A stretch of DNA of 64,000 bases from Branchiostoma floridae (lineage: Eukaryota > Chordata > Leptocardii > Amphioxiformes > Branchiostomatidae): positions 7,580,530 through 7,644,529 of the forward strand of contig NC_049983.1 in NCBI RefSeq assembly GCF_000003815.2, written 5' to 3'. The notes under the pieces were generated by a model. The model was not told the DNA's origin. It searched no databases and saw only the letters and a list, made by a program, of their open reading frames with translations. Each line of letters opens with the position of its first letter. The first letter of the stretch is position 1. This document shows positions 1 through 64,000 of this stretch, in pieces. Made by a program: the position numbers and the translations under genes.

Positions 1-540
1 TGACAGCTAAAGGTTTAAGACTGGGGTGGAACAATGTAAGTGATTCCCTTATTTAAGCTACAGTGCAAATCAAGGCTCATTCAGGCATCCAGTGGTTGCC
101 TGCGAGACTTTTGTTCATCGGTAAATACTATATCATAGAATAAACCTGTCACCATCATAACCCACCACCAGACAAACGTGTAACGTTAGTACAAATAGTA
201 GCTTCTAATGCTCCTTTTGTGCACCATCGCTTCCTAACAACCACTGCCAAGCCGAAACCAAGCAGGCTACAATGCCGGGTTACACCGAAGGAGACTTGTT
301 GTTGGCTTTTAACTCTCTGATGGTAGGACGGTCAGTAAAGGAAGCTACACCAAGTGCACTTGTCAAAAAAGTGCTAATTTTACCGACATTCGGGTCGCAG
401 GATCGTGCCTGGCTATACGCCACTACCTCAACTTGATTGTAAACCACTCAAAATGGGATAGGTACAGAGGTGGAGTGGCGCAATCTCTCATTTTTCCAAA
501 CCGACCTAACATTAAAAGCACCTTCATTGCTATGTATTGT
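1..540. other. no gene seen; repeat-derived sequence
   Basis: No supported coding region. The segment around 80-150 resembles 13915-13985 (a shared stretch reading roughly 'CATCCA.TGGT.G.CTGCGAGACTTTTGT'), so at least part of it is a dispersed repeat. Open frames here are short and mostly run into the satellite that follows. Confidence 0.5.
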
Positions 541-544
541 CTGA

Positions 545-1008
545 AGTTTCGATGGTATAGCGCACGTTTCGACCATAAAGCGCAAGTTTCGATCGTTTAA
601 CGCTAGTTTCGCTGGTATAGCGAAAGTTTCGGCCATCAAGCGCAAGTTTCGAACGTTTAGCGTAAGTTTCGCTGGTATAGCGAAAGTTTCGATCGTTTAG
701 CGTACGTTTCGCTGGTATAGCGAAAGTTTCGGCCATCAAGCGCAAGTTTCGAACGTTTAGCGTAAGTTTCGCTGGTATAGCGAAAGTTTCGATCGTTTAG
801 CGTACGTTTCGCTGGTATAGCGAAAGTTTCGGCCATCAAGCGCAAGTTTCGAACGTTTAGCGTAAGTTTCGCTGGTATAGCGCAAGTTTCGATCGTTTAG
901 CGTACGTTTCGATGGTATAGCGCAATTAAGTTTCGGCTATCAAGCGCAAGTTTCGATCATTTAGCGTAAGTTTCGACCATTCAGCACAAGTTTCGATCGT
1001 TTAGCTTC
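545..1008. repeat. 20-bp satellite with 100-bp higher-order unit
   Basis: This is a tandem array of 20-bp monomers of the form GTTTCGAACGTTTAGCGTAA. Neighbouring monomers alternate between variants containing 'ATCGTTTAGCG', 'CTGGTATAGCG' and 'GGCCATCAAGCG'. Between about 650 and 860 five monomers form a 100-bp higher-order unit repeated essentially without change; the units keep register with a 100-base step. Scattered monomers continue at 1160-1195. The minus-strand open frames across it are by-products of the repeat period and base content, not genes. Confidence 0.9.
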
Positions 1009-1379
1009 CTGTGCAGGCAATCTGGGTACCGCCTAGCAAGCATTTTTCTATGACCTCCATGGGCGCCGATATGCGTTGCACATTGAGTCCAGCATTGCTA
1101 CATATTGTCTAAACATGAAAATTGGAGGAAACACAAGAAAGCAGGAGAATGTCCCAGGCTGAAGTTTCGATCGTTAGGAGCAAGTTTCGATCGTTATAGT
1201 CCTGCGCAGACCTTCTGGGCAACGTGTGTCCAGCATTTTTGTATGGCTTTCTTGGGCGCCGATTTGTGTTGTTTCCTGATCGCTCATGTGTTCTATTGAG
1301 TCCAGGTCTGTCAGAAAACAGCGCAAATCAGCCACAAAAGCTGTTTTTATAGAAAATCGTCAACCACCCGAAGACCTGC

Positions 1380-1960
1380 GCAGGGGAACGTACTCGTGTT
1401 GACTTTACTGGGTGTAACTGTTTTGCGTGCACGCATGCAACGTTAACGGCACTAGACTATTTGATCTGCAACACAACTATATGCAAAATATTCAAGAAAA
1501 AATACATGTAGAATGATGGAATGCAAGAAAATAGCTTTTTGTCGAACATGTGGCATTGTATAACGTGCGTGTAAAATGGACCACAGTCGCTGGCGAACTT
1601 TGGACAGTTTCGGTCACCTAGATAGTCGTAGTTAATCTAAGGCAATAGTAAAGGAAGTAACTAGCCACAGTGGTAGGTTCCTATCATCGTAAATATTGAC
1701 AGACCTTGTTCTAGATCCCACCTCAGCTGTGCCTCTGCTCAGGGTTTAGCTAAAACGTGGAGCTTTCTTTGTCATTTAATTTCCGAGTCCCGCAGAACAC
1801 TTCCTGGACACGTAAACGTCAGAACGTCATGCAGATGAATGTCGCGCAAGGGGGCATGGGAAATTCTGTTCAATGAAGTCGTTCACTCACTTTACCGAAA
1901 CTCCAAGCAGATGTTGGTCGAACCCTGCCATGTCACCGATCTTGTGCCCGGACTCCAGGA
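1380..1960 (+). repeat. dispersed repeat family R, copy 1
   Basis: This segment recurs, diverged, at 3980-4740 (+), 8345-8830 (-), 13505-13800 (+, partial), 22680-23050 (+) and 23050-23640 (-). Landmarks are 'ACTAGACTATTTGATCTGC', 'GACAGTTTCGGTCACCT', 'GACAGACCTTGTTCTAGATC' and 'CTCCAAGCAGATGTTGG'. It has no coding capacity and is probably a non-autonomous transposon. Its ends were not defined by eye. Confidence 0.65.
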
Positions 1961-2136
1961 AGAATAGTGAAATATCAGTGACTAATGGAGATCCTAATTA
2001 AAACCAAGCCAAACCAAATAATTCATAGAGGTATGAGGTCCCCCAACTATTTTTGGTTGTCTTTATCTATTTCAGGCTCTCACTGGCCCATATGATGCAA
2101 CGACAAACATGAAAAACATAGAATATGTACAACATT

Positions 2137-2640
2137 TTAAAACATCCTGGAAATATTATGGCTATGTACAGAGGCGCCGCCAGAGATTGGTGAAGAATGA
2201 ATTGCGGTAAAATGAGTCGGACCTAAGCACAGACTGTACAATGGTATTGGATGAATTGAAAAGCCTATTCCCAAAGGAATGGCACTGTTTACGCAAGCTG
2301 GCGTCGAAGGTATCAGTATGGCTGAACACAAACATTTCGCTAGCACTGCAAGATCTAGGAAAACTCATTATTATACGAAAACATTTGTTGTAAGCAATGC
2401 GACATTTGGACAGGGCACTCGAAAGAAATCAATTCTATAACTGCGCACCAAAAAGCCGGGAGCAATGAGATGTGAACAACTAGTGTTTTCTTAGTAGTTG
2501 GTGAACAAAGAAAAAAAATCCGAATTATAGTATTTGCACGACAATACAGACCCCTTAGCTGGGCGAGAATACAGTCATCATCACTCAGTCTGTCGTTAAT
2601 AACAATTCCAAGATATACAAAAGATGTGAAAAATCTCAAA
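2137..2640 (-). pseudogene. non-LTR retrotransposon (LINE) reverse-transcriptase remnant
   Basis: The minus-strand translation of 2639-2355 reads YLGIVINDRLSDDDC followed by LRGLYCRANTI and FFLCSPTTKK. This is the pattern after the RT palm in LINE polymerases (YLG-x-x-I, a DxD-type stretch, LY-x-x-AN, F-x-x-CS-x-x-x-K). The next frame (2368-2162) continues with SASEMFVFSHTDTFDASLRK, also typical of the C-terminal part of LINE ORF2. The frame changes between the two pieces and stops show that it is dead. Only a few hundred bases remain; the clade cannot be assigned by eye. Confidence 0.65.
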
Positions 2641-2698
2641 CAGTATTGTTACAGATCACCATCCTATTGTTTTGTTTCCATCTTTTTCGTGCATTTAC

Positions 2699-3015
2699 CT
2701 TTTCAACAGTCCCGTCAACAATTTCCAAAGTAAGGAAATCAGGAAGGAAATCAGTTGAGGGATGATGATGATGATGATATAAAGCAGCAAGCCTACAGCT
2801 TTCGGTATCAGGTATTCCAATGCCTCACACACTGTCACTAGCACGCCTGCTAAGGCCTTACTGATCAACACTAGCACATTGATCAACGCCGTAAACACCA
2901 TCTCTATCACATATGGCAAGGCCTTGACCACCGCAGGAAGCAGATATGGCAACGCCAGTAGAGTGAGCCCTGCCACCACCACCATGACTAGGTTTCCTAA
3001 GACTTCCCCCTCCAT
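2699..3015 (-). CDS. hydrophobic multi-pass membrane exon, copy 1 (putative first exon)
   Basis: From the ATG at 3015 the frame gives 105 codons plus two bases, up to a splice-donor-like AG|GTAAAT at 2699/2698; unspliced it would stop one codon later. The protein begins MEGEVLGNLVMVVV, is almost entirely hydrophobic with about four possible membrane helices, includes a run of isoleucines from an ATC microsatellite, and ends WKLLTGLLKR. The frame is open upstream to an ATG at 3102, but the MEG start is preferred because copy 2 and the cGLR genes B and C align up to this point. The leader before the ATG resembles that of the cGLR first exons, and the donor phase (2) is the same. Function is unknown. 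It could be a stand-alone small membrane protein or a first exon whose downstream exons were lost or lie outside the window. A LINE remnant follows it. Confidence 0.5.
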
Positions 3016-3056
3016 AGCCCTGGAGTCCAGTCGAACAGTGTCGTGAGGTTTCTCGG
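3016..3056 (-). promoter_or_regulatory. conserved 5' leader, hydrophobic exon copy 1
   Basis: Immediately before the ATG the minus strand carries GAGAAACCTCACGACACTG, then a short gap, then GACTCCAGGGCT. It corresponds to GAGAARCC...CGACTGTAGTCCGGCAT before the starts of cGLR genes B and C. It is most likely 5' UTR inherited with the exon. Confidence 0.45.
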
Positions 3057-3959
3057 ACGATGTATCAAAGGTTGACTCTGTTTGATAGGAAGGAATGTTC
3101 ACGGAGTTATTACATTGTTTTCAGCAAAATGCTTCATGAAGGCAAATCTATACTTGCGCTCCTTTTGCGCCGGTGTAATTTTTCCGACTACTACAATATC
3201 TACGCGACTCAACCTCTGCTTGGTGAGTAGGCAAATCGGCATGCGTAAAAGAAAAACCAGACATGGTTACCTTTATAAACGAGTACTACAAATAGTAGCT
3301 TGTAGTGAACCTTTTGTGCAGAACTTAAAGATTAAATGGATGCGTATGTAAACGGAAGGTTGTCCAGGATAAAGTTTTGATCGCCAGCAAATAAACATGT
3401 TAGCGACAGGGCGCTGGAGTTTTTAATGGCTTTTTTCTGAGTTGTGTTGTTTTCTGGTCGCTTTTTGCTTGATCTTAAAACAACGCAAATTGGCCGTAAG
3501 TCGGCATTATCATGATAGAAAACCGTCTGACACACAGAAAACATTTGCAGTAGGGGATTCCCCAACTGTAATTGGGGTGACTCATCTGTGTGTGACTGTG
3601 CCGTGTGCTGTCAGTTTCATATGTAGCAAAACCACTAGATTATTTGATCTACAACTATATGGAGAATTATATGTAAAATGGGACAATGCAAGAAAAGCTC
3701 CTTTGTTCGAACATGACATATCATATAACATGTGAATTGTAAATCGGCTATGATCAGGTATATGTACGTTAACGTTATGCGGATCCGAAATACTAGTAGT
3801 CATAACGTGGGACATTACAAATGGGAAATCCAGCGCGACACAATGTTGTTACCCCAACTAAACTGCATCTTAGAGCAGTTTGAGGTCGTTCGAAGTTGAT
3901 TGAGGTCGTTTGAGGTGTTTATACCCCCGTCACATGTAGCGAAAATCGATCGGACGACG

Positions 3960-4740
3960 AGTTTGCGAGCTTTAAATTACGAGGAGGCATGACCCTGGTG
4001 TCGACGAAGAAATGGCAGAGTTCGTACTCGTGTTGACTTTACTGGGTGTAACGTTAGGAGAACGTACTCTTGTTGACTTTACTGGGTGTAACGTTAACTG
4101 TTTTGCGTGCAACGTCAACGGCACTAGACTATTTGATCTGCGACTGGCACAACTATATGCAAAGTATCCAAGCAAAAATACATGTAGAATGATGGAATGC
4201 AAGAAAATAGCTTTTTTTTAACATGAGGCATAACGTGCAAACATGTAAAGTGGATCACAGTCGCTGGCGGACTTTGGACAGTTTCGGTCACCTGGATAGT
4301 CGTTGATAATCTAAGGCAATAGAAAAGGAAGAAAATCGCCACAGTGGTAGGTCCTTATCATCTAAAATATCGACAGACCTTGTTCTAGATCCCACCTCAG
4401 CTGCGCCTTTGCTCTAGGTTTCGCTAAAACGTGCAGCTTTCTTGTCAATTGAACTTCCAGGTCCACAAGATCACTTCCTGGACACGTAAACGTCAGTCAT
4501 TGTGGGAAGTACCGCGCCAGTGCTTTATAAAGGTGACTGTTGCGCAAGGAGGCATGGGAAATTGTGTTCAACAAGGTCGTTCACCTACTTCACCAAATCT
4601 CCAAGCAGATGTTGGGATGGGAAATTTTAAGGTTGTGACTGGCTGCCCAGATGGGCTCATGCTAAACGTAGGTTGCCAGCTAAAACTTACGATTTTTCAG
4701 TGACATATCTAAAGTCATCCAGCCCTACTTAACACAAAAT
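3960..4740 (+). repeat. dispersed repeat family R, copy 2
   Basis: Same landmarks as the copy at 1380-1960, including 'TTTACTGGGTGTAACGTTA' (present twice here, about 45 bp apart), 'GACAGTTTCGGTCACCT' and 'CTCCAAGCAGATGTTGG'. After 4700 it shares 'CAGCCCTACTTAACACAAAA' with 13,690. There is no credible coding frame. Confidence 0.65.
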
Positions 4741-5810
4741 GATTTCAAATAATTCCTAGAAAATTAAGAATACGATATTGTGAATATACATGAATTATAT
4801 AATCTATTCATTACTTCACTTGCTTCAATTTCTAAAGATAATGAATGCTTCTTTTCACTACAAAACCTAAGAGTCGGTTACCTATGACTCTTGCAAAAAT
4901 AAAGAATCACTTAAAATAGTAAAGACATGGAAATATTACTTTTTTGTGCAACATATATAAAGCTTGAGACAAAACCACAGAAAACATACAATCATTTCAA
5001 GTCCTAAATTATTTAATATCAAAAGAATTCATGAAGAAAATGGAAGGTTTTACATCAACTGTCTTGAAACACTTTAAGATCATCTGATCTTTGTCTTCAT
5101 TCATATACAAATACATACGGTTGAGTACATTTCTGAAAAGTAATTTGATGGGTAAGAAAGTGTAGTTTACATCATGAGTGACTAAAGATAAATAAGTCAA
5201 ATATGATACGAACAAAATATGACACTTCTCACATTGTCCGTCCAGAATTCTTCAGGGACAAAATATGCCGCAGGAAAAGTTTTCACGAAGAAACACCCTA
5301 TGTGTTCCTGTCATATCATTCTAGCATTATGAATTATGACAAGCCTTAGTCTATATTACACTAATGTTTTGTCCGGCGTATATGTAAATGATTTACAGTC
5401 TGATATAGTCCAAGACATAAGATATACAACATTAGATACATGTATATCAAAGCAATAAAGCAATACACAGTGGTGAAATAACCATACACTGTTAGCCTTC
5501 AGTGTGTGTGTGTGTGTGTTTATTTGTGTCAGTTATAAGTTAAATTGTGTAAAGCTGTGTGCATAGATTGTGTAAATGTGCAAGTCATTTGCATAATTCA
5601 GATCAAATATAAACTTGGAATTCTGCAAACCGAAGGGACTTCTACACATACAACATGTGTCTTTTGTTAAGAAGACCATCATAAATACAATACAATAGAT
5701 TATGCTAATTACAACGCTGTTTGCGTAATCAATCAGACAAAATGGAACAGTAAATACTTCATAGAGGTATTAGGTCTCCAAACTCTTGTTTTCTTATCAT
5801 GTTTTTCTTG
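4741..5810. other. AT-rich spacer, no gene seen
   Basis: The stretch is AT-rich with a short TG microsatellite near 5500. The part at 5210-5480 resembles 42,350-42,610 (shared 'TTTCACATTGTC'-like and 'AAGCAATA.AGCAAT' blocks), so it is an old dispersed repeat. I find no coding exon. Confidence 0.5.
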
Positions 5811-5817
5811 TATTCAC

Positions 5818-6143
5818 CTTCTTAATGGTCCCGTCAACAATTTCCAAAAGAAGGAAATCAGGAAGGAAATCAGTTGAGGGATGATGATGATGATATAAAG
5901 CAGGAAGCCTACAGCTTTCGGTATCAGGTATTCCAATGCCTCACACACTGTCACTAGCACGCCTGCTAAGGCCTTACTGATCAACACTAGCACATTGATC
6001 AACACCGTAAACACCATCTCTATCACATATGGTAAGGCCTTGACCACCACAGGAACCAGATATGGCAATGCCTGTAGAGTGAGCCCTACCACCACCACCA
6101 TCACCACCACCATGACTAGGTTTTCTAAGATATCCCCCTCCAT
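5818..6143 (-). CDS. hydrophobic multi-pass membrane exon, copy 2 (putative first exon)
   Basis: Paralogue of the exon at 2699-3015. From the ATG at 6143 there are 108 codons plus two bases to a donor-like AG|GTGAAT, so the exon ends in phase 2 as in copy 1 and in cGLR genes B and C. It begins MEGDILENLVMVVVMVVVVG and ends WKLLTGPLRR, with one isoleucine fewer in the ATC run. The amino-acid sequence is kept well apart from small in-frame length changes. The upstream frame differs from copy 1 by an indel of about 11 bases before the ATG, which supports MEG as the true start. No signature identifies a function. No linker or nucleotidyltransferase exon is seen downstream (5810-4000). Confidence 0.5.
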
Positions 6144-6192
6144 ATCCCCGGAGTACAGTCGACCAGTGAAGATAGAGTGCCGTGAGGTTTCT
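6144..6192 (-). promoter_or_regulatory. conserved 5' leader, hydrophobic exon copy 2
   Basis: On the minus strand GAGAAACCTCACGGCACTC is followed by TCTTCACTGGTCGACTG and TACTCCGGGGAT just before the ATG. It aligns almost base for base with the leader of genes B and C (TCTTCAGTGAGCGACTG, TAGTCCGGCAT). This is the clearest link between the hydrophobic exons and the cGLR first exons. Confidence 0.55.
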
Positions 6193-6980
6193 CGGACGAT
6201 GTATCAAAGGTTGACTCTGTTTGATAGGAAGGAATGTTCACGAAGTTATTACATTGTTCAGCAAAATGCTTCATGAAGGCAACTCTATCTCTATGCGTAT
6301 GTAAACGGATAAGGAAATGTCCAGGATAAAGTTTTGATCGCCAGCAAATAAACATGTTAGCGACAAGGCGCTGGAGTTTCAACGGCTTTTTTCTGAGTTG
6401 TGTTGTTTTCTGGTCGCTTTTTGCTTTATCTTAAAACAACGCCAATTCGCCATAAGCCGGCATTATCATGATAGAAAACCGTCTGACACCCAGAAAACAT
6501 TTGCAGTAGGGGATTCCCCAACTGTAATTGTGGTGACTCATCTGTGTGTGACTGTGCCGTGTGCTGTCAGTTTCATATGTAGCAAAACCACTAGATTATT
6601 TGATCTACAACTATATGGAGAATTATATGTAAAATGGGACAATGCAAGAAAAGCTCCTTTGTTCGAACATGACATATCATATAACATGTGAATTGTAAAT
6701 CGGCTATGATCAGGTATATGTACGTTAACGTTATGCGGATCCGAAATACTAGTAGTCAAAACGTGGGACATTACAAATGGGAAATCCAGCGCGACACAAT
6801 GTTGTTACCCCAACTAAACTGCATCTTAGAGCAGTTTGAGGTCGTTCGAAGTTGATTGAGGTCGTTTGAGGTGTTTATACCCCCGTCACATGTAGCGAAA
6901 ATCGATCGGACGACGAGTCTGCGAGCTCTAAATTACGAGGAGGCATGACCCTGGTGTCGACGAAGAAATGGCAGAGTTCG

Positions 6981-8340
6981 CCACCTACGCTTTCTTGGTA
7001 ATTCAACCCACTGGTCCACAACATCCCCTCCTGTTGGAAATGTAGAGCATGCAGAACACCGTATTCATCCGCGACCCAAAAGTAGTTCGCGCACAAAGTA
7101 GTATGTTAGTACTTCTTGGGAGAGCCGCACTGTAGACAATAACACTTCCTGGACCGTACTTAAACGCCATTACGTCATGCAGGTGAATGTCGCGCAAAGG
7201 GGTATGGGAATTACTGTTCGACAAGGTCGACGTGATCTCCAAGCAGATGTTGGGAGCATGATCGTAATGTTTTGACTGCCGAGATAGGTAACATGCATTG
7301 GCATAATACCGGTAGTAAGACTTATACCGGTAGATTAAAAATACTGGAACTTTAAGAGATCTACACATGCAACAATAGTTATTTCTGAGCTGTGCACACT
7401 TCAGACATCTAGGTGTCCAATACATCATTTACAAAGCATCGATAGCAATGCATTCGAAGACAACAATGCCAAAAGTTTTTAGTATCTTTTTCGGGGTAGG
7501 CAGCTCGTCGTGGGACGAACACACTGTCACATTCATTGCCAAATTTATAGATCATAATAACACATGCTCACGGCACAAGACGAACATGATTCAACAACAA
7601 TCTTGAATTTCTGTTGGTGACCTACAACTCATGTAAAAGTGTGAAGAACCGTTGCATAATAGCCCGGATCTACGACTGAATGGGCAAAATTGAACGTACG
7701 CAGCCATTTTCCCGCCATTTTTATATCTACGCCAGCAGTGAAGTGTTACGTCATAGCGGTTGTGACGGACAGAAGTTAAATGAAAATTCTTGACAGTATA
7801 CGTCCGTTTTCTCATGACATTTTGTATGCTCATGCAGGTTTATGTTTTATGCATTTACTAACAGAAAAGGAAGGAACATCAGAGGATATATAAATGTACA
7901 CAGCGGCAGTTAATTGTGCCGTGTTTCTTCCTACCGGTATTTTTTACCCCCTCCCAACCACGCGCCCGTTCGCCGTGTAATTCCGCGGCGTGTTACAATT
8001 ACAATATTACGCTTTTAGCAGGACAAGAGTGGCAGAAAAGTTACACAGAAGAAGTGGCAAGGGTAACCTATAACAGCAACATGTAACTGGAGAAAATGAT
8101 GCGTTGACAATTTGTCAAATCAGTATGGCTAGAGAAATCGTCGTAAACGTACCGGTATTATGATAATAGATGTTACATGTTGAAGCTTGAAAGCCAGTCA
8201 AAACGTCTGCTTGGACAATATATTTACCCAGCCCTACAAGACAAAAAATTTGTCTCTGCAATCCAATTCTGAAAAAAAAAAGATATGACATACTGTAACA
8301 TGTTATCATTTACATATTACATGTGTCACAGTGTTACTTA
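6981..8340. other. no gene seen
   Basis: 7140-7260 carries a fragment of family R ('CTCCAAGCAGATGTTGGGA'). The 141-codon minus frame at 7003-7428 has no recognisable domain and overlaps that repeat. The rest is unique-looking non-coding DNA. Confidence 0.45.
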
Positions 8341-8344
8341 GCCA

Positions 8345-8830
8345 ATACCCGTACCTGTCATCAGCCAGTGTCTTAAAATAGCTAAATCTGGCCAGCCAGT
8401 CAAAACGTTACGATCTTCCATCCCAACATCTGCTTGGAAGTTCCATAACTTGATATGGGTGGGCGACCTTGCTGAATAGAAACTTCCCATGCCGCCTTGC
8501 ATGGCATTTACTTTCGTGACGGACTAACGGTTTATAACCGTGTCTGTCTAGGAAGTGATCTTAGCTTGTGGACTTAGAAGAAAACGTCACGTTGTAGCGT
8601 CACACTGAGCAGAGGGACAGCTGAAGTGGTTTCTAGAACCAGGTCTGTCGATATTTATGATTGTAGGAACCTGCCAATATAGCGATTTACCTCATTTGTA
8701 TTGTCCTAAATTGTCAACGACTATCCAGGTGACCCGAAACTGTTCAAAATTTGAAATTTACATGTCTCAGTGAGCAACTGCGATTCACTGTATAATCGCA
8801 TTTAATATACATTCAAATAATGTCTCATGT
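8345..8830 (-). repeat. dispersed repeat family R, inverted copy
   Basis: This is the reverse complement of the family at 1380-1960: 'CATCCCAACATCTGCTTGG', 'GGTCTGTCGATATTTATGA' and 'CCAGGTGACCCGAAACTGT' appear in reverse order and strand. No coding capacity. Confidence 0.65.
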
Positions 8831-8869
8831 TCGACAAAAAGGACCTTATGTCACTGACGAAAACTGGTG

Positions 8870-8975
8870 GATTCCAGTTGAAACGTCTGACCGTTTCCAA
8901 AATCATATCCAGTTGCTTGAGTAACTGCTTTTGGGCGTATCTTATTACCTGGATTTCTAACCTTCATCGACGTGT
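8870..8975 (+). repeat. short dispersed repeat with an empty MITE site
   Basis: 'GTCTGACCGTTTCCAAAATC' through 'TTATTACCTGGATTTCTAACC' recurs at 60,155-60,455. There the same sequence is interrupted by a 207-bp MITE. The uninterrupted TA at 8922-8923 is the equivalent empty site. Confidence 0.75.
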
Positions 8976-9227
8976 CACCTTATATCTATTGTTGATTGGG
9001 TGTAGTATAGTAAGTCAACACAGGAACATTCCACAGCCTCCTGCAAAGGAATTCTGAGTGGCTTACATTTTCTATAGCCTTTGTGTCCGCTTTGCGTTGT
9101 TTTTTGGTCGTTCATGTGTTCTAATATGATCCACACATCAACCCTAGTAGTTGACGTAAAAGCCTGGCCTTGATAGAACACAAAAGCGATCATGCAGAAC
9201 AACGCAAACCGACATAAATTCACTGGT

Positions 9228-9327
9228 NNNNNNNNNNNNNNNNNNNNNNNNNNNNNNNNNNNNNNNNNNNNNNNNNNNNNNNNNNNNNNNNNNNNNNNNN
9301 NNNNNNNNNNNNNNNNNNNNNNNNNNN
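9228..9327. other. assembly gap (100 N)
   Basis: Exactly 100 N, the usual placeholder for a gap of unknown size. Any exon lying here is invisible. It is 0.9 kb upstream of the first visible exon of cGLR gene A. Confidence 0.99.
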
Positions 9328-10246
9328 TTAGTAGTTCATTTTGTACAACATTTTCTATGGTACCTACATACCAAAAATCACGAAAATGCGTTGTTTCTTT
9401 CTTAGTATTACTTTACTAGTATCCTCTTGAGAAATTTTTGACAAAAATGCACTTGCTATCCAAAACTACCCCCTAAGCTAAGGGGTCCAAACTTATGACA
9501 CTTCTTCCTGAGCACAAGAGCTATCTAACATCCAAAAAGCTTGTTCAGAACACGAGATAGCTAAACCGGAAGTTACGCTGCAGTACCAAGGGAAGCCGCT
9601 AGGAGGCTCAAAATATAATCGTTTCCAGCTTTTGTCACACCTCGCCTACGTACCAAGTATGAAACCAATCCACTCAGCCGTTCTTGAGTCACAGTATCGT
9701 GTTGACACACACACAGACACACACACACAAACGCTAGTGAAAGTATAACGACCATGAATGTTTCATAGCGGTAATCATACAAAATAAGAGAATTTTGCAT
9801 AATCTATTCGGATATTCTATCATAGGAGTTTTTTTCGATGTGTGTATCTCTTGTCCCGAACATGGTATGGTCTCGATGTTTGGGTGGCAGATAGCTTTTG
9901 ACGTTGGGACAAGGTGGGGCAGGTTTGCATAAAATCTATTTCATTGAGGTATGAGTTCGCCGAACTCTAGTTTTAATTAGTTTGCAGAAGTCATGAATTA
10001 CATACGATGTAAGCTCTTTACACTGTTCCTTTCTAAGAACACCTTCTCATGGTAATAACCGGACAAGGCACAAGATCACGAAGCTGTCTGTATACCGGAT
10101 AAGCCCTGGATTGGCAGCTTAAGGGTTTTGATAAAAGTTTGATCCTTGTTGAAAATTCCCACTAATTACAAGTACATTGTAGCCATTTAGATGAGTTAAT
10201 ATACATTCTTCGGTTCGAAATTTACAATATTTTTTTTTAATTTCCA
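9328..10246. other. no exon seen upstream of gene A
   Basis: I looked here for the membrane exon, linker exons or conserved leader found upstream of genes B and C and saw none. There is a short CA-rich run near 9700-9730. Missing 5' exons of gene A could lie in the preceding gap. Confidence 0.5.
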
Positions 10247-12889
10247 TTGCATTGCATTGAGTTCCGACCAAATCTTGTCCACAGGTCAGTCGTCCCGTAC
10301 TGGTTTGAAGAGATGTCTCTCGTGGGGCATGTGAAGATGTACCACGACAAACCCAAAGAGGGAGAAAAGCGCATAAAAGAGTTGTTTAGGGGCCTTATTA
10401 TGGCAAAATTCAGTGTCATTGGACAAATCAATGCCGGTAGGCCACCAAGGGCCAACCGCTGCCGGATAGAGTACACAGGCAGCATGTTCGAGGGTACCAC
10501 ATTTGGTCGACCCATCGAGTTTGACGTCATGATCGTGATTGACGGCTCGGAAGATATCGAGAGCCAGGAGATCACCCCAGGGTACGTCAGGCTCCGAGCC
10601 AAGCCCCCCTTCCCTCACCGATTTTCTAAGTGTCTTAATGGAGACCAAAACATCAACCCGACAAAGATGCTGGACTGGTTTTATGGGCTTGTGCAGAAAG
10701 CGGTCAACAAAGTGAGTCCACCACTCATTCATGTATGAACAGTTTACTAGTATTCTTGTATGTATTGAGTGGTCTTCAAAAGTCACTCATCCTGTTATTT
10801 CACAATATTCACAGTTGCCGTCTTAGGTCAGGTCACATTTACGAACCGTCGCTCAGTCAGGCAGTTTGCAGCAACATAAATCAAGTATGCTATGAGAGGC
10901 AACTGACACACAAAACAGAAAAAAGAATAGCCATGGTTCATGAGCTTAACGTCTGTATGTTTCTTGATAAACACTTCAGTCTTTCGTTCTCGCATAAAGC
11001 CTGGGCGGGCCCCGGTTCGGAAATATGACCCTAGCACCAACCTTCAAAGCTTTTGACAAGTTTGTTAGAACAAGGTAGCACACAACTCTTTGTGCCGTTA
11101 CTCTTTTGTATTTAGGAAACGTATATTTAAACGTTTTCTACATGCAAAAGAGTTAAAACAAGTGGAATAGCTACATTCAAATAGCTAGGATATAGATAAC
11201 CAAAAAGTTAACGTGTCTAACATGGAATACAATTTTACAGATATCAACCTCGTCCTGTGATCCTGTTTCACTGACGGTCTCTCGCCACGGACCAGCTGTC
11301 ATGGTGAGCAAGCCTCTTCTTTCGTTAGAATAACTTGAACTGCAAACCCAAAGGGTTGAACTTTGCCTTAAGCATTGGGTTATTATTTTTCAATATACTA
11401 CATTCTGTATTCATTCTGAATAAACCATTGATAAAGTTTTTATTGCAGACAGGAGAAAATGGACATCATTGATTCAAGCCCAGAATACTTTTTCTGACTT
11501 CATTATGCAAGATTAACACTGAAGAAGTTGCCCATTTATCCATATCTAACAGGTTAATATAAAGGAAAGGAACGGCTTATCCATAGACGTGGACCTGGTC
11601 CTGTGTATCCAGCTGGATGATCAGTACTACGTCGCCAAACCGTACAAGCCGTACGCGGACGAACCTCCGTACTGGTCCCTGAGGTGCGATCCTGCCATGC
11701 TGTGGAGACAGTCCTTCTCTGTCGACGAGACCAGTACGCTAAAAAGGTCCGATGTGACAAGTGTTAACTTTGTAGATCAGTATTTGATACTTGAGTTGCC
11801 TGAGTAGAGACAATCTACAGCCCAATGTAACAATAGACATGTCACATGAGACGTTCTACCTCTAGGTAAATTTGTTTACCATACGACCACCATGGTGAAA
11901 CCCTATTCTGCGTCTTGTATTACTTACATGTATGCAATGTACTTACTTACCTAGGCCTACTGCCCGTCCCCTTTTGTATCAGCCAGAGGTTAACTGGAAT
12001 GTGCAGAGGCAGATCTTTTGCAAATCAAAATCCCTTTGGACTTTGTTATTTAGTAAGGGGTTGCTTTGCGCTGTCCTGTGGTCAAATCAACATCATAGTG
12101 AACGCAGACTAGCCTATGTACCTGTACATTGAAAATTAACCAATTATTCAGGATTGACGGAGCCAACGAATACCGCCGTGACTGCCTCCGCGTCCTGAAG
12201 GAACTGTTCCGGAGGGAAGCAGGTCTGGACAAGCTCACGTCCTTTCACCTGAAGACAGTCCTGCTGCACATGTGTCAAGAAGAGGACCAATGGCAAAGAA
12301 GCAAGATGAACGAGCGTTTCTTTGACCTGCTGAGGAGGTTGGTTGTTCCTATATCATAATATAATAGACTTATCATCTCCATGAATATGGAGATATAGTT
12401 TTGGGTGTGTCTGTTAGTCTGTCGTCTGTGTTTCAAACGATGTTTGCCCCCCACCCCCTCCCCCACTAGCAGCTAATGTGTATGGTATGTAGGTAGCTAA
12501 GACAGAAATGTACATAATGAAAGCCAAGTAGTGGCATTATGTATATAAGTCCTTAATTTGCATAATCAGTGCGAAAGTGTCATAATTCTTAGAAGTGGTA
12601 AATGGTTCTACTACAAACATTGTGACTGGTGTAAGTTGTTCAAAGGTGCACGTAACCAATCATAGATTATGCTAATGAGAGTCTTGTGCATAATCAGAAT
12701 ATTTTCCGCAGGATCGAGTCGTGTCTGCGAGAAAGACGTCTGCCTCACTTCTACCTGCCTGAACTGAACCTGTTGGACGGCATCCGTCAGGACACCATCG
12801 AGAACATGCGGGGCCGCGTCAAACATTTGATAGACAACGAACTTGATACAAGAGTTTCTATTGCGGCAACCCTTGTTGCGTACAAGTAG
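10247..12889 (+). CDS. cGAS-like receptor (Mab-21-fold nucleotidyltransferase), gene A
   Basis: Five exons: 10247-10711, 11241-11303, 11553-11746, 12152-12337, 12712-12889. All junctions are GT-AG and join in frame, giving 361 residues from the ATG at 10247. Exon 1 carries the active site: GS at 78-79 in YTGSMFEGTTFG, then EFDVMIVID with E91 and D93; the third metal ligand is D190 in SIDVDLVLCIQL. Later landmarks match cGAS and its relatives: AMLWRQSFSV, CRRDCLRVLKELF, SFHLKTVLLHMCQEEDQW and LPHFYLPELNLLD. By family knowledge it should make a cyclic di- or oligonucleotide second messenger after ligand (often RNA or DNA) binding. No zinc-thumb insertion is present before CRRDC. Unlike genes B and C there is no membrane or linker exon in view. 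Homology to them begins about 10265, so the gene is either a short soluble form, 5'-truncated, or has exons in the gap. The C-terminus (VSIAATLVAYK) differs from B and C. Confidence 0.85.
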
Positions 12890-13062
12890 GCAAATATATC
12901 CTTGAATGCTTACACCGTAGAACCAATAGTGTAAATTTCATTTTCATTTTTATATAACTAATATGTTGACTCATTCATACCGATAGATATCCATACATGC
13001 CTGTTTAGTTGTACTGTAAGTAGTTATAGACCTTACGAAAGTCGCTGTACTTTTGTCGTGTC

Positions 13063-13068
13063 AATAAA
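13063..13068 (+). terminator. candidate poly(A) signal of gene A
   Basis: AATAAA lies 174 bases after the gene A stop codon in an AT-rich 3' flank. It is the first canonical signal seen downstream. Confidence 0.5.
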
Positions 13069-13504
13069 GATTTCTATATGATAGTTGCAAACATTATGTA
13101 TTACTAATAAAACAAGCCAATGGCGATGTTGAAGTAACGGACCAAGAAAACAGCATTTATGAATGATTGTATCGAAATTAAAAGTTGATCATTTTGAACG
13201 CTATGTAAACTACGTACTAAGTTCCCAGGAGAAGATGAACTGACGATGAACTACCTGCAGAGTTTCATCTAACCTTCTGGGACAGTATAAGTGATTATGT
13301 TTTTGATGCTCTTAAAGAAATGTTTCTGCTCACCCCAGACACTGGGAGTCTGTTGCACTGAAAAAACTACGACTTTTGCAAGAATAAGGCCACATCTATA
13401 TGGATGACATCCTCTGGGAACCCCGGCCCAAAACTGATGCGAGCTTGAAAATAAAATAAAAAAAGTTGCCTTCATTATGAAATCTAAATGGTCATAAAGG
13501 TTTA

Positions 13505-13800
13505 GAAAATGACAAGAGGACATGGGAAATTCTGTTTAACGAGGTCGTTCACCCACTTTACCGAATCTCCAAGCAGATGTTGGGATGGAAGATCGTAATA
13601 TTTTGACTGGCCGTCCAGATGGGCTCATGTTGAACGTAGGTTGCCGCTAAATCTTAAGTCTCCCTCTGACATATTCATATTTATCCAGCCTTACTTAACA
13701 CAAAATCATTTCAAATCATTCCTAAGAAAATTAAGAAAACGGTATTATTAATAGATGTGTCTTTCTTTTCATTACTTCAATGCAAGTGCTTCAATGTCTA
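13505..13800 (+). repeat. dispersed repeat family R, partial copy
   Basis: 'CTCCAAGCAGATGTTGGGAT' and 'CCAGATGGGCTCATG' match 4595-4660, and the downstream AT-rich part matches 4700-4870. The following 13,915-14,075 resembles both 80-150 and 42,040-42,120. All are non-coding. Confidence 0.65.
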
Positions 13801-14075
13801 AAGAGAATACCCTTGCACCCTTGCACTGAGAGTATTACTGGATTTATTACTGGACTGGTTTGGAAACAATGTTGCAGTACTTTAACGATGCCCAGTACTA
13901 TAGTGATACTTTGCAATTCAGCCATCCACTGGTCGTCTGCGAGACTTTTGTCTATCAGTAAATACTATGTATGGAATAAACCTGTGCAAAATGCATCAAG
14001 TGGTGAAAATTCGGAAGCGTAAGACGCAAGGCAAGCCCACTAAATAAACATAATCATTCCAAGGCATCAAATCTT

Positions 14076-15300
14076 TATTTAGATACTTAGGCCACAGCAA
14101 GTAAATTTCATGGATGACATCAGCGCGCGCATTAATTTTCGCCTGATTTCAGAAAAAAAACAATAATTTTTTTTTCCTTCGGCGATGGTCAACATGACGA
14201 GAAAGTACCAAAATGGGCAAATATGTTGTATGTAGGCTTATGGTTGTACTTGTAGAAGTGACACTAGCCAGCAGGTAGCCATGACTGTATTTATAGAAGT
14301 GAAAGTAAAAATTTCATTAGATAGTTGTAAAAGTGGCCCCAATATGGAAGCCATGAGTGTAGTTGCCATGTTGGTAAGTGACACCAGTCTACCATACTAG
14401 CGTCACCTTTACTACACTAGTTCACGTCTTGAATACAGAAATGAATGCCTTGTAGGCTGTGATACCATGTTTCGTCGCTTCAATCCTTTTTTTATACGTT
14501 TATTGTGTATATTTGAAAAATTTAGCCATCTTGTTTTTTTTACCCGTCTTGTTTTTTTTTCGCCCTATCTCACTATTTTTGCCGTCTGCAGAGGATGTCA
14601 TCCATAAAATTTACTTGCTGTGGTCTTATTGCAGAACATTAGCTTTTAGGAATGTTAAAATCATGGACCATTTNNNNNNNNNNNNNNNNNNNNNNNNNNN
14701 NNNNNNNNNNNNNNNNNNNNNNNNNNNNNNNNNNNNNNNNNNNNNNNNNNNNNNNNNNNNNNNNNNNNNNNNNCGCTTTATGCTTCAAATATCTAAGTTC
14801 TTCTTTATCCCACTCATAAACCATTTCCAAGTATACACAACAATACATAATGCTCATTATTAAGTTATGAGAATTACATGTTAGAACATCTGAAAATTAG
14901 TTATAAGACTTTAAGTGACATCAAGAGACTGATTTCAAATATACAGATATACAACTATACAGATATTTCACTGTCTCCTTTCTGCTTACCTAAAATGAGA
15001 CGTCTATTTCAGAACGGCATTAGCCTATTGGGGCCCTGCGATCTAGATGCCTACCAGCGGTTATTGTGATTGTCGCCACAAACCAGCTGTCAGCCAATCA
15101 GAGAACAGGAATGTCTTGGGCTTTTTGCTTTCGAAAGCTGTCTCGCAAAGGCCGCTGGGAAGCTATCAGCCGATCATGTTATGTCTTACTCCTACGCCCG
15201 ATTTCCAACGGCTGACTGCCCATATAAGGGTAAGCTCATTAATATTCATAAGCAGGGCGGTGCGGAACTGGTCTGAGTGCGCTAGATAGCAGAGGTAACA
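14076..15300. other. no gene seen; contains a 100-N gap
   Basis: Short frames only. 14,590-14,630 is an inverted match to 14,085-14,125 ('AAATTTACTTGCTGTGG.C' against 'GCCACAGCAAGTAAATTTCATGGATGACATC'), so these sequences are probably the ends of an inverted-repeat element around 14.08-14.63 kb. The 15,040-15,260 stretch is GC-richer with CAAT-like motifs but no recognisable exon. Confidence 0.45.
14674..14773. other. assembly gap (100 N)
   Basis: Exactly 100 N, a gap placeholder of unknown true length. Confidence 0.99.
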
Positions 15301-15339
15301 CAAGGAGTTTCGACACGACTGTGGTCCCTCTGCGTAAGA

Positions 15340-15665
15340 GAATGGTTAGGCTAGGGTGGATAAGAGTAGAGTAGAATAGAGTATGGTACTACATAAAGTA
15401 GATTACAGTAGATCAGAGTACAGTAGAAAGTAAAGAGCCGTAAAGTAGAGTAGAGTGGAGGGAGGGTAGGAAGCAGAGTGGAGTAGAGTGTAATAGAGTA
15501 GAGTGCAATAGAGTAGAGTGTAATAGAGTAGAGTGTAATAGAGTAGAGTAGAGTAGAGTAGAGTAGAGTAGAGTAGGATAGAAAAGAGTAGAGTAGAGTA
15601 GAGTAGAGTAGAGTAGGTAGAGTAGAGTAGAGTAGAGTAGAGTAGAAAAGAGTAGGTAGAGTTAG
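15340..15665. repeat. AGAGT pentanucleotide microsatellite
   Basis: Near-perfect runs of AGAGT with interspersed variants (AGAGTGTAAT, AGTAGGAT). It is the outermost of three such runs (see 16,085-16,125 and 16,515-16,740) beyond the 3' end of cGLR gene B. Confidence 0.9.
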
Positions 15666-15719
15666 ATTAATATGGAGTAGAATGGAGTGGAGTGAAGGGA
15701 AGTAGAGCAGAGAACAATA

Positions 15720-16515
15720 TATATAGAATACAACACGGCGTATTCCGTATCACCCAAGGTGTCAGCCCGACCCGCGGGAGGGCTGAGACCGAGGGTGATG
15801 CGGAATACACCGTGTTGTATTTTATTTATGTCATACCCACCTGAGAAAACCACTGTTTTGATGCGAAATGCCCCAGAAGTTGAACAAATTTGTTGCCCTC
15901 GAAAAAAAAGCGTTGCAACAGTAATGTTCCAACGTCCGAATCAGGTATTCGAACTGTCGATGGCGCGGCACTCTGTCCACTCGAAACAGTTCGATTTATT
16001 CGAATGGAGCCCGTGTGATAAGCCCGGGCCGTACGGAAAGTTATCATCCGGTCCGGAACACCCGTATCGAACGTTTTCGCGTCACAGGTATGACATAAAG
16101 TAGAGTAGAGTAGAGTAGAGTATATATAGAATACAACACGGTGTATTCGGTATCACCCAAGGTATCAGCCTGACCGCGGGTTGTGATCCGACCCGCGGGA
16201 GGGCTGAGACCAAGTGTGATGCGGAATACACCGTGTTGTATTCTATTTATGTCATACCCACCTGAGAAAACCAAGGTTTTGATGCAAAATGCGCCAGAAG
16301 TTGAAAAAATTTGTTGCCCTCGAAAAAAAAGCGTTGCAACAGTAATGTTCCAACGTCCGAATCAGGTATTCGAACTTTCGATGGCGCCGTACTCAGCCCA
16401 CTCGAAACAGTTCGATTTTTTCGAATGGAGCACGTGTGATAAGCCCGGGCCGTACGGAAAGTTATCAGCTGGTCCGGAACACCCGTATCGAACGTTTTCG
16501 CGTCACAGGTATGAT
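15720..16515. repeat. about 390-bp unit tandemly duplicated, with internal inverted repeat
   Basis: 15,720-16,110 and 16,120-16,515 are near-identical. Each starts with GAATACAACACGG.GTATTC, has the inverted partner GGAATACACCGTGTTGTATT about 80-100 bp later, then a shared stretch containing 'AAGCCCGGGCCGTACGGAAA'. An AGAGT run follows each copy. The plus frames of 114 and 118 codons are open in both copies and are similar, but they lack any domain and coincide with the repeat. Probably a MITE-like element duplicated by the pentanucleotide array. Confidence 0.75.
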
Positions 16516-16740
16516 ACAAAGTATAGTAGAGTAGAGTAGAGTAGAGTAGAGTAGAGTAGAGTAGAGTAGAGTAGAGTAGAGTAGAGTAGAGTAGAGTAGA
16601 GTAGAGTAGAGCAGAGCAGAGCAGAGCAGAGTGGAGTACAGTACAGTACAATAACTAAAAGTATAGTACAGTACAGTACAATACAGTAGCTATAGCGTGC
16701 AGTAGAGTAGAGTACAGTAGAGTAGAGTAGGATAGAAAGG
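16515..16740. repeat. AGAGT microsatellite in the 3' flank of gene B
   Basis: A long AGAGT run with GCAGA and CAGTA variants. It begins about 120 bases past the stop of gene B. Read in the gene's direction it is (ACTCT)n, the same orientation as the array that follows gene C at 35,033-35,145. Confidence 0.9.
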
Positions 16741-16857
16741 AGTCCTGGGATTGATATCATGTGAAAAAGCTGATTACTGAAATGTGCCTTAGACATTATA
16801 GCATTCTTGCAAACCTCATCCATCGAAAACCTACAAGATTGCAGGAACTGGTGGTAC

Positions 16858-19800
16858 TTATTGGCGAAATCCTAGTGAGAGCACTCTGTTTCTCTCATGT
16901 TCGCTGTCTATCAGACGTTTGATGCGGAACCGCATGTTTTCGATGGTCTCGCGACGTATGCCGTCCAACAGGTTCAGTTCAGGCAGGTAGAAGTGAGGCA
17001 GACGTCTGTCTCGCAGACACGACTCGATCCTGCGGAGATAAACAGTAAGATGTTGCATAGATAACATATCTCTGACGACCCTACACATCGTGGTTTCAGG
17101 AGGTTGAATGAGTACTGACATACAAATACTTAGATCAAATCAAACATGGTTTATTTGTCAGAAAAGGTGTGGCAGCCAAAGGCCCTCTTTACAAAACAAA
17201 GTATTGCACTACACCATCTCGTGTCGTAACATATTGCTACACAACGCTATACATTTAAAACGATTTAAAAGCATTCACAAATATGGCATTAAAATAATGT
17301 ATCGGCGTTAAAATTATCTTATAGGTTAAAATTCAATATCGACTAGATTACCTCATGGAATTGAAAATGCGCAGCATTGATAGGACTGGACTATTGATCC
17401 CCCTATAGATCCCCCAAGCGCTACGGTCCAATTTGCAATGTTGCACGCAGGGGGGTAGCTGAGCCCGACCGAGCCCAAACATAGCCCGGTAACCGCAGGA
17501 CATCCTACGGGGCCACGTAGGAGTCACGCCAGAAAGTGGTGAACAGCACCCCCTTTTTCAATTGGTACCTGGGCATTAATTGTGCAATGCATCAGAGTTT
17601 CTCGTGTAACATAAAAATCGTGTGTTTTGCGTCTTGTGGACTATGCTATCCTTTGAGCTATTGTCAGGGTCGCATTAAGCTTTGACACCATAAAGTTGGC
17701 AGAGGACAAACAAGACTTGCTTGCACTGCTATATGCCAAATATACAACAAAAATTCCATAGCAAAAGTTTGCAGTTTGGCTTTGTATGAAGCCAGGAACA
17801 TTAACTCTATTACGATCGAGTAATGACCAACCTCCTCAGCAGGTCCAAGAAACGATCGCCCATCTTGCTGCTCTGCCATTGGTCCTCTTCTTGACACATG
17901 CGCAGCAGGACAGTCTTCAGGTGAAAGGACGTGAACTTGTCCAGGCCTGGTTCCCTCCGGAACACGCTCTTCAGGACACGGAGGCAGTCACGACGGCACT
18001 CGTTGGCTCTGTCGATCCTGAAAAATTGATTGATTTTCAATGTACATGTACAAACTGTATATAGCTCAGTTTGCGTCGACTATGATGCTGATTCTAGCAC
18101 ATCACTGCGCAAAGGAGCCTCTACTAAAGTCAAAAGGGATTTTTGGCTGTAAAAGATCTGCCTCTACACATTGGCTAATGCAAAGTGCACAATAGGTTCG
18201 TGATGGTCGTACGGTCGTCGATCTACAAATACTTGTCTAATCTGACCTTGATATCATCCTGGTTTCGTAGACAGAGAAGGACTGTCTCCACAGCATGGCA
18301 GGATCGTACCTCAGGGACCAGTCCGGAGGTTCGTCCGCGTACGGCTTGTACGGTTTGGCGACGTAGTATGTCTGATCCAGCTGGATACACAGGACCAGGT
18401 CCACGTCTATGGACAAGCCATACCTTTCATTTATATTTACCTGTCAGAGATGGGGACAGAAGGAAGACAGTCACATCTTTGTATCCTAAAGCTATAAACT
18501 GGATTCAGAGAAACCTATTGCCAGGTAGCGCATATAAAAAGATATGCTGCTCTAATTATTCTGGGCTTTAAGCTATGGTATTTATTCAGAGTGTCTTGAT
18601 GATGCAGTTACTGTGGCAACTGCAAAAGATAACTGCAAAGCTCAGTTGTCCAATGTTTTTGGAAATGGCAAGAGAATCTAGACTCCCTTGCAGTCTTCGG
18701 AACGGGCGTTGGACCACGATTTTCAACGTTGACTATGTTCTCTTGTGCCCGGAAGGGAGTTTGCCGAGGAAAGGAGTTTGCTGTGAAAGGGGGTTTGGCG
18801 TGATAGCAAGTATATGCCCCATCCGTCAGAGCCAACGTTGAAAATCGCGGACCAACGCCCCCCCCCCAAAAAAAAAAGAATCCAAGAGAACCCAAGAAGA
18901 CCCAATGCTCCAGGCTGCACACAACGCAACAATCCATTAGATTTGTAGTAACGTTAAGATTTGTTTTGACGAAAGAAGAGGCTTGCTCACCATTACGGCT
19001 GGTCCGTGGCGGGAGACACTCAATGAAACAGGACTCCAGGTCGCGCTTGACACCTGTAAAAATTCATTCCACGTTAGAAAAATTATATGGTCGAACGTTT
19101 TCTATCTATAACACGCAGAGTAGTATGCCACATTGTTCTTGTAATGAATTTTATCAAACATATGGACACATGTGAAACATTGGAACTTGAAGTTGCTTTT
19201 TTTTCACTGGTTTGACGCACCAGAAAAAAATGGTCATACATCAATGACAATGAGCGATTGACCCACCTTGTTGACCCCTCTCTGCACAAGTCCATAGAAC
19301 CAGTCGAGCATCTTTGTCGGGTTGATGTTTTGGTATCCATCGAGACACCTAGAAAACCGGTGAGGGTGCTGCCAGGCTTGGAGCCTAGCGTAGCCGGGAG
19401 TCATCTCCTCGCCCTCGACATCTTCTGATCCGTCAATCACGACCATGATGTCAAACTCGTCTGGTTGACCAAATTTGGTGCCCTCGTACATACTGCCTGT
19501 GTACTCTATCCGGCAGCGGTTGGCCCGTTGAGGCCTGCCGGCATCTATTTGTTCCTTGACACTGTCAATTATAGCCCCAATGTATCTTCTAACCAACTCT
19601 TCGGCGCACTTTGTTTGTTCGTCATCGAGTTTCAGTTTCTTTTCATGGTACACCTTCAACTGCTCCGTGAGAGACAAGTCTTCACACCAGTCTGGGACTA
19701 CCGATCTTTTGACAGGGTTTGATGGGCTTTCGGGCAAGAAATTGCCTCCAACTCGGTAGTTGCCCCCACGAGCATAACCACAGAATTCCTGTACAGGGCG

Positions 19801-21747
19801 ATGAGGGACGGCCGATTCTCGCAATTCGTGGAACCTGTATGAGATCAATAGCCTTACCAGGGTGACGTGTGACTGTATATTTGTAATACTGTGGAATCTA
19901 AGGTTAATCAAATTTTGACCATTCAAATATGATATGTGGTCAGTTGTACGTAGTGCATGCAGATTTTCTTGGAAGTGACACCCGGCATTCATAGGAGGCA
20001 TATTCTTTTCCTTCCTTCCTTTTAACATTTCAACATACTTTTAATATTCCTTATTTAAAAACTGAGAAGATGCATGGGGGTTCGTAGTGGTCACAGTCTG
20101 CTCCGTGAGCATTGACTAGAGTCTTCGAAATAGCGAGCCAGCGGTTGTATTTTCACGTACCTTTCATCATCATCATTATCATCATCGACACTTCGCCAAT
20201 GTCGGTAGCTCATCAGCCCTCCGAGGAACAGAGCGGCACCGGCGGCAACAGCGGTCAACAATACTGCTGAACTTTCTGGCTCGTCATTTGGTCTATCTTG
20301 ATACCCATGGCGCCTGTATGGATTGAAATTCAATGTCACGGCAGTGAATAGAATTTTCATCAATCAGTGACTACTTTTGAAAGGTAAACACACGTACCTC
20401 CAAATTGTCGATGGCTATCAGGCCATCTTGTTCATGGAGTGACCTAGTTCTCGCGAGAGTTGTGAGAAATATGTCGAGATTTGCATGGATCTTCTACCCC
20501 CTCGTCCCGCCTCCTTGCGTAGTAGGGGTAAGTAGGACTTGGGCAGCACCCAGTGATCATTGCGGTTCAACTTCGCACCTTCCAACTGGATGTGAAGCAT
20601 CTTTGATTTTTCTTTGATGCCATGGCAATCTTTTGAAACAATATGTTTAGCATCATAGCTACAATATGAACAAATTGCAATCCAAATTGAAGAGCGTTTT
20701 CTACATCTTAAAACATAGTAGAAAAGACCTTTACATATCAGGCTGACCTGTAACTGTACATTTTCAAACACTGGGAAATAAAGAATTAGTTTTGACCATT
20801 TTGACCACTCAAATATGCCATCTTTCTATGGGAATAGTCGTGTGTATTGCAGATGAATGAGAATCGGCATCTATGTGTTCTTTTCCTTTTTACTTTCACA
20901 AATCATTCACATTCATACACCATTTCATCAAGTTGGTATATCTAAACTGCAGCAGAGGGGGGGGGGGGCATGCACGTCTTCGGTGCTCCCTTGGAAATCA
21001 GCCTACTAGACTGAAGGGACCACTCTATAAGATCAATAAATAAATAGTGTGACACAACGATAATTTTACGCACCTTTCCGGCACATTGTTGACACTTCTT
21101 CGATATTCGTCGTCTCTTGTCATCTGCCTTTCTGCTGGTTTGGGCAACCGAACTTCCGCCTTGTCCTTTGCATGCCTTTCTGGTTCAGCATTGGATCTAT
21201 CTTGACATCTGTCGTTCCTGTACGGATTGAGATTGAATACCAATTTTGAAAAAAAATAATAAGCTACAATTTTAACGGGCAGCAATCAAAGCAAAACGTT
21301 ACCCTTTCCTTAAAAGTGATACAAAGTCCTTAGTAATACAGTGGAAGCCAGTTAATTGTACGTTGGATAAACACACACTTCGGTCAATTGCACGGAATCC
21401 CTAAATCCCGTGGTGGTGGGGTCCCACTGGGTAACTACGCATTATCGCACACGACGGATAATTGCACGGAATTTACTGGCAAATTGGGTGTGCAATTAAG
21501 CGGCTTCTACTGTACTAAGGCGAGATTTCACAATATAAGTGCATAGGCAAATGACTGTTAAACGCAAATGACGCAAATAACCGTAGACATAGTAGCTTCT
21601 GATGTACCTTCTTTTGTGTTTATCAGCATCAGCATCGCTTCCGGTCAAGTACAAGTAAATCAGCCAGCCCGCAAACGCTGTCATCAGAAATCCTACGCAT
21701 GTGGTTACGGCAACTCGCAATATGGTTACAGCTGTCTCTATAACCAT
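16858..21747 (-). CDS. membrane-anchored cGAS-like receptor, gene B
   Basis: Eight exons (minus strand, 5' to 3'): 21747-21608, 21217-21074, 20313-20161, 19834-19267, 19053-18991, 18440-18247, 18017-17832, 17029-16858. They join in frame to 539 residues. Residues about 6-34 (TILRVAVTTCVGFLMTAFAG and following) form a membrane helix near the N-terminus. Exons 2 and 3 are linkers bounded by phase-2 introns; exon 3 contains a second hydrophobic helix at about 110-131 (AVLLTAVAAGAALFLGGLM). Exon 4 holds the nucleotidyltransferase site: GS at 259-260 (YTGSMYEGTKFG), E272 and D274 in DEFDIMVVID; D370 in SIDVDLVL is the third ligand. The C-terminal half has MLWRQSFSV, SFHLKTVLLRMCQEEDQW and HFYLPELNLLD. 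Family knowledge predicts a nucleic-acid-triggered cyclic-nucleotide synthase acting upstream of STING-like receptors. The membrane topology is inference. No zinc-thumb cysteine cluster is present. Confidence 0.87.
18650..18870. repeat. inverted-repeat element in gene B intron
   Basis: GGGCGTTGGACCACGATTTT near 18,705 pairs with AAAATCGCGGACCAACGCCC near 18,843, enclosing about 130 bp that includes a C-rich and A-rich run at its right. It lies in the intron between exons 18440 and 18991. Probably a small MITE or its core. Confidence 0.55.
20161..20313 (-). CDS. gene B linker exon 3 carrying a hydrophobic helix
   Basis: 153 bases, phase 2-2. It begins RHGYQDRPNDEPE like the other linker exons but then has about 20 hydrophobic residues (AVLLTAVAAGAALFLGGLM), then YRHWRSV and an acidic run DDDNDDDE before the donor AG|GTACGT. 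If it is used, gene B would span the membrane twice. Confidence 0.75.
21074..21217 (-). CDS. gene B linker exon 2 (phase 2-2)
   Basis: 144 bases, starting after an acceptor in CCGTACAG and ending AG|GTGCGT. It encodes a charged, probably disordered stretch: NDRCQDRSNAEPERH through EYRRSVNNVPER. It is a clear homologue of gene C exon 2 (shared PERHAK, EVRLP, EYRRSVN) and, more distantly, of the next exon. Exons with equal phases on both sides can be duplicated or skipped without changing the frame. Confidence 0.8.
21339..21512 (+). mobile_element. MITE with TA target duplication (family CAGTAGAAGCC), gene B intron 1
   Basis: 174 bp flanked by TA on both sides (21337-38, 21513-14). Terminal inverted repeats are CAGTGGAAGCC at left and GGCTTCTACTG at right, with 'CAAATTGGGTGTGCAATTAAG' close to the right end. 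There is no coding capacity. TA duplication and termini fit a Tc1/mariner- or pogo-type non-autonomous element. Confidence 0.85.
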
Positions 21748-21796
21748 GATGCCGGACTACAGTCGCTCACTGAAGATGACCTGTTGGCTTCTCTAA
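21748..21796 (-). promoter_or_regulatory. conserved 5' leader of gene B
   Basis: AGAGAAGCCAACAGGTCATC then TTCAGTGAGCGACTGTAGTC and CGGCATC precede the ATG. Gene C has the same leader with few changes, and the two hydrophobic exons at 2.7-3.0 and 5.8-6.1 kb have a diverged version. It probably belongs to the 5' UTR. No clear TATA box is seen upstream of it. Confidence 0.6.
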
Positions 21797-22679
21797 CGTC
21801 GTGACTCTATTTTAGGGTATCCGCCAGTCATTCAATATACAGCCTCTTAACAATTGTTTCCTATACAAAAAAAGGAGAAAGCAACCGTAACTAACTCAAC
21901 TTTCTGACGTAACTGGCACACAAACATACCCTCATATGAAAGCCCGGATTTCTAGGGAAAAAATCTTGAAGTTTTAGACCCCGAACTATATGGAGGATTG
22001 GCTGGTGGATCCCATTTACTGAAAGACAGGTACTCGCGCCAATTGAACTTGTCAAGACACGTATGCATTTTACTACTAGTAGGCACTCAGATAGCAGGAT
22101 CTTGCATGGCTCATGCAAGGACATTATATAGTATGTAGTCTATTGAGCATAAATGATAAATGATAAACGCACATTTGCAAGTCCCCTCCTGTGTAGTCCT
22201 TCTCTGTGTGTGGCAGGCTATTTTTATGGTCACTGCCTGAAGGTCATCATGATTGAGACCAGCTCAATTGCTCACTAAGAGTGAGGACTAACTGACCCAA
22301 TAGGCAAAGCAGGGGGTACGAGGGCTGCTCGGGAAATTCCCTACCCCATTTAGAGCCGATTTGTGCTATTTTCTGATCGCTCATGTGTTCTTATGTTGCC
22401 AAGCTTATACGCCAACTTTTGGCATTGCCTTTGGCCATATTACAACACATGAATGATCAGAAAATATGCCCAAAGCCTGCCACAGGACACACACACACAG
22501 AGAGAAGGACTCAGCACAGGAGACTAAATATCTCTTGCAATCAAACATTTGCGATCACAATATACCCCTAATCGGCCAAAAAACAGAGAGAAACACCAAC
22601 CAACAAGAAGGCCTGTTCCAGAAGGCTACGGATCGGAAACGCCCAGAAATATACCTGTGGTGAAGTTCTATGGGCGTGA

Positions 22680-23050
22680 CTGTGCTGTGTGCTTTCATGT
22701 GGACAAACGCTACTAGACTATTTGTTCGACAGCTACATTGAAAATCGGTTATGTAACGTTAATCAGGTCCAGGATAGTCATTGATATATATCGGAAATGC
22801 CAACATACCTTATTCTATATCCCACTCTGCACCTCTGCAATGAGTTTTGCTAAAACGTGGCGCTTCCTTGAGTAATTCAGCTTCCAAGTCCACAAGATCA
22901 CTTCCTTGACACGTTTAAACGTTAGTAAGTCACAAAGGTCAATGGCGCGCAAGGGGTCATGGGGAAGTCGTTTTTCGACTTTTACCGAACATCCGAGCAG
23001 ATGTTGGGTGGAAGACCGTATATTATGACTGACTGTCAAGATTGGCATCT
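22680..23050 (+). repeat. dispersed repeat family R, plus copy of an inverted pair
   Basis: It carries the family landmarks 'CTACTAGACTATTTG', 'TTTTGCTAAAACGTGG' and 'GAGCAGATGTTGGGTGGAAG'. It is followed directly by an inverted copy, so 22.68-23.64 kb forms a large imperfect palindrome between the divergent genes B and C. Confidence 0.65.
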
Positions 23051-23640
23051 GATGAAGCCTGACAGCCGCAGTCAAAACGTTCTTCCATCCCAACGTCTGC
23101 TTGGACATTATATTTAACAAGCCCTACAAGGCAAAAGGTTGTCTATGCGATATCTGAAAGTATACTAAGTATGAATTAACTTAATCTGAAAACGGCTAAA
23201 CCTAGACACCGTGAAAACGTTACGCTCTTACATCCTAACATCTGCTTGAAGATTTGGTAAAAGTGGGTGGACGAGCAAACATTTCCCGTCCCCCCTTGCG
23301 AGCCATTCACCTTCGTTTAAACATACGTGTCCAGGAAGTGATCTTGTGGACTTCGAAGTTGAATTACCAAGAAAACGCCACATTTAAGCAAAATCCTGAG
23401 CAGAGACACAGCTGAAGTGTGATCTAGAACAAGGTCTGTCGATATTCATTACTGTCGGAACCTACCAATATAGCGATTTATCCCCTTTTTATTGTCCTAA
23501 ATTGTCAAGGACTTTCCAGGTGACCCATAACTGTTCAAAGTTTGAAATTGACATGTCTCCGCGACTGCGATCTGCTGTATAATCGTACGTTATAATGTAT
23601 GTCTCATGTTAGAAAAAAAAAATTCCCTTTCTTGCATTCC
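23050..23640 (-). repeat. dispersed repeat family R, minus copy of an inverted pair
   Basis: Reverse-complement landmarks 'CATCCTAACATCTGCTTGA', 'AACAAGGTCTGTCGATATTC' and 'CCAGGTGACCCATAACTGTT' match the minus-strand copy at 8345-8830. No credible frame. Confidence 0.65.
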
Positions 23641-25135
23641 AGCATTTTACGTGTCCCTTTGCCTTGGTGTTTTTCATATATTTGTAGATCAAATAGTAAG
23701 GTTGCTACACATGGAAGCAAACGACACGCCCAGAGTCAACACGGGAACATTCTAAAAGGTTGATATCACAGTTGGAACTCTCCATATAGCTAAATAGGAA
23801 AGCATTGTTGAAATACACTGAAACATCTTAGACTTCAGAAAAGTACTTACCCAATTTCAATCTTGAAAATTTATCTCACCAGACAGTAACAAGGGTCGTC
23901 TTTATAACCATTTAAAGAAAACAGGTGTTGACCAGCGCAGACCCCGAGGAATGCTTGCTCTATGACGACAGAAACCTCACCGCATGGTCTTTTTAGCGAA
24001 TGCCCACAAACGCCCACTCTAGAGAAGTCCGCGCTGCACGAATCTCATTTTTTTTGCTTGGAATATGTCCAAGTTGTGCTCCCATGTATTAATCCTGAGT
24101 TTCAAGTCAATCTATTGACCCGAAGTGACATAAATCAAAGTTTTCGATTCTCGATGGTCTTTTTAGCGAACGCCCAGCAAAATGTCTTTTTAGCGAATGC
24201 CCACTATATCCACAAAAATATCGGCCGTCGCGCAACGACACCTAAACCTACCGCCACAAACATGTTCAAGATGGTGTCCCATTGATGTGTACGGAGTTTC
24301 CGTGCTTTACAAGCATTTTAAGTCCCTGTTTTTGGTCAAAATGTACGGCGACGATACTACCATACTTTAACTATAGCAATTCAAAATGGCGGGCACTAGT
24401 CATGTGACCTCTTTGCGGGACTGTTCTATAAGTATCGCGGGAGGGATTGTTGTAGCATAGCTTCTCATACAACCATTTTAGAGTGAATTCTGAACAAGAT
24501 TTTCATTTCATAGTGCTATCATCTGACTGATATTTACATTGTGGTCATTTTTTCTGTGCTATTATTACCCAGGTTTGAGGAACTTAGTGCAAATTTGGAT
24601 ATTGATTCACCTCAGTGCCCAATTAATGTACAAAAGGCTCAGACACATTAGTGTTATAAACCTGAATAGGGGCAGGTAACCAATACTAGAAAAACATAGC
24701 TATTTATTATTAACAATACTATTTACATTATGATAATAACTCTTCACCAAACTGGACTTTTCTTATCTTTATTTATCACAGAAACATTGTTACAATGAGG
24801 ATTTGATTAGATGAGTATCTTTTACAGTGTGTACAAACTTATTTCAAATACAAAAATGTATTTCGTTTCACTTCCTAAATATTTTTAAAGTATTGGAAGA
24901 AGTTGACACATAAACAATATTAATTGCATTATTTATGTGCAGTAAAATGTGACCACATGTTATCAATAGCCTAATAAAATGTTGGAACATGGCACAAGCG
25001 GGCTCCCCTTCTGAGTACAGAAAGGAAATGTTTTATAACATTTAGTTATGACGTAGAAAATTCCAATTGTAAAATGTACCTTTATTAACATTTACAAACA
25101 AATTGTTTTTTTAAACTCTTAATAAATGACAACAA

Positions 25136-25905
25136 TACAGGTAAGTAAGGTGTGTTTCCTTTTATAACAGGCCAGGTAAGACACCGTACAGGTAAGTAAG
25201 GTGTGATTCCTTTTATAGCAGACCAGGTAAGACACCGTACAGGTGAGTAAGGTGTGTTTTCTTGACTACAGACTAGGTAAGACACCTTACAGGTGAGCAA
25301 CGTGTATTTCCTTTCATTACAGACCAGGTAAGACACCGTACAGGTGAGTAACGTGTATTTCCTTTGATTACAGACCAGGTAAGACACCGTACAGGTGAGT
25401 AAGGTGTGTTTCCTTGACTACAGGCCAGGTAAGACACCATACAGGTAAGTAAGGTGTGTTTCCTTTAATAACAGACCAGGTAAGACACCGTACAGGTGAG
25501 TAACGTGTATTTCCTTTGATTACAGACCAGGTAAGACACCATACAGGTGAGTAACGTGTATTTCCTTTGTTCACAGACCAGGTAAGACACCGTACAGGTG
25601 AGTAAGGTGTGTTTCCTTTGATTACAGACCAGGTAAGACACCGCACAGGTGAGAAAAGTGTATTTCCTTTGTTTACAGACCAGGTAAGACAACATACAGT
25701 TGAGTAACGTGTATTTCCTTTGATAACACGCCAGGTAAGACACCATACAGGTAAGTAAGGTACGTTTCCTTTTATAACAGACCAGGTAAGACACCGTACA
25801 GGTGAGTAACGTGTATTTCCTTTGATTACAGACCAGGTAAGACACCGCACAGATGAGTAAGGTGTCTTTCCTTTGCCTATAGACCAGATAGGGCATTATA
25901 CAGGT
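25136..25905 (+). repeat. 51-bp minisatellite, splice-site-like units, plus-oriented block
   Basis: About 15 units of 51 bp. The consensus contains TTTCCTTTGATTACAG, then ACCAG, then GTAAGACACCGTACAG, then GTGAGTAAGGTGTG. Each unit therefore has a pyrimidine-rich stretch ending in CAG and two consensus 5' splice sites (CAG|GTAAGA, CAG|GTGAGT) on this strand. 51 is divisible by three, so all frames without a stop in the unit stay open for long distances. These frames are not evidence of protein coding. Confidence 0.9.
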
Positions 25906-26290
25906 AAGTAAGTTGCTTTACTCACCTGTTTAATACCTATCTGGTCTATAGGCAAAGGAAAGACGCTTTACTCACCTGTATAATACCCTGTCTGGTCTAT
26001 AGGCAAAGTAAAGACGCCTTACTCACCTGTATAATGGCCTATCTTGTCTATAGGCAAAGGAAAGACACCCTATTCACCTGTATAATGGCCTATCTGGTAT
26101 ATAGGCAAGGGAAAGACACCTTACTTACCTGTATAATGCCCCATCTGGTATATAGGCGAAGGAAAGACACCTAACTTACCTGTATAATACCCTATCTGGT
26201 CTACAGGAAAAGGAAAGACGCCTTACTCACCTGTGTAATACCCTATCTGGTCTATAGACAAAAGAAACACACCTTACTCACCTGTGCGGT
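25906..26290. repeat. diverged central units of the foldback minisatellite
   Basis: About seven units of the type CTATCTGGTCTATAGGCAAA followed by GGAAAGAC.CCTTACTCAC. They are more diverged from each other than the outer blocks, as expected for the oldest part or the switch point of the array. Confidence 0.75.
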
Positions 26291-27305
26291 GTCTTACCTG
26301 GTCTGTAATGAAAGGAAATACACGTTACTCACATGTACGGTGTCTTACCTGGTCTGTACTGAAAGGAAATACACGTTACTTACCTGTACGGTGTCTTACC
26401 TAGTCTGTTATAAAAGGAAACATACCTTACTCACCTGTACGGTGTCTTACCTGGTCTGTAATGAAAGGAAATACACGTTACTCACCTGTACGGTGTCTTA
26501 CCTGGCCTGTGAACAAAGGAAATACACGTTACTTACCTGTACGTGTCTTACCTGGTCTGTTATAAAAGGAAACACACCTTACTCACCTGTACGGTGTCTT
26601 ACCTGGTATGTAATCAAAGGAAATACACGTTACTCACCTGTACGGTGTCTTACCTGGTCTGTTATAAAAGGAAACACACCTTACTTACCTGTATGGTGTC
26701 TTACCTGGCCTGTAGTCAATGAAACACACCTTACTCACCTGTACGGTGTCTTACCTGGTCTGTAATCAAAGGAAATACACCTTACTCACCTGTACGGTGA
26801 CTTACCTGGTCTGTTATAAAAGGAAACACACCTTACTTACCTGTACGGTGTCTTACCTGGTCTGTTATAAAAGGAAATACACCTTACTCACCTGTACGGT
26901 GTCTTACTTGGTCTGCTATAAAAGGAAACACACCTTACTTACCTGTACGGTGTCTTACCCGGCCTGTTATAAAAGGAAACACACCTTACTTACCTGTATG
27001 GTGTCTTACCTGGCCTGTAGTCAAGGAATCACACCTTACTCACCTGTACGGTGTCTTACCTGGTCTGTAATCAAAGGAAATACACCTTACTCACCTGTAC
27101 GGTGTCTTACCTGGTCTGTTATAAAAGGAAACACACCTTACTTACCTGTACGGTGTCTTACCTGGTCTGTTATAAAAGGAAGTACACCTTACTCACCTGT
27201 ACGGTGTCTTACTTGGTCTGCTATAAAAGGAAACACACCTTACTTACCTGTACGGCGTCTTACCTGGCCTGTTATAAAAGGAAACACACCTTACTTACCT
27301 GTATT
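26291..27305 (-). repeat. 51-bp minisatellite, minus-oriented block
   Basis: About 20 units, the reverse complement of the block at 25,136-25,905 (CTTACTCACCTGTACGGTGT then CTTACCTGGTCTGTAAT). With that block it forms the inner part of the foldback structure. The 225- and 158-codon plus frames are repeat artefacts. Confidence 0.9.
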
Positions 27306-28456
27306 GTTGTCATTTATTAAGAAGAGAAAAAACAATTTGTTTGTAAATGTTAATAAAGGTACATTTTACAATTGGAATTTTCTACGTCATAACTAAATGT
27401 TATAAAACATTTCCTTTCTGTACTCAGAAGAGGAGCCCGCTTGTGCCATGTTCCAACATTTTATTAGGCTATTGATAGCATGTGGTCACATTTTACTACA
27501 CATAAATAATGCAATTAATATTGTTTATGTGTCAACTTCTTCCAATACTTTAAAAATATTTAGGAAGTGAAACGAAATACATTTTTGTATTTGAAATAAG
27601 TTTGTACACACTGTAACAGATACTCATCTAGTCAAATCCTCATTGTAACAATGTTTCTGTGATAAATAAAGATAAGAAAAGTCCAGTTTGGTGAAGAGTT
27701 ATTATCATAATGTAAATAGTATTGTTAATAATAAATAGCTATGTTTTTCTAGTATTGGTTACCTGCCCCTATTCAGGTTTATAACACTAATGTGTCTGAG
27801 CCTTTTGTACATTAATTGGGCACTGAGGTGAATCAATATCCATATTTGCACTAAGTTCCTCAAACCTGGGTAATAATAGCACAGAAAAAATGACCACATT
27901 GTAAATATCAGTCAGATGATAGCACTATGAAATGAAAATCTTGTTCAGAATTCACTCTAAAATGGTTGTATGAGAAGCTATGCTACAACAGTCCCTCCCG
28001 CGATACTTATAGAACAGTCCCGCAAGGAGGTCACATGACTAGTGCCCGCCATTTTGAATTGCTATAGTTAAAGTATGGTAGTATCGTCGCCGTACATTTT
28101 GACCAAAAACAGGGACTTAAAATGCTTGTAAAGCACGGAAACTCCGTACACATCAATGGGACACCATCTTGAACATGTTTGTGGCGGTAGGTTTAGGTGT
28201 CGTTGCGCGACGGCCGATATTTTTGTGGATATAGTGGGCATTCGCTAAAAAGACATTTTGCTGGGCGTTCACTAAAAAGACCATCGAGAATCGAAACTTT
28301 GATTTATGTCACTTCGGGTCAATGGATTGACTTGAAACTCAGGATTAATACATGGGAGCACAACGTGGACATATTCCAAGCAAAAAAAATGAGATTCGTG
28401 CAGCGCGGACTTCTCTAGAGTGGGCGTTTGTGGGCATTCGCTAAAAAGACCCTCCC

Positions 28457-29582
28457 GAAACCTCACCTTTGACCACAGTTTTCACTGATACGCCCCCTCC
28501 CACCAAGTCAATGACATCTAAGGGTAAGAAAGTCGTGTGGTCCATGTCATAAGGGAGGCACATATTCGTGGTGATTCATATTAAGATTTAGAAGGTACAG
28601 AGAAGGACCCACTAACCGTCTCCTCCTCTCATTATCATCAGGAAGTGCGATTTTGGAGAGTTTTATGATCTTAGCAACGCCATGACACGTGTGCAGAGTT
28701 TTGCTTAGGAACACTGTTTGACCTTTGAACTGGGTTATACCAATGAGTTATAGGGGTTATTACTGTCTATTGCGACCAACCGCCAAATCCAATTAAAAAC
28801 AGTATATCTGGAGATGTTTTGCTGTCTATTGCAAGCACACTTGTTTGTTAGACAGTGACAAAATTGTCACCCAGAAGTAGCGCACGGCTAGATCACAAAT
28901 AGAAGAAGTTAGCCAAATAATTATTTACCATGGTATACCGTATAGGGTGATGGCTCTGTCACTCACTCACGGCCCGTAACCTCAGTGGTCGTAGGGGCTC
29001 CCCGACATCCAGTAGCAGATCCGTAGCCTATAATTAATCATCATAAATAATCATCATAAATAAGCTTAAACCACTTTGACGCTTGAAGAAATATGTAATG
29101 GATAAAAGGGAATTTTCAACCACCATATACACACTTTCATGCAGCTGTTTAATTCTGGTAGGTACTCTAGAGTAATAGATGAATGAGACCTTAAAGTCTT
29201 TGATCAAGACACTCTCCATTATGAACCTTGATTATTTGGCGAAGGTATGTGTTTCGTGAAACTCTAGTTGGTTCTAATATGGCCAATTATGATCGAAACG
29301 CCAATCCCAGTAGTTGAAGTACAAATTTGCCCTTAGAGCGATCATAAAAATTGACCAAAAAGCACTAGAAGATGCTAGCCACCCAGAAGACCTGCACAGG
29401 AGGCTAAACGATCGAAACCTCAGCACGGGGCAACCTTCCGTTTACTCTTCAAGTTCAGGCAAACGTAGCTCTTCTGGACTCGAATAGCTATTAATTAGGA
29501 GTTCAACATACACAAATGATAGGTTACACCAAGTCACGCCCATACCCGATCCCTGTCAGAGTGGTCTAAAATCACTTTTGAA
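28457..29582. other. upstream region of gene C, no exon seen
   Basis: It contains a fragment around 29,340-29,440 ('AGAAGACCTGCACAGGAGGC', 'AACGATCGAAACCT') that is an inverted match to the satellite edge near 990-1030 and to 1360-1380. The remainder is unique. No exon found. Confidence 0.45.
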
Positions 29583-29590
29583 TATAAAAG
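29583..29590 (+). promoter_or_regulatory. TATA-like box upstream of gene C
   Basis: TATAAAAG, 159 bases before the gene C start codon. It fits a TATA box with transcription starting near 29,615 and a leader of about 135 bases. Based on motif and position only. Confidence 0.4.
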
Positions 29591-29700
29591 ATGAGATTGT
29601 GGTACATAGCCAGACAAGCGACCAGCATGCAAGTAAAATGGGCATTTTTTTACAAGTCCACTTGGTGTACCTTCTTTTCAGTAAAACGGAATTACGCCGT

Positions 29701-29748
29701 CAGAGAAGCCAACACTCCTCCTTCAGTGAACGACTGTAGTCCGGCATT
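29701..29748 (+). promoter_or_regulatory. conserved 5' leader of gene C
   Basis: CAGAGAAGCCAACACTCCTC, then CTTCAGTGAACGACTGTAGT and CCGGCATT before the ATG, matching the leader of gene B. Non-coding conservation here exceeds that of the first exon itself, which suggests a regulatory or translational role or simply a recent duplication of the 5' end. Confidence 0.6.
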
Positions 29749-32700
29749 ATGAATGAATCCGAAGAGGCCTTTGTTTTGCTAGTTGCCCTATCCATAGTCA
29801 TTGGGATACCAGTGTTTGTGGTCTGGCTGATCTACAAAGCTTGGAAGTGGCTGACAGGATACGAGAATGAAAACACTAGAAGGTACATTATTACCTACTA
29901 CAGTAGAAGCCAGTTAATTGCACAACGGGTAATCACACACCTCTGTTAATTGCGCGAAATCTCAAAATCCCGTGGTGGTGCGGTCCAACTTAATAACTTC
30001 GCTTTGTTGCACCATTCGGATAATTGCACGATCGAAAAACCCTAACAAATTGGGTGTGCAATTAAGCGGCTTCTACTGTATTTATTTAACGGCGTTACGT
30101 ATGATCGCTTACATTTGCTTTTACCGGTCAATTGTCTCTGTTAACGTTACTTTGCCTTTATGAATATTAATTTTGTGTTAAGACATGTCCAAGCAATGTC
30201 TTTGTTCATAATTGTAGCTTGCTAAACAAATTGTTCTGCTTAACAAACTATTATTATGTTTGAGATATGATTATTTTGAAATCTTTGATTATTTAATGTG
30301 TACTACATTATGTTGAAAGGTTCCCCCTGTTTTTGTTTATTTAAAAAAACAATAAACAAATTAAAGAAAAAACAACAAACTTTTAAAAAAACTGAGCTAC
30401 AGTGGCAATCAATCTCAATCCGTACAGGCGTAGATCATACCATGGATATCGAGATAGACCCAACCATAAGCCAGAAAGGCATGCAAAGGAAAAGAAAAAG
30501 GACGAAGTTCGCTTGCCCGAAGCCTACGAATATCGAAGGAGTGTTAACGACAACGCCTTGCCAGAAAGGTACGTGTACTTCAAAAGACAGTACCATGGTC
30601 TCTCACTGATTCAATGATTTGACGCTTAGGATGAATCTAGACGTAAGAAGGTAAGTGTAGAATATAACTGTCAACTTTGAATTCTCGTCCATTACTTCGC
30701 ATTACGTAAAGAAGGAGAGTACGTTTTGCTTGAATTGCTAATTGATTGTACACGTACGTAGCATGCTAATATTGTCTAAAGAACGTTGCCATGGCTTTGA
30801 ATTTCAATTCGCACAGGCATCCGGGATATCGACATAGATTCAATGCTGAGCCAGAAAGGAGCACACGAGTACGGGAGGAAGTCGCCTCTCGGATCCCCGA
30901 ATGGCAGATGGAAAGGGACTACTTGAACGACTATCGAAGAAATGTCTTTCCTAAAAGGTACGTAAAAAGTCGGCCGTACTTCTCTGTTTTCAAGACTAAA
31001 GTTGACGCTTACAGAGCAATCTGCTCAGTTGCAATATAGGAAACGAAATTGTATATAATTTCGAATGAATGTGTATCAGGGTTTCCCTTGGGTAGTAATT
31101 ATTCTGTGATTGGATAAAGTGGATATCTCACTGGGCTGTGGCATCGTGGTGGTACGTTGGGGTTTGTTGACTATGGCATGCACCTTTGCGCTTTGTTTTT
31201 CCCAAGTTTCCCTTGCGCTCACAATGACGTGCAGCGCATTTGCGTTTCAGTGTAATATTAATGTAAAATTATTAAAATGCATCAAAAAGAGATTTGCAAT
31301 GATAAAAGGATGTTACCCTTCTGGTACTAAGCACAACATGTACGTAACATATGATGTGTCAATGGGGGGCATTGGCTCATACTCATAGTACTGTATGTTA
31401 ACGGCAAGGCCACTATGATGGGGGCACGCTGACAGCCTTTCGCCATTTGCGTTGTATTACCATTAAAAACACACATCACCTTTGGAGACATTTTGAGTTC
31501 CCCTACAATGTGATTAGCAGAATGAATGTCCAAATTGGATTTTGAAATGTACAGTTTCACGTTAGCCTGATATGCATTGGTGTTTCTATTAAGTTTAGGT
31601 AGGATGTACTAGTAGGTTCTGCTTAGATTTCTCTTTCATATCGCATCTTGCTAAACAAATTGTTGTGAAAAGCTATTTTAACATTGTATTTCAATCAATG
31701 CAGGCACATTAGATATCGACCAAGAGCCTATCCAGCGAGTTTTGGCACTGAATTCACCTTTGTGTGTGTCGACGATCCCCAATATCGGAGAGATGTCTTC
31801 AGCTCGCCCGCTCAGTCCAGGTATCCTGTGGTCGCGCTAGAAAGCAAATCACACCTTGTCAAAAGCTCAGTCGTCCCTGAATGGTTTGAAGCGCTGTATT
31901 TCACGGAGCAGTTGAAGATGTGCCACAGGAAACTGAAACTCGACGACGACCAAACAAAGCACGCAAAAGTGTTGGTTAGAAGATACATTGGGGCTATAGT
32001 CGACAGCGTCAATGAAGAAATCGATGCCAGCAGGCCAGAAGGGGCTAGCCGCACCCGGATAGAATACACAGGCAGCATGTACGAGGGCACCAAATTTGGT
32101 CAACCCGACGAGTTTGACATCATGGTCGTGATTGACGGCTCAGAAGATATAGAGGACGAGAAGATGACTCCCGGCTACGCCAGGCTCCGAGTCGACCAGC
32201 GCCCTTTCCTCCCTTACCGGTTTTCTAGGTGTCTTGCTGGAGACAAAAACATCAACCCGACAAAGATGCTTGACTGGTTCTATGGACTTGTGCAGAGAGG
32301 GATCAACAAGGTGGGTCCAACTCTCATTGATGAGTGAACAGGTTAAATTTTCGCAACTTGTTTCTTCAAACCTATATACTCACCACAGGTGCAAAAAGCT
32401 TAAGTCTTGACACACCTGTCTCAGGCCATTTAACGTTGTTACCAACTGCAACCGTCCTTGTGCAACTGTTTTTCTCTTGTCTTGCTATAGTGTGCTATGT
32501 TTATACCACTCGTTTGTTTTATGTGCTGTCTATTGAAATAAAGATTTGTGTGTGTGTGTGTCAAATCTATTTTTCTTTATTTTTTCAAAACATCGATATC
32601 TGCATTAGTATTAAAGACACCAACCAATATCATACGTTTCAAAGTTCGTACTTTTTTTTTTAATTTCTATACAAATTCATTACAAGAAAATAGGGCGGCA

Positions 32701-34759
32701 TGCTACTCTTTACATGATATTGATAGAAAACGTTCGACCATATAACTTGTCTCACATGGAATGGACGTTTGCAGATATCAACCTCGGCATTGGATCCTGT
32801 TCTGAAAGTCTCTCGCCACGGACCAGCCGTAATGGTTAGTAAATCTCTTTTTCCGTCAGAACTTCCGTAAGAAACATTCATGCTTCACTGCAAACCCGAT
32901 GGGTTATTGAGCTGTACTCAGTCTAAAGCATTCTGTTATATTTGTGTTCTTAAGCTTTGGGTTTTCTCTTTTCATTTTCTACCTCTGACAGGTTAATATA
33001 AAGGAAAGAAACGGCTTGTCCATAGACGTGGACCTGGTCCTGTGTATCCAGCTGGATCAGCAGACGTACTACGTCGCCAAACCGTACAAGGATTATGCTG
33101 AGGAACCTCCGGACTGGTCCCTGACGTGCGATCCTGCCATGCTGTGGAGACAGTCCTTCTCCGTCACCGAAACCAGGACGCTAGCAAGGTCAGATTTGAG
33201 GAGTATTTTAGATGCATATGTATTGGATATTGTATGGGCGAAGGAACCTTGCAACCTAACATGTCACTAGGCACTGGAGGATCTAAGTCTCCACCCTCCA
33301 AAATGTCCCTGGACTTTAGTAGTAGAGGCTACTTTGCGGCGTTTTGTTGTTAAATCAGCACCATGGACAAAACAGACTGAGCTATATTCGTGTACGTGTA
33401 CATCGAAAATCGATCAATTAACTGTTCAGGACTGATCCAAGTCTCATTTTAGCCAGGGGCCAAACCTCGATGTGAAGTGACAAATCTTTTGTAGTTTGCA
33501 GAGCAACACAACTCTAGAGCATTCTTTTAAGAAGGGTTAAGACATAAGTATAACCCAAACTGAGTTATATTGAAAATCAATGAACTTATCAAACCTTGCT
33601 CAGCATCGACGGAGCCCACGGGTGCCGTCGTGACTGCCTCCGTGTCCTGAAGAGCGTGTTCCGGAGGGAACCAGGTCTGAGCAAGTTCACGTCCTTTCAC
33701 CTGAAGACAGTCCTGCTGCGCATGTTTGAAGAAGAGGACCAATGGCAGAGCAGCAACATGGGCGATCGTTTCTTTGATCTGCTATTGAGGTTTGTCATTG
33801 CGAGTAATACAGTTTTATGTAAAGCTTAATTCTATATTTTTGTACTTTTTGTCATGTAGTCTACCTGACGTGTGTATTTTTCAAGCAACCTTAGTGCTGT
33901 TTGTCCTTTTCATGGCAAGAACGACACATGCACAAAACGCTAAACAATAATGAGCAAGATTTGCACAATACTTTTATTTTTCGTTCCTGCAAACAGATCG
34001 GTCGGGCCCCGGTCTGGAAATGTCATCCTGGCATTAGGGAGGATCCAAGTTCTTTTATACTCGGCAGTCAGGAACAGTTAACCTTTATCCGTAGGGTAAC
34101 CTATACCCATTATATATAAAATCGGGAATTTGGGGATCGTTAATTTTGCGGAAGGCAGTTTCACATTGCAAAATCTCGAAAATGTTGACATTTGAAACCC
34201 ACGTCGTTGACCTGAAATCTCTAAACACTCATTCTTTTTAAAACAACGAATCTAGGTTACCCCACGGATTGAGGTGAGCTTGCGCTACTCAATCAACCCT
34301 CTGAAACCACGGTAAATATTATGACGAGCTTCGCATAGGGTCGTTTAATATACCCCCCTCACATTAAGCGAAAATCGATCGGACGACGAGTCTGCGAGTT
34401 CTAAATTACGAGGAGGCAAGACCCTGCTGCCGACGAAGAAATGGCAGAGTTCCCCCCTTCCCGTCAGGGTCATGCCTCCTCGTAATGTAGAGCTCGCAGA
34501 CTCGTCGTCCGATCGATTTTCGCCTAATGTGAGGTTGGTATTAGACATATGTGTGCTGTTATCTGTGTAACATGTCAGTGTTAATTTCCGCAGGATCGAG
34601 GCGTGTCTGGAAGACAGACGTCTGCCTCACTTCTACCTGCCTGAACTGAACCTGTTGGACGGCATCCGTCACGTGACCATCGAGAATGTGCGCAGGCGCG
34701 TGACACAGCTGATCGACAATGAGCATGAGAGAAACAGAATACTTTACATTTGCTTGTAG
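29749..34759 (+). CDS. membrane-anchored cGAS-like receptor, gene C
   Basis: Eight exons: 29749-29882, 30428-30568, 30817-30957, 31704-32310, 32775-32834, 32992-33188, 33604-33789, 34594-34759. They join in frame to 543 residues. Residues about 7-29 (FVLLVALSIVIGIPVFVVWL and following) form one membrane helix, then KAWKWLTG. Exons 2 and 3 are charged linkers of identical length. Exon 4 begins HIRYRPRAYP and contains the active site: GS at 262-263 (YTGSMYEGTKFG), E275 and D277 in DEFDIMVVID; D375 in SIDVDLVL is the third ligand. The C-terminal half has AMLWRQSFSV, CRRDCLRVLKSVF, SFHLKTVLLRMFEEEDQW and HFYLPELNLLD and ends RNRILYICL. The predicted role is a nucleic-acid-triggered cyclic-nucleotide synthase on a membrane; activity and ligand are inference from the family. 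There is no zinc-thumb insertion. It is divergent from gene B across the foldback element. Confidence 0.88.
29901..30078 (+). mobile_element. MITE with TA target duplication (family CAGTAGAAGCC), gene C intron 1
   Basis: 178 bp flanked by TA (29,899-900 and 30,079-80). Left end CAGTAGAAGCCAGTTAATTG, right end CAATTAAGCGGCTTCTACTG. Same family as the element at 21,339-21,512. Non-coding. Confidence 0.85.
30428..30957 (+). CDS. gene C tandem linker exons 2 and 3 (each 141 bp, phase 2-2)
   Basis: Exons 30428-30568 and 30817-30957 are both exactly 47 codons in length with phase-2 introns on each side. Both start after an acceptor in ...ACAG|G and end in AG|GTACGT. Translations begin RRSYHGYRDRPNHKPERH and RHPGYRHRFNAEPER, and end in YRRSVNDNALPER and YRRNVFPKR. 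The start of exon 4 (HIRYRPRAYP) has the same RxxxYR pattern, so it may hold a third copy. The encoded stretch is Arg/Glu-rich and probably a flexible or nucleic-acid-binding spacer between the membrane and the enzyme; that role is inference. Confidence 0.8.
31040..31683. other. gene C intron 3, nothing else recognised
   Basis: Intron between linker exon 3 and the nucleotidyltransferase exon. Short frames only. Confidence 0.5.
34076..34290. mobile_element. MITE (family GTTCACCTTTATCCGC), gene C intron 7
   Basis: Left end 'TAACCTTTATCCGTAGGGTA', right end 'GGTTACCCCACGGATTGAGG' as an inverted partner; internal ACAACGAATCTAGG matches other copies at 40,331-40,550 and 52,498-52,729. Diverged and non-coding. 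Confidence 0.6.
34350..34545. mobile_element. palindromic MITE, gene C intron 7
   Basis: CACATTAAGCGAAAATCGAT then CGGACGACGAGTCTGCGAG is repeated inverted 130 bp later (CTCGCAGACTCGTCGTCCG, ATCGATTTTCGCCTAATGTG). Half copies occur at 3929-4020 and 6877-6980 in the duplicated units. Confidence 0.75.
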
Positions 34760-34924
34760 CATGTGTAGGTATTACGTCGATCGATAGATATTGCCCACAT
34801 GTATTATTGTAATCCTGTGAGTTTTCAACAGCTGGGGTTTGCAATGATAAAGTGCAGGGAGGAATTAATTAGCTTTTTCTCATTAATCCTAAGACTCCTA
34901 CCTAAAAGAAATGTGCTCTATGTT

Positions 34925-35150
34925 CTATTCTACTCTACTTAATAATACCCTATCCAAGAAGGTTGAAAAAAGGAGTCGGATCAACTCCACACCACTCCAC
35001 TCCACTGTACTACACTGCACTGTACTGTACTGTACTCAACTCTACTCTACTCTACTCTACTCTACTCTACTCTACTCTACTCTACTCTACTCTACTCTAC
35101 TCTACTCTACTCTACTCTACTCTACTCTACTCTACTCTACTCTACTCGGT
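34925..35150. repeat. CTACT microsatellite in the 3' flank of gene C
   Basis: Perfect (CTACT)n at 35,033-35,145, preceded by CTACTGTA- and CCACT-type variants. It starts about 275 bases after the gene C stop, in the same orientation relative to the gene as the array after gene B. Confidence 0.9.
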
Positions 35151-35159
35151 AGATGGGTA

Positions 35160-36129
35160 GGGGTGGCAAAAGGAAAGGTCAAGTTTGATAATGGGCCTAC
35201 TAGCGACGAGTTGTGGTTATTCAGTGGCGCTTTAAAGTTTGAGGTAAAATTTTCTGTAAGTGTCAGGTTAGTTATTCTTTTAAGAATTGATAGGTCTCGG
35301 AGCAAGAAGTAAGTTTGGGCCCCCTAGCGGCTTGTTTTGTCTGCCAATTTTGTTGCAGACTTTGAAACAGAATAACTCAAGAAAGGATCGACGGATCATC
35401 AGGATATAACAAGATATCTATGTTACGAAAACAAACAGCCTTAGAAATGCATCATTGACAGCAGACAGCTCATGAAGCCAAAAAATGTTAATGTTTCAGT
35501 CACAATTTTTACAACTATATTGCTTGCACTTTCTAAAAGTTGATGTGGACGATGTATGGCAACGTACAGAATAGATCATTTTATCACCTTCTCATATCGA
35601 ATGATTACCGTAGTATGTATCAAGTTACTTATTAAATAGATAACGTTATATCATAAATAGAATCAGTGTCGATAAAACAAAAAGTCGATATACCATCTGA
35701 ACTCATGATAGATCTTAAGGTCTAATCGATATAAACAAAACTAATTTTCTCCTCATATATTCCATAGTGAGTCATATTGACGAATAGTGATATTTGTTAC
35801 ATTCCTACATCATGACTACTTTGACATATTTACAAATTTTTTACCATGTGAGTTGAGTATGGAATTTGTGCCAACGTCACATGCTGAAACATACACTCTT
35901 CCTGGAGCAAACTTTGACTTGCTAAAATTAAACATCTTGTGTAGACTTATTTAGCGCTCCGAAACTTTAAAAATCGGTTGGTGTTATATATTAAATCCAG
36001 AGCGTTCCTAACAACTCAAAAGTAGTTCCTACGATAAAAATACAAAGTGTATCCTTCTGTGCGTCAATCACTATAGTACTGAAAGTCGCAATGTAGTTTA
36101 TATATCACAGTTATTGAAACATTTATAGT
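35160..36129. other. spacer between gene C and the LRR gene, no gene seen
   Basis: AT-rich unique-looking sequence with only short frames. Confidence 0.5.
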
Positions 36130-36135
36130 TTTATT
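36130..36135 (-). terminator. candidate poly(A) signal of the LRR gene
   Basis: TTTATT on the plus strand (AATAAA on the gene strand), about 150 bases past the LRR gene stop. Confidence 0.45.
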
Positions 36136-36283
36136 AAACACCGCATTTATACTATGCCTTGGACATGTTGTGAGTTGATACTCTTCAAACCGACCACCTG
36201 TCCAAAACGTCCGGTCCTCCGGGTGATCGTCTTGAGCAGGTTTGACTTTATCTTCCCATTAACAGGTGTACGTTCATCATTAT

Positions 36284-38140
36284 TTAGATGTTTGGGAATG
36301 CAAGGTCGGTGTACGTGTTTTGCCTTTCCTGTCCAGAGGAATAGCCAGATGAGCGAGCAAACTGCCTGATGCCATCGGTTCCGTACGTTTTGGAAACTTC
36401 TGCACTGGTACCGGTTTGTTCACGGTTATATACGTCGCACTTAAGACGCGAATTTGAAGAAGGTTTTGATGTGCTGTTTGTTGTAGTCTCTTGTATGCAG
36501 GACTGACCGTCATCTAATTTTGGCGACTCATTGTCAACGCCATCTTCATCGGAAACTTCTCCTGGCTCGTATGGGCCAGATAATGCATTGGCGCCTTCAT
36601 TATTCTTAGGGCTGGTTTCACCTGCCGTCTCAGCGTCCATAAGATGATATTGAGGTACATCAAAGACATAAGGACAGCTTGCATACGGCTCAATCGTATT
36701 AGTTTTTACCACATTTACGCAAGCCTCTGTTTCTGACTTCACCACCTTACTTTCGACCTTGTCGTCATCAGTAACTTCCCCATGGTTGCCGGCATGATCA
36801 AAGGCCTGTGCTTCTGGACCAGGAAAGGTACTGGTGCCTTCTGTTTCCTCAGGATTGGTCATGTCTGCACTTTCGCCAATATGATATTGAGGCACATCAA
36901 AAACATAAGAAGACCTTGCATATGGTTCAACTGTTTCGGGTATAGTTTCGTATAAGCAGGAATCGGGGTCTGTTTCCGGACCATTGCTGCAGCCTTCCTG
37001 ATCATCAGCCTGGGCGTTCTGACTGCTTCCAGTTTGTTGAAAACAAGCGTTGTTTACAACTTGGCCAGCCGCAATGTTGTTTACGTGACCAAGCTGCGCA
37101 GTTGCGTTGTTAGATTGTTTCCTGACCAGTGCACAATAGAAAGCTAAGCCCACACCATTCAGGACAACTACCGCTCCAACTACTGATCCAGTCACCACCC
37201 AGACCCATGCCTTATTGGCAACGGTTTCGAATTCAGTAGTAACGTTTTGAGAAATCTCAAACATTTCAGCCTGCTGCGTTGTTAGTGGCAACAAGGACGG
37301 AGTACTGACGTCAGATGGATGAAGGCCCGTAGGACAGACTCTGTTAGGATCACAAGGTCTTAGGGCGGTCTTAGTCCAGCTAGAATTACATTCTGAGATC
37401 GTGAGCATGTGTAGCTCTTCGTTCTTTCGGTTATCAGGTGTTTTACAACGGAACAAAGTAGGGTTGTTGTACATGGAGGATGTAATTTGATTTTTCCTAA
37501 CAGTGTCGCACATGCCCGGTGTTTTCAAGTTACGGCACAAGTCCGCCAATACAGCGGCATCAACGGCCCATGCTAGTTTGCAGTCACAGTGGAAAGGATT
37601 ACCCGCTATGAAAGGTGCGTATGATATTTCTCGTTCATTTGGTACGTGCACGTTCCACCCAAGATCGCACATAGACAATGTCTTGATGTTATTGAAGGAA
37701 ACGTTCACTATTTCCAAGTTTGATACGAAATGCTTCACAGGATACATGTTTACACAAGACAGCTGATTATATGACAAATCCAAATGAACTAGCATGGGCA
37801 TGCTCTTCAGACAGTACCAAGGGAAGTAACTGATGTTGTTGTTTCTTAAGATTATGTTGTTCAAATAGGGTAGCGCCATACAGGGAAACGTGGTCAGTGC
37901 GTTCTTGGGAAGGTAAAGTTCAGCGAGTCTTGAGGGCAGGTCTTTGGGAATACTACGTAAGCCTTTGTTGTCACAGTTAATTTGGAGTAAAGTAGAATTC
38001 TGAACGTTACATCCTTGAGATTGCAGTTGTGAAAGTGCTGATGCTTCACAATTGTGCGGTGCGTTCAGAAATGTGAGGACCAAAGCTAGAAGGACAATCG
38101 TATTGTCATTGTATCGCATGTTTTCTGCAGGGACTATCAC
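36284..38140 (-). CDS. single-exon LRR type I transmembrane receptor
   Basis: 618 residues from the ATG at 38140, uninterrupted. A second ATG at residue 8 (MRYNDN) gives a more typical signal peptide (IVLLALVLTFLNA, about 15-27). An LRRNT-like region (GCNVQNSTLLQINCDNKG, about 43-60) is followed by about four LRRs between 61 and 165 (LAELYLPKNAL, LNNIILRNNNI, LVHLDLSYNQL, LEIVNVSFNNI) and an LRRCT (NPFHCDCKLAWAVDA, about 181-195, with further cysteines to 251). Residues about 312-339 span the membrane. The roughly 280-residue tail is acidic and has two copies of EPYA-S-x-YVFDVPQYH (about 405-420 and 484-499) plus YETI and a C-terminal YTDL, so it is a likely phosphotyrosine docking tail. There is no TIR or kinase domain. 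The ligand is unknown. By architecture it is a cell-surface recognition or adhesion receptor; no specific orthologue is recognised. Confidence 0.88.
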   Translation of the reverse strand: MIVPAENMRYNDNTIVLLALVLTFLNAPHNCEASALSQLQSQGCNVQNSTLLQINCDNKGLRSIPKDLPSRLAELYLPKNALTTFPCMALPYLNNIILRNNNISYFPWYCLKSMPMLVHLDLSYNQLSCVNMYPVKHFVSNLEIVNVSFNNIKTLSMCDLGWNVHVPNEREISYAPFIAGNPFHCDCKLAWAVDAAVLADLCRNLKTPGMCDTVRKNQITSSMYNNPTLFRCKTPDNRKNEELHMLTISECNSSWTKTALRPCDPNRVCPTGLHPSDVSTPSLLPLTTQQAEMFEISQNVTTEFETVANKAWVWVVTGSVVGAVVVLNGVGLAFYCALVRKQSNNATAQLGHVNNIAAGQVVNNACFQQTGSSQNAQADDQEGCSNGPETDPDSCLYETIPETVEPYARSSYVFDVPQYHIGESADMTNPEETEGTSTFPGPEAQAFDHAGNHGEVTDDDKVESKVVKSETEACVNVVKTNTIEPYASCPYVFDVPQYHLMDAETAGETSPKNNEGANALSGPYEPGEVSDEDGVDNESPKLDDGQSCIQETTTNSTSKPSSNSRLKCDVYNREQTGTSAEVSKTYGTDGIRQFARSSGYSSGQERQNTYTDLAFPNI

Positions 38141-38254
38141 TTCACACGACTTTCCTCGCTTTCCCTAGTTGTAAACATTATTTCCTGGCCCGTGAATAAT
38201 TCAATCAGTTTGGTAAAATTCTTAATCATAAAGTTATTTATGCACAACAAGTTC

Positions 38255-38732
38255 CAGTGCCACTGTGAACCTGTAACCCCTAGCTCCAGTGCACTGTGAA
38301 CCTGTAACACCTAGCTCCAGTGCACTGTGAACCTGTAACACCTAGCTCCAGTGCACTGTGAACCTGTAACACCTAGCTCCAGTGCACTGTGAACCTGTAA
38401 CACCTAGCTCCAGTGCACTGTGAACCTGTAACACCTAGCTCCAGTGCACTGTGAACCTGTAACACCTAGCTCCAGTGCACTGTGAACCTGTAACACCTAG
38501 CTCCAGTGCACTGTGAACCTGTAACACCTAGCTCCAGTGCACTGTGAACCTGTAACACCTAGCTCCAGTGCACTGTGAACCTGTAACCCCTAGCTCCAGT
38601 GCACTGTGAACCTGTAACACCTAGCTCCAGTGCACTGTGAACCTGTAACACCTAGCTCCAGTGCACTGTGAACCTGTAACACCTAGCTCCAGTGCACTGT
38701 GAACCTGTAACACCTAGCTCCAGTGCATTGTA
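38255..38732. repeat. 31-bp minisatellite just upstream of the LRR gene
   Basis: About 15 copies of a 31-bp unit (GTGCACTGTGAACCTGTAAC then ACCTAGCTCCA), nearly identical; two copies carry CCCC for CACC. It lies 115-590 bases upstream of the LRR start codon, so it is in the presumed promoter or 5' UTR region. Confidence 0.95.
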
Positions 38733-38734
38733 AA

Positions 38735-39205
38735 CCAATCAGTATAGCCCTGACGAAGATGACAGACGGTCATCGAAACGTTGGCTCTAAATAAATTTCA
38801 TAGTTGTGTATGAAGAACTTTGTGATTAATTATTTCCTGGTGTTAGCGCTGAAGGTAAGGGTTGGGCTCCTTGCTCTCAACACCGTGGATATCATCCTTT
38901 CAAAAATACTATATGTGGAGTTACTTTTACCTTATCAAGAAGCCTGTTGGTATTTGTATGCGGCACTGTTAAATTAGGTTATCAATAGTCCATATTATCA
39001 CATTGTCCTTATATGCCTAGAAAGAAATTAGATAAAAAAGTAGATAAATATATTTCGTCGTTCGTCTAGGGAGCAACGATTGGCTTACAATATTTTATAG
39101 CGGATATTATTTCCTATTTTTACTGTTTATCAGCTGAACACTCCAAATTTAGGTCACTTGCATTTAAGAACGCACGTTCGTAGCACCTGCAGCACAATTG
39201 ACTGA
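38735..39205. other. no gene seen
   Basis: AT-rich sequence following the minisatellite; nothing recognisable. Confidence 0.4.
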
Positions 39206-39206
39206 T

Positions 39207-39406
39207 TATGTTGCCTACAGTCCCCTAAGATACTGGAAACATGAAGTACTGTCTGACCACTGTCTCCGGCAGGTTTTGCTGGACACTTTTGATCGTCCCT
39301 GTCCTCGGATGACAGTCGATCTTTGGGCTGAGAAGACCGACTCTTATTATTAACTTCCTCAAGTTTTCGGACGTCTCGGGTTCTACTCTGGTCTCCTGCA
39401 TCAAAA
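39207..39406 (-). CDS. possible terminal exon of an unrecognised minus-strand gene
   Basis: After an acceptor-like TTTGTTTTGATGCAG at about 39,407, two minus frames stay open: ETRVEPETSENLRKL... to a stop at 39,225, and DQSRTRDVRKLEEVNNKSRS... with a later stop near 39,160. The second is charged like many disordered real exons. Candidate small upstream exons on the same strand are 39,840-39,875 (flanked by ACAG and GTGAGC) and about 41,325-41,355 (flanked by CACAG and GTAAGG), which resemble each other. No domain is seen and the exon order and frame are unproven. Confidence 0.2.
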
Positions 39407-39589
39407 CAAAATTACCAGAATGACTCGAAGAAAAAAAAAACATCAACAGTTTGCAACAAGCAGTGAATATGTCTCAGTTTGTACTCATGAGCTTACCCCA
39501 TAAGAGAATGTCAGACATTCTATTTTGTGATTATATTGATTGCTACCTATACGTTATGATGAAATACGTTATTTTATTCAGGTGGGGTC

Positions 39590-40330
39590 GTGTCGTCAGA
39601 GGTCCTGGATGGAAGGAGATCTATCTCGGGACTAAAAGACCGTCTCGAAACTTCCTCTACCACTCTACATGTCAAAATACAACATGTTTGTCAATCAAAC
39701 AATAAGCAATGAATATTTTTACACTGAACTTGTTTGATATGAAAAGGTCGGACATCATATTGTGTGATCATATTGATTGCTATGTTCTGAAATGTACTTA
39801 TTTCCATCTCCCTACTTTGTTTAAGGAATCTTGCTCACCTTAAGATAAGCTGCAGCTGGCCAAGACGCCGCCTGCTGTAACACAAAACAAACAAATAAAC
39901 AAACAAATAACGTTATTGCACCACAATTGTACGAGGTAGAAAGTATGGCATCTACGTAGCTACAGTTCTATAGCTTAATTTGTAGTAGGAGATAAGTTTC
40001 TTACAATCATTGTAGGCCTTACAATCATTTGAGGAATTTCTAATGTCTAAATCTGCCATGAAGGGATTGTAACACATGCAGAACGCGGAGTGAGGAGAAA
40101 AGACAATGATTCGTGTGGCAATGGCGGCTGGTCACATGATCTCATCCTTCATCTTGTGAGCGGTGAACTTCATTTTCTCGAGAAAAATCTTCAGGTTTTC
40201 TGTGCGTGGGTGATTAGAGCAGACCAATCTTCATGTACTCTAATGTTTAAACTACACGCGTGTCTCCAACGTGCCTGTGGGGGCGTGTGGCGTATCATCA
40301 ACTCTCAGGGATCGAAATGCTTTTTTTTGC
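39590..40330. other. no firm gene
   Basis: The plus frame at 39,451-39,705 has no recognisable domain. The small minus-strand exon candidate at 39,840-39,875 lies here. Otherwise non-coding. Confidence 0.35.
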
Positions 40331-40550
40331 TAACTCTAGTTCATATTTATCCATGGGATGACCTTTATCCGTTGTCTTCAAAAACAGCACATTAAGGAGT
40401 ATTAAATCTGTGGTTTCAAATTTGCCATATTTTCACAATGTTCCGATTTGAATTCGAAACCACCGTCCGTTGACTTCATATCCCTTAATACGTTTTTTTA
40501 CAAACAACGAATATAGGTTAACTTCGGATAAAGGTGAACCAACGTTACAA
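40331..40550. mobile_element. MITE (family GTTCACCTTTATCCGC), intergenic copy
   Basis: Left 'ATGACCTTTATCCGTTGTCT', right 'AACAACGAATATAGGTTAAC' and 'TTCGGATAAAGGTGAACC', with 'ACCGTCCGTTGACTTCATAT' inside, as in the copies at 45.5 and 52.5 kb. Confidence 0.65.
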
Positions 40551-43516
40551 GCATGCAAAATTGCAAGAAGGTAAAAATTTTACGTGCAATTTGAAAAATT
40601 TACAGGCAAAATACAACTAGTATATACTGCAATGTTCTAACCAGCATCCATCATTTCGTTCTTTGGTGGAATTTTGCTGCTGAGAACAGATAAGAATCAT
40701 GCCCATTCTGTCACTTTTGGCGGACAGAAATCAGCGCGTAAAAATATAGACACAACTTGAAATCTTGGAAAGATATCCACATAATCAACATGTAAGTTTC
40801 CAGCAAAACCGGGTTTGATTATCTAAAAAAATAACACCTACTGACGACCGTTGACAATCCTCGTCAGACAAACAAAGACACCGTGGCCACAGTATTTTTA
40901 CTATAGGACAGATATTTTCAACTTACAAGATTGCAAGTTCAGAATATTTTTACGTGCAAATTTCAAATATAATGTGCAAATTGTTAAGTTAAGTATGTGT
41001 ATTTCAAACCCCGACTCTCCTGCAAGACTATACTGCCTCTGTATGATTGACGGTAAACTTTGTAGAAATGACCATAGACTCTACTCTGCTTTGCTCTTGT
41101 TAATTTCTTCGACCGGTGAGCCCCGAAACGTGTGAATGCCTGATCATATAATCTGTTTTTTCAGGTCCGGTTTTTCAGGACCGGTACAATAAGAAAAAAA
41201 CGGTTTTCTACCGGTACACCGTACCGGTACCCAGCCCTAGTCCAGAACACAGAGGTCAAGGGTTCGAATCCTATTATGGCTCCAATTTGTGCAATCTTAC
41301 TTTCTTATAGAAAATCTCCTTACCTTGAGTTGTACCTGGCTAAGACGCTGCCTTCTGTGACACCTGACGATGGCAGAGTGGGAAGAAAAATTATGAGTCT
41401 GGCAATGACGTCATATAAGAGCTTGTCACGTGTTTCAATCATCCACCACCTTGTCAGTTGAACACCATTTTTACTGTATGTATATGTCACCAGCATAATT
41501 TGAAAAAGTGCGGACTTGAAATTACTTCTTGTGTAAAGGAAAATCAAGTTCGAAATAGTTTACCTGTCGTTTCCCTGCGGTACTGCAGTGGGCTGTGTAT
41601 GTATGAGTGTTTCTTTGTGGATAACATTACTAGATCGAGCTTAGTTGTGATGGATAAAATGGAATTTATTCCAACTACTACTTATACACGCCCATGCTGT
41701 CGTTTGCTATGGGGTAGGTAATCTTTAGTATTTCTGAATAAGACTTAAAGTCTTAAAGAAAGGCATCATTATTTGGCGAAGGGATGTGTTCGTGGAACTC
41801 AATTATACATGTATACTACACTAAACGCTCCAAATCCCCCTCCCCTCCCCTCAATCATACGACCTAATTTCTTCCTAGCTATATCTGACAAAATAAATGT
41901 TTCTGTTCAGTACAAACCCTGGGAGTCCCTCATGCACTTACAGTACATGACATTGTATAGTAACCCACTACTCTTGCAATAAAGAATCAATGAGACTAGT
42001 GGAAATATACAAATGTGATGGGTTTTTAATGTGCAAAAGACAATACATGGTGAAAATTCAAAAGCGTGAGCCGTAAGACAAAACCATAAAAGGGATAGAA
42101 TCACTCCAAGGCCTCAAATCTTTGATATTGAAAAAGTTCTTGTAGAATATAGAGATTTTTACATCCTGAACCATTTTTGAGTGCCTGCTCTTTCCATCCA
42201 TTCATAATATTATACAAATAGTAAGGGCCATTGGTAAAAAAATGCATTTTGAAAAATTTACATCTTCTGAAACAATGCAAGGCACATAATACTACTATAT
42301 ATGTTTATGCATTAAAAAAGACTATTGTATACTAAAAACTTGGTTGGTTTGTGAACACATATGACACAAGCAGAATATGATCCTTTTCACATTGTCTTTC
42401 GAGCAATGTTAATAATGTCACATCTCTATGTTTCTGTCAATAATTGCATAGTTAATAATTGTGTTGCACCAGTGTCCTCATACCTTCTAATTCTTGTGCG
42501 TCTCTAATATCCGTACATGATTCAACAGCTTATCCTAATGCTTAAATATAAAATATAGATGTATACATATGAAAGCAATACAGCAATCCTTAGGCAAAGT
42601 GGTGAAGACATTTATTGTTTCTTAGCAACCATTTGAAAAATTATCATCCCATTAAATCTAATAAACTTTATTGAGTAGCTTCCTTGTTTCAGTATACAGC
42701 TCTCTTATCTCGCATTTGATTCTTCTTTGTGTCCTTTGCACATTTTTGGATAACAATGTCACATGGTTGTCTCTGAGTGCAGTTGGACATCAACTTACAT
42801 TGCATCATCTAGTTCAAATCTACCATGCCAATACGAGCGATCGTGATGACGCATTGGTAGGCAAAAAGCAGGTGTTTGGCAAAAGCGTGATTTACGTATT
42901 AACCAGTAATTTGATCTGCTAATTTAAATGTCAAATTTCAATCCAATCTGCTGACGTCCTGGTAGGCACCAACCGTCCATTACCCCAGATATAAACAACA
43001 ACAGCGATCGCTCGTATTCTCATCATTACCTTCACCAAGGAAGGTTGTGTTTTCAGTTATGCTAAAGTGGAGTGGCCATGGATTTACCTATGTGTGCATA
43101 ATTCAAGAAGCTGTTGATGTACCATCATGATATTTGCTAGGTATCTGGTAGAAAAAGATTTTTAAAAGTTTGATAACTTGCATTAAGAAAGCTTTCTATG
43201 GTGCTGCAGAGGAGCATGCATGTTTGTTTGTGTGTTTGTTTGCTTGTTTGTGTGTTTGTAAACAACATGGATTTGTGGATGAATTTTCATTATATTTGGT
43301 TTAGGTAGGAAACACAAAGATCAAGTTCGGTAACAGGCTAGGCCTCCTATTGCTTTGTTACGGTACTGCAATGGAATGTCACAGATTGAGGTGTAGTATT
43401 CTGGAAGTGCTATGGTCCAGAATTTTGAGTGGTGGATAGTTTATTTTATACGAATCTCTTCACATACTTTAAAGAATTAAAAGCACTCAATAGTTAAACT
43501 AATTCCTGGCTACTAG
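40551..43516. other. long intergenic stretch, repeats only
   Basis: 41,160-41,245 has short inverted ACCGGTAC-type motifs and the hAT-like terminus CCCAGCCCTA, followed by a tRNA B-box-like GGGTTCGAATCC (a possible SINE stub). 42,040-42,610 is a diverged copy of sequence also seen at 4.9-5.5 and 14.0 kb. Apart from the weak exon candidate at about 41,325-41,355, no exon is supported. Confidence 0.45.
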
Positions 43517-43522
43517 TTTATT
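43517..43522 (-). terminator. candidate poly(A) signal of the coiled-coil gene
   Basis: TTTATT on the plus strand (AATAAA on the gene strand), 71 bases after the stop codon at 43,593-43,595. Confidence 0.55.
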
Positions 43523-43592
43523 GCAGAAAAAGGTCTACCACACTGGTTTGATATCTATACAACAATCATACAAGGCACTACTTTGCTCCTAT

Positions 43593-46500
43593 TTATCCCT
43601 CCTCTGTAGTCCCTTCTTGGGTCCTCTTCCTCCCCTTTTTTTTCTGGAAGCGTTCCTTCATCAACTTTCGCTTCTCCTCGTCCGTCATCCTGCCCCGCGT
43701 TTTCGGCCTTTCCTGTTCGCCGGCGGTCCCACCTTCCTCCGCGCCGCTGTTCACAGAGTCGCTGTCTGCGCTGTCGTCCAGGGCAAAGGCCTATCGAGGA
43801 ATAAAATAAAAGTCACGTATTGAGGTTTTCCTGAGGGAGAAAACGTATTGGTTTGCTGGTGTGTTCTTTTTCTTTCATTTGCCTGGTATAAAGGGTTTGC
43901 GGAAAAGGCTGGACTGTGCACCAGGCCTAGCTATCTGGGCTGGCTATCATGTGAAACTACTCAGATTCATAGCCCCAATTCTTTTTTTCACTCGTACAGA
44001 CTACATTGGGGCGAGTCTAATGGTATAGTATTGCATGCGAGTAGCTTGATTCAAGGCTAGAGGGAAAAATTCTGCATTTTTGCAAAAATGCTGCCTTTCT
44101 AATTTCTCTTGAACCCAAGCCAATTGAGTTGCAGCTGAAAGCTTAAGTTTCCAAAGGTTTGGCAAAATTTCCATATAGATCTAGGTACTAGATGGACATG
44201 TCCATTGTAACATTAAGTCTCATGATTCTGCCATGGTCCCAAAGACTGTCACAAAAATCATTTCAAAGAGATCTACAACTATATACAATGTAGCTTTAGT
44301 ATTAATGATGATATAAACACCTGCTAATATTGAAGCAAACTAAGCTGAAATGAGGTAAAAGCAAATTTGCACATCAATCAATCAAACATACAAACAAACA
44401 CTTCAAAAACTAAAATGACAACAAACTTGCCGAGGAAAAACACAATCTAAAACAAACAATTAACAAACATTTCTAAAAGTTTAAAATATAGATAAAAGTA
44501 AATGTAAATGCAGACAAACACAAAGTCAGCCATACTCAAATGATTATATTAAAGTAAGATAAGCAACCATGAATCAGTGTCAAATAAAACAAGAAGAATT
44601 ATGTAACTTACAATTGTTGGCAATCATATTTATTGACATAGTTAGGGCATTACTTTGTTTTTTAATGTCAATAAAGTACAGAATGATGTTTTAAACAGTC
44701 ACATAGCTTTATCATTTGAATCAAATCACCAGCATGCTCAAAGTGGCTTGAAACTGTTAAAACCTTTAAGAATATACTGTGAGAGTGATGTGTTGTAAAC
44801 CCATTCTTTTATCATGATTTTGAATGTGAAATTCAGAAAGCAAGATTTTGAATGTGAACAGAATTCAAAGACAGATTTTGAATGTGATCATGAACAGAAA
44901 GCCGTGTTTGAATGAAAAACACTGAAGACACACAAGGCAAACATCTATAAAGATAGAAGTTGGCAAAACCAAGGCACGCAGCACACGAAGCACCTTTAAT
45001 ACACCATAGAAAGTCTGGCTCAAGAGGACTTAGAAGCATCAGCCTCCACCTTGCAACAAACACCAACAAAATATTTAGTACCCACTCAACATATTACATG
45101 CGAACAGTCCAAACTGATCAAGAAAACCACTCAATGGACCGAGAAAAATCTGTCATGTGGACAGATTGTCACTTTAGAGTTAGACAGAACTGTGTTCAAG
45201 GGAAATATTATCAAAGGGGCCACCAAAAATTATGTAGAAGTGGACATTATGTATTTGACAATAAGTGACAAGGACACCAAACATATCACAGCAAAACAGA
45301 CATTGTGCTGTTAATGGCAGACGATGTGCAGTTTGTGACATCAAGAATGCTGGTTAACCACATTGTCAGTTACCGCATGTGGGGTTGGTGGTCTCTTACT
45401 GACATCCTTAAATGCCTTAGGGAATGCATCTTGTAGCTTGAAACACGAAGAATGAGAATGAGAAGGTTAAAAAGTGATGGATGTTAGTAATAGTTACACT
45501 TAGACTAGTTAATCTTTATCAAGGGTAAGCTATATCCATTGTTTTTAAAAACAGGCTATTTACGTGTAGGGATATCAAGTTGGCAGACAGTGGTTTCATA
45601 CATTGCAATCTGAATCAACCATCCGTCGACTCGAGATATCCCTATAGATACTTTTTAAAAGCAATGGATATACCAGTGGGTTACCCGGCGGATAAAAGTG
45701 AACTAGTGTTACATATAGATGTACAACAGAAGAAGGAATGTTGGAAACACAGCATTTCAGCATCTCCTCAAACACACACAACATTGCACAAAATCCAACC
45801 TTTAAGCACACCTTTACGCATGATTTAAGGTGTGCTTAAAGATCAAATTTCATGCAGTGACATGTACCACTGTGTCTGAATCAGAATCCACTGAAGAAAC
45901 TCGTAACAGATTTTCAGAGGATGTTACCTGAAGAGAAAAATCATACAATTGTACAGCTATTGTCATAACCAATCAAGACTATCAAGAAAATCTTTCAATC
46001 CACTAGTACTGTTTGAGTCATCTACGTAAGGTGACATGACACCAAACAGACTGGAGAAGCACATTTGTACAACTTACACTATTACACATTTGTATAACTT
46101 ACACTCTTACACATTTATGCAACTTACACTCTTAGTTGTGCAACTTACACTCTTACACAGTTGTGCAACTTACATGCTTACACAGTTGTGCAACTAACAC
46201 TCTTACACAGTTGTGCAACTTATAACTGTGCAACTTACTCTTACACAGTTGTGGAACTTGCACTATCTCTTACACATTTGTGCAACATATACAGTTGTGC
46301 AACTTACACTCTTACACAGTTGTGCAACTTACACTCATACACATTTATGCAACGTACACACTTACAGTTCTGCAACTTACATTCTCACACATTTGCGCAA
46401 CTTACATTCCTACATATTTGTGCAACTTACACTTTTACACATTTGTGCAACTTACACTCTTATACAGTTATGCAACTTAAACTCTTACACAGTTGTGCAA

Positions 46501-49500
46501 CTTACACTCTTACACATTTGTGCAACTTACACACACATTTGTACAACCTACACTCTTACACATCTGTGCAACTTACACTCTGACACATTTGTGCAACCTA
46601 CACTCTTACACATCTGTGCAAGTTACACTCTTACACAGTTGTGCAACTTACACTCTTACACAGTTGTGCAACTTTTACACAGTTGTGCAGAATGCAAAGA
46701 AAGGCTCATGCTAGTCAAGTCAATGTGGATACACTGTATGTGACCTGTGTGGAAAAATACTGTCAATACCTGATTTCATTATTTTGATATATAATTTTAC
46801 AAAAGACTGTTAAGAAAAGGATTTGTAAACTTACACTTTTCACGCCTAACTTTACGTCCGCCTCATCTGTGCGGAACTTGCGCATCATCTCCTCAGCAGC
46901 ACGGTTCATCTTCTCATCCCTGGAGAAATACAACAAGGAAAACGTCAAAATGCATAATAAGCAAAACACATCAATAATATGAAAAAAAGCCTAGTACAGA
47001 ACCACATCAGCATGGAATGGCCTATCAGATGCACAGTTTTAAACTATGAGAAATTCAATCTAAAACTGTTGGAATACGTGTACAATAAAAAAAAGTCATG
47101 CAAACTTGTTGCAAACATGTTACAGGTACATTGAAGCACATATGAGCAAAAAACACAAGCTAAATTTCACCTCCCTAACCAAAGTGGGGTATGCATGTTT
47201 GCACATGGATTGAATGTCATGTAAATTGTCTTTGCAAAGAACACAAGGTCTAATTGTAAAGGCCATGAATGAAACTAAACCTACAAACTGGATCTTGTGT
47301 CTGCTATCCTAGCCACACTAAAGATCATGACACGACAAATACATGTAGAAAGAGAGAAGAAAGGAAAAGGAAAGGAAAGTGATCTCGATCCAGTTTTAGC
47401 TCACTGAAGAGCAAGTCTTCCACTGGTCGTGACTGAGAGGACAGACGCTATGTACAGTATTTACAGGTTCATTGTACCGGGGAAATTCCCCTAGCTCTTT
47501 CCGACAAGCACAATGAACAGTGGACAACGGCTTAACGTCCTGTCCTAAGGACTGCAACCCTTTCCAGTAGCGTGTATGTCGGGTGAGCGACACAGCCGGA
47601 ATCGAACTCACGGCTTCTAGTTCCAAAGGCAGGGCTGCTGACAACTGGACTACGCGCGCTACCCGAAGAAACGCAAATGAGCACCTGGACAGCTGCTGCA
47701 CGTCCTGTGGGTTGAGCATCTCCTCGAACTTGGCCTGGCTGGCGCGCTGCCGTGCCTTGATGGTCATGGTGCGCTCGTACTTCACCTTGTCCAGACGCTC
47801 CTTCACCATGGTGAGCTGGCGCTGGCGGTCCTCCTGTACATTATTCATAAGTTTATTTTTAATGAATATGGTAGCAGTGTTCTAGCCAGAATTTTGAATG
47901 GAAATCCTGTCGAAGGTGCAACGATCCTAGGTGGGTCCAGGAGCATGCTCCCTGGGAAAGTTTTGAAATCTAGACCCTATGAAAGGCTCTTTCCTTTGTT
48001 TTGAGGGGCAAATTTTAATGGTAGACTCAGCTTGGTTCAATCAATATCTTTACATGTCAATTTTTGTCCGTCACAGAGGAAGAAATGGGCAAAATTTGCG
48101 TCCATCCCCAGCATCAAAATTGCTGGCTAGAATCCTGTATGGTAGTGATAAAAACAGTTTCCATACTAAAGATTTAGGACAAATACTGAAAAAATATTCT
48201 ATTTCAGTAATTTACCTTTTGACCATTCAATTTTGAATATGTCCATGTCACCCTATATATCCCAACGTCTTAACAATCAACAAATTTGTTTTAAGATCAT
48301 GTAGAAGTTTTGTCAATATGGTATCATTTACTTAAATACATGTACTATTTATGTACTATTTCTATATGTTGTACTTACTAATAGTCTAATAGGGCATGAA
48401 TGTACAAAGAACTTTGAACATGTTTTGTTGTGACCTGTACTTAGCCAGTCTGGCAAAACTGTATGATAAAGTTCATAATTTAAAAGAAAACTGATGGTTT
48501 CTGAAGAATCTCAGGACAGCTGAAAACCATCATTGATCAATGCGCTGGAGTACTCAAACAGATGAATGACTTCAGATTGTTTTGTACAAGAGTTAACAAG
48601 AAAAGGATTCTCACGTGTTGTGTCTTCTCTAGGATGGTCTTCTGTCTCTCCCCCAGAGTGAAGACCTCCTGAGCAGCGCTGACTCTCGTCTTCCTGCGCT
48701 GTTCCAGCTTGTGTTGGACCTGAACAAAACCAGTCACCCGATCAGTAAACAAGTAAACAGAACAACTGATAAACACCTTCTACATTGCACTACTTGGTTT
48801 GTTACTAGTGCTCTTAGTAGATTTTCCTTATTTTCTTAATATGTATTGACAATTATTTGTTTCGTTTTTCTTTCAATTGATCTTTTTTAATGTAATGCAT
48901 ATGTTTATCAATAATTATCAACAATTATAATAACCAAAATGAAATTAGCCACGGTAAAGGAAGGCGAAACTCCAGATAAACCTTTCGGGTTTCTCCAGCA
49001 TGTTGTACTCACTTTTTGTAACATTATGTTTTTTATCATAATGTGCAAATAAACAATTATAAACAAAACAAATAAGGAAAAAGCTTGAGCAAAGGTTTAT
49101 GACAATGGTGGTAATGCTCGTTAATTTTTATTTGCAGGGTAACCAATACCCATTGTTTTTTTAAAAACAGGGTATATATTCAGGGATATCAAGTCAAAAG
49201 ACAGTGTGGTTATAAAAATATTGCAATTTGAAACCAACATCGATTGACTTAATATCCCTGAATAGCAGATATATGTTGCCCCGCAGATTGAAGGTAAACT
49301 AGCGTTTTACTTCAGCTTGACCTGTAAACAACTTTAGCTTGTGATGAATGCATAGTGTACAATTGTATCACAATTCATGCCAAACGAGTTAGAGGCAAAG
49401 TGTACTTTAGACCCCAACGGCCCACACTCAACAGAGACGGGGGGCGGCATAGACTTTCTGAGACTTATGACACATCCTGCAAAAGTGGCGTGTTCCTGAC

Positions 49501-52500
49501 GTCACTGCTGGAGATAGAGAAGGTCATTCTGTGAACAAGGTCGATGGAGTTTGACCGAAAATTTAGGGTAAGTCATTGTATTAATTCAGTGTTGGAAAGA
49601 AAGTTTAGCAATTTCTATAGAGGCAAAGTGTTTAGTAATACCCTACCTGTATAGAAGCACGCTCTTTCTCCCTAATAAGCTTTCTCTCAGCCTTCTCCTT
49701 GTCTGACCGGAGTGACTCCAGAATCTCGTTCTGTTTCTCCTTGGACAAGTCCACGTTGATGACAGTCTTCTCACGCTGCATGGAGAATCCGGGCTGGGGT
49801 ACAACAAAGAAATTCATTATGTTAGAATAGTTTAGGTCCCCTGCTAATGGAACAGTCGATGCATGCTGACTGAGCCCTCTGGGGTGCAATGGAGGTCAGT
49901 CTGGTTAGAGAGACTCAGTGTCATCAGTACGCAACTCTCGTGTCGTCGGAAAAGGCTTTGATCAACATGTTTGTGCGCTAGTGTCCTTGAATATTCCCTG
50001 GCAGCAGAGGGATAGAGGCGAGTTGACACATCATTCATATTCCTTATGAATTTAGACAAACCTTTAATAACGTATCTGCTCCTACATTTTCAGTATCACA
50101 AAGAAGCGAGAAGAATTTGAATTCACTCAGTAGAATATGATCCTTGTTTTGGATGACATTGTAATTTGCACAAATTCAAAATGTGAAAGACTTTAAAGGT
50201 ATACTTTGTTTTTTTAACTCAATACAATAGGTGTATACAAAACTTCTGTGCTACATACAGGCATGGCTCCCTTCTCAGATTTCTTCCTCTTCTGTTCCTC
50301 CTCTTCTTTTTTCTTGGCCTCTGCCGCCAGCCTCCTGGCCTCACGCCTGGCTTCCAGTCTCTCTTGCAGCTGGAAAAGAGAAAAAAAATAAAAGGATGAG
50401 AAAAATAGTCACTAACATTGAACTTCCTGTATCATCAACACCCTCACCTTGTCTTTTGATGATAACCATGTACAAAACTGAGTTACAACAACTAACATTA
50501 GACCTGTCCTTGGTGCTGAAAATCACCACATGTAAATCTCATCTACAGTTGTGCTAGCATTGTTCTGTTGTTTTTATCATCTCTACTTTTTATGTTAATA
50601 TTCTGTAACTCTTCTTCATTATACTGGAATACTTCCCTTTTCATTATAAAGCTGCTCTGTACATTGGAGTTCTGATCATTATTTTACTGAATAACGATAC
50701 AAAAAAAGAATCTACATGTTCAATTTTGGAGGCAAAATTGGAGCTGTGCAGGTATTTCTGGTGTCTACCTGCACCTAACCTGCACTGGTCCATGTACTGG
50801 GTTTTATACATAAATGCCATACAATGTATGTGTATGTGGATTATTATAAGCTGCATTGACCGTTTCTGGCTATAGAGTATAAAAGAAAATATAGCAATGG
50901 TTCCAGAACAATTTTAGTATGATCCATACTTCCTAATTTCAGAGTGGAGCAGGTAAAATTTGTCTGGTGCAGGTAATTTTCAATGTTACCTGCACCAGTG
51001 CAGGTATGCAGAAAAAAGTATGCCGAGCCCTGCATTTCTAGTTCCTAGTCTTCTCACCTTGTCTCCATGTTTGGCCTTGTCAGCAGCAGCCATCTGACTG
51101 AGGTGTGCAGCCTGCTGGGAGGCGCGCTGGATCATGGCGGCCGCCATGTCCTCCTCGTACATCTGGTTCTCCCGTTTCGCCTTCCGCGCCGCCAGCCGCT
51201 CCTTCAGCTGGGCACGCTGACGGGCCATGTCAGAGGTTAGCGCCTGTGATTAGAAAAAAAAAACAGTTGGTGTTTTTTTTAACCGAGTGACACTTAGGCG
51301 CAAACTATTTTTCAATGATTCTAGAACTTTTTGGGACAAATTCTTTGCCTGCCTGAGGATGAACCTATCATTCTCTATGCTCATTATGGGACACCACCTG
51401 GAAGACGTAGACATGGAAGTTACTTACTACTACCTACTACATGTACTTATATCTAGTACATCCAACAGCTCCTGGGAGACTATAATGGCCAGTTGACTCC
51501 AAAACAGTTCAGGCATCTTGTTCAACAAAAGGGACCAGAAGGAACTTATTGCATAGCAGCCCAACAATGATGATGATGATGAAGACTGTCACATTTGTGC
51601 CTTAAAAATCATTTACAGAAAGACATTTTGGTCTAGTGCTATTGATAGAATGTTGACAACTCCAACTTAATTTCTTTTTGACTACTTGGTACACGAGGCA
51701 GCTTTTTTTACTACCAAGATTTTAGACTTCAATCTTCATGACGGTTTAAGTCTTTATCCTTTTGATTCAAATGAAAGTACCTTTTTCAGAATGATATTCT
51801 GGTACATCCTGCTCTTATATTCTCAACATACTCATAGTGTTGATACATGAAATGAATCTTAGATAGCTTATAGAAATTCCTAAACTTTCTTTCCAACACT
51901 GAAATTAATATAGGGACTTACCCTAAATTTTCGGTCAAACTTCGTCGACCTTGTTCACAGAATGAACCTCTCTATCTCCAGCAATGACATCAGGAACACA
52001 CCACTTTTGCAGGAGGGGGTCAAGTATCAAAAAGTCTATGCCGCCCCCCCCCCCGTCTCTGTTGAGTGTGGGCCGGTGGGCTCTAATGTACACTGCCTGA
52101 TACTTTTTGATACTTATGACCCCCTCCTCCAAAAGTGGCTTGTTCCTGACATCACTGCTGGAGATAGAGAGGGTCATTCTGTGAACAAGGTCGACAGAGT
52201 TTTACCAAAAATTTAGGGTAAGTCCCTGTATTCAGTGTTGGAAAGAAAGTTTAGCAATTTCTATAATGTATTCTACCATTGAACACAAATGAACTTTCAT
52301 GCTAAGAATCTTAGATAGTTTTTCTTTCTCACCTCCTTCTTTGCCTTGTACTGCTTCTCTAGTTCAGCCATGGCTGCATCCACATCGATGTCCTCACCCA
52401 GTTGCCCTGTAGGAGGGCAAGCAATTCATCATCAGACATTCCTCAATGACAAGTCTGTAGAAGTGGACTCAAGAACCTCAATGCATGCAAAAGTCTAACG

Positions 52501-55500
52501 CCTAAGTTCACCTTTATTTGTGGGGTAACCTATATCCGTTGTGTACAAAAACAGTATATTTAGGGATATTAAGTGGACGAATGGTGCAATATTTTGAAAA
52601 TAACTGCAATATTTTGAAAATATTACAATTTAAAACCACCGTCCGTCGACTTAACATCCCCAAATCAATACCATGTTTTTAAAAACAACAGATATAGGTT
52701 ACCCTGCGGATAAAGGTGAACTAGCGTTATTTCTTACTCACAACTCTGACATGTGTCTTTACATGGGAAAGAATTTTTTTGGGGGGGGGGGGGAGTCTGG
52801 AAAAAGGGGTAAGTATGAAGAGATGTTATTTTAGTGAAGAAATTCATTGCATGTCTTGCAATTGCTTTGTGCAAATTCTTGCAATTACCTTTATGGTATA
52901 CATTTGGATAAAAAGAATGTTTGGTCTACCACATCTTGCCTTTGGTAGAGTCTAACTACTGAGTATCTAATACCAGATCAGACAAGAACAAAAAATAGTC
53001 CTGCCTTCAAGTACCAAAGTTGTCAACCAAGGATTGATGTGTTCAAAAATATTTGTACTTTCCTAGAAAAATCGTAGGGTGGAATTCATTGCCATCAAGT
53101 GCAGTAGGACCATCCTCAATAAACAACATTTTGTAGTCATACTAGCAATGACAAGGTGTGACAGCTCGTCCTGTGTAATATAACCAGCTGCCTGCGAAGC
53201 TGGTGTGATATCATACAGATACAGTACTAGTGCAAACATAGTTGCGGTAGATTTCAGCACGCTTAAGTGCTATCTATTTATCTATTTAATATTGAGATTC
53301 TGTATCTGTATTTATATAGCCGGTATAACCGCCGTTCGGCGTAACACACCAGATTCTCTATATACATAGACAATGATGAAACAGGTGTCAGAAGACGCCT
53401 TTTCATAGCCGCCATACCAAAATCATAACAATGATACATCAAATAATAATACACATGAATACAATATAAGAACAAAGGGCGTAATCAACATAAAGCTCAA
53501 ATCAGGATAAATCAACACACATACATTATTAAGTCAAATCTATAGAATAGTTATTAGATAGGACAAATTAGCGTGGCCTTGTAGGAAGGCAAGTGGTGCA
53601 ACCGCATGACAATGACCGTGTGCAAGTCTGCTCTAAGTCTGTTTGTCGGAATCTATTTTGCATGAAGGAGGAGAGTTTTCGTTTGAATTTCGTATTTGAG
53701 TGGATTTACAAATTGTGCAAACCTGTGCAGGACAGGTGTAGTTGTCTCTGCATCTTTCCTTGTCAGTCAGAGGAGGTATGATTGCAGGTGTGATTATGTT
53801 AACCACCTGTAGTCAAACTTTTTCTGACTGATAAGTAAAGGAATGCAGAAGACAACAAACTTTTATCAGGTAAACTGGCAGTGTCTGGACTGTTTTTCAC
53901 TTGTGATTAGGGGCCGAAAACAAAACTTGTGCAAAGCAACATCTCACAGTGGAATGATTACATGTAGTTTGCAACTTGGTGTCAGAAGTGGGATTGTTCA
54001 ATAATCTCAGTCTGTGAATGCCAAACCCCACTTCCTACTTACAACTCCGAGGTATGTTCTTTATTGTGGTAGAATTAAGAGGTGAGTCTGAAAAGGGGTA
54101 AAAGTACATTTGTTTGTTCGTTTATTTATTTTACACAACAAAATAATAAGAAATAATATATAAAACAGGTGCAGGACTAACACAATCATATCTTCTAATA
54201 ATACAAAAAATATGTATGATCAATGAAATCAATAAATAACAAAGGAGAGATACTAACGCATATGTTATAATATTACAAAAAAGTTTTTCATCTATTACTA
54301 CCCAAAAAATTAGTTTGTCTCTCCTGCGTGATAGGAACTTTCTGTAAGAAAATTTTGGCCTTATTAATATCATAACTAGGGCTGTGTACCTAAACAAATT
54401 TCAGGTACAGGTACAGGTACAGGTACAATGTACACGGGTTTAGGTACAGGTCCGGACCTGCACCTGTACCTAAAAAAGTTTAACCAATTTAAACATGTAG
54501 CTAACTGTCTTTTCTAGTGATAAATTGTCATCTTTGTATTTGGAATTACATGTTTGAGTCTCAAAACAATTTCTTCTGCAAGTTTTCTTAAGTTTCAACT
54601 GCAAGATTATCACCATTGTCATTGTTGATTCGGGATTTACTTGTCCATCAGTCTTAAAAAGTAGTGTTTAATAGAGATTTAGTTTGTTTAGGTACAGGTA
54701 CAGGTACACAGATGTTTAGGTCCGGACCTGTACCTAAACATTTTATTAGGTACGATACAGGTACGGGTATTTAGGTACACAGCCCTAATCATAACTTTTA
54801 TTATTGCTACAGAAAATGAGGAAATTTACTCTCTGTGCCACGAGGAAGAAAATGCTCCAAAACTTCACATCATTTTCTATTACTTGATTAACCATTAGCC
54901 TGCTAAGGCAGGTCTTTGGCACATAATTTTGAGTTAGGTACTTATTGATTATGGGCTTAGGCAGCAGTGATAAGGTTAAAAAGTAGCCGCATGCTCTGTT
55001 CTGTGAGGATGAAAAAGCTCCCAAACCATACGCCATTTTCCACCACAACTTCTGTAACCTCTATCATACTAAGGTAGCCATACTAAGGTAGTCTGGGCAC
55101 AAAATTTGCATTGATTTTGGGTTTAGGCAGCAGTGAAAAGGTTGAAAAGTAGCTGCATGCTCTGTTCTGTGAGGATGAAAAAGCTCCCAAACCAAACGCC
55201 ATTTTCCACCACAACTTCTGTAACCTCCAGTGTGCTAAGGTAGCCATTTGGCACAAAGTTTGCATTGATTGTGGGTTTAGGCAGCAGTAAAAAGGTTAAA
55301 AAGTAGCCACATGCTCTGTTCTGTGAGGACGAAAAAGCTTCCAAACTATGCCATTTTCCACCACGAAATGTTTAACCTAAGCCTGCTAAGGTAGCCATTT
55401 AGCACCAAATTTGAACCAATTAAAATTATAGGGTTTGGTAGCAGGAAGATAGTTAAACAAACCTTTCTTGATGAGCTCCTGCTTCTGTTGCTCCAGCTCA

Positions 55501-58500
55501 TCGTCCAACTCCTGCATCTGTTTCTCCTCCTGCCCACTGATGGCCTTCTCCTCCCGGCTACTGGTGCTGTCCGTAGTGCCCGGCCTGTCCTGTGCGTCGC
55601 TCGCTTGTCCGAGCACCACGGCGGCCAGGTTGTCCAGCCAACCTTCCCTACGCGCTCTACGCTGATCGTCCTTCAGGCTTTTCAACATGTCTTCCTCCTA
55701 TAAATAGCAATGTTACAGGTAGAGCCTATTATACATGTCTATTGCAGCAAAAAGATTTCAGATATATAGTCACAGTTTTGTAGTTATTCCTAAAAGATAT
55801 TTTGATATTAAGGATATTGCCATCAAAATAAGGCCAATTCAACTTTATTGTAAAATCCTGTTCAAAGAGCTGTTGAGAAATGACATGACTGACATAAAGG
55901 ATAAAAAAATGACTTCAGAAAAAGTGGAAACTGAAGATGGAGAAAAAGAAAGTTCTACATGCAAAACTTATGCCTGATTCTACTTGACAGACAATCCTGG
56001 GATAGGCTGATACTAGCAAGTTTTTCAATGGATTTGAAGTGATGTTGTAACAGGGCTGTCTCCAGCTTTAATTTTTTGCCCTACTCATTGTCTGGTAGCC
56101 CATGTTAATTCTTGTTGCTGAATCTGTCTTTTTAAGCACACAAAACAACATTTCCAACAATTTCATGTCATGAAGTTCAGATATTTTGGATGGCTGTGGT
56201 GAAATCTTTTTTCTGTCCTAATAACAAGCAAATTTTAGACCTGAGAAACCTACCAGTGAACCAGACAGCACAGAGTTGAGAGCGTTCCCCTCTGCCTCTT
56301 GTTTCTGCTGCAGTTCTGCCAGGAGCAGCACGGAGGCCTCGCCTGTTATCTCCTCTGGTGTCTTACCTTCTGACTGGGGAGTCAGCTCTCTGCTTTTACC
56401 TGGATGAAAATGAATTGACAGACATTTATGCACCAAATTATGGACATTTTGAAATATACTATATCTTGAACATACATGCAGTCTTCCTCATTACACAAGC
56501 TTCTTTAATTCTCCAGCAATTGTCTCCACAACCATTTCTTGTTTTCTTCAGACAACAGATGGTTGCCAAGAGAATTAAAGGAGGTTGCGTAACAATGAAG
56601 ACTATGTCCAATTGATGTACAATGTATCAACCTGATGAAACTATTTACGGGATCGTATCTGTCAACAAAGCATGATAAAACTTTTAGAGTCATCAGTGTT
56701 CTATCTGCATATTATTAACATGACATCACAGAAGCAGTGGATTGCTCATTCCTTTACAAAGACTGGAGTTCAACATTCAAAAGTTTTGCGTGAGATTAAA
56801 TTGCTTCAGATTTCTAAAACAGATAATTTCAAGCTAAAATCTTGTGCATTTAAACCAACTACATGACCTCTGACCTTCCATGGCGATGAGCACGGCCTGC
56901 CCCAGGAAGTGGTTCTGCTCGCTCTGGACCTTGGCTCGTTCCGAGACATCGGTGACCTCTTCGCCTTCCGCTACCCTCTGTCGCCACGCCTGGCGCTGGT
57001 GGCGGAGGCTTTCCAAGTTGCTCGTCAGTTCCTGATGAATGAAAGAGAGCATTAGGTACATGAAAACAGTTCCTGTCCAAGGTGCTGAATTGGGAAAAAT
57101 GACTGTTTCTGTTGGCGGAGGCTCTCCAAATTGCTCGTCAGTTCCTAATTGTGAATAGTGAAGGTCCTGCTGGGGGAGGCTGAAACAAATGAATCATCTG
57201 TTTCTGATGAAGAATAATAAAATTGACTTCATGAAAACAGTGTCTGTCTGTCTGTCTTAGATGAAGAAAATACATGAATGAAGCAGCAGCTGTCAAAATT
57301 CCTATCAGTTCCTATTTAATGAAAAAAGACAAATAAAAAAAGGTCCTGTCCATGGCACTGAATTAGGTTTAAAAAAATTACACGCTGTCAGTGGAGGCTC
57401 TTCAAAATGCTCATTACATGTAGTTCCTAATGACAGAGAACAGCTTCAGAGTTTTCCACAGCCCTGGATTTCTTTCAATCAGAACCCATGCTTAGTGTCT
57501 GGAGTGATTTCATGTATTAGATATGCCAAATCTTTCTGTCATGATGACAGATAGGACATCATTTAAAAAAGATTAATTGCATGATGGAATGACAGATGCT
57601 GGGCATAATCTTTTGTAACTACATGATAATAGTTCCTGTCCTTGGTGCTGAATTAGGAAGTGATGCTGCAGGATGACACAATCACTGGAAAGTGTCCTGC
57701 AAATATAATCTCACAATAAAACCACAATATAATATAGCAGCAATTATTCTAAGGGAAAGGCTAATAAAAGTTTTGAAAGAAAGCAAGCCAATCTCTTACA
57801 ATTTTCTGATGGAATATCAACAGATATTCAAAAGGAACATATTGGCTCACAAGCTTCTAGTTTGCTAAAATGAGAGGGGATATACTTTTAATATTAAATA
57901 CATAGAAAAACAAATAGTTTTATATAGCAACAATGTTGCAGAGATCAACATGGTCTATCTGTCCTTTGTTACTGACCTCGTCAGCCATCTTGTTGACCTC
58001 TGCCCTCCCTGCCTGGTTACCCTCGGCGGCCTGTACCAGCTGCATCAGCACGTCTCTCTCTGCACTGTGCTTCTTCTCCAGCTCTGTAAGTACAGCCACC
58101 TGCAGACCTACTGCTCCTGTGTTTTACACAAAGTGTAAACATTTGCATATAAAAAACTGGGACGAAAATCAAGGATACAGTCAAAACTGCCCAACACCAG
58201 TAAGGGGACGAAAAAATCTAGTCCATGTGGATAGGTGGTAGCTGAGGACAGGACTCTAAATGCTTGTGTCCATTAGAAAAATTATCTCCCAAGCCAGCAA
58301 AAAGTGGTTGCATTGACCAAGTGGTCCTTATGTATGGGTGATCATAGAGGTTCAACTGTATATTATGATACAACAAGACAATATCTAGCAACCAAACACT
58401 AAGAATACAAGTTTTTGGCCAACACAGTAGCGAATTTTAAGTTCTAAACCTAGCCATTTCAACAAGTCTGAATAACTCTACATACAAACTGAGTCTTTAA

Positions 58501-61500
58501 AGACTTTCTTGGGTAATCTAATTCTAAGACTTTCCTCTCACCTTCTTCTGCAATCTTGGTCTTCTCCTCTTCCTCCTCTAGTCTTTGGTCCTCCTCTTCC
58601 TGACGTAGACGTTCCTCCAGAGCCTCCCGATTGGTCAGATCTGCTTGTTCCTGTTTCTTCTTCTTGCGGGCAGCCAGCCTCTCCTGGGCAAGCTGCTTCT
58701 GACGTTCTCTGTCTTTCTCCACACTACAGCGAAACAAGATGATCAGATTCCCTTGTGTATATCAAAGACAGTGTAAATGTCCTGTAAACCATAAATTAAT
58801 TTACGAATTGTATTACATGGGGAAAGGCGGTTCAGGAGCGTTTTAAATTTCTGGCTGAAACAATTCTGTTACTGAACATTGTTGTTGTAACCCTAATGGC
58901 ATATACAGTGTAAGGTAAGGAAGTTTTCTTGCTGTTTCTGTAGCAGAGTATATCTTTACAGGGAGGGGTTGCTAGCCCTTCGAAATTCCCTTAAACATGC
59001 TTTCCTTGAAATACGTTGCTGCCCACACAAACATGTCCTGACCTGGGACTTGAATACGGGTCTTACAGTTACAAACTAACTGGAACCAGCTCCTTGAGCC
59101 ACAGGGCTGTCCCTAACTCTATATTCAATTCACATTGAAAATGCATATTTTTGTCATCGTGAATTTACGGTGGAAAGGTCACAGCAAATACCACAAAAAC
59201 CAAATCACATACATTCCAAGACGGATGGCAATGAGGAATATGGCAAAATGTTTATTGCAATCTTAGAGAAAAAGGTACCATTCAAAGAAGTCAGGGATGT
59301 TTCAACATAATAAATGTTATTCTACTAGTAGAATATACTTACTTTGCTTCCTTTGCTGCTTCGTTCCTCCTTGCAATGCTGAACACGATGGCGGCACTGT
59401 CGAATTTGTCCTCCTGGTTCAGACGTTTCTGTTCTCGGCGCAGACGGGCGAGCTCCAACTGCCGCTTCCTCTCAGAGTCAAACCTCTCGTCTTGCCCACG
59501 CAGACTGGCCAGGAGAGCCTCTTTCTCCGCATCAAAGTTGTTCTGAAGTTCTGCCAGGATGTTCTATATAAAATGATACACATGCTGGTTAGGTGTCTTA
59601 CTTTACTGTATGTAAGTCCTCAAAATCCCTTGTTCAGCCTATTTGTCATCGAAACACGTCCAACAAGATCTCTATATGTCTGAAAAAAATTAAGCACTAG
59701 ACACAGATAGGCCTAGCAAATTTCTGTGTCTGTAAAACCAAACTAGTGAGATAAAATCATGTCTTTTTACTTTTAATTACAAGTTCAACTTTCCTTGTTT
59801 ATTTGCAACGTTATTCAGTAACAATGAAAAGCAACCAAAAACATGTTTTTAGGCCTTCCTTCAAACTGAGATTATGTGTATGATCATGATAATAAGCAAA
59901 ATAAGATTAAGCAAGAGAAAGATTTAAGCAAGAGAAATCATTTTATACATAATAGCATAATGCAAAACCGGCAGACTGGTTACCTTACTGACTACCAAAA
60001 TATTGTCTTTCTCCCCTTTATGAATATCAATTCATAGTTAGGATAAACCTGTTCTTCAACTAGATCTGTTTTACATATCAATTCATAGCTAGGATATGCT
60101 CTCCAACAGATCTATCCAGTGTTACTGACAAAAGACATCCGATGGTGTCTGAAATGTCTGACCGTTTCCAAAATCATATCCAGTTGTTGGAGTACTGTAA
60201 ATACAGAAACATTCGCAGTGGTTTAATGTTCGAGTTTTTTGCGGTGGCCGCTTTACTGCAAACTTAAAACCACCGTGAACATTTTTCCATGGCAGTAAGA
60301 GACTACAGCGCATGGTGGTACCGCAACTTAAAACCAGCACGAAGAGTCCTTTTTCCCGCTATCGCGAAATTAAATCCCCGTGAACTTAAATGCATTTACA
60401 GTAACTGATTTTTGGCATATCTATTCTTATTACCTGGATGTCTAACCTTCATCAACCTTTCACAATTTCATCAATTTCATCACAATTTCATCACAATTTG
60501 AACTGTACAATAACCATACCTTGGGAAGATTCCTCTTCTCCTCCTCCTCTTGAATCTCATCCAGTGTGGCATCATCAGTGGCGAGTCCCTGGGCCTCTCT
60601 CTCAGCCTTCAGCTGCCGTCGCCGTGCCAACCGCTCCTCCAGCTGTTTCTTCTGGTCCGCCCTGGCCTCTCCTAGCAGCCTGGCCAGCTCTGAAAATTAG
60701 CACACAATGTTTTCTTTTTTAATTGATTCGTTCAATGCAAGGCCATTTGACCACTTCCAGGCAATGAACTTACATGTGGGTGGTGGATGGTGAAAACTAT
60801 TTTGCATTAAGATAGCAATGGACACTCAGTGGATTGAACGTTGTATACAACAGTGAGAATTACATAGTTTGACAGTCTGAGGAAAGAAGCTGTTGCTGTA
60901 GAAGGACTTTGACACTGGTAATTTAATGGTGTTGATTGAACTAGAGGAAAACGTAAATGAAGTAGTACCCTACATGTATATTGGGTAGGTTTGATGACTT
61001 CATTACAAGAGTAGTGTGCATAGACCAGTGGTAAGCTGCCCTGTCTATGGACCAGGAGTTTAAATCCTGGCTGTGTCAAGACATGCATGCTACTGGAAAG
61101 GGTCACAGTCCTTAGGAGAGGACATTAATCCTTGGTTCATTATTTATTGTGATTGACTGCGTGAAAGAGCTAGGGGAAATTTCCTGGCAAAATGAACCTG
61201 TAAGACTTAGTACTATACATAGAGTCTCTGTCCTCTGTCACAACCAGTGGAAGAATAGTTCTCCAGTGAGCTAAACTAGTTTAACATCAAATCACTTTCA
61301 CAAAAAACTTTCATGACATCAAGTAGAACCTGTTAAGGTTTAAAAAATCACACTTGTCTCACCCTCTTGGTTCTTGATCCCCTCCCCTAACAGAGCGGCG
61401 GCCTCGTCAAACTTGCCCTGCTGTCTGAGCCGGCGTTCCTGTAGCTTCATCTTCACCAGGCGGGCCTGTCTCTCCTTCTCTGACAGGGCCGCCCACTCAG

Positions 61501-62890
61501 CCTCACCCATGGTGTCAATCAGAGCCTAAAGGACAGATATGCCATGTTAAGTAACAGTCCTTCTTGCACTAGATGGCTTACAGGGTAGCAACTATTTCCA
61601 TTTCTGTAGCCGTTAGGCCACACAACTTCGGCTTTGCGTAATCACTACAACAGGGGCTAGTTCAAATGTCATGCTCCTTTCCAAATGCTGTGTGTACCAG
61701 ACAAAGCAGTATGTACCATTTTCTTAAAATCCTTATTGGTATGACTCAACTGGGGATTTAACTCACAGCCTACCGAATGCAAGCAAACACTTTACTTTCA
61801 AAGCCATTGTACAGTTTGGAACATTATTATGTTTTTTTGTTTTGTTTTTTGTCTACATTAGTCACAAGTCAATCTCCTTCTTGCCCTAATGCTGTTGGTA
61901 ATCTACATCCAAAACTTGGAATTCCAACATTTGGGTTGATATTGTCAACTTGAATCTTTACTTATGATCAAAGTTGTTAACCATTATACTAACTTACAAA
62001 ATTGTAGAAACTTTGATACAAAGAAGAATAAAGGCAACAACATTTTTTTTTCTATATCCATACCAAGTCTTATGCACTGTATGTCTTCATTTACACATTG
62101 ATGAATGAATGAATGACCTTGATGCCAATACTAGCTGAATCGTGATGTTGAACAAGCCAGTATGACACAATATATGGCATGTACATGTGTAATACCTTAA
62201 CTTCTTATAAGAGCCTCAGATAAGAAACACAGTCTGAAGATTCCCTCTCTCACCTGCATGATGAGCTTGTCCCTCAAGGCATCATACTTGTCCTCCAGTG
62301 CCTTCACCAGTTCTCCTTCAGAACCACCCTCCTCCGGAGACTTGGGTCGTCCGCCCGTCAGCAGTACGGCCGCCACGTTATCGTACCACCTGTCTGCACG
62401 TGCTCTGTACTGCACCGTCTTTAGCTGCTTTAGTGTGGCCACGGTCTGATGGTGATAGTGGGAGACTGTTAGTTAAGGAGCTTACTGTAGATCGTAAAAC
62501 TTTTGCAGTGGTTTTATTTTAATGGTTTTATAGGTGAACTCACTGTGACTCCATGGCACTGCAAATACATGACTTGTATATGTCTAAGTTCCTTGTTTGA
62601 CAGATGTTCTGTAACAGAATTCTTTCTATTCAAAATGCCTTGAAACCCTCTGTCAGACTGTTTTCCTGCTACTGTAAAAAATCCAAAACCACTGGAAAAT
62701 GAATTCATAGCACTAGTCTTGTATTTTGATTGTATTGTAAGCTTTCTGAGCTCTTTGTTGTATTGCACTGTCTTCCACATCCATTGTTTACACACAAAAA
62801 CAGTAACATAAAATTGAAAGAAATCGATTTCTCAGGTGACTGAAATACAACTAATTGAAGAGGGTGCTGCAATAGAACTAAAGATCTTTA

Positions 62891-62930
<40 letters not shown>

Positions 62931-64000
62931 GTTTTAACTATTTAGCAATAGTCTATTTATAAAGATTTAAAGGTTTGTCTCTTTATTGGGTTACCTTTGA
63001 AGCCAGGTCCTGTAAGAGATAGTGGCTCTCCTTGTCCTGGTGCTGCTGTAGATCAGCCAACAGTGAGACGTGAATGTCGTCATCGCTCAGCGTCTTTCCC
63101 TCCTCAGCAGACTGCAGGGCTACCAGACAGCACTCCACTCGCAGGGCTGTGGACTCCTGAAGAAAAAACCCACCAAGTTTAAGTTGATATTACCACTCTC
63201 AAAAAAATTAGTGGAACAAATCTCAATCTCAAGATGATGGCAATACCAGCATAATACAAATGTAGTTGACATGTATATGGCCTCCCTTGGTCAATATTGA
63301 TGGTAAAATCCTAATTGATATTAGCCCTACAGCGTCGACTGTGGCTATAAACAGTCCTGTACGAGAATGACAGTCTCTGCCACATAGCTGTATATGGCAC
63401 ATCTGTAGGCTGACTCAGGTCTTCCTTTTACCAACATAAGGAGCATACTTACTGATAGCATGAATGATAAGTTTGACAAGTTGCAAATTGTCTGCCACAT
63501 AATAGTCTTATCAATTGCATTCTTCTCATAGACCAGTACAGTTACGTTCACCAATTGAATATAGTAGACACTGCACCATACTCTCAGCTCATACACATAC
63601 CACTTCAGGATGGAACAAAAAAAGTGGCTAGGGTTAGCTTAGTAAAGAGCTAATTTAAAAACTCTTTCCCAAACAATAAGTTCATGCATTGAATTTGTCC
63701 AGTATGGTTGTCTTTTTCAGCATTGAACTGAACAATCACCTAGGTAAAATGGGCTTACAGTCCCAGACACCATTACTTCCAAGGTCAGACATTGAATGGA
63801 TAAGAATTATAGCTAACCTCAAATATCTCCTCCTGTTCGTCCTGAGTTTCCGAGAGTTCAGCGGAGCTCTGTTCCCTCCAGTCTCTCCTGATCTCACCCA
63901 GCTCAAACAGCCTGTCCTGTCTGTCCTGTTCTGTCACTGCCTGGGCCTTCTGGCGACCTGAGCTGCCTGACGATCCCTCTGTCTGCAGCAGCTGTATGTA
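43593..64000 (-). CDS. large coiled-coil protein, C-terminal 1010 residues (5' partial)
   Basis: Twenty exons on the minus strand, all GT-AG where both ends are visible and all in phase: 64000-63818, 63156-62995, 62445-62254, 61525-61363, 60689-60520, 59563-59343, 58723-58542, 58083-57977, 57031-56875, 56399-56254, 55697-55463, 52406-52333, 51243-51058, 50369-50259, 49793-49647, 48719-48615, 47833-47685, 46919-46835, 45927-45868, 43790-43593. The product is highly charged (Glu/Arg/Lys/Gln-rich heptads) with recurring cores such as QLKERLAARKAKR, LQERRLRQQGKFDEAAALL and RLNQEDKFDSAAIVF, and two WxDN-[VL]-AAV-[LV]-L segments. It ends with an acidic serine-rich stretch (SVDSDSDTV, DDSADSDSVNS) and a basic tail (EEKRKLMKERFQKKKGRKR). 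It is probably a cytoplasmic structural or scaffold protein of extended coiled coils. I do not recognise a named family, and the N-terminus lies beyond the window. Confidence 0.85.
43823..45840. other. last intron of the coiled-coil gene
   Basis: Intron between exons 45868 and 43790; the phase-0 junction joins SDSDTV to AFALDD. It holds AT-rich sequence and one MITE at its right part. The plus frames at 44,960-45,314 have no domain. Confidence 0.5.
45505..45720. mobile_element. MITE (family GTTCACCTTTATCCGC), intronic copy
   Basis: Ends 'ACTAGTTAATCTTTATC' and 'GGATAAAAGTGAACTAGT' are inverted partners. It contains 'ATCCATTGTTTTTAAAAACA' and 'ACCATCCGTCGACTCGAGAT'. Confidence 0.75.
46060..46690. 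repeat. 25-bp minisatellite in coiled-coil gene intron
   Basis: About 25 copies of TTGTGCAACTTACACTCTTA followed by CACAG or CACAT. It lies in the intron between exons 46835 and 45927. The open plus frames (140 and 176 codons) follow from the repeat. Confidence 0.9.
47395..47664 (-). mobile_element. tRNA-derived SINE, copy 1
   Basis: On the minus strand it begins GGGTAGCGCGCGTAGTCCAG (A-box-like), has a B-box-like GAGTTCGATTCCGGC, then 'TGCTACTGGAAAGGG'-type and 'AAAGAGCTAGGGGAA' body motifs, and ends near AGTGAGCTAAAAC. A second copy in the other orientation lies at 60,995-61,280. It sits directly beyond the donor of the exon ending at 47,685, so reading through that exon gives a false extension of the protein. 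Confidence 0.8.
49118..49306. mobile_element. MITE (family GTTCACCTTTATCCGC), intronic copy
   Basis: 'AGGGTAACCAATACCCATTG' at left and 'TTGCCCCGCAGATTGAAGGT' at right are diverged inverted ends, with a TTTTTTTAAAAACA block as in the 45.5-kb copy. Confidence 0.65.
49380..49622. mobile_element. half copy of the 400-bp palindromic element
   Basis: 'GACGTCACTGCTGGAGATAG', 'GTTTGACCGAAAATTTAGGG' and 'GGAAAGAAAGTTTAGCAATT' match the right arm of the element at 51,867-52,266; only one arm plus part of the centre is present. Confidence 0.7.
51867..52266. mobile_element. 400-bp palindromic MITE in coiled-coil gene intron
   Basis: Arms of about 150-190 bp are inverted copies: the left 'ACTTTCTTTCCAACACTGAA', 'CCCTAAATTTTCGGTCAAAC' and 'CTCTATCTCCAGCAATGACA' answer the right 'TTCAGTGTTGGAAAGAAAGT', 'ACCAAAAATTTAGGG' and 'TGACATCACTGCTGGAGATA'. 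A short C-rich run marks the centre-left. Overlapping frames on both strands (52,177-51,935 and 51,962-52,216) are a consequence of the palindrome. Confidence 0.8.
52498..52729. mobile_element. MITE (family GTTCACCTTTATCCGC), best-preserved copy
   Basis: Left 'AAGTTCACCTTTATTTGTGG', right 'CGGATAAAGGTGAACTAGCG'; the internal 'TAACCTATATCCGTTG' and 'CAACAGATATAGGTTACC' are also inverted partners. Confidence 0.75.
52730..54368. other. coiled-coil gene intron, nothing else recognised
   Basis: Part of the long intron between exons 55463 and 52406. AT-rich; a G-run near 52,780. No exon-like frame. Confidence 0.45.
54377..54787. mobile_element. hAT-type MITE with 8-bp target-site duplication
   Basis: 411 bp with terminal inverted repeats TAGGGCTGTGTACC and GGTACACAGCCCTA. 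It is flanked on both sides by the direct repeat ATCATAAC (54,369-54,376 and 54,788-54,795), as expected for hAT elements. Internal arms are tandem AGGTAC repeats (AGGTACAGGTACAGGTACA; TTTAGGTACAGGTCCGGACC). Confidence 0.88.
54800..55440. repeat. tandem 120-170-bp repeat in coiled-coil gene intron
   Basis: Three clear copies and one diverged copy of a unit containing 'GCATGCTCTGTTCTGTGAGG', 'ATGAAAAAGCTCCCAAACCA' and 'CCATTTTCCACCACAACTTC'. It is adjacent to exon 55697-55463. Confidence 0.75.
60195..60401. mobile_element. 207-bp MITE with TA target duplication, nested in an older repeat
   Basis: Ends CTGTAAATACAG and TGCATTTACAG (inverted), TA on both sides (60,193-94; 60,402-403). The surrounding sequence matches 8870-8975, where the site is empty. 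Its interior contains 'CGCAGTGGTTTAATGTTCG' and 'CCCCGTGAACTTAAATGC'. A related sequence occurs near 62,480-62,575. Confidence 0.88.
60995..61280 (+). mobile_element. tRNA-derived SINE, copy 2
   Basis: Reads ATAGACCAGTGGTAAGCTGC, a B-box-like GAGTTTAAATCCTGGC, then 'GCTACTGGAAAGGGTCACAG', 'GAAAGAGCTAGGGGAAATTT' and 'CAGTGAGCTAAA'. It matches copy 1 along its whole length. Intronic in the coiled-coil gene. Confidence 0.8.
61530..62245. other. coiled-coil gene intron, no other feature
   Basis: Intron between exons 62254 and 61525; AT-rich, no exon-like frame. Confidence 0.45.
62893..62930. repeat. CA dinucleotide microsatellite
   Basis: About 19 uninterrupted CA repeats in the intron upstream of exon 62445-62254 (gene orientation: downstream of exon 63156-62995). 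Confidence 0.95.

Follow-up and report, generated by a model that had tools for sequence, protein, structure and literature searches.

Putative membrane-tethered cGAS-like (Mab-21) nucleotidyltransferases encoded by an amphioxus gene array

Sensors of the cGAS type are usually viewed as soluble or peripherally membrane-bound proteins, with STING as the membrane part. cGAS binds the plasma membrane through a site in its N-terminal part, with no membrane-embedded helix involved. Human cGAS has been reported at the inner leaflet of the plasma membrane (review PMC10855445, accessible part). According to the accessible text of PMC9980059, animal cGAS-like receptors (cGLRs) combine a Mab-21 nucleotidyltransferase with a C-terminal helical domain, carry GS ... 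E-x-D ... D residues, and form local gene clusters in insects; 87% have no added domain, and the additions named there are ankyrin, TPR, and death domains and cGLR fusions. Membrane-anchored proteins with the same fold are also known. MiD49 and MiD51 couple a transmembrane domain at the N terminus to a nucleotidyltransferase domain of the Mab-21 type (PMC5765209, in part), and ITPRIP, ITPRIPL1, and ITPRIPL2 are membrane proteins with a Mab-21 fold, ITPRIP being located at the outer nuclear membrane (PMC6550788, in part).

The DNA analyzed here is a 64,000-nucleotide stretch of the Branchiostoma floridae genome (the window). It contains members of a gene family with seven copies on contig C5 and one more (H), bringing the total to eight, on an unplaced contig. 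The array shares the domain organization, the active-site residues, and the clustering of the cGLRs above and is set apart from those in the accessible text of PMC9980059 by an N-terminal anchor exon that is hydrophobic and by the duplication of linker exons. With human cGAS it has in common the domain family, the catalytic residues, and a long N-terminal region; unlike human cGAS, it has candidates for integral helices. Another gene, on contig C11, is closer to cGAS than the array is. MiD49 and MiD51 resemble the array in their anchored architecture but are mitochondrial Drp1 receptors and not cyclases, whereas the array is nearer to the cGLR1 chain 8gjy and has kept the catalytic acids. The ITPRIP group, compared by description only, is likewise anchored, and a cyclase function is not described for it in the accessible part of PMC6550788. 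A gene on contig C18 (L029) with a hydrophobic N terminus initially looked like a relative sharing the anchor, but a second TM family was rejected, since the best matches of this gene are MID51. The initial annotation had suggested that a membrane-tethered synthase would be a distinct design and may mark an undescribed sensing system. With MiD49/51 and ITPRIP already anchored, and a hydrophobic N terminus in the MiD51-like gene on C18, the claim of a distinct design could not be kept, and the array is a variant rather than a new kind of protein. Among the matches listed in the cGLR, cGAS, and Mab-21 literature, with few subscription journals covered, no description of a membrane-anchored cGLR array was found. 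On balance, we think it probable from the sequence that genes B and C belong to a set of eight amphioxus copies of a membrane-tethered cGAS-like (Mab-21) nucleotidyltransferase that would feed STING.

Both genes were rebuilt as eight GT-AG exons with an open frame throughout, giving predicted proteins of 539 (B) and 543 (C) amino acids (Table 1). The models agree with the initial annotation in exon number and protein length and also in the phase-2 junctions from exon 1 to exon 4, as exons 2, 3, and 4 begin in phase 2 in both genes. The single hydrophobic helix that it had assigned to each protein stands for C, in which the first exon contains a hydrophobic 19-mer with a mean Kyte-Doolittle value of 2.97. 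It does not stand for B, in which the 19-mer of exon 1 (mean, 1.91) is weaker than the one in exon 3 (mean, 2.16); by hydropathy, B is more than a single-helix protein. Linker exons 2 and 3 are symmetric, with phase 2-2 and a length that is a multiple of three, and they resemble each other, the similarity being reached by 0 of 1000 shuffles for C2-C3 and by 2 of 1000 for B2-B3. The modular nature proposed for these exons was thus borne out.

Table 1. Positions of predicted exons within the window
Feature	Position	Strand	Description
Gene C exon 1	29749-29882	+	Start codon, predicted transmembrane helix (hydropathy peak aa 7-25), phase-2 donor
Gene C exon 2	30428-30568	+	Linker exon, phase 2-2
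Gene C exon 3	30817-30957	+	Linker exon, phase 2-2, resembles exon 2
Gene C exon 4	31704-32310	+	Linker end, pre-core region, catalytic nucleotidyltransferase motifs GS and EFD
Gene C exon 5	32775-32834	+	With exon 6, spans third catalytic Asp
Gene C exon 6	32992-33188	+	With exon 5, spans third catalytic Asp (D375, by alignment)
Gene C exon 7	33604-33789	+	Mab-21 C-terminal helical domain
Gene C exon 8	34594-34759	+	Mab-21 C-terminal helical domain, then stop
Gene B exon 1	21747-21608	-	Start codon, predicted transmembrane helix (peak aa 12-30), phase-2 donor
Gene B exon 2	21217-21074	-	Linker exon
Gene B exon 3	20313-20161	-	Linker exon and second hydrophobic segment (aa 111-129)
Gene B exon 4	19834-19267	-	Nucleotidyltransferase, GS/EFD; no in-frame Met ahead of GS
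Gene B exons 5-8	19053-18991, 18440-18247, 18017-17832, 17029-16858	-	Remaining nucleotidyltransferase and Mab-21_C
Gene A exons equivalent to 4-8	10285-10711, 11241-11303, 11553-11746, 12152-12337, 12712-12891	+	
Da	5818-6143	-	Multi-helix hydrophobic first exon; 5′ flank and phase-2 donor of this exon family
Db	2699-3015	-	Duplicate of Da exon; protein 88% identical to Da

By their sequences, B and C are Mab-21/cGAS nucleotidyltransferases. The Pfam domains Mab-21 (PF03281) and Mab-21_C (PF20266) scored 66.9 and 81.7 bits in B and 68.3 and 74.3 bits in C, the cutoff being 24.1 for each. In a profile search of solved structures, the best match was "cGAS-like receptor 1" (8gjy; 124.5 bits, in two stretches covering profile positions 103-276 and 304-424), followed at a distance by the best cGAS chain (74.4 bits), Mab21L1 (71.0 bits), and MID51 (63.4 bits), so that the array is not closest to MiD by sequence. 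A second cGAS-like receptor 1 chain, 8gjw, scored only 55.9 bits, below MID51. Residues G262, S263, E275, D277, and D375 of C are identical in all five aligned copies (A, B, C, E, and F), and the cGLR active-site residues defined in the accessible text of PMC9980059 (GS, [DE]h[DE]h, and a third acid in h[DE]h) are present. The same text gives a spacing of X50-90 between the second and third motifs. With the two hDh options, this spacing was 91/93 residues in B, 93/95 in C, 92/94 in A, 94/96 in F, and 98/100 in E, a slight overrun (91-100) in all five. We therefore file the genes in the Mab-21/cGAS superfamily and name them cGLR-like rather than proven cGLRs. The earlier nucleotidyltransferase assignment is supported. 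AlphaFold gave a pLDDT of 35 for exon 4 alone.

Five copies (B, C, E, G, and H) have a hydrophobic first exon in the expected position, on the expected strand, and in the expected phase; these exons recur across paralogues. A scan of 129,558 unmasked bases on both strands (ATG ... AG/GT[AG], phase 2, at least 40 codons, hydropathy peak of at least 1.9) counted 8 such exons, versus 0 to 2 per sequence (5 in total) in 10 first-order Markov sequences; hydrophobic phase-2 first exons thus exceed chance expectation. In a separate exon list with the same limits, eight exons passed: the first exons of B, C, E, G, Da, and Db, an extended B exon 3, and an unrelated one at C5:7551539. Helix prediction by hydropathy was positive for B, C, E, G, H, Da, and Db and negative for F. 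The first exons of Da, Db, and G contain two to three hydrophobic segments each. AlphaFold modeled the Da/Db anchor as a single 103-residue helix (pLDDT, 85.9), from which the number of membrane passes is not readable. Among the anchor exons of Da, G, and E, no Pfam match was above the cutoff, G giving two weak ones (best E value, 0.028).

The other copies vary in their 5′ parts. H was located via its linker exons only, and its hydrophobic first exon lies at the expected place and phase. No anchor exon was found upstream of gene A. In the model of gene F, a shortened first exon without a helix is spliced straight to one linker-plus-enzyme exon, with a 435-amino-acid ORF over six exons; G seems to be arranged likewise. 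Tethering is therefore not universal in the family, as F lacks the helix and A an identified anchor. An in-frame TGA lies in gene D (C5:7573.8k, left of the window), and the enzyme exon of gene E starts in phase 0, not 2, when the acceptor chosen here is used; some of the array may therefore be dead. Judging by strand and order only, Da is probably the first exon of gene D and Db probably an alternative or duplicated one, the pair serving the same gene.

The 5′ flanks of the first exons are conserved: with Db left out, 17 of 21 pairs align beyond all 300 shuffles, and the six pairs among B, C, E, and H have 77 to 88% identical bases in the aligned part. The start-site sequence (at most 5 mismatches in 20, ungapped) occurs at only three places in 139.5 kb, those of C, B, and Da. 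In the B/C/E/H comparisons, the coding part of the first exon differs at least twice as much as the flank; between C and H, flank and linkers are 83 to 85% identical and the anchor coding part about 46%, with hydrophobicity kept. From these comparisons we read that the anchors of the predicted membrane-tethered cGLR-like enzymes evolve fast. Such fast coding divergence was not seen in the closest pair, Da/Db, in which 18 of 312 exon bases and 5 of 62 flank bases differ. The C-H pair suggested wholesale replacement of the anchor exon, but in other pairs some similarity is left in the exon interior; since six of them (B-C, C-E, C-G, C-F, Da-G, and G-F) have a similarity that none of 300 shuffles reached, we favor rapid divergence with indels. 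Purifying selection on exon 1 was not seen in B/C (dN, 0.57; dS, 0.43) or Da/Db (dN, 0.058; dS, 0.065), so codon constraint in these pairs is not claimed as proof of coding. In a simulation of neutral drift, one exon copy stayed open and hydrophobic in 4 to 10% of runs at a distance of 0.43 and in 8 to 18% at 0.3. One pair is suggestive at this level, and the result is strong only across several copies, if they are independent.

These features most likely combine as follows. The first exon would insert one or more helices into a membrane, perhaps the ER or plasma membrane given the high hydrophobicity of the C helix. A linker of duplicated phase-2 exons would follow the anchor, with the enzyme on the cytosolic side; a microbial ligand would bind to it there, and its product, presumably a cyclic dinucleotide, would reach STING. 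What we infer here, besides the transcript itself, is insertion into the membrane, a cytosolic topology, activity of the enzyme, the ligand, and a role in immunity. Positive charge flanks a membrane helix on the cytosolic side (the positive-inside rule). The 25 residues after the helix contain 6+/2- charges in C, 3+/2- in E, and 8+/4- in G, and the shorter tails after the Da and Db helices contain 3+/0-; this argues for a cytosolic enzyme. B is net negative (4+/9-) after its second hydrophobic segment, which makes the topology of B ambiguous. At least one candidate STING gene exists in this genome, judging by STING_LBD matches on contig C2 that are weak (E values, 7.5e-5 and 1.4e-4) and over the cutoff.

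The same gene structure could also yield a mainly soluble cGLR from another promoter or start, the hydrophobic exon being real but optional and the anchored form a minor isoform. The frame would survive skipping of the phase 2-2 linkers, in-frame Met residues occur downstream (amino acids 79 and 129 in B; 123 and 211 in C), and F retains its ORF after losing the helix. A complete enzyme cannot, however, start inside B exon 4, which lacks an in-frame Met before the GS motif, and five copies share such first exons, in which 5′ flank and start site are conserved; we regard this alternative as unlikely. That exon 1 encodes a cleaved signal peptide of a secreted or lumenal protein is very improbable. 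The hydrophobic stretch does lie right at the N terminus, but the acidic N-end of C, the length of its hydrophobic stretch (KD up to 2.97), and the basic, Trp-containing flank that follows fit an uncleaved anchor better, the Da, Db, and G exons have multiple hydrophobic segments, and an NTP-using enzyme would presumably be without substrate outside the cytosol.

The proteins might instead be membrane adaptors like MiD49/51 or ITPRIP, in which the fold binds a nucleotide or partner protein and no second messenger is made. The order of N-terminal anchor, linker, and Mab-21 domain is the same, MiD51 and ITPRIP are described as anchored (PMC5765209 and PMC6550788, in part), and MID51 outscores 8gjw. 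Since the three catalytic acids are kept in 5/5 copies, the 8gjy match lies about 61 bits above MID51, and the MiD51-like gene is a separate one on C18 with no match to the scanned hDh pattern, we consider adaptors improbable, slightly more so than the optional exon.

For the tethered enzymes that we favor, a further reading is offered tentatively. The array might place a conserved cytosolic cyclase on different membranes through a fast-diverging anchor exon encoding none to three helices, a form of place-coded sensing. Both ends of the exon (the 5′ flank with the start site, and the phase-2 donor) would be kept and the interior rapidly rewritten, perhaps driven by viruses targeting the anchor or the membrane. 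If the membrane-tethered reading is true, it is the synthase that would have become fixed in membranes, repeatedly and with fast-changing anchors, in an animal close to vertebrates, and this would bear on why location matters in telling self from foreign nucleic acid.

Genes B and C, two Mab-21/cGAS-like genes, were rebuilt exon by exon. Each had eight exons with all introns GT-AG, giving products of 539 aa for B (minus strand) and 543 aa for C (plus strand), and exons 2, 3 and 4 opened in phase 2 in both. The coordinates and protein lengths of the initial annotation were correct. Its proposal of one hydrophobic helix per gene held for C but not for B, in which exon 3 encoded a further hydrophobic segment, AVLLTAVAAGAALFLGGLM (aa 111-129; hydropathy 2.16, versus 1.91 in B exon 1). 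The sequence observation on the two genes was confirmed and extended.

The genome searched comprised 513.4 Mb in 431 contigs (window, C5:7580530-7644529). With C exon 4 as the query, at least seven copies were found (G, F, E, D, A, B and C), all matches lying inside C5:7517-7613 kb; only the best candidates were scored, and copy counts are thus lower bounds. Additional copy fragments were found at C5:7432.7k and C5:7545.3k. When the linker exons were used as the query, the sole match beyond C itself was an unplaced contig of 1,671 bases, C57, with the first three exons of H, the eighth copy. The match to G exon 6 was interrupted by masked bases. The enzyme exon of D contained an early in-frame TGA, with masked bases extending into exon 7; D is perhaps a pseudogene, or else wrongly assembled. 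For E, the acceptor chosen gave an enzyme exon starting in phase 0. The doubtful state of D and E suggests turnover in the array, with copies both gained and lost, which is frequent among immune arrays.

We then considered the first exons. A hydrophobic first exon with an AG/GT phase-2 donor preceded B, C, E, G and H. By hydropathy, one stretch was counted in C, E and B (plus one in B exon 3), two in G, three each in the multi-helix exons Da and Db, and none in F; H exon 1 had one, with a peak of 2.43. Da as a genome query found two places only, Da and Db, both of which probably belong to gene D, judging by strand and order only. The first exon of F kept its start and donor and had only 31 whole codons, without the 19-residue hydrophobic stretch. 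For gene A, a hydrophobic phase-2 first exon was looked for and not found. Therefore, the hydrophobic first exon was clear in five of the eight copies; D probably has one, F lacks it, and for A none turned up. Exons of this hydrophobic type numbered 8 in 129,558 unmasked bases, whereas ten Markov sequences had 0-2 each; of the eight, six were array-family first exons, one was B exon 3 and one was unrelated. Such exons were more frequent than expected by chance, and H, picked up by its linkers alone, carried one as expected of an independent copy.

Features by position
Feature	Position	Strand	Remark
Da, multi-helix first exon	window 6143-5818	minus	at least 9.4 kb before gene D
Db, duplicate of Da	window 3015-2699	minus	at least 9.4 kb before gene D
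Gene D	genome C5:7573348-7573797		
AGTAG/CTACT arrays	window 15350-16740; 34984-35160		past 3' ends of B and C
First-intron repeat of B and C	window 21334-21468; 29896-30030		direct orientation
Palindromic element	window 23986-28451		between B and C
Single open frame	window 36284-38164	minus	626 aa, adjoins array
L002/L028	genome C11:2520348-2521476		
Mab-21 matches (L029 first)	genome C18:11341518-11342309; C18:11343309-11344478	opposite	open frames 396 and 401 aa

Linker exons 2 and 3 were symmetric (phase 2-2) in B, C and H. Those of B and C were mutually related, the score being reached by 0 of 1000 shuffles for exons 2 and 3 of C and for exon 2 of C with exon 2 of B, by 2 for exons 2 and 3 of B, and by 1 for exon 3 of C with exon 3 of B. 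With the other linkers, the start of C exon 4 showed no clear relationship (scores reached by 17 to 629 of 1000 shuffles). In the gene model of F, the first exon was spliced straight onto a single linker-plus-enzyme exon, a layout that G appears to share.

In 17 of the 21 pairs compared (without Db), the 5' flanks of the first exons aligned better than any of 300 shuffles, the weaker pairs (E-Da, E-F, H-G and H-F) being reached by 4 to 14 of 300. Exon 1 interiors did so in 6 of 21 pairs (B-C, C-E, C-G, C-F, Da-G and G-F), and some others were at chance level (e.g., C-H, 49/300). Among B, C and E, pairs differed by 19-21% in the flank, 15-23% in exon 4 and 41-49% in exon 1 (exon 1 versus flank, Fisher p 0.0014, 0.00014 and 0.000033, for pairs that are not independent and with exon 1 gap-aligned). 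C and H differed at 10/65 flank bases, 15% of exon 2, 17% of exon 3 and 54% of exon 1; for B and H, the values were 6/50, 33%, 56% (the exon with the second helix in B) and 51%, respectively. The close pair Da/Db had no exon excess (18/312 in the exon versus 5/62 in the flank). The anchor exons read as a common ancestral exon that diverged rapidly, with indels. Purifying selection on exon 1 was not seen by dN/dS (B/C, 0.57/0.43; Da/Db, 0.058/0.065), which argues against strong constraint on its letters; hydrophobicity was nevertheless kept.

Pfam Mab-21 and Mab-21_C were both far over the cut-off in B and in C. For a profile built from copies A, B, C, E and F, the top solved structure was 8gjy, "cGAS-like receptor 1" (124.5 bits), followed by cGAS (best chain, 74.4), Mab21L1 (71.0), the Mab-21 domain-containing protein 7lt2 (69.4), which we take to be from Tribolium, and MID51 (63.4); a second "cGAS-like receptor 1" chain, 8gjw, scored 55.9, below MID51. 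C alone ranked them similarly (8gjy 97.8, Mab21L1 67, cGAS 62.9, MID51 61.1, 8gjw 51.8). Positions aligned with the cGAS catalytic residues were identical in all five aligned copies. Since the residues fit the cGAS-like receptor (cGLR) pattern of PMC9980059 and the final spacing does not (91-100 versus 50-90), we refer to the array genes as cGLR-like members of the Mab-21/cGAS superfamily.

Other Mab-21-type matches lay outside the array, on C7, C4, C8 and C13. On C11, L002/L028 was a separate gene with Lys-rich sequence upstream; its C-terminal exon had cGAS as the best match (72.7 bits), and it is a more probable orthologue of cGAS in amphioxus than the array. Two adjoining matches were found on C18, one holding an internal TAG. 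Of these, L029 was one long open frame, separate from the array, with its own hydrophobic N terminus and MID51 as its best match, and the pair reads as MiD-like amphioxus genes. Two STING_LBD matches were on C2 (E 7.5e-5 and 1.4e-4).

The window also held several repeats. The palindromic element had ends GGTCTTTTTAGCGAATGCCCAC, two inverted arms of 1.9 kb with 95% similarity (99% over 970 bases) and an interior of 51-base tandem repeats; it resembles a non-autonomous foldback transposon with a mirror-image gene on either side. The long pentamer arrays lay in mirror orientation, as if bordering an inverted duplication. The first-intron repeat (79% identical over 135 bases), perhaps a MITE-like element, probably arrived separately because it is in direct orientation although B and C are inverted. 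The single open frame showed an LRR_8 match (33 bits), together with a hydrophobic segment and a long tail; it may encode a leucine-rich-repeat receptor.

The initial annotation had proposed a distinct design. That interpretation was borne out in part, for the cGAS-like family, catalytic residues, hydrophobic first exons and linkers, but membrane-anchored Mab-21 proteins are already known, namely, MiD49/51 (PMC5765209) and ITPRIP (PMC6550788). For MAB21L1, PMC4897736 reports no enzyme activity and an altered third acid. A review, PMC10855445, credits B. floridae with two cGAS homologues, which may or may not include array genes, and with two candidates for STING; it also describes a long N terminus in cephalochordate cGAS. 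The literature covered on membrane or amphioxus cGLR, cGAS and Mab-21 proteins, with most subscription journals outside its scope, contained no description of such an array. In C, E, G, Da and Db, though not in B, the charges that follow the last helix favored an enzyme on the cytosolic side (counted without H). On the best reading, an array protein would be a membrane-tethered cGAS-like enzyme with its enzyme part facing the cytosol; the membrane type, ligand, product and STING as the target we only infer. What sets these genes apart from MiD49/51, ITPRIP and MAB21L1 is that a putative anchor occurs together with the full set of three catalytic acids and with duplicated linkers, in locally clustered copies whose anchors change fast.
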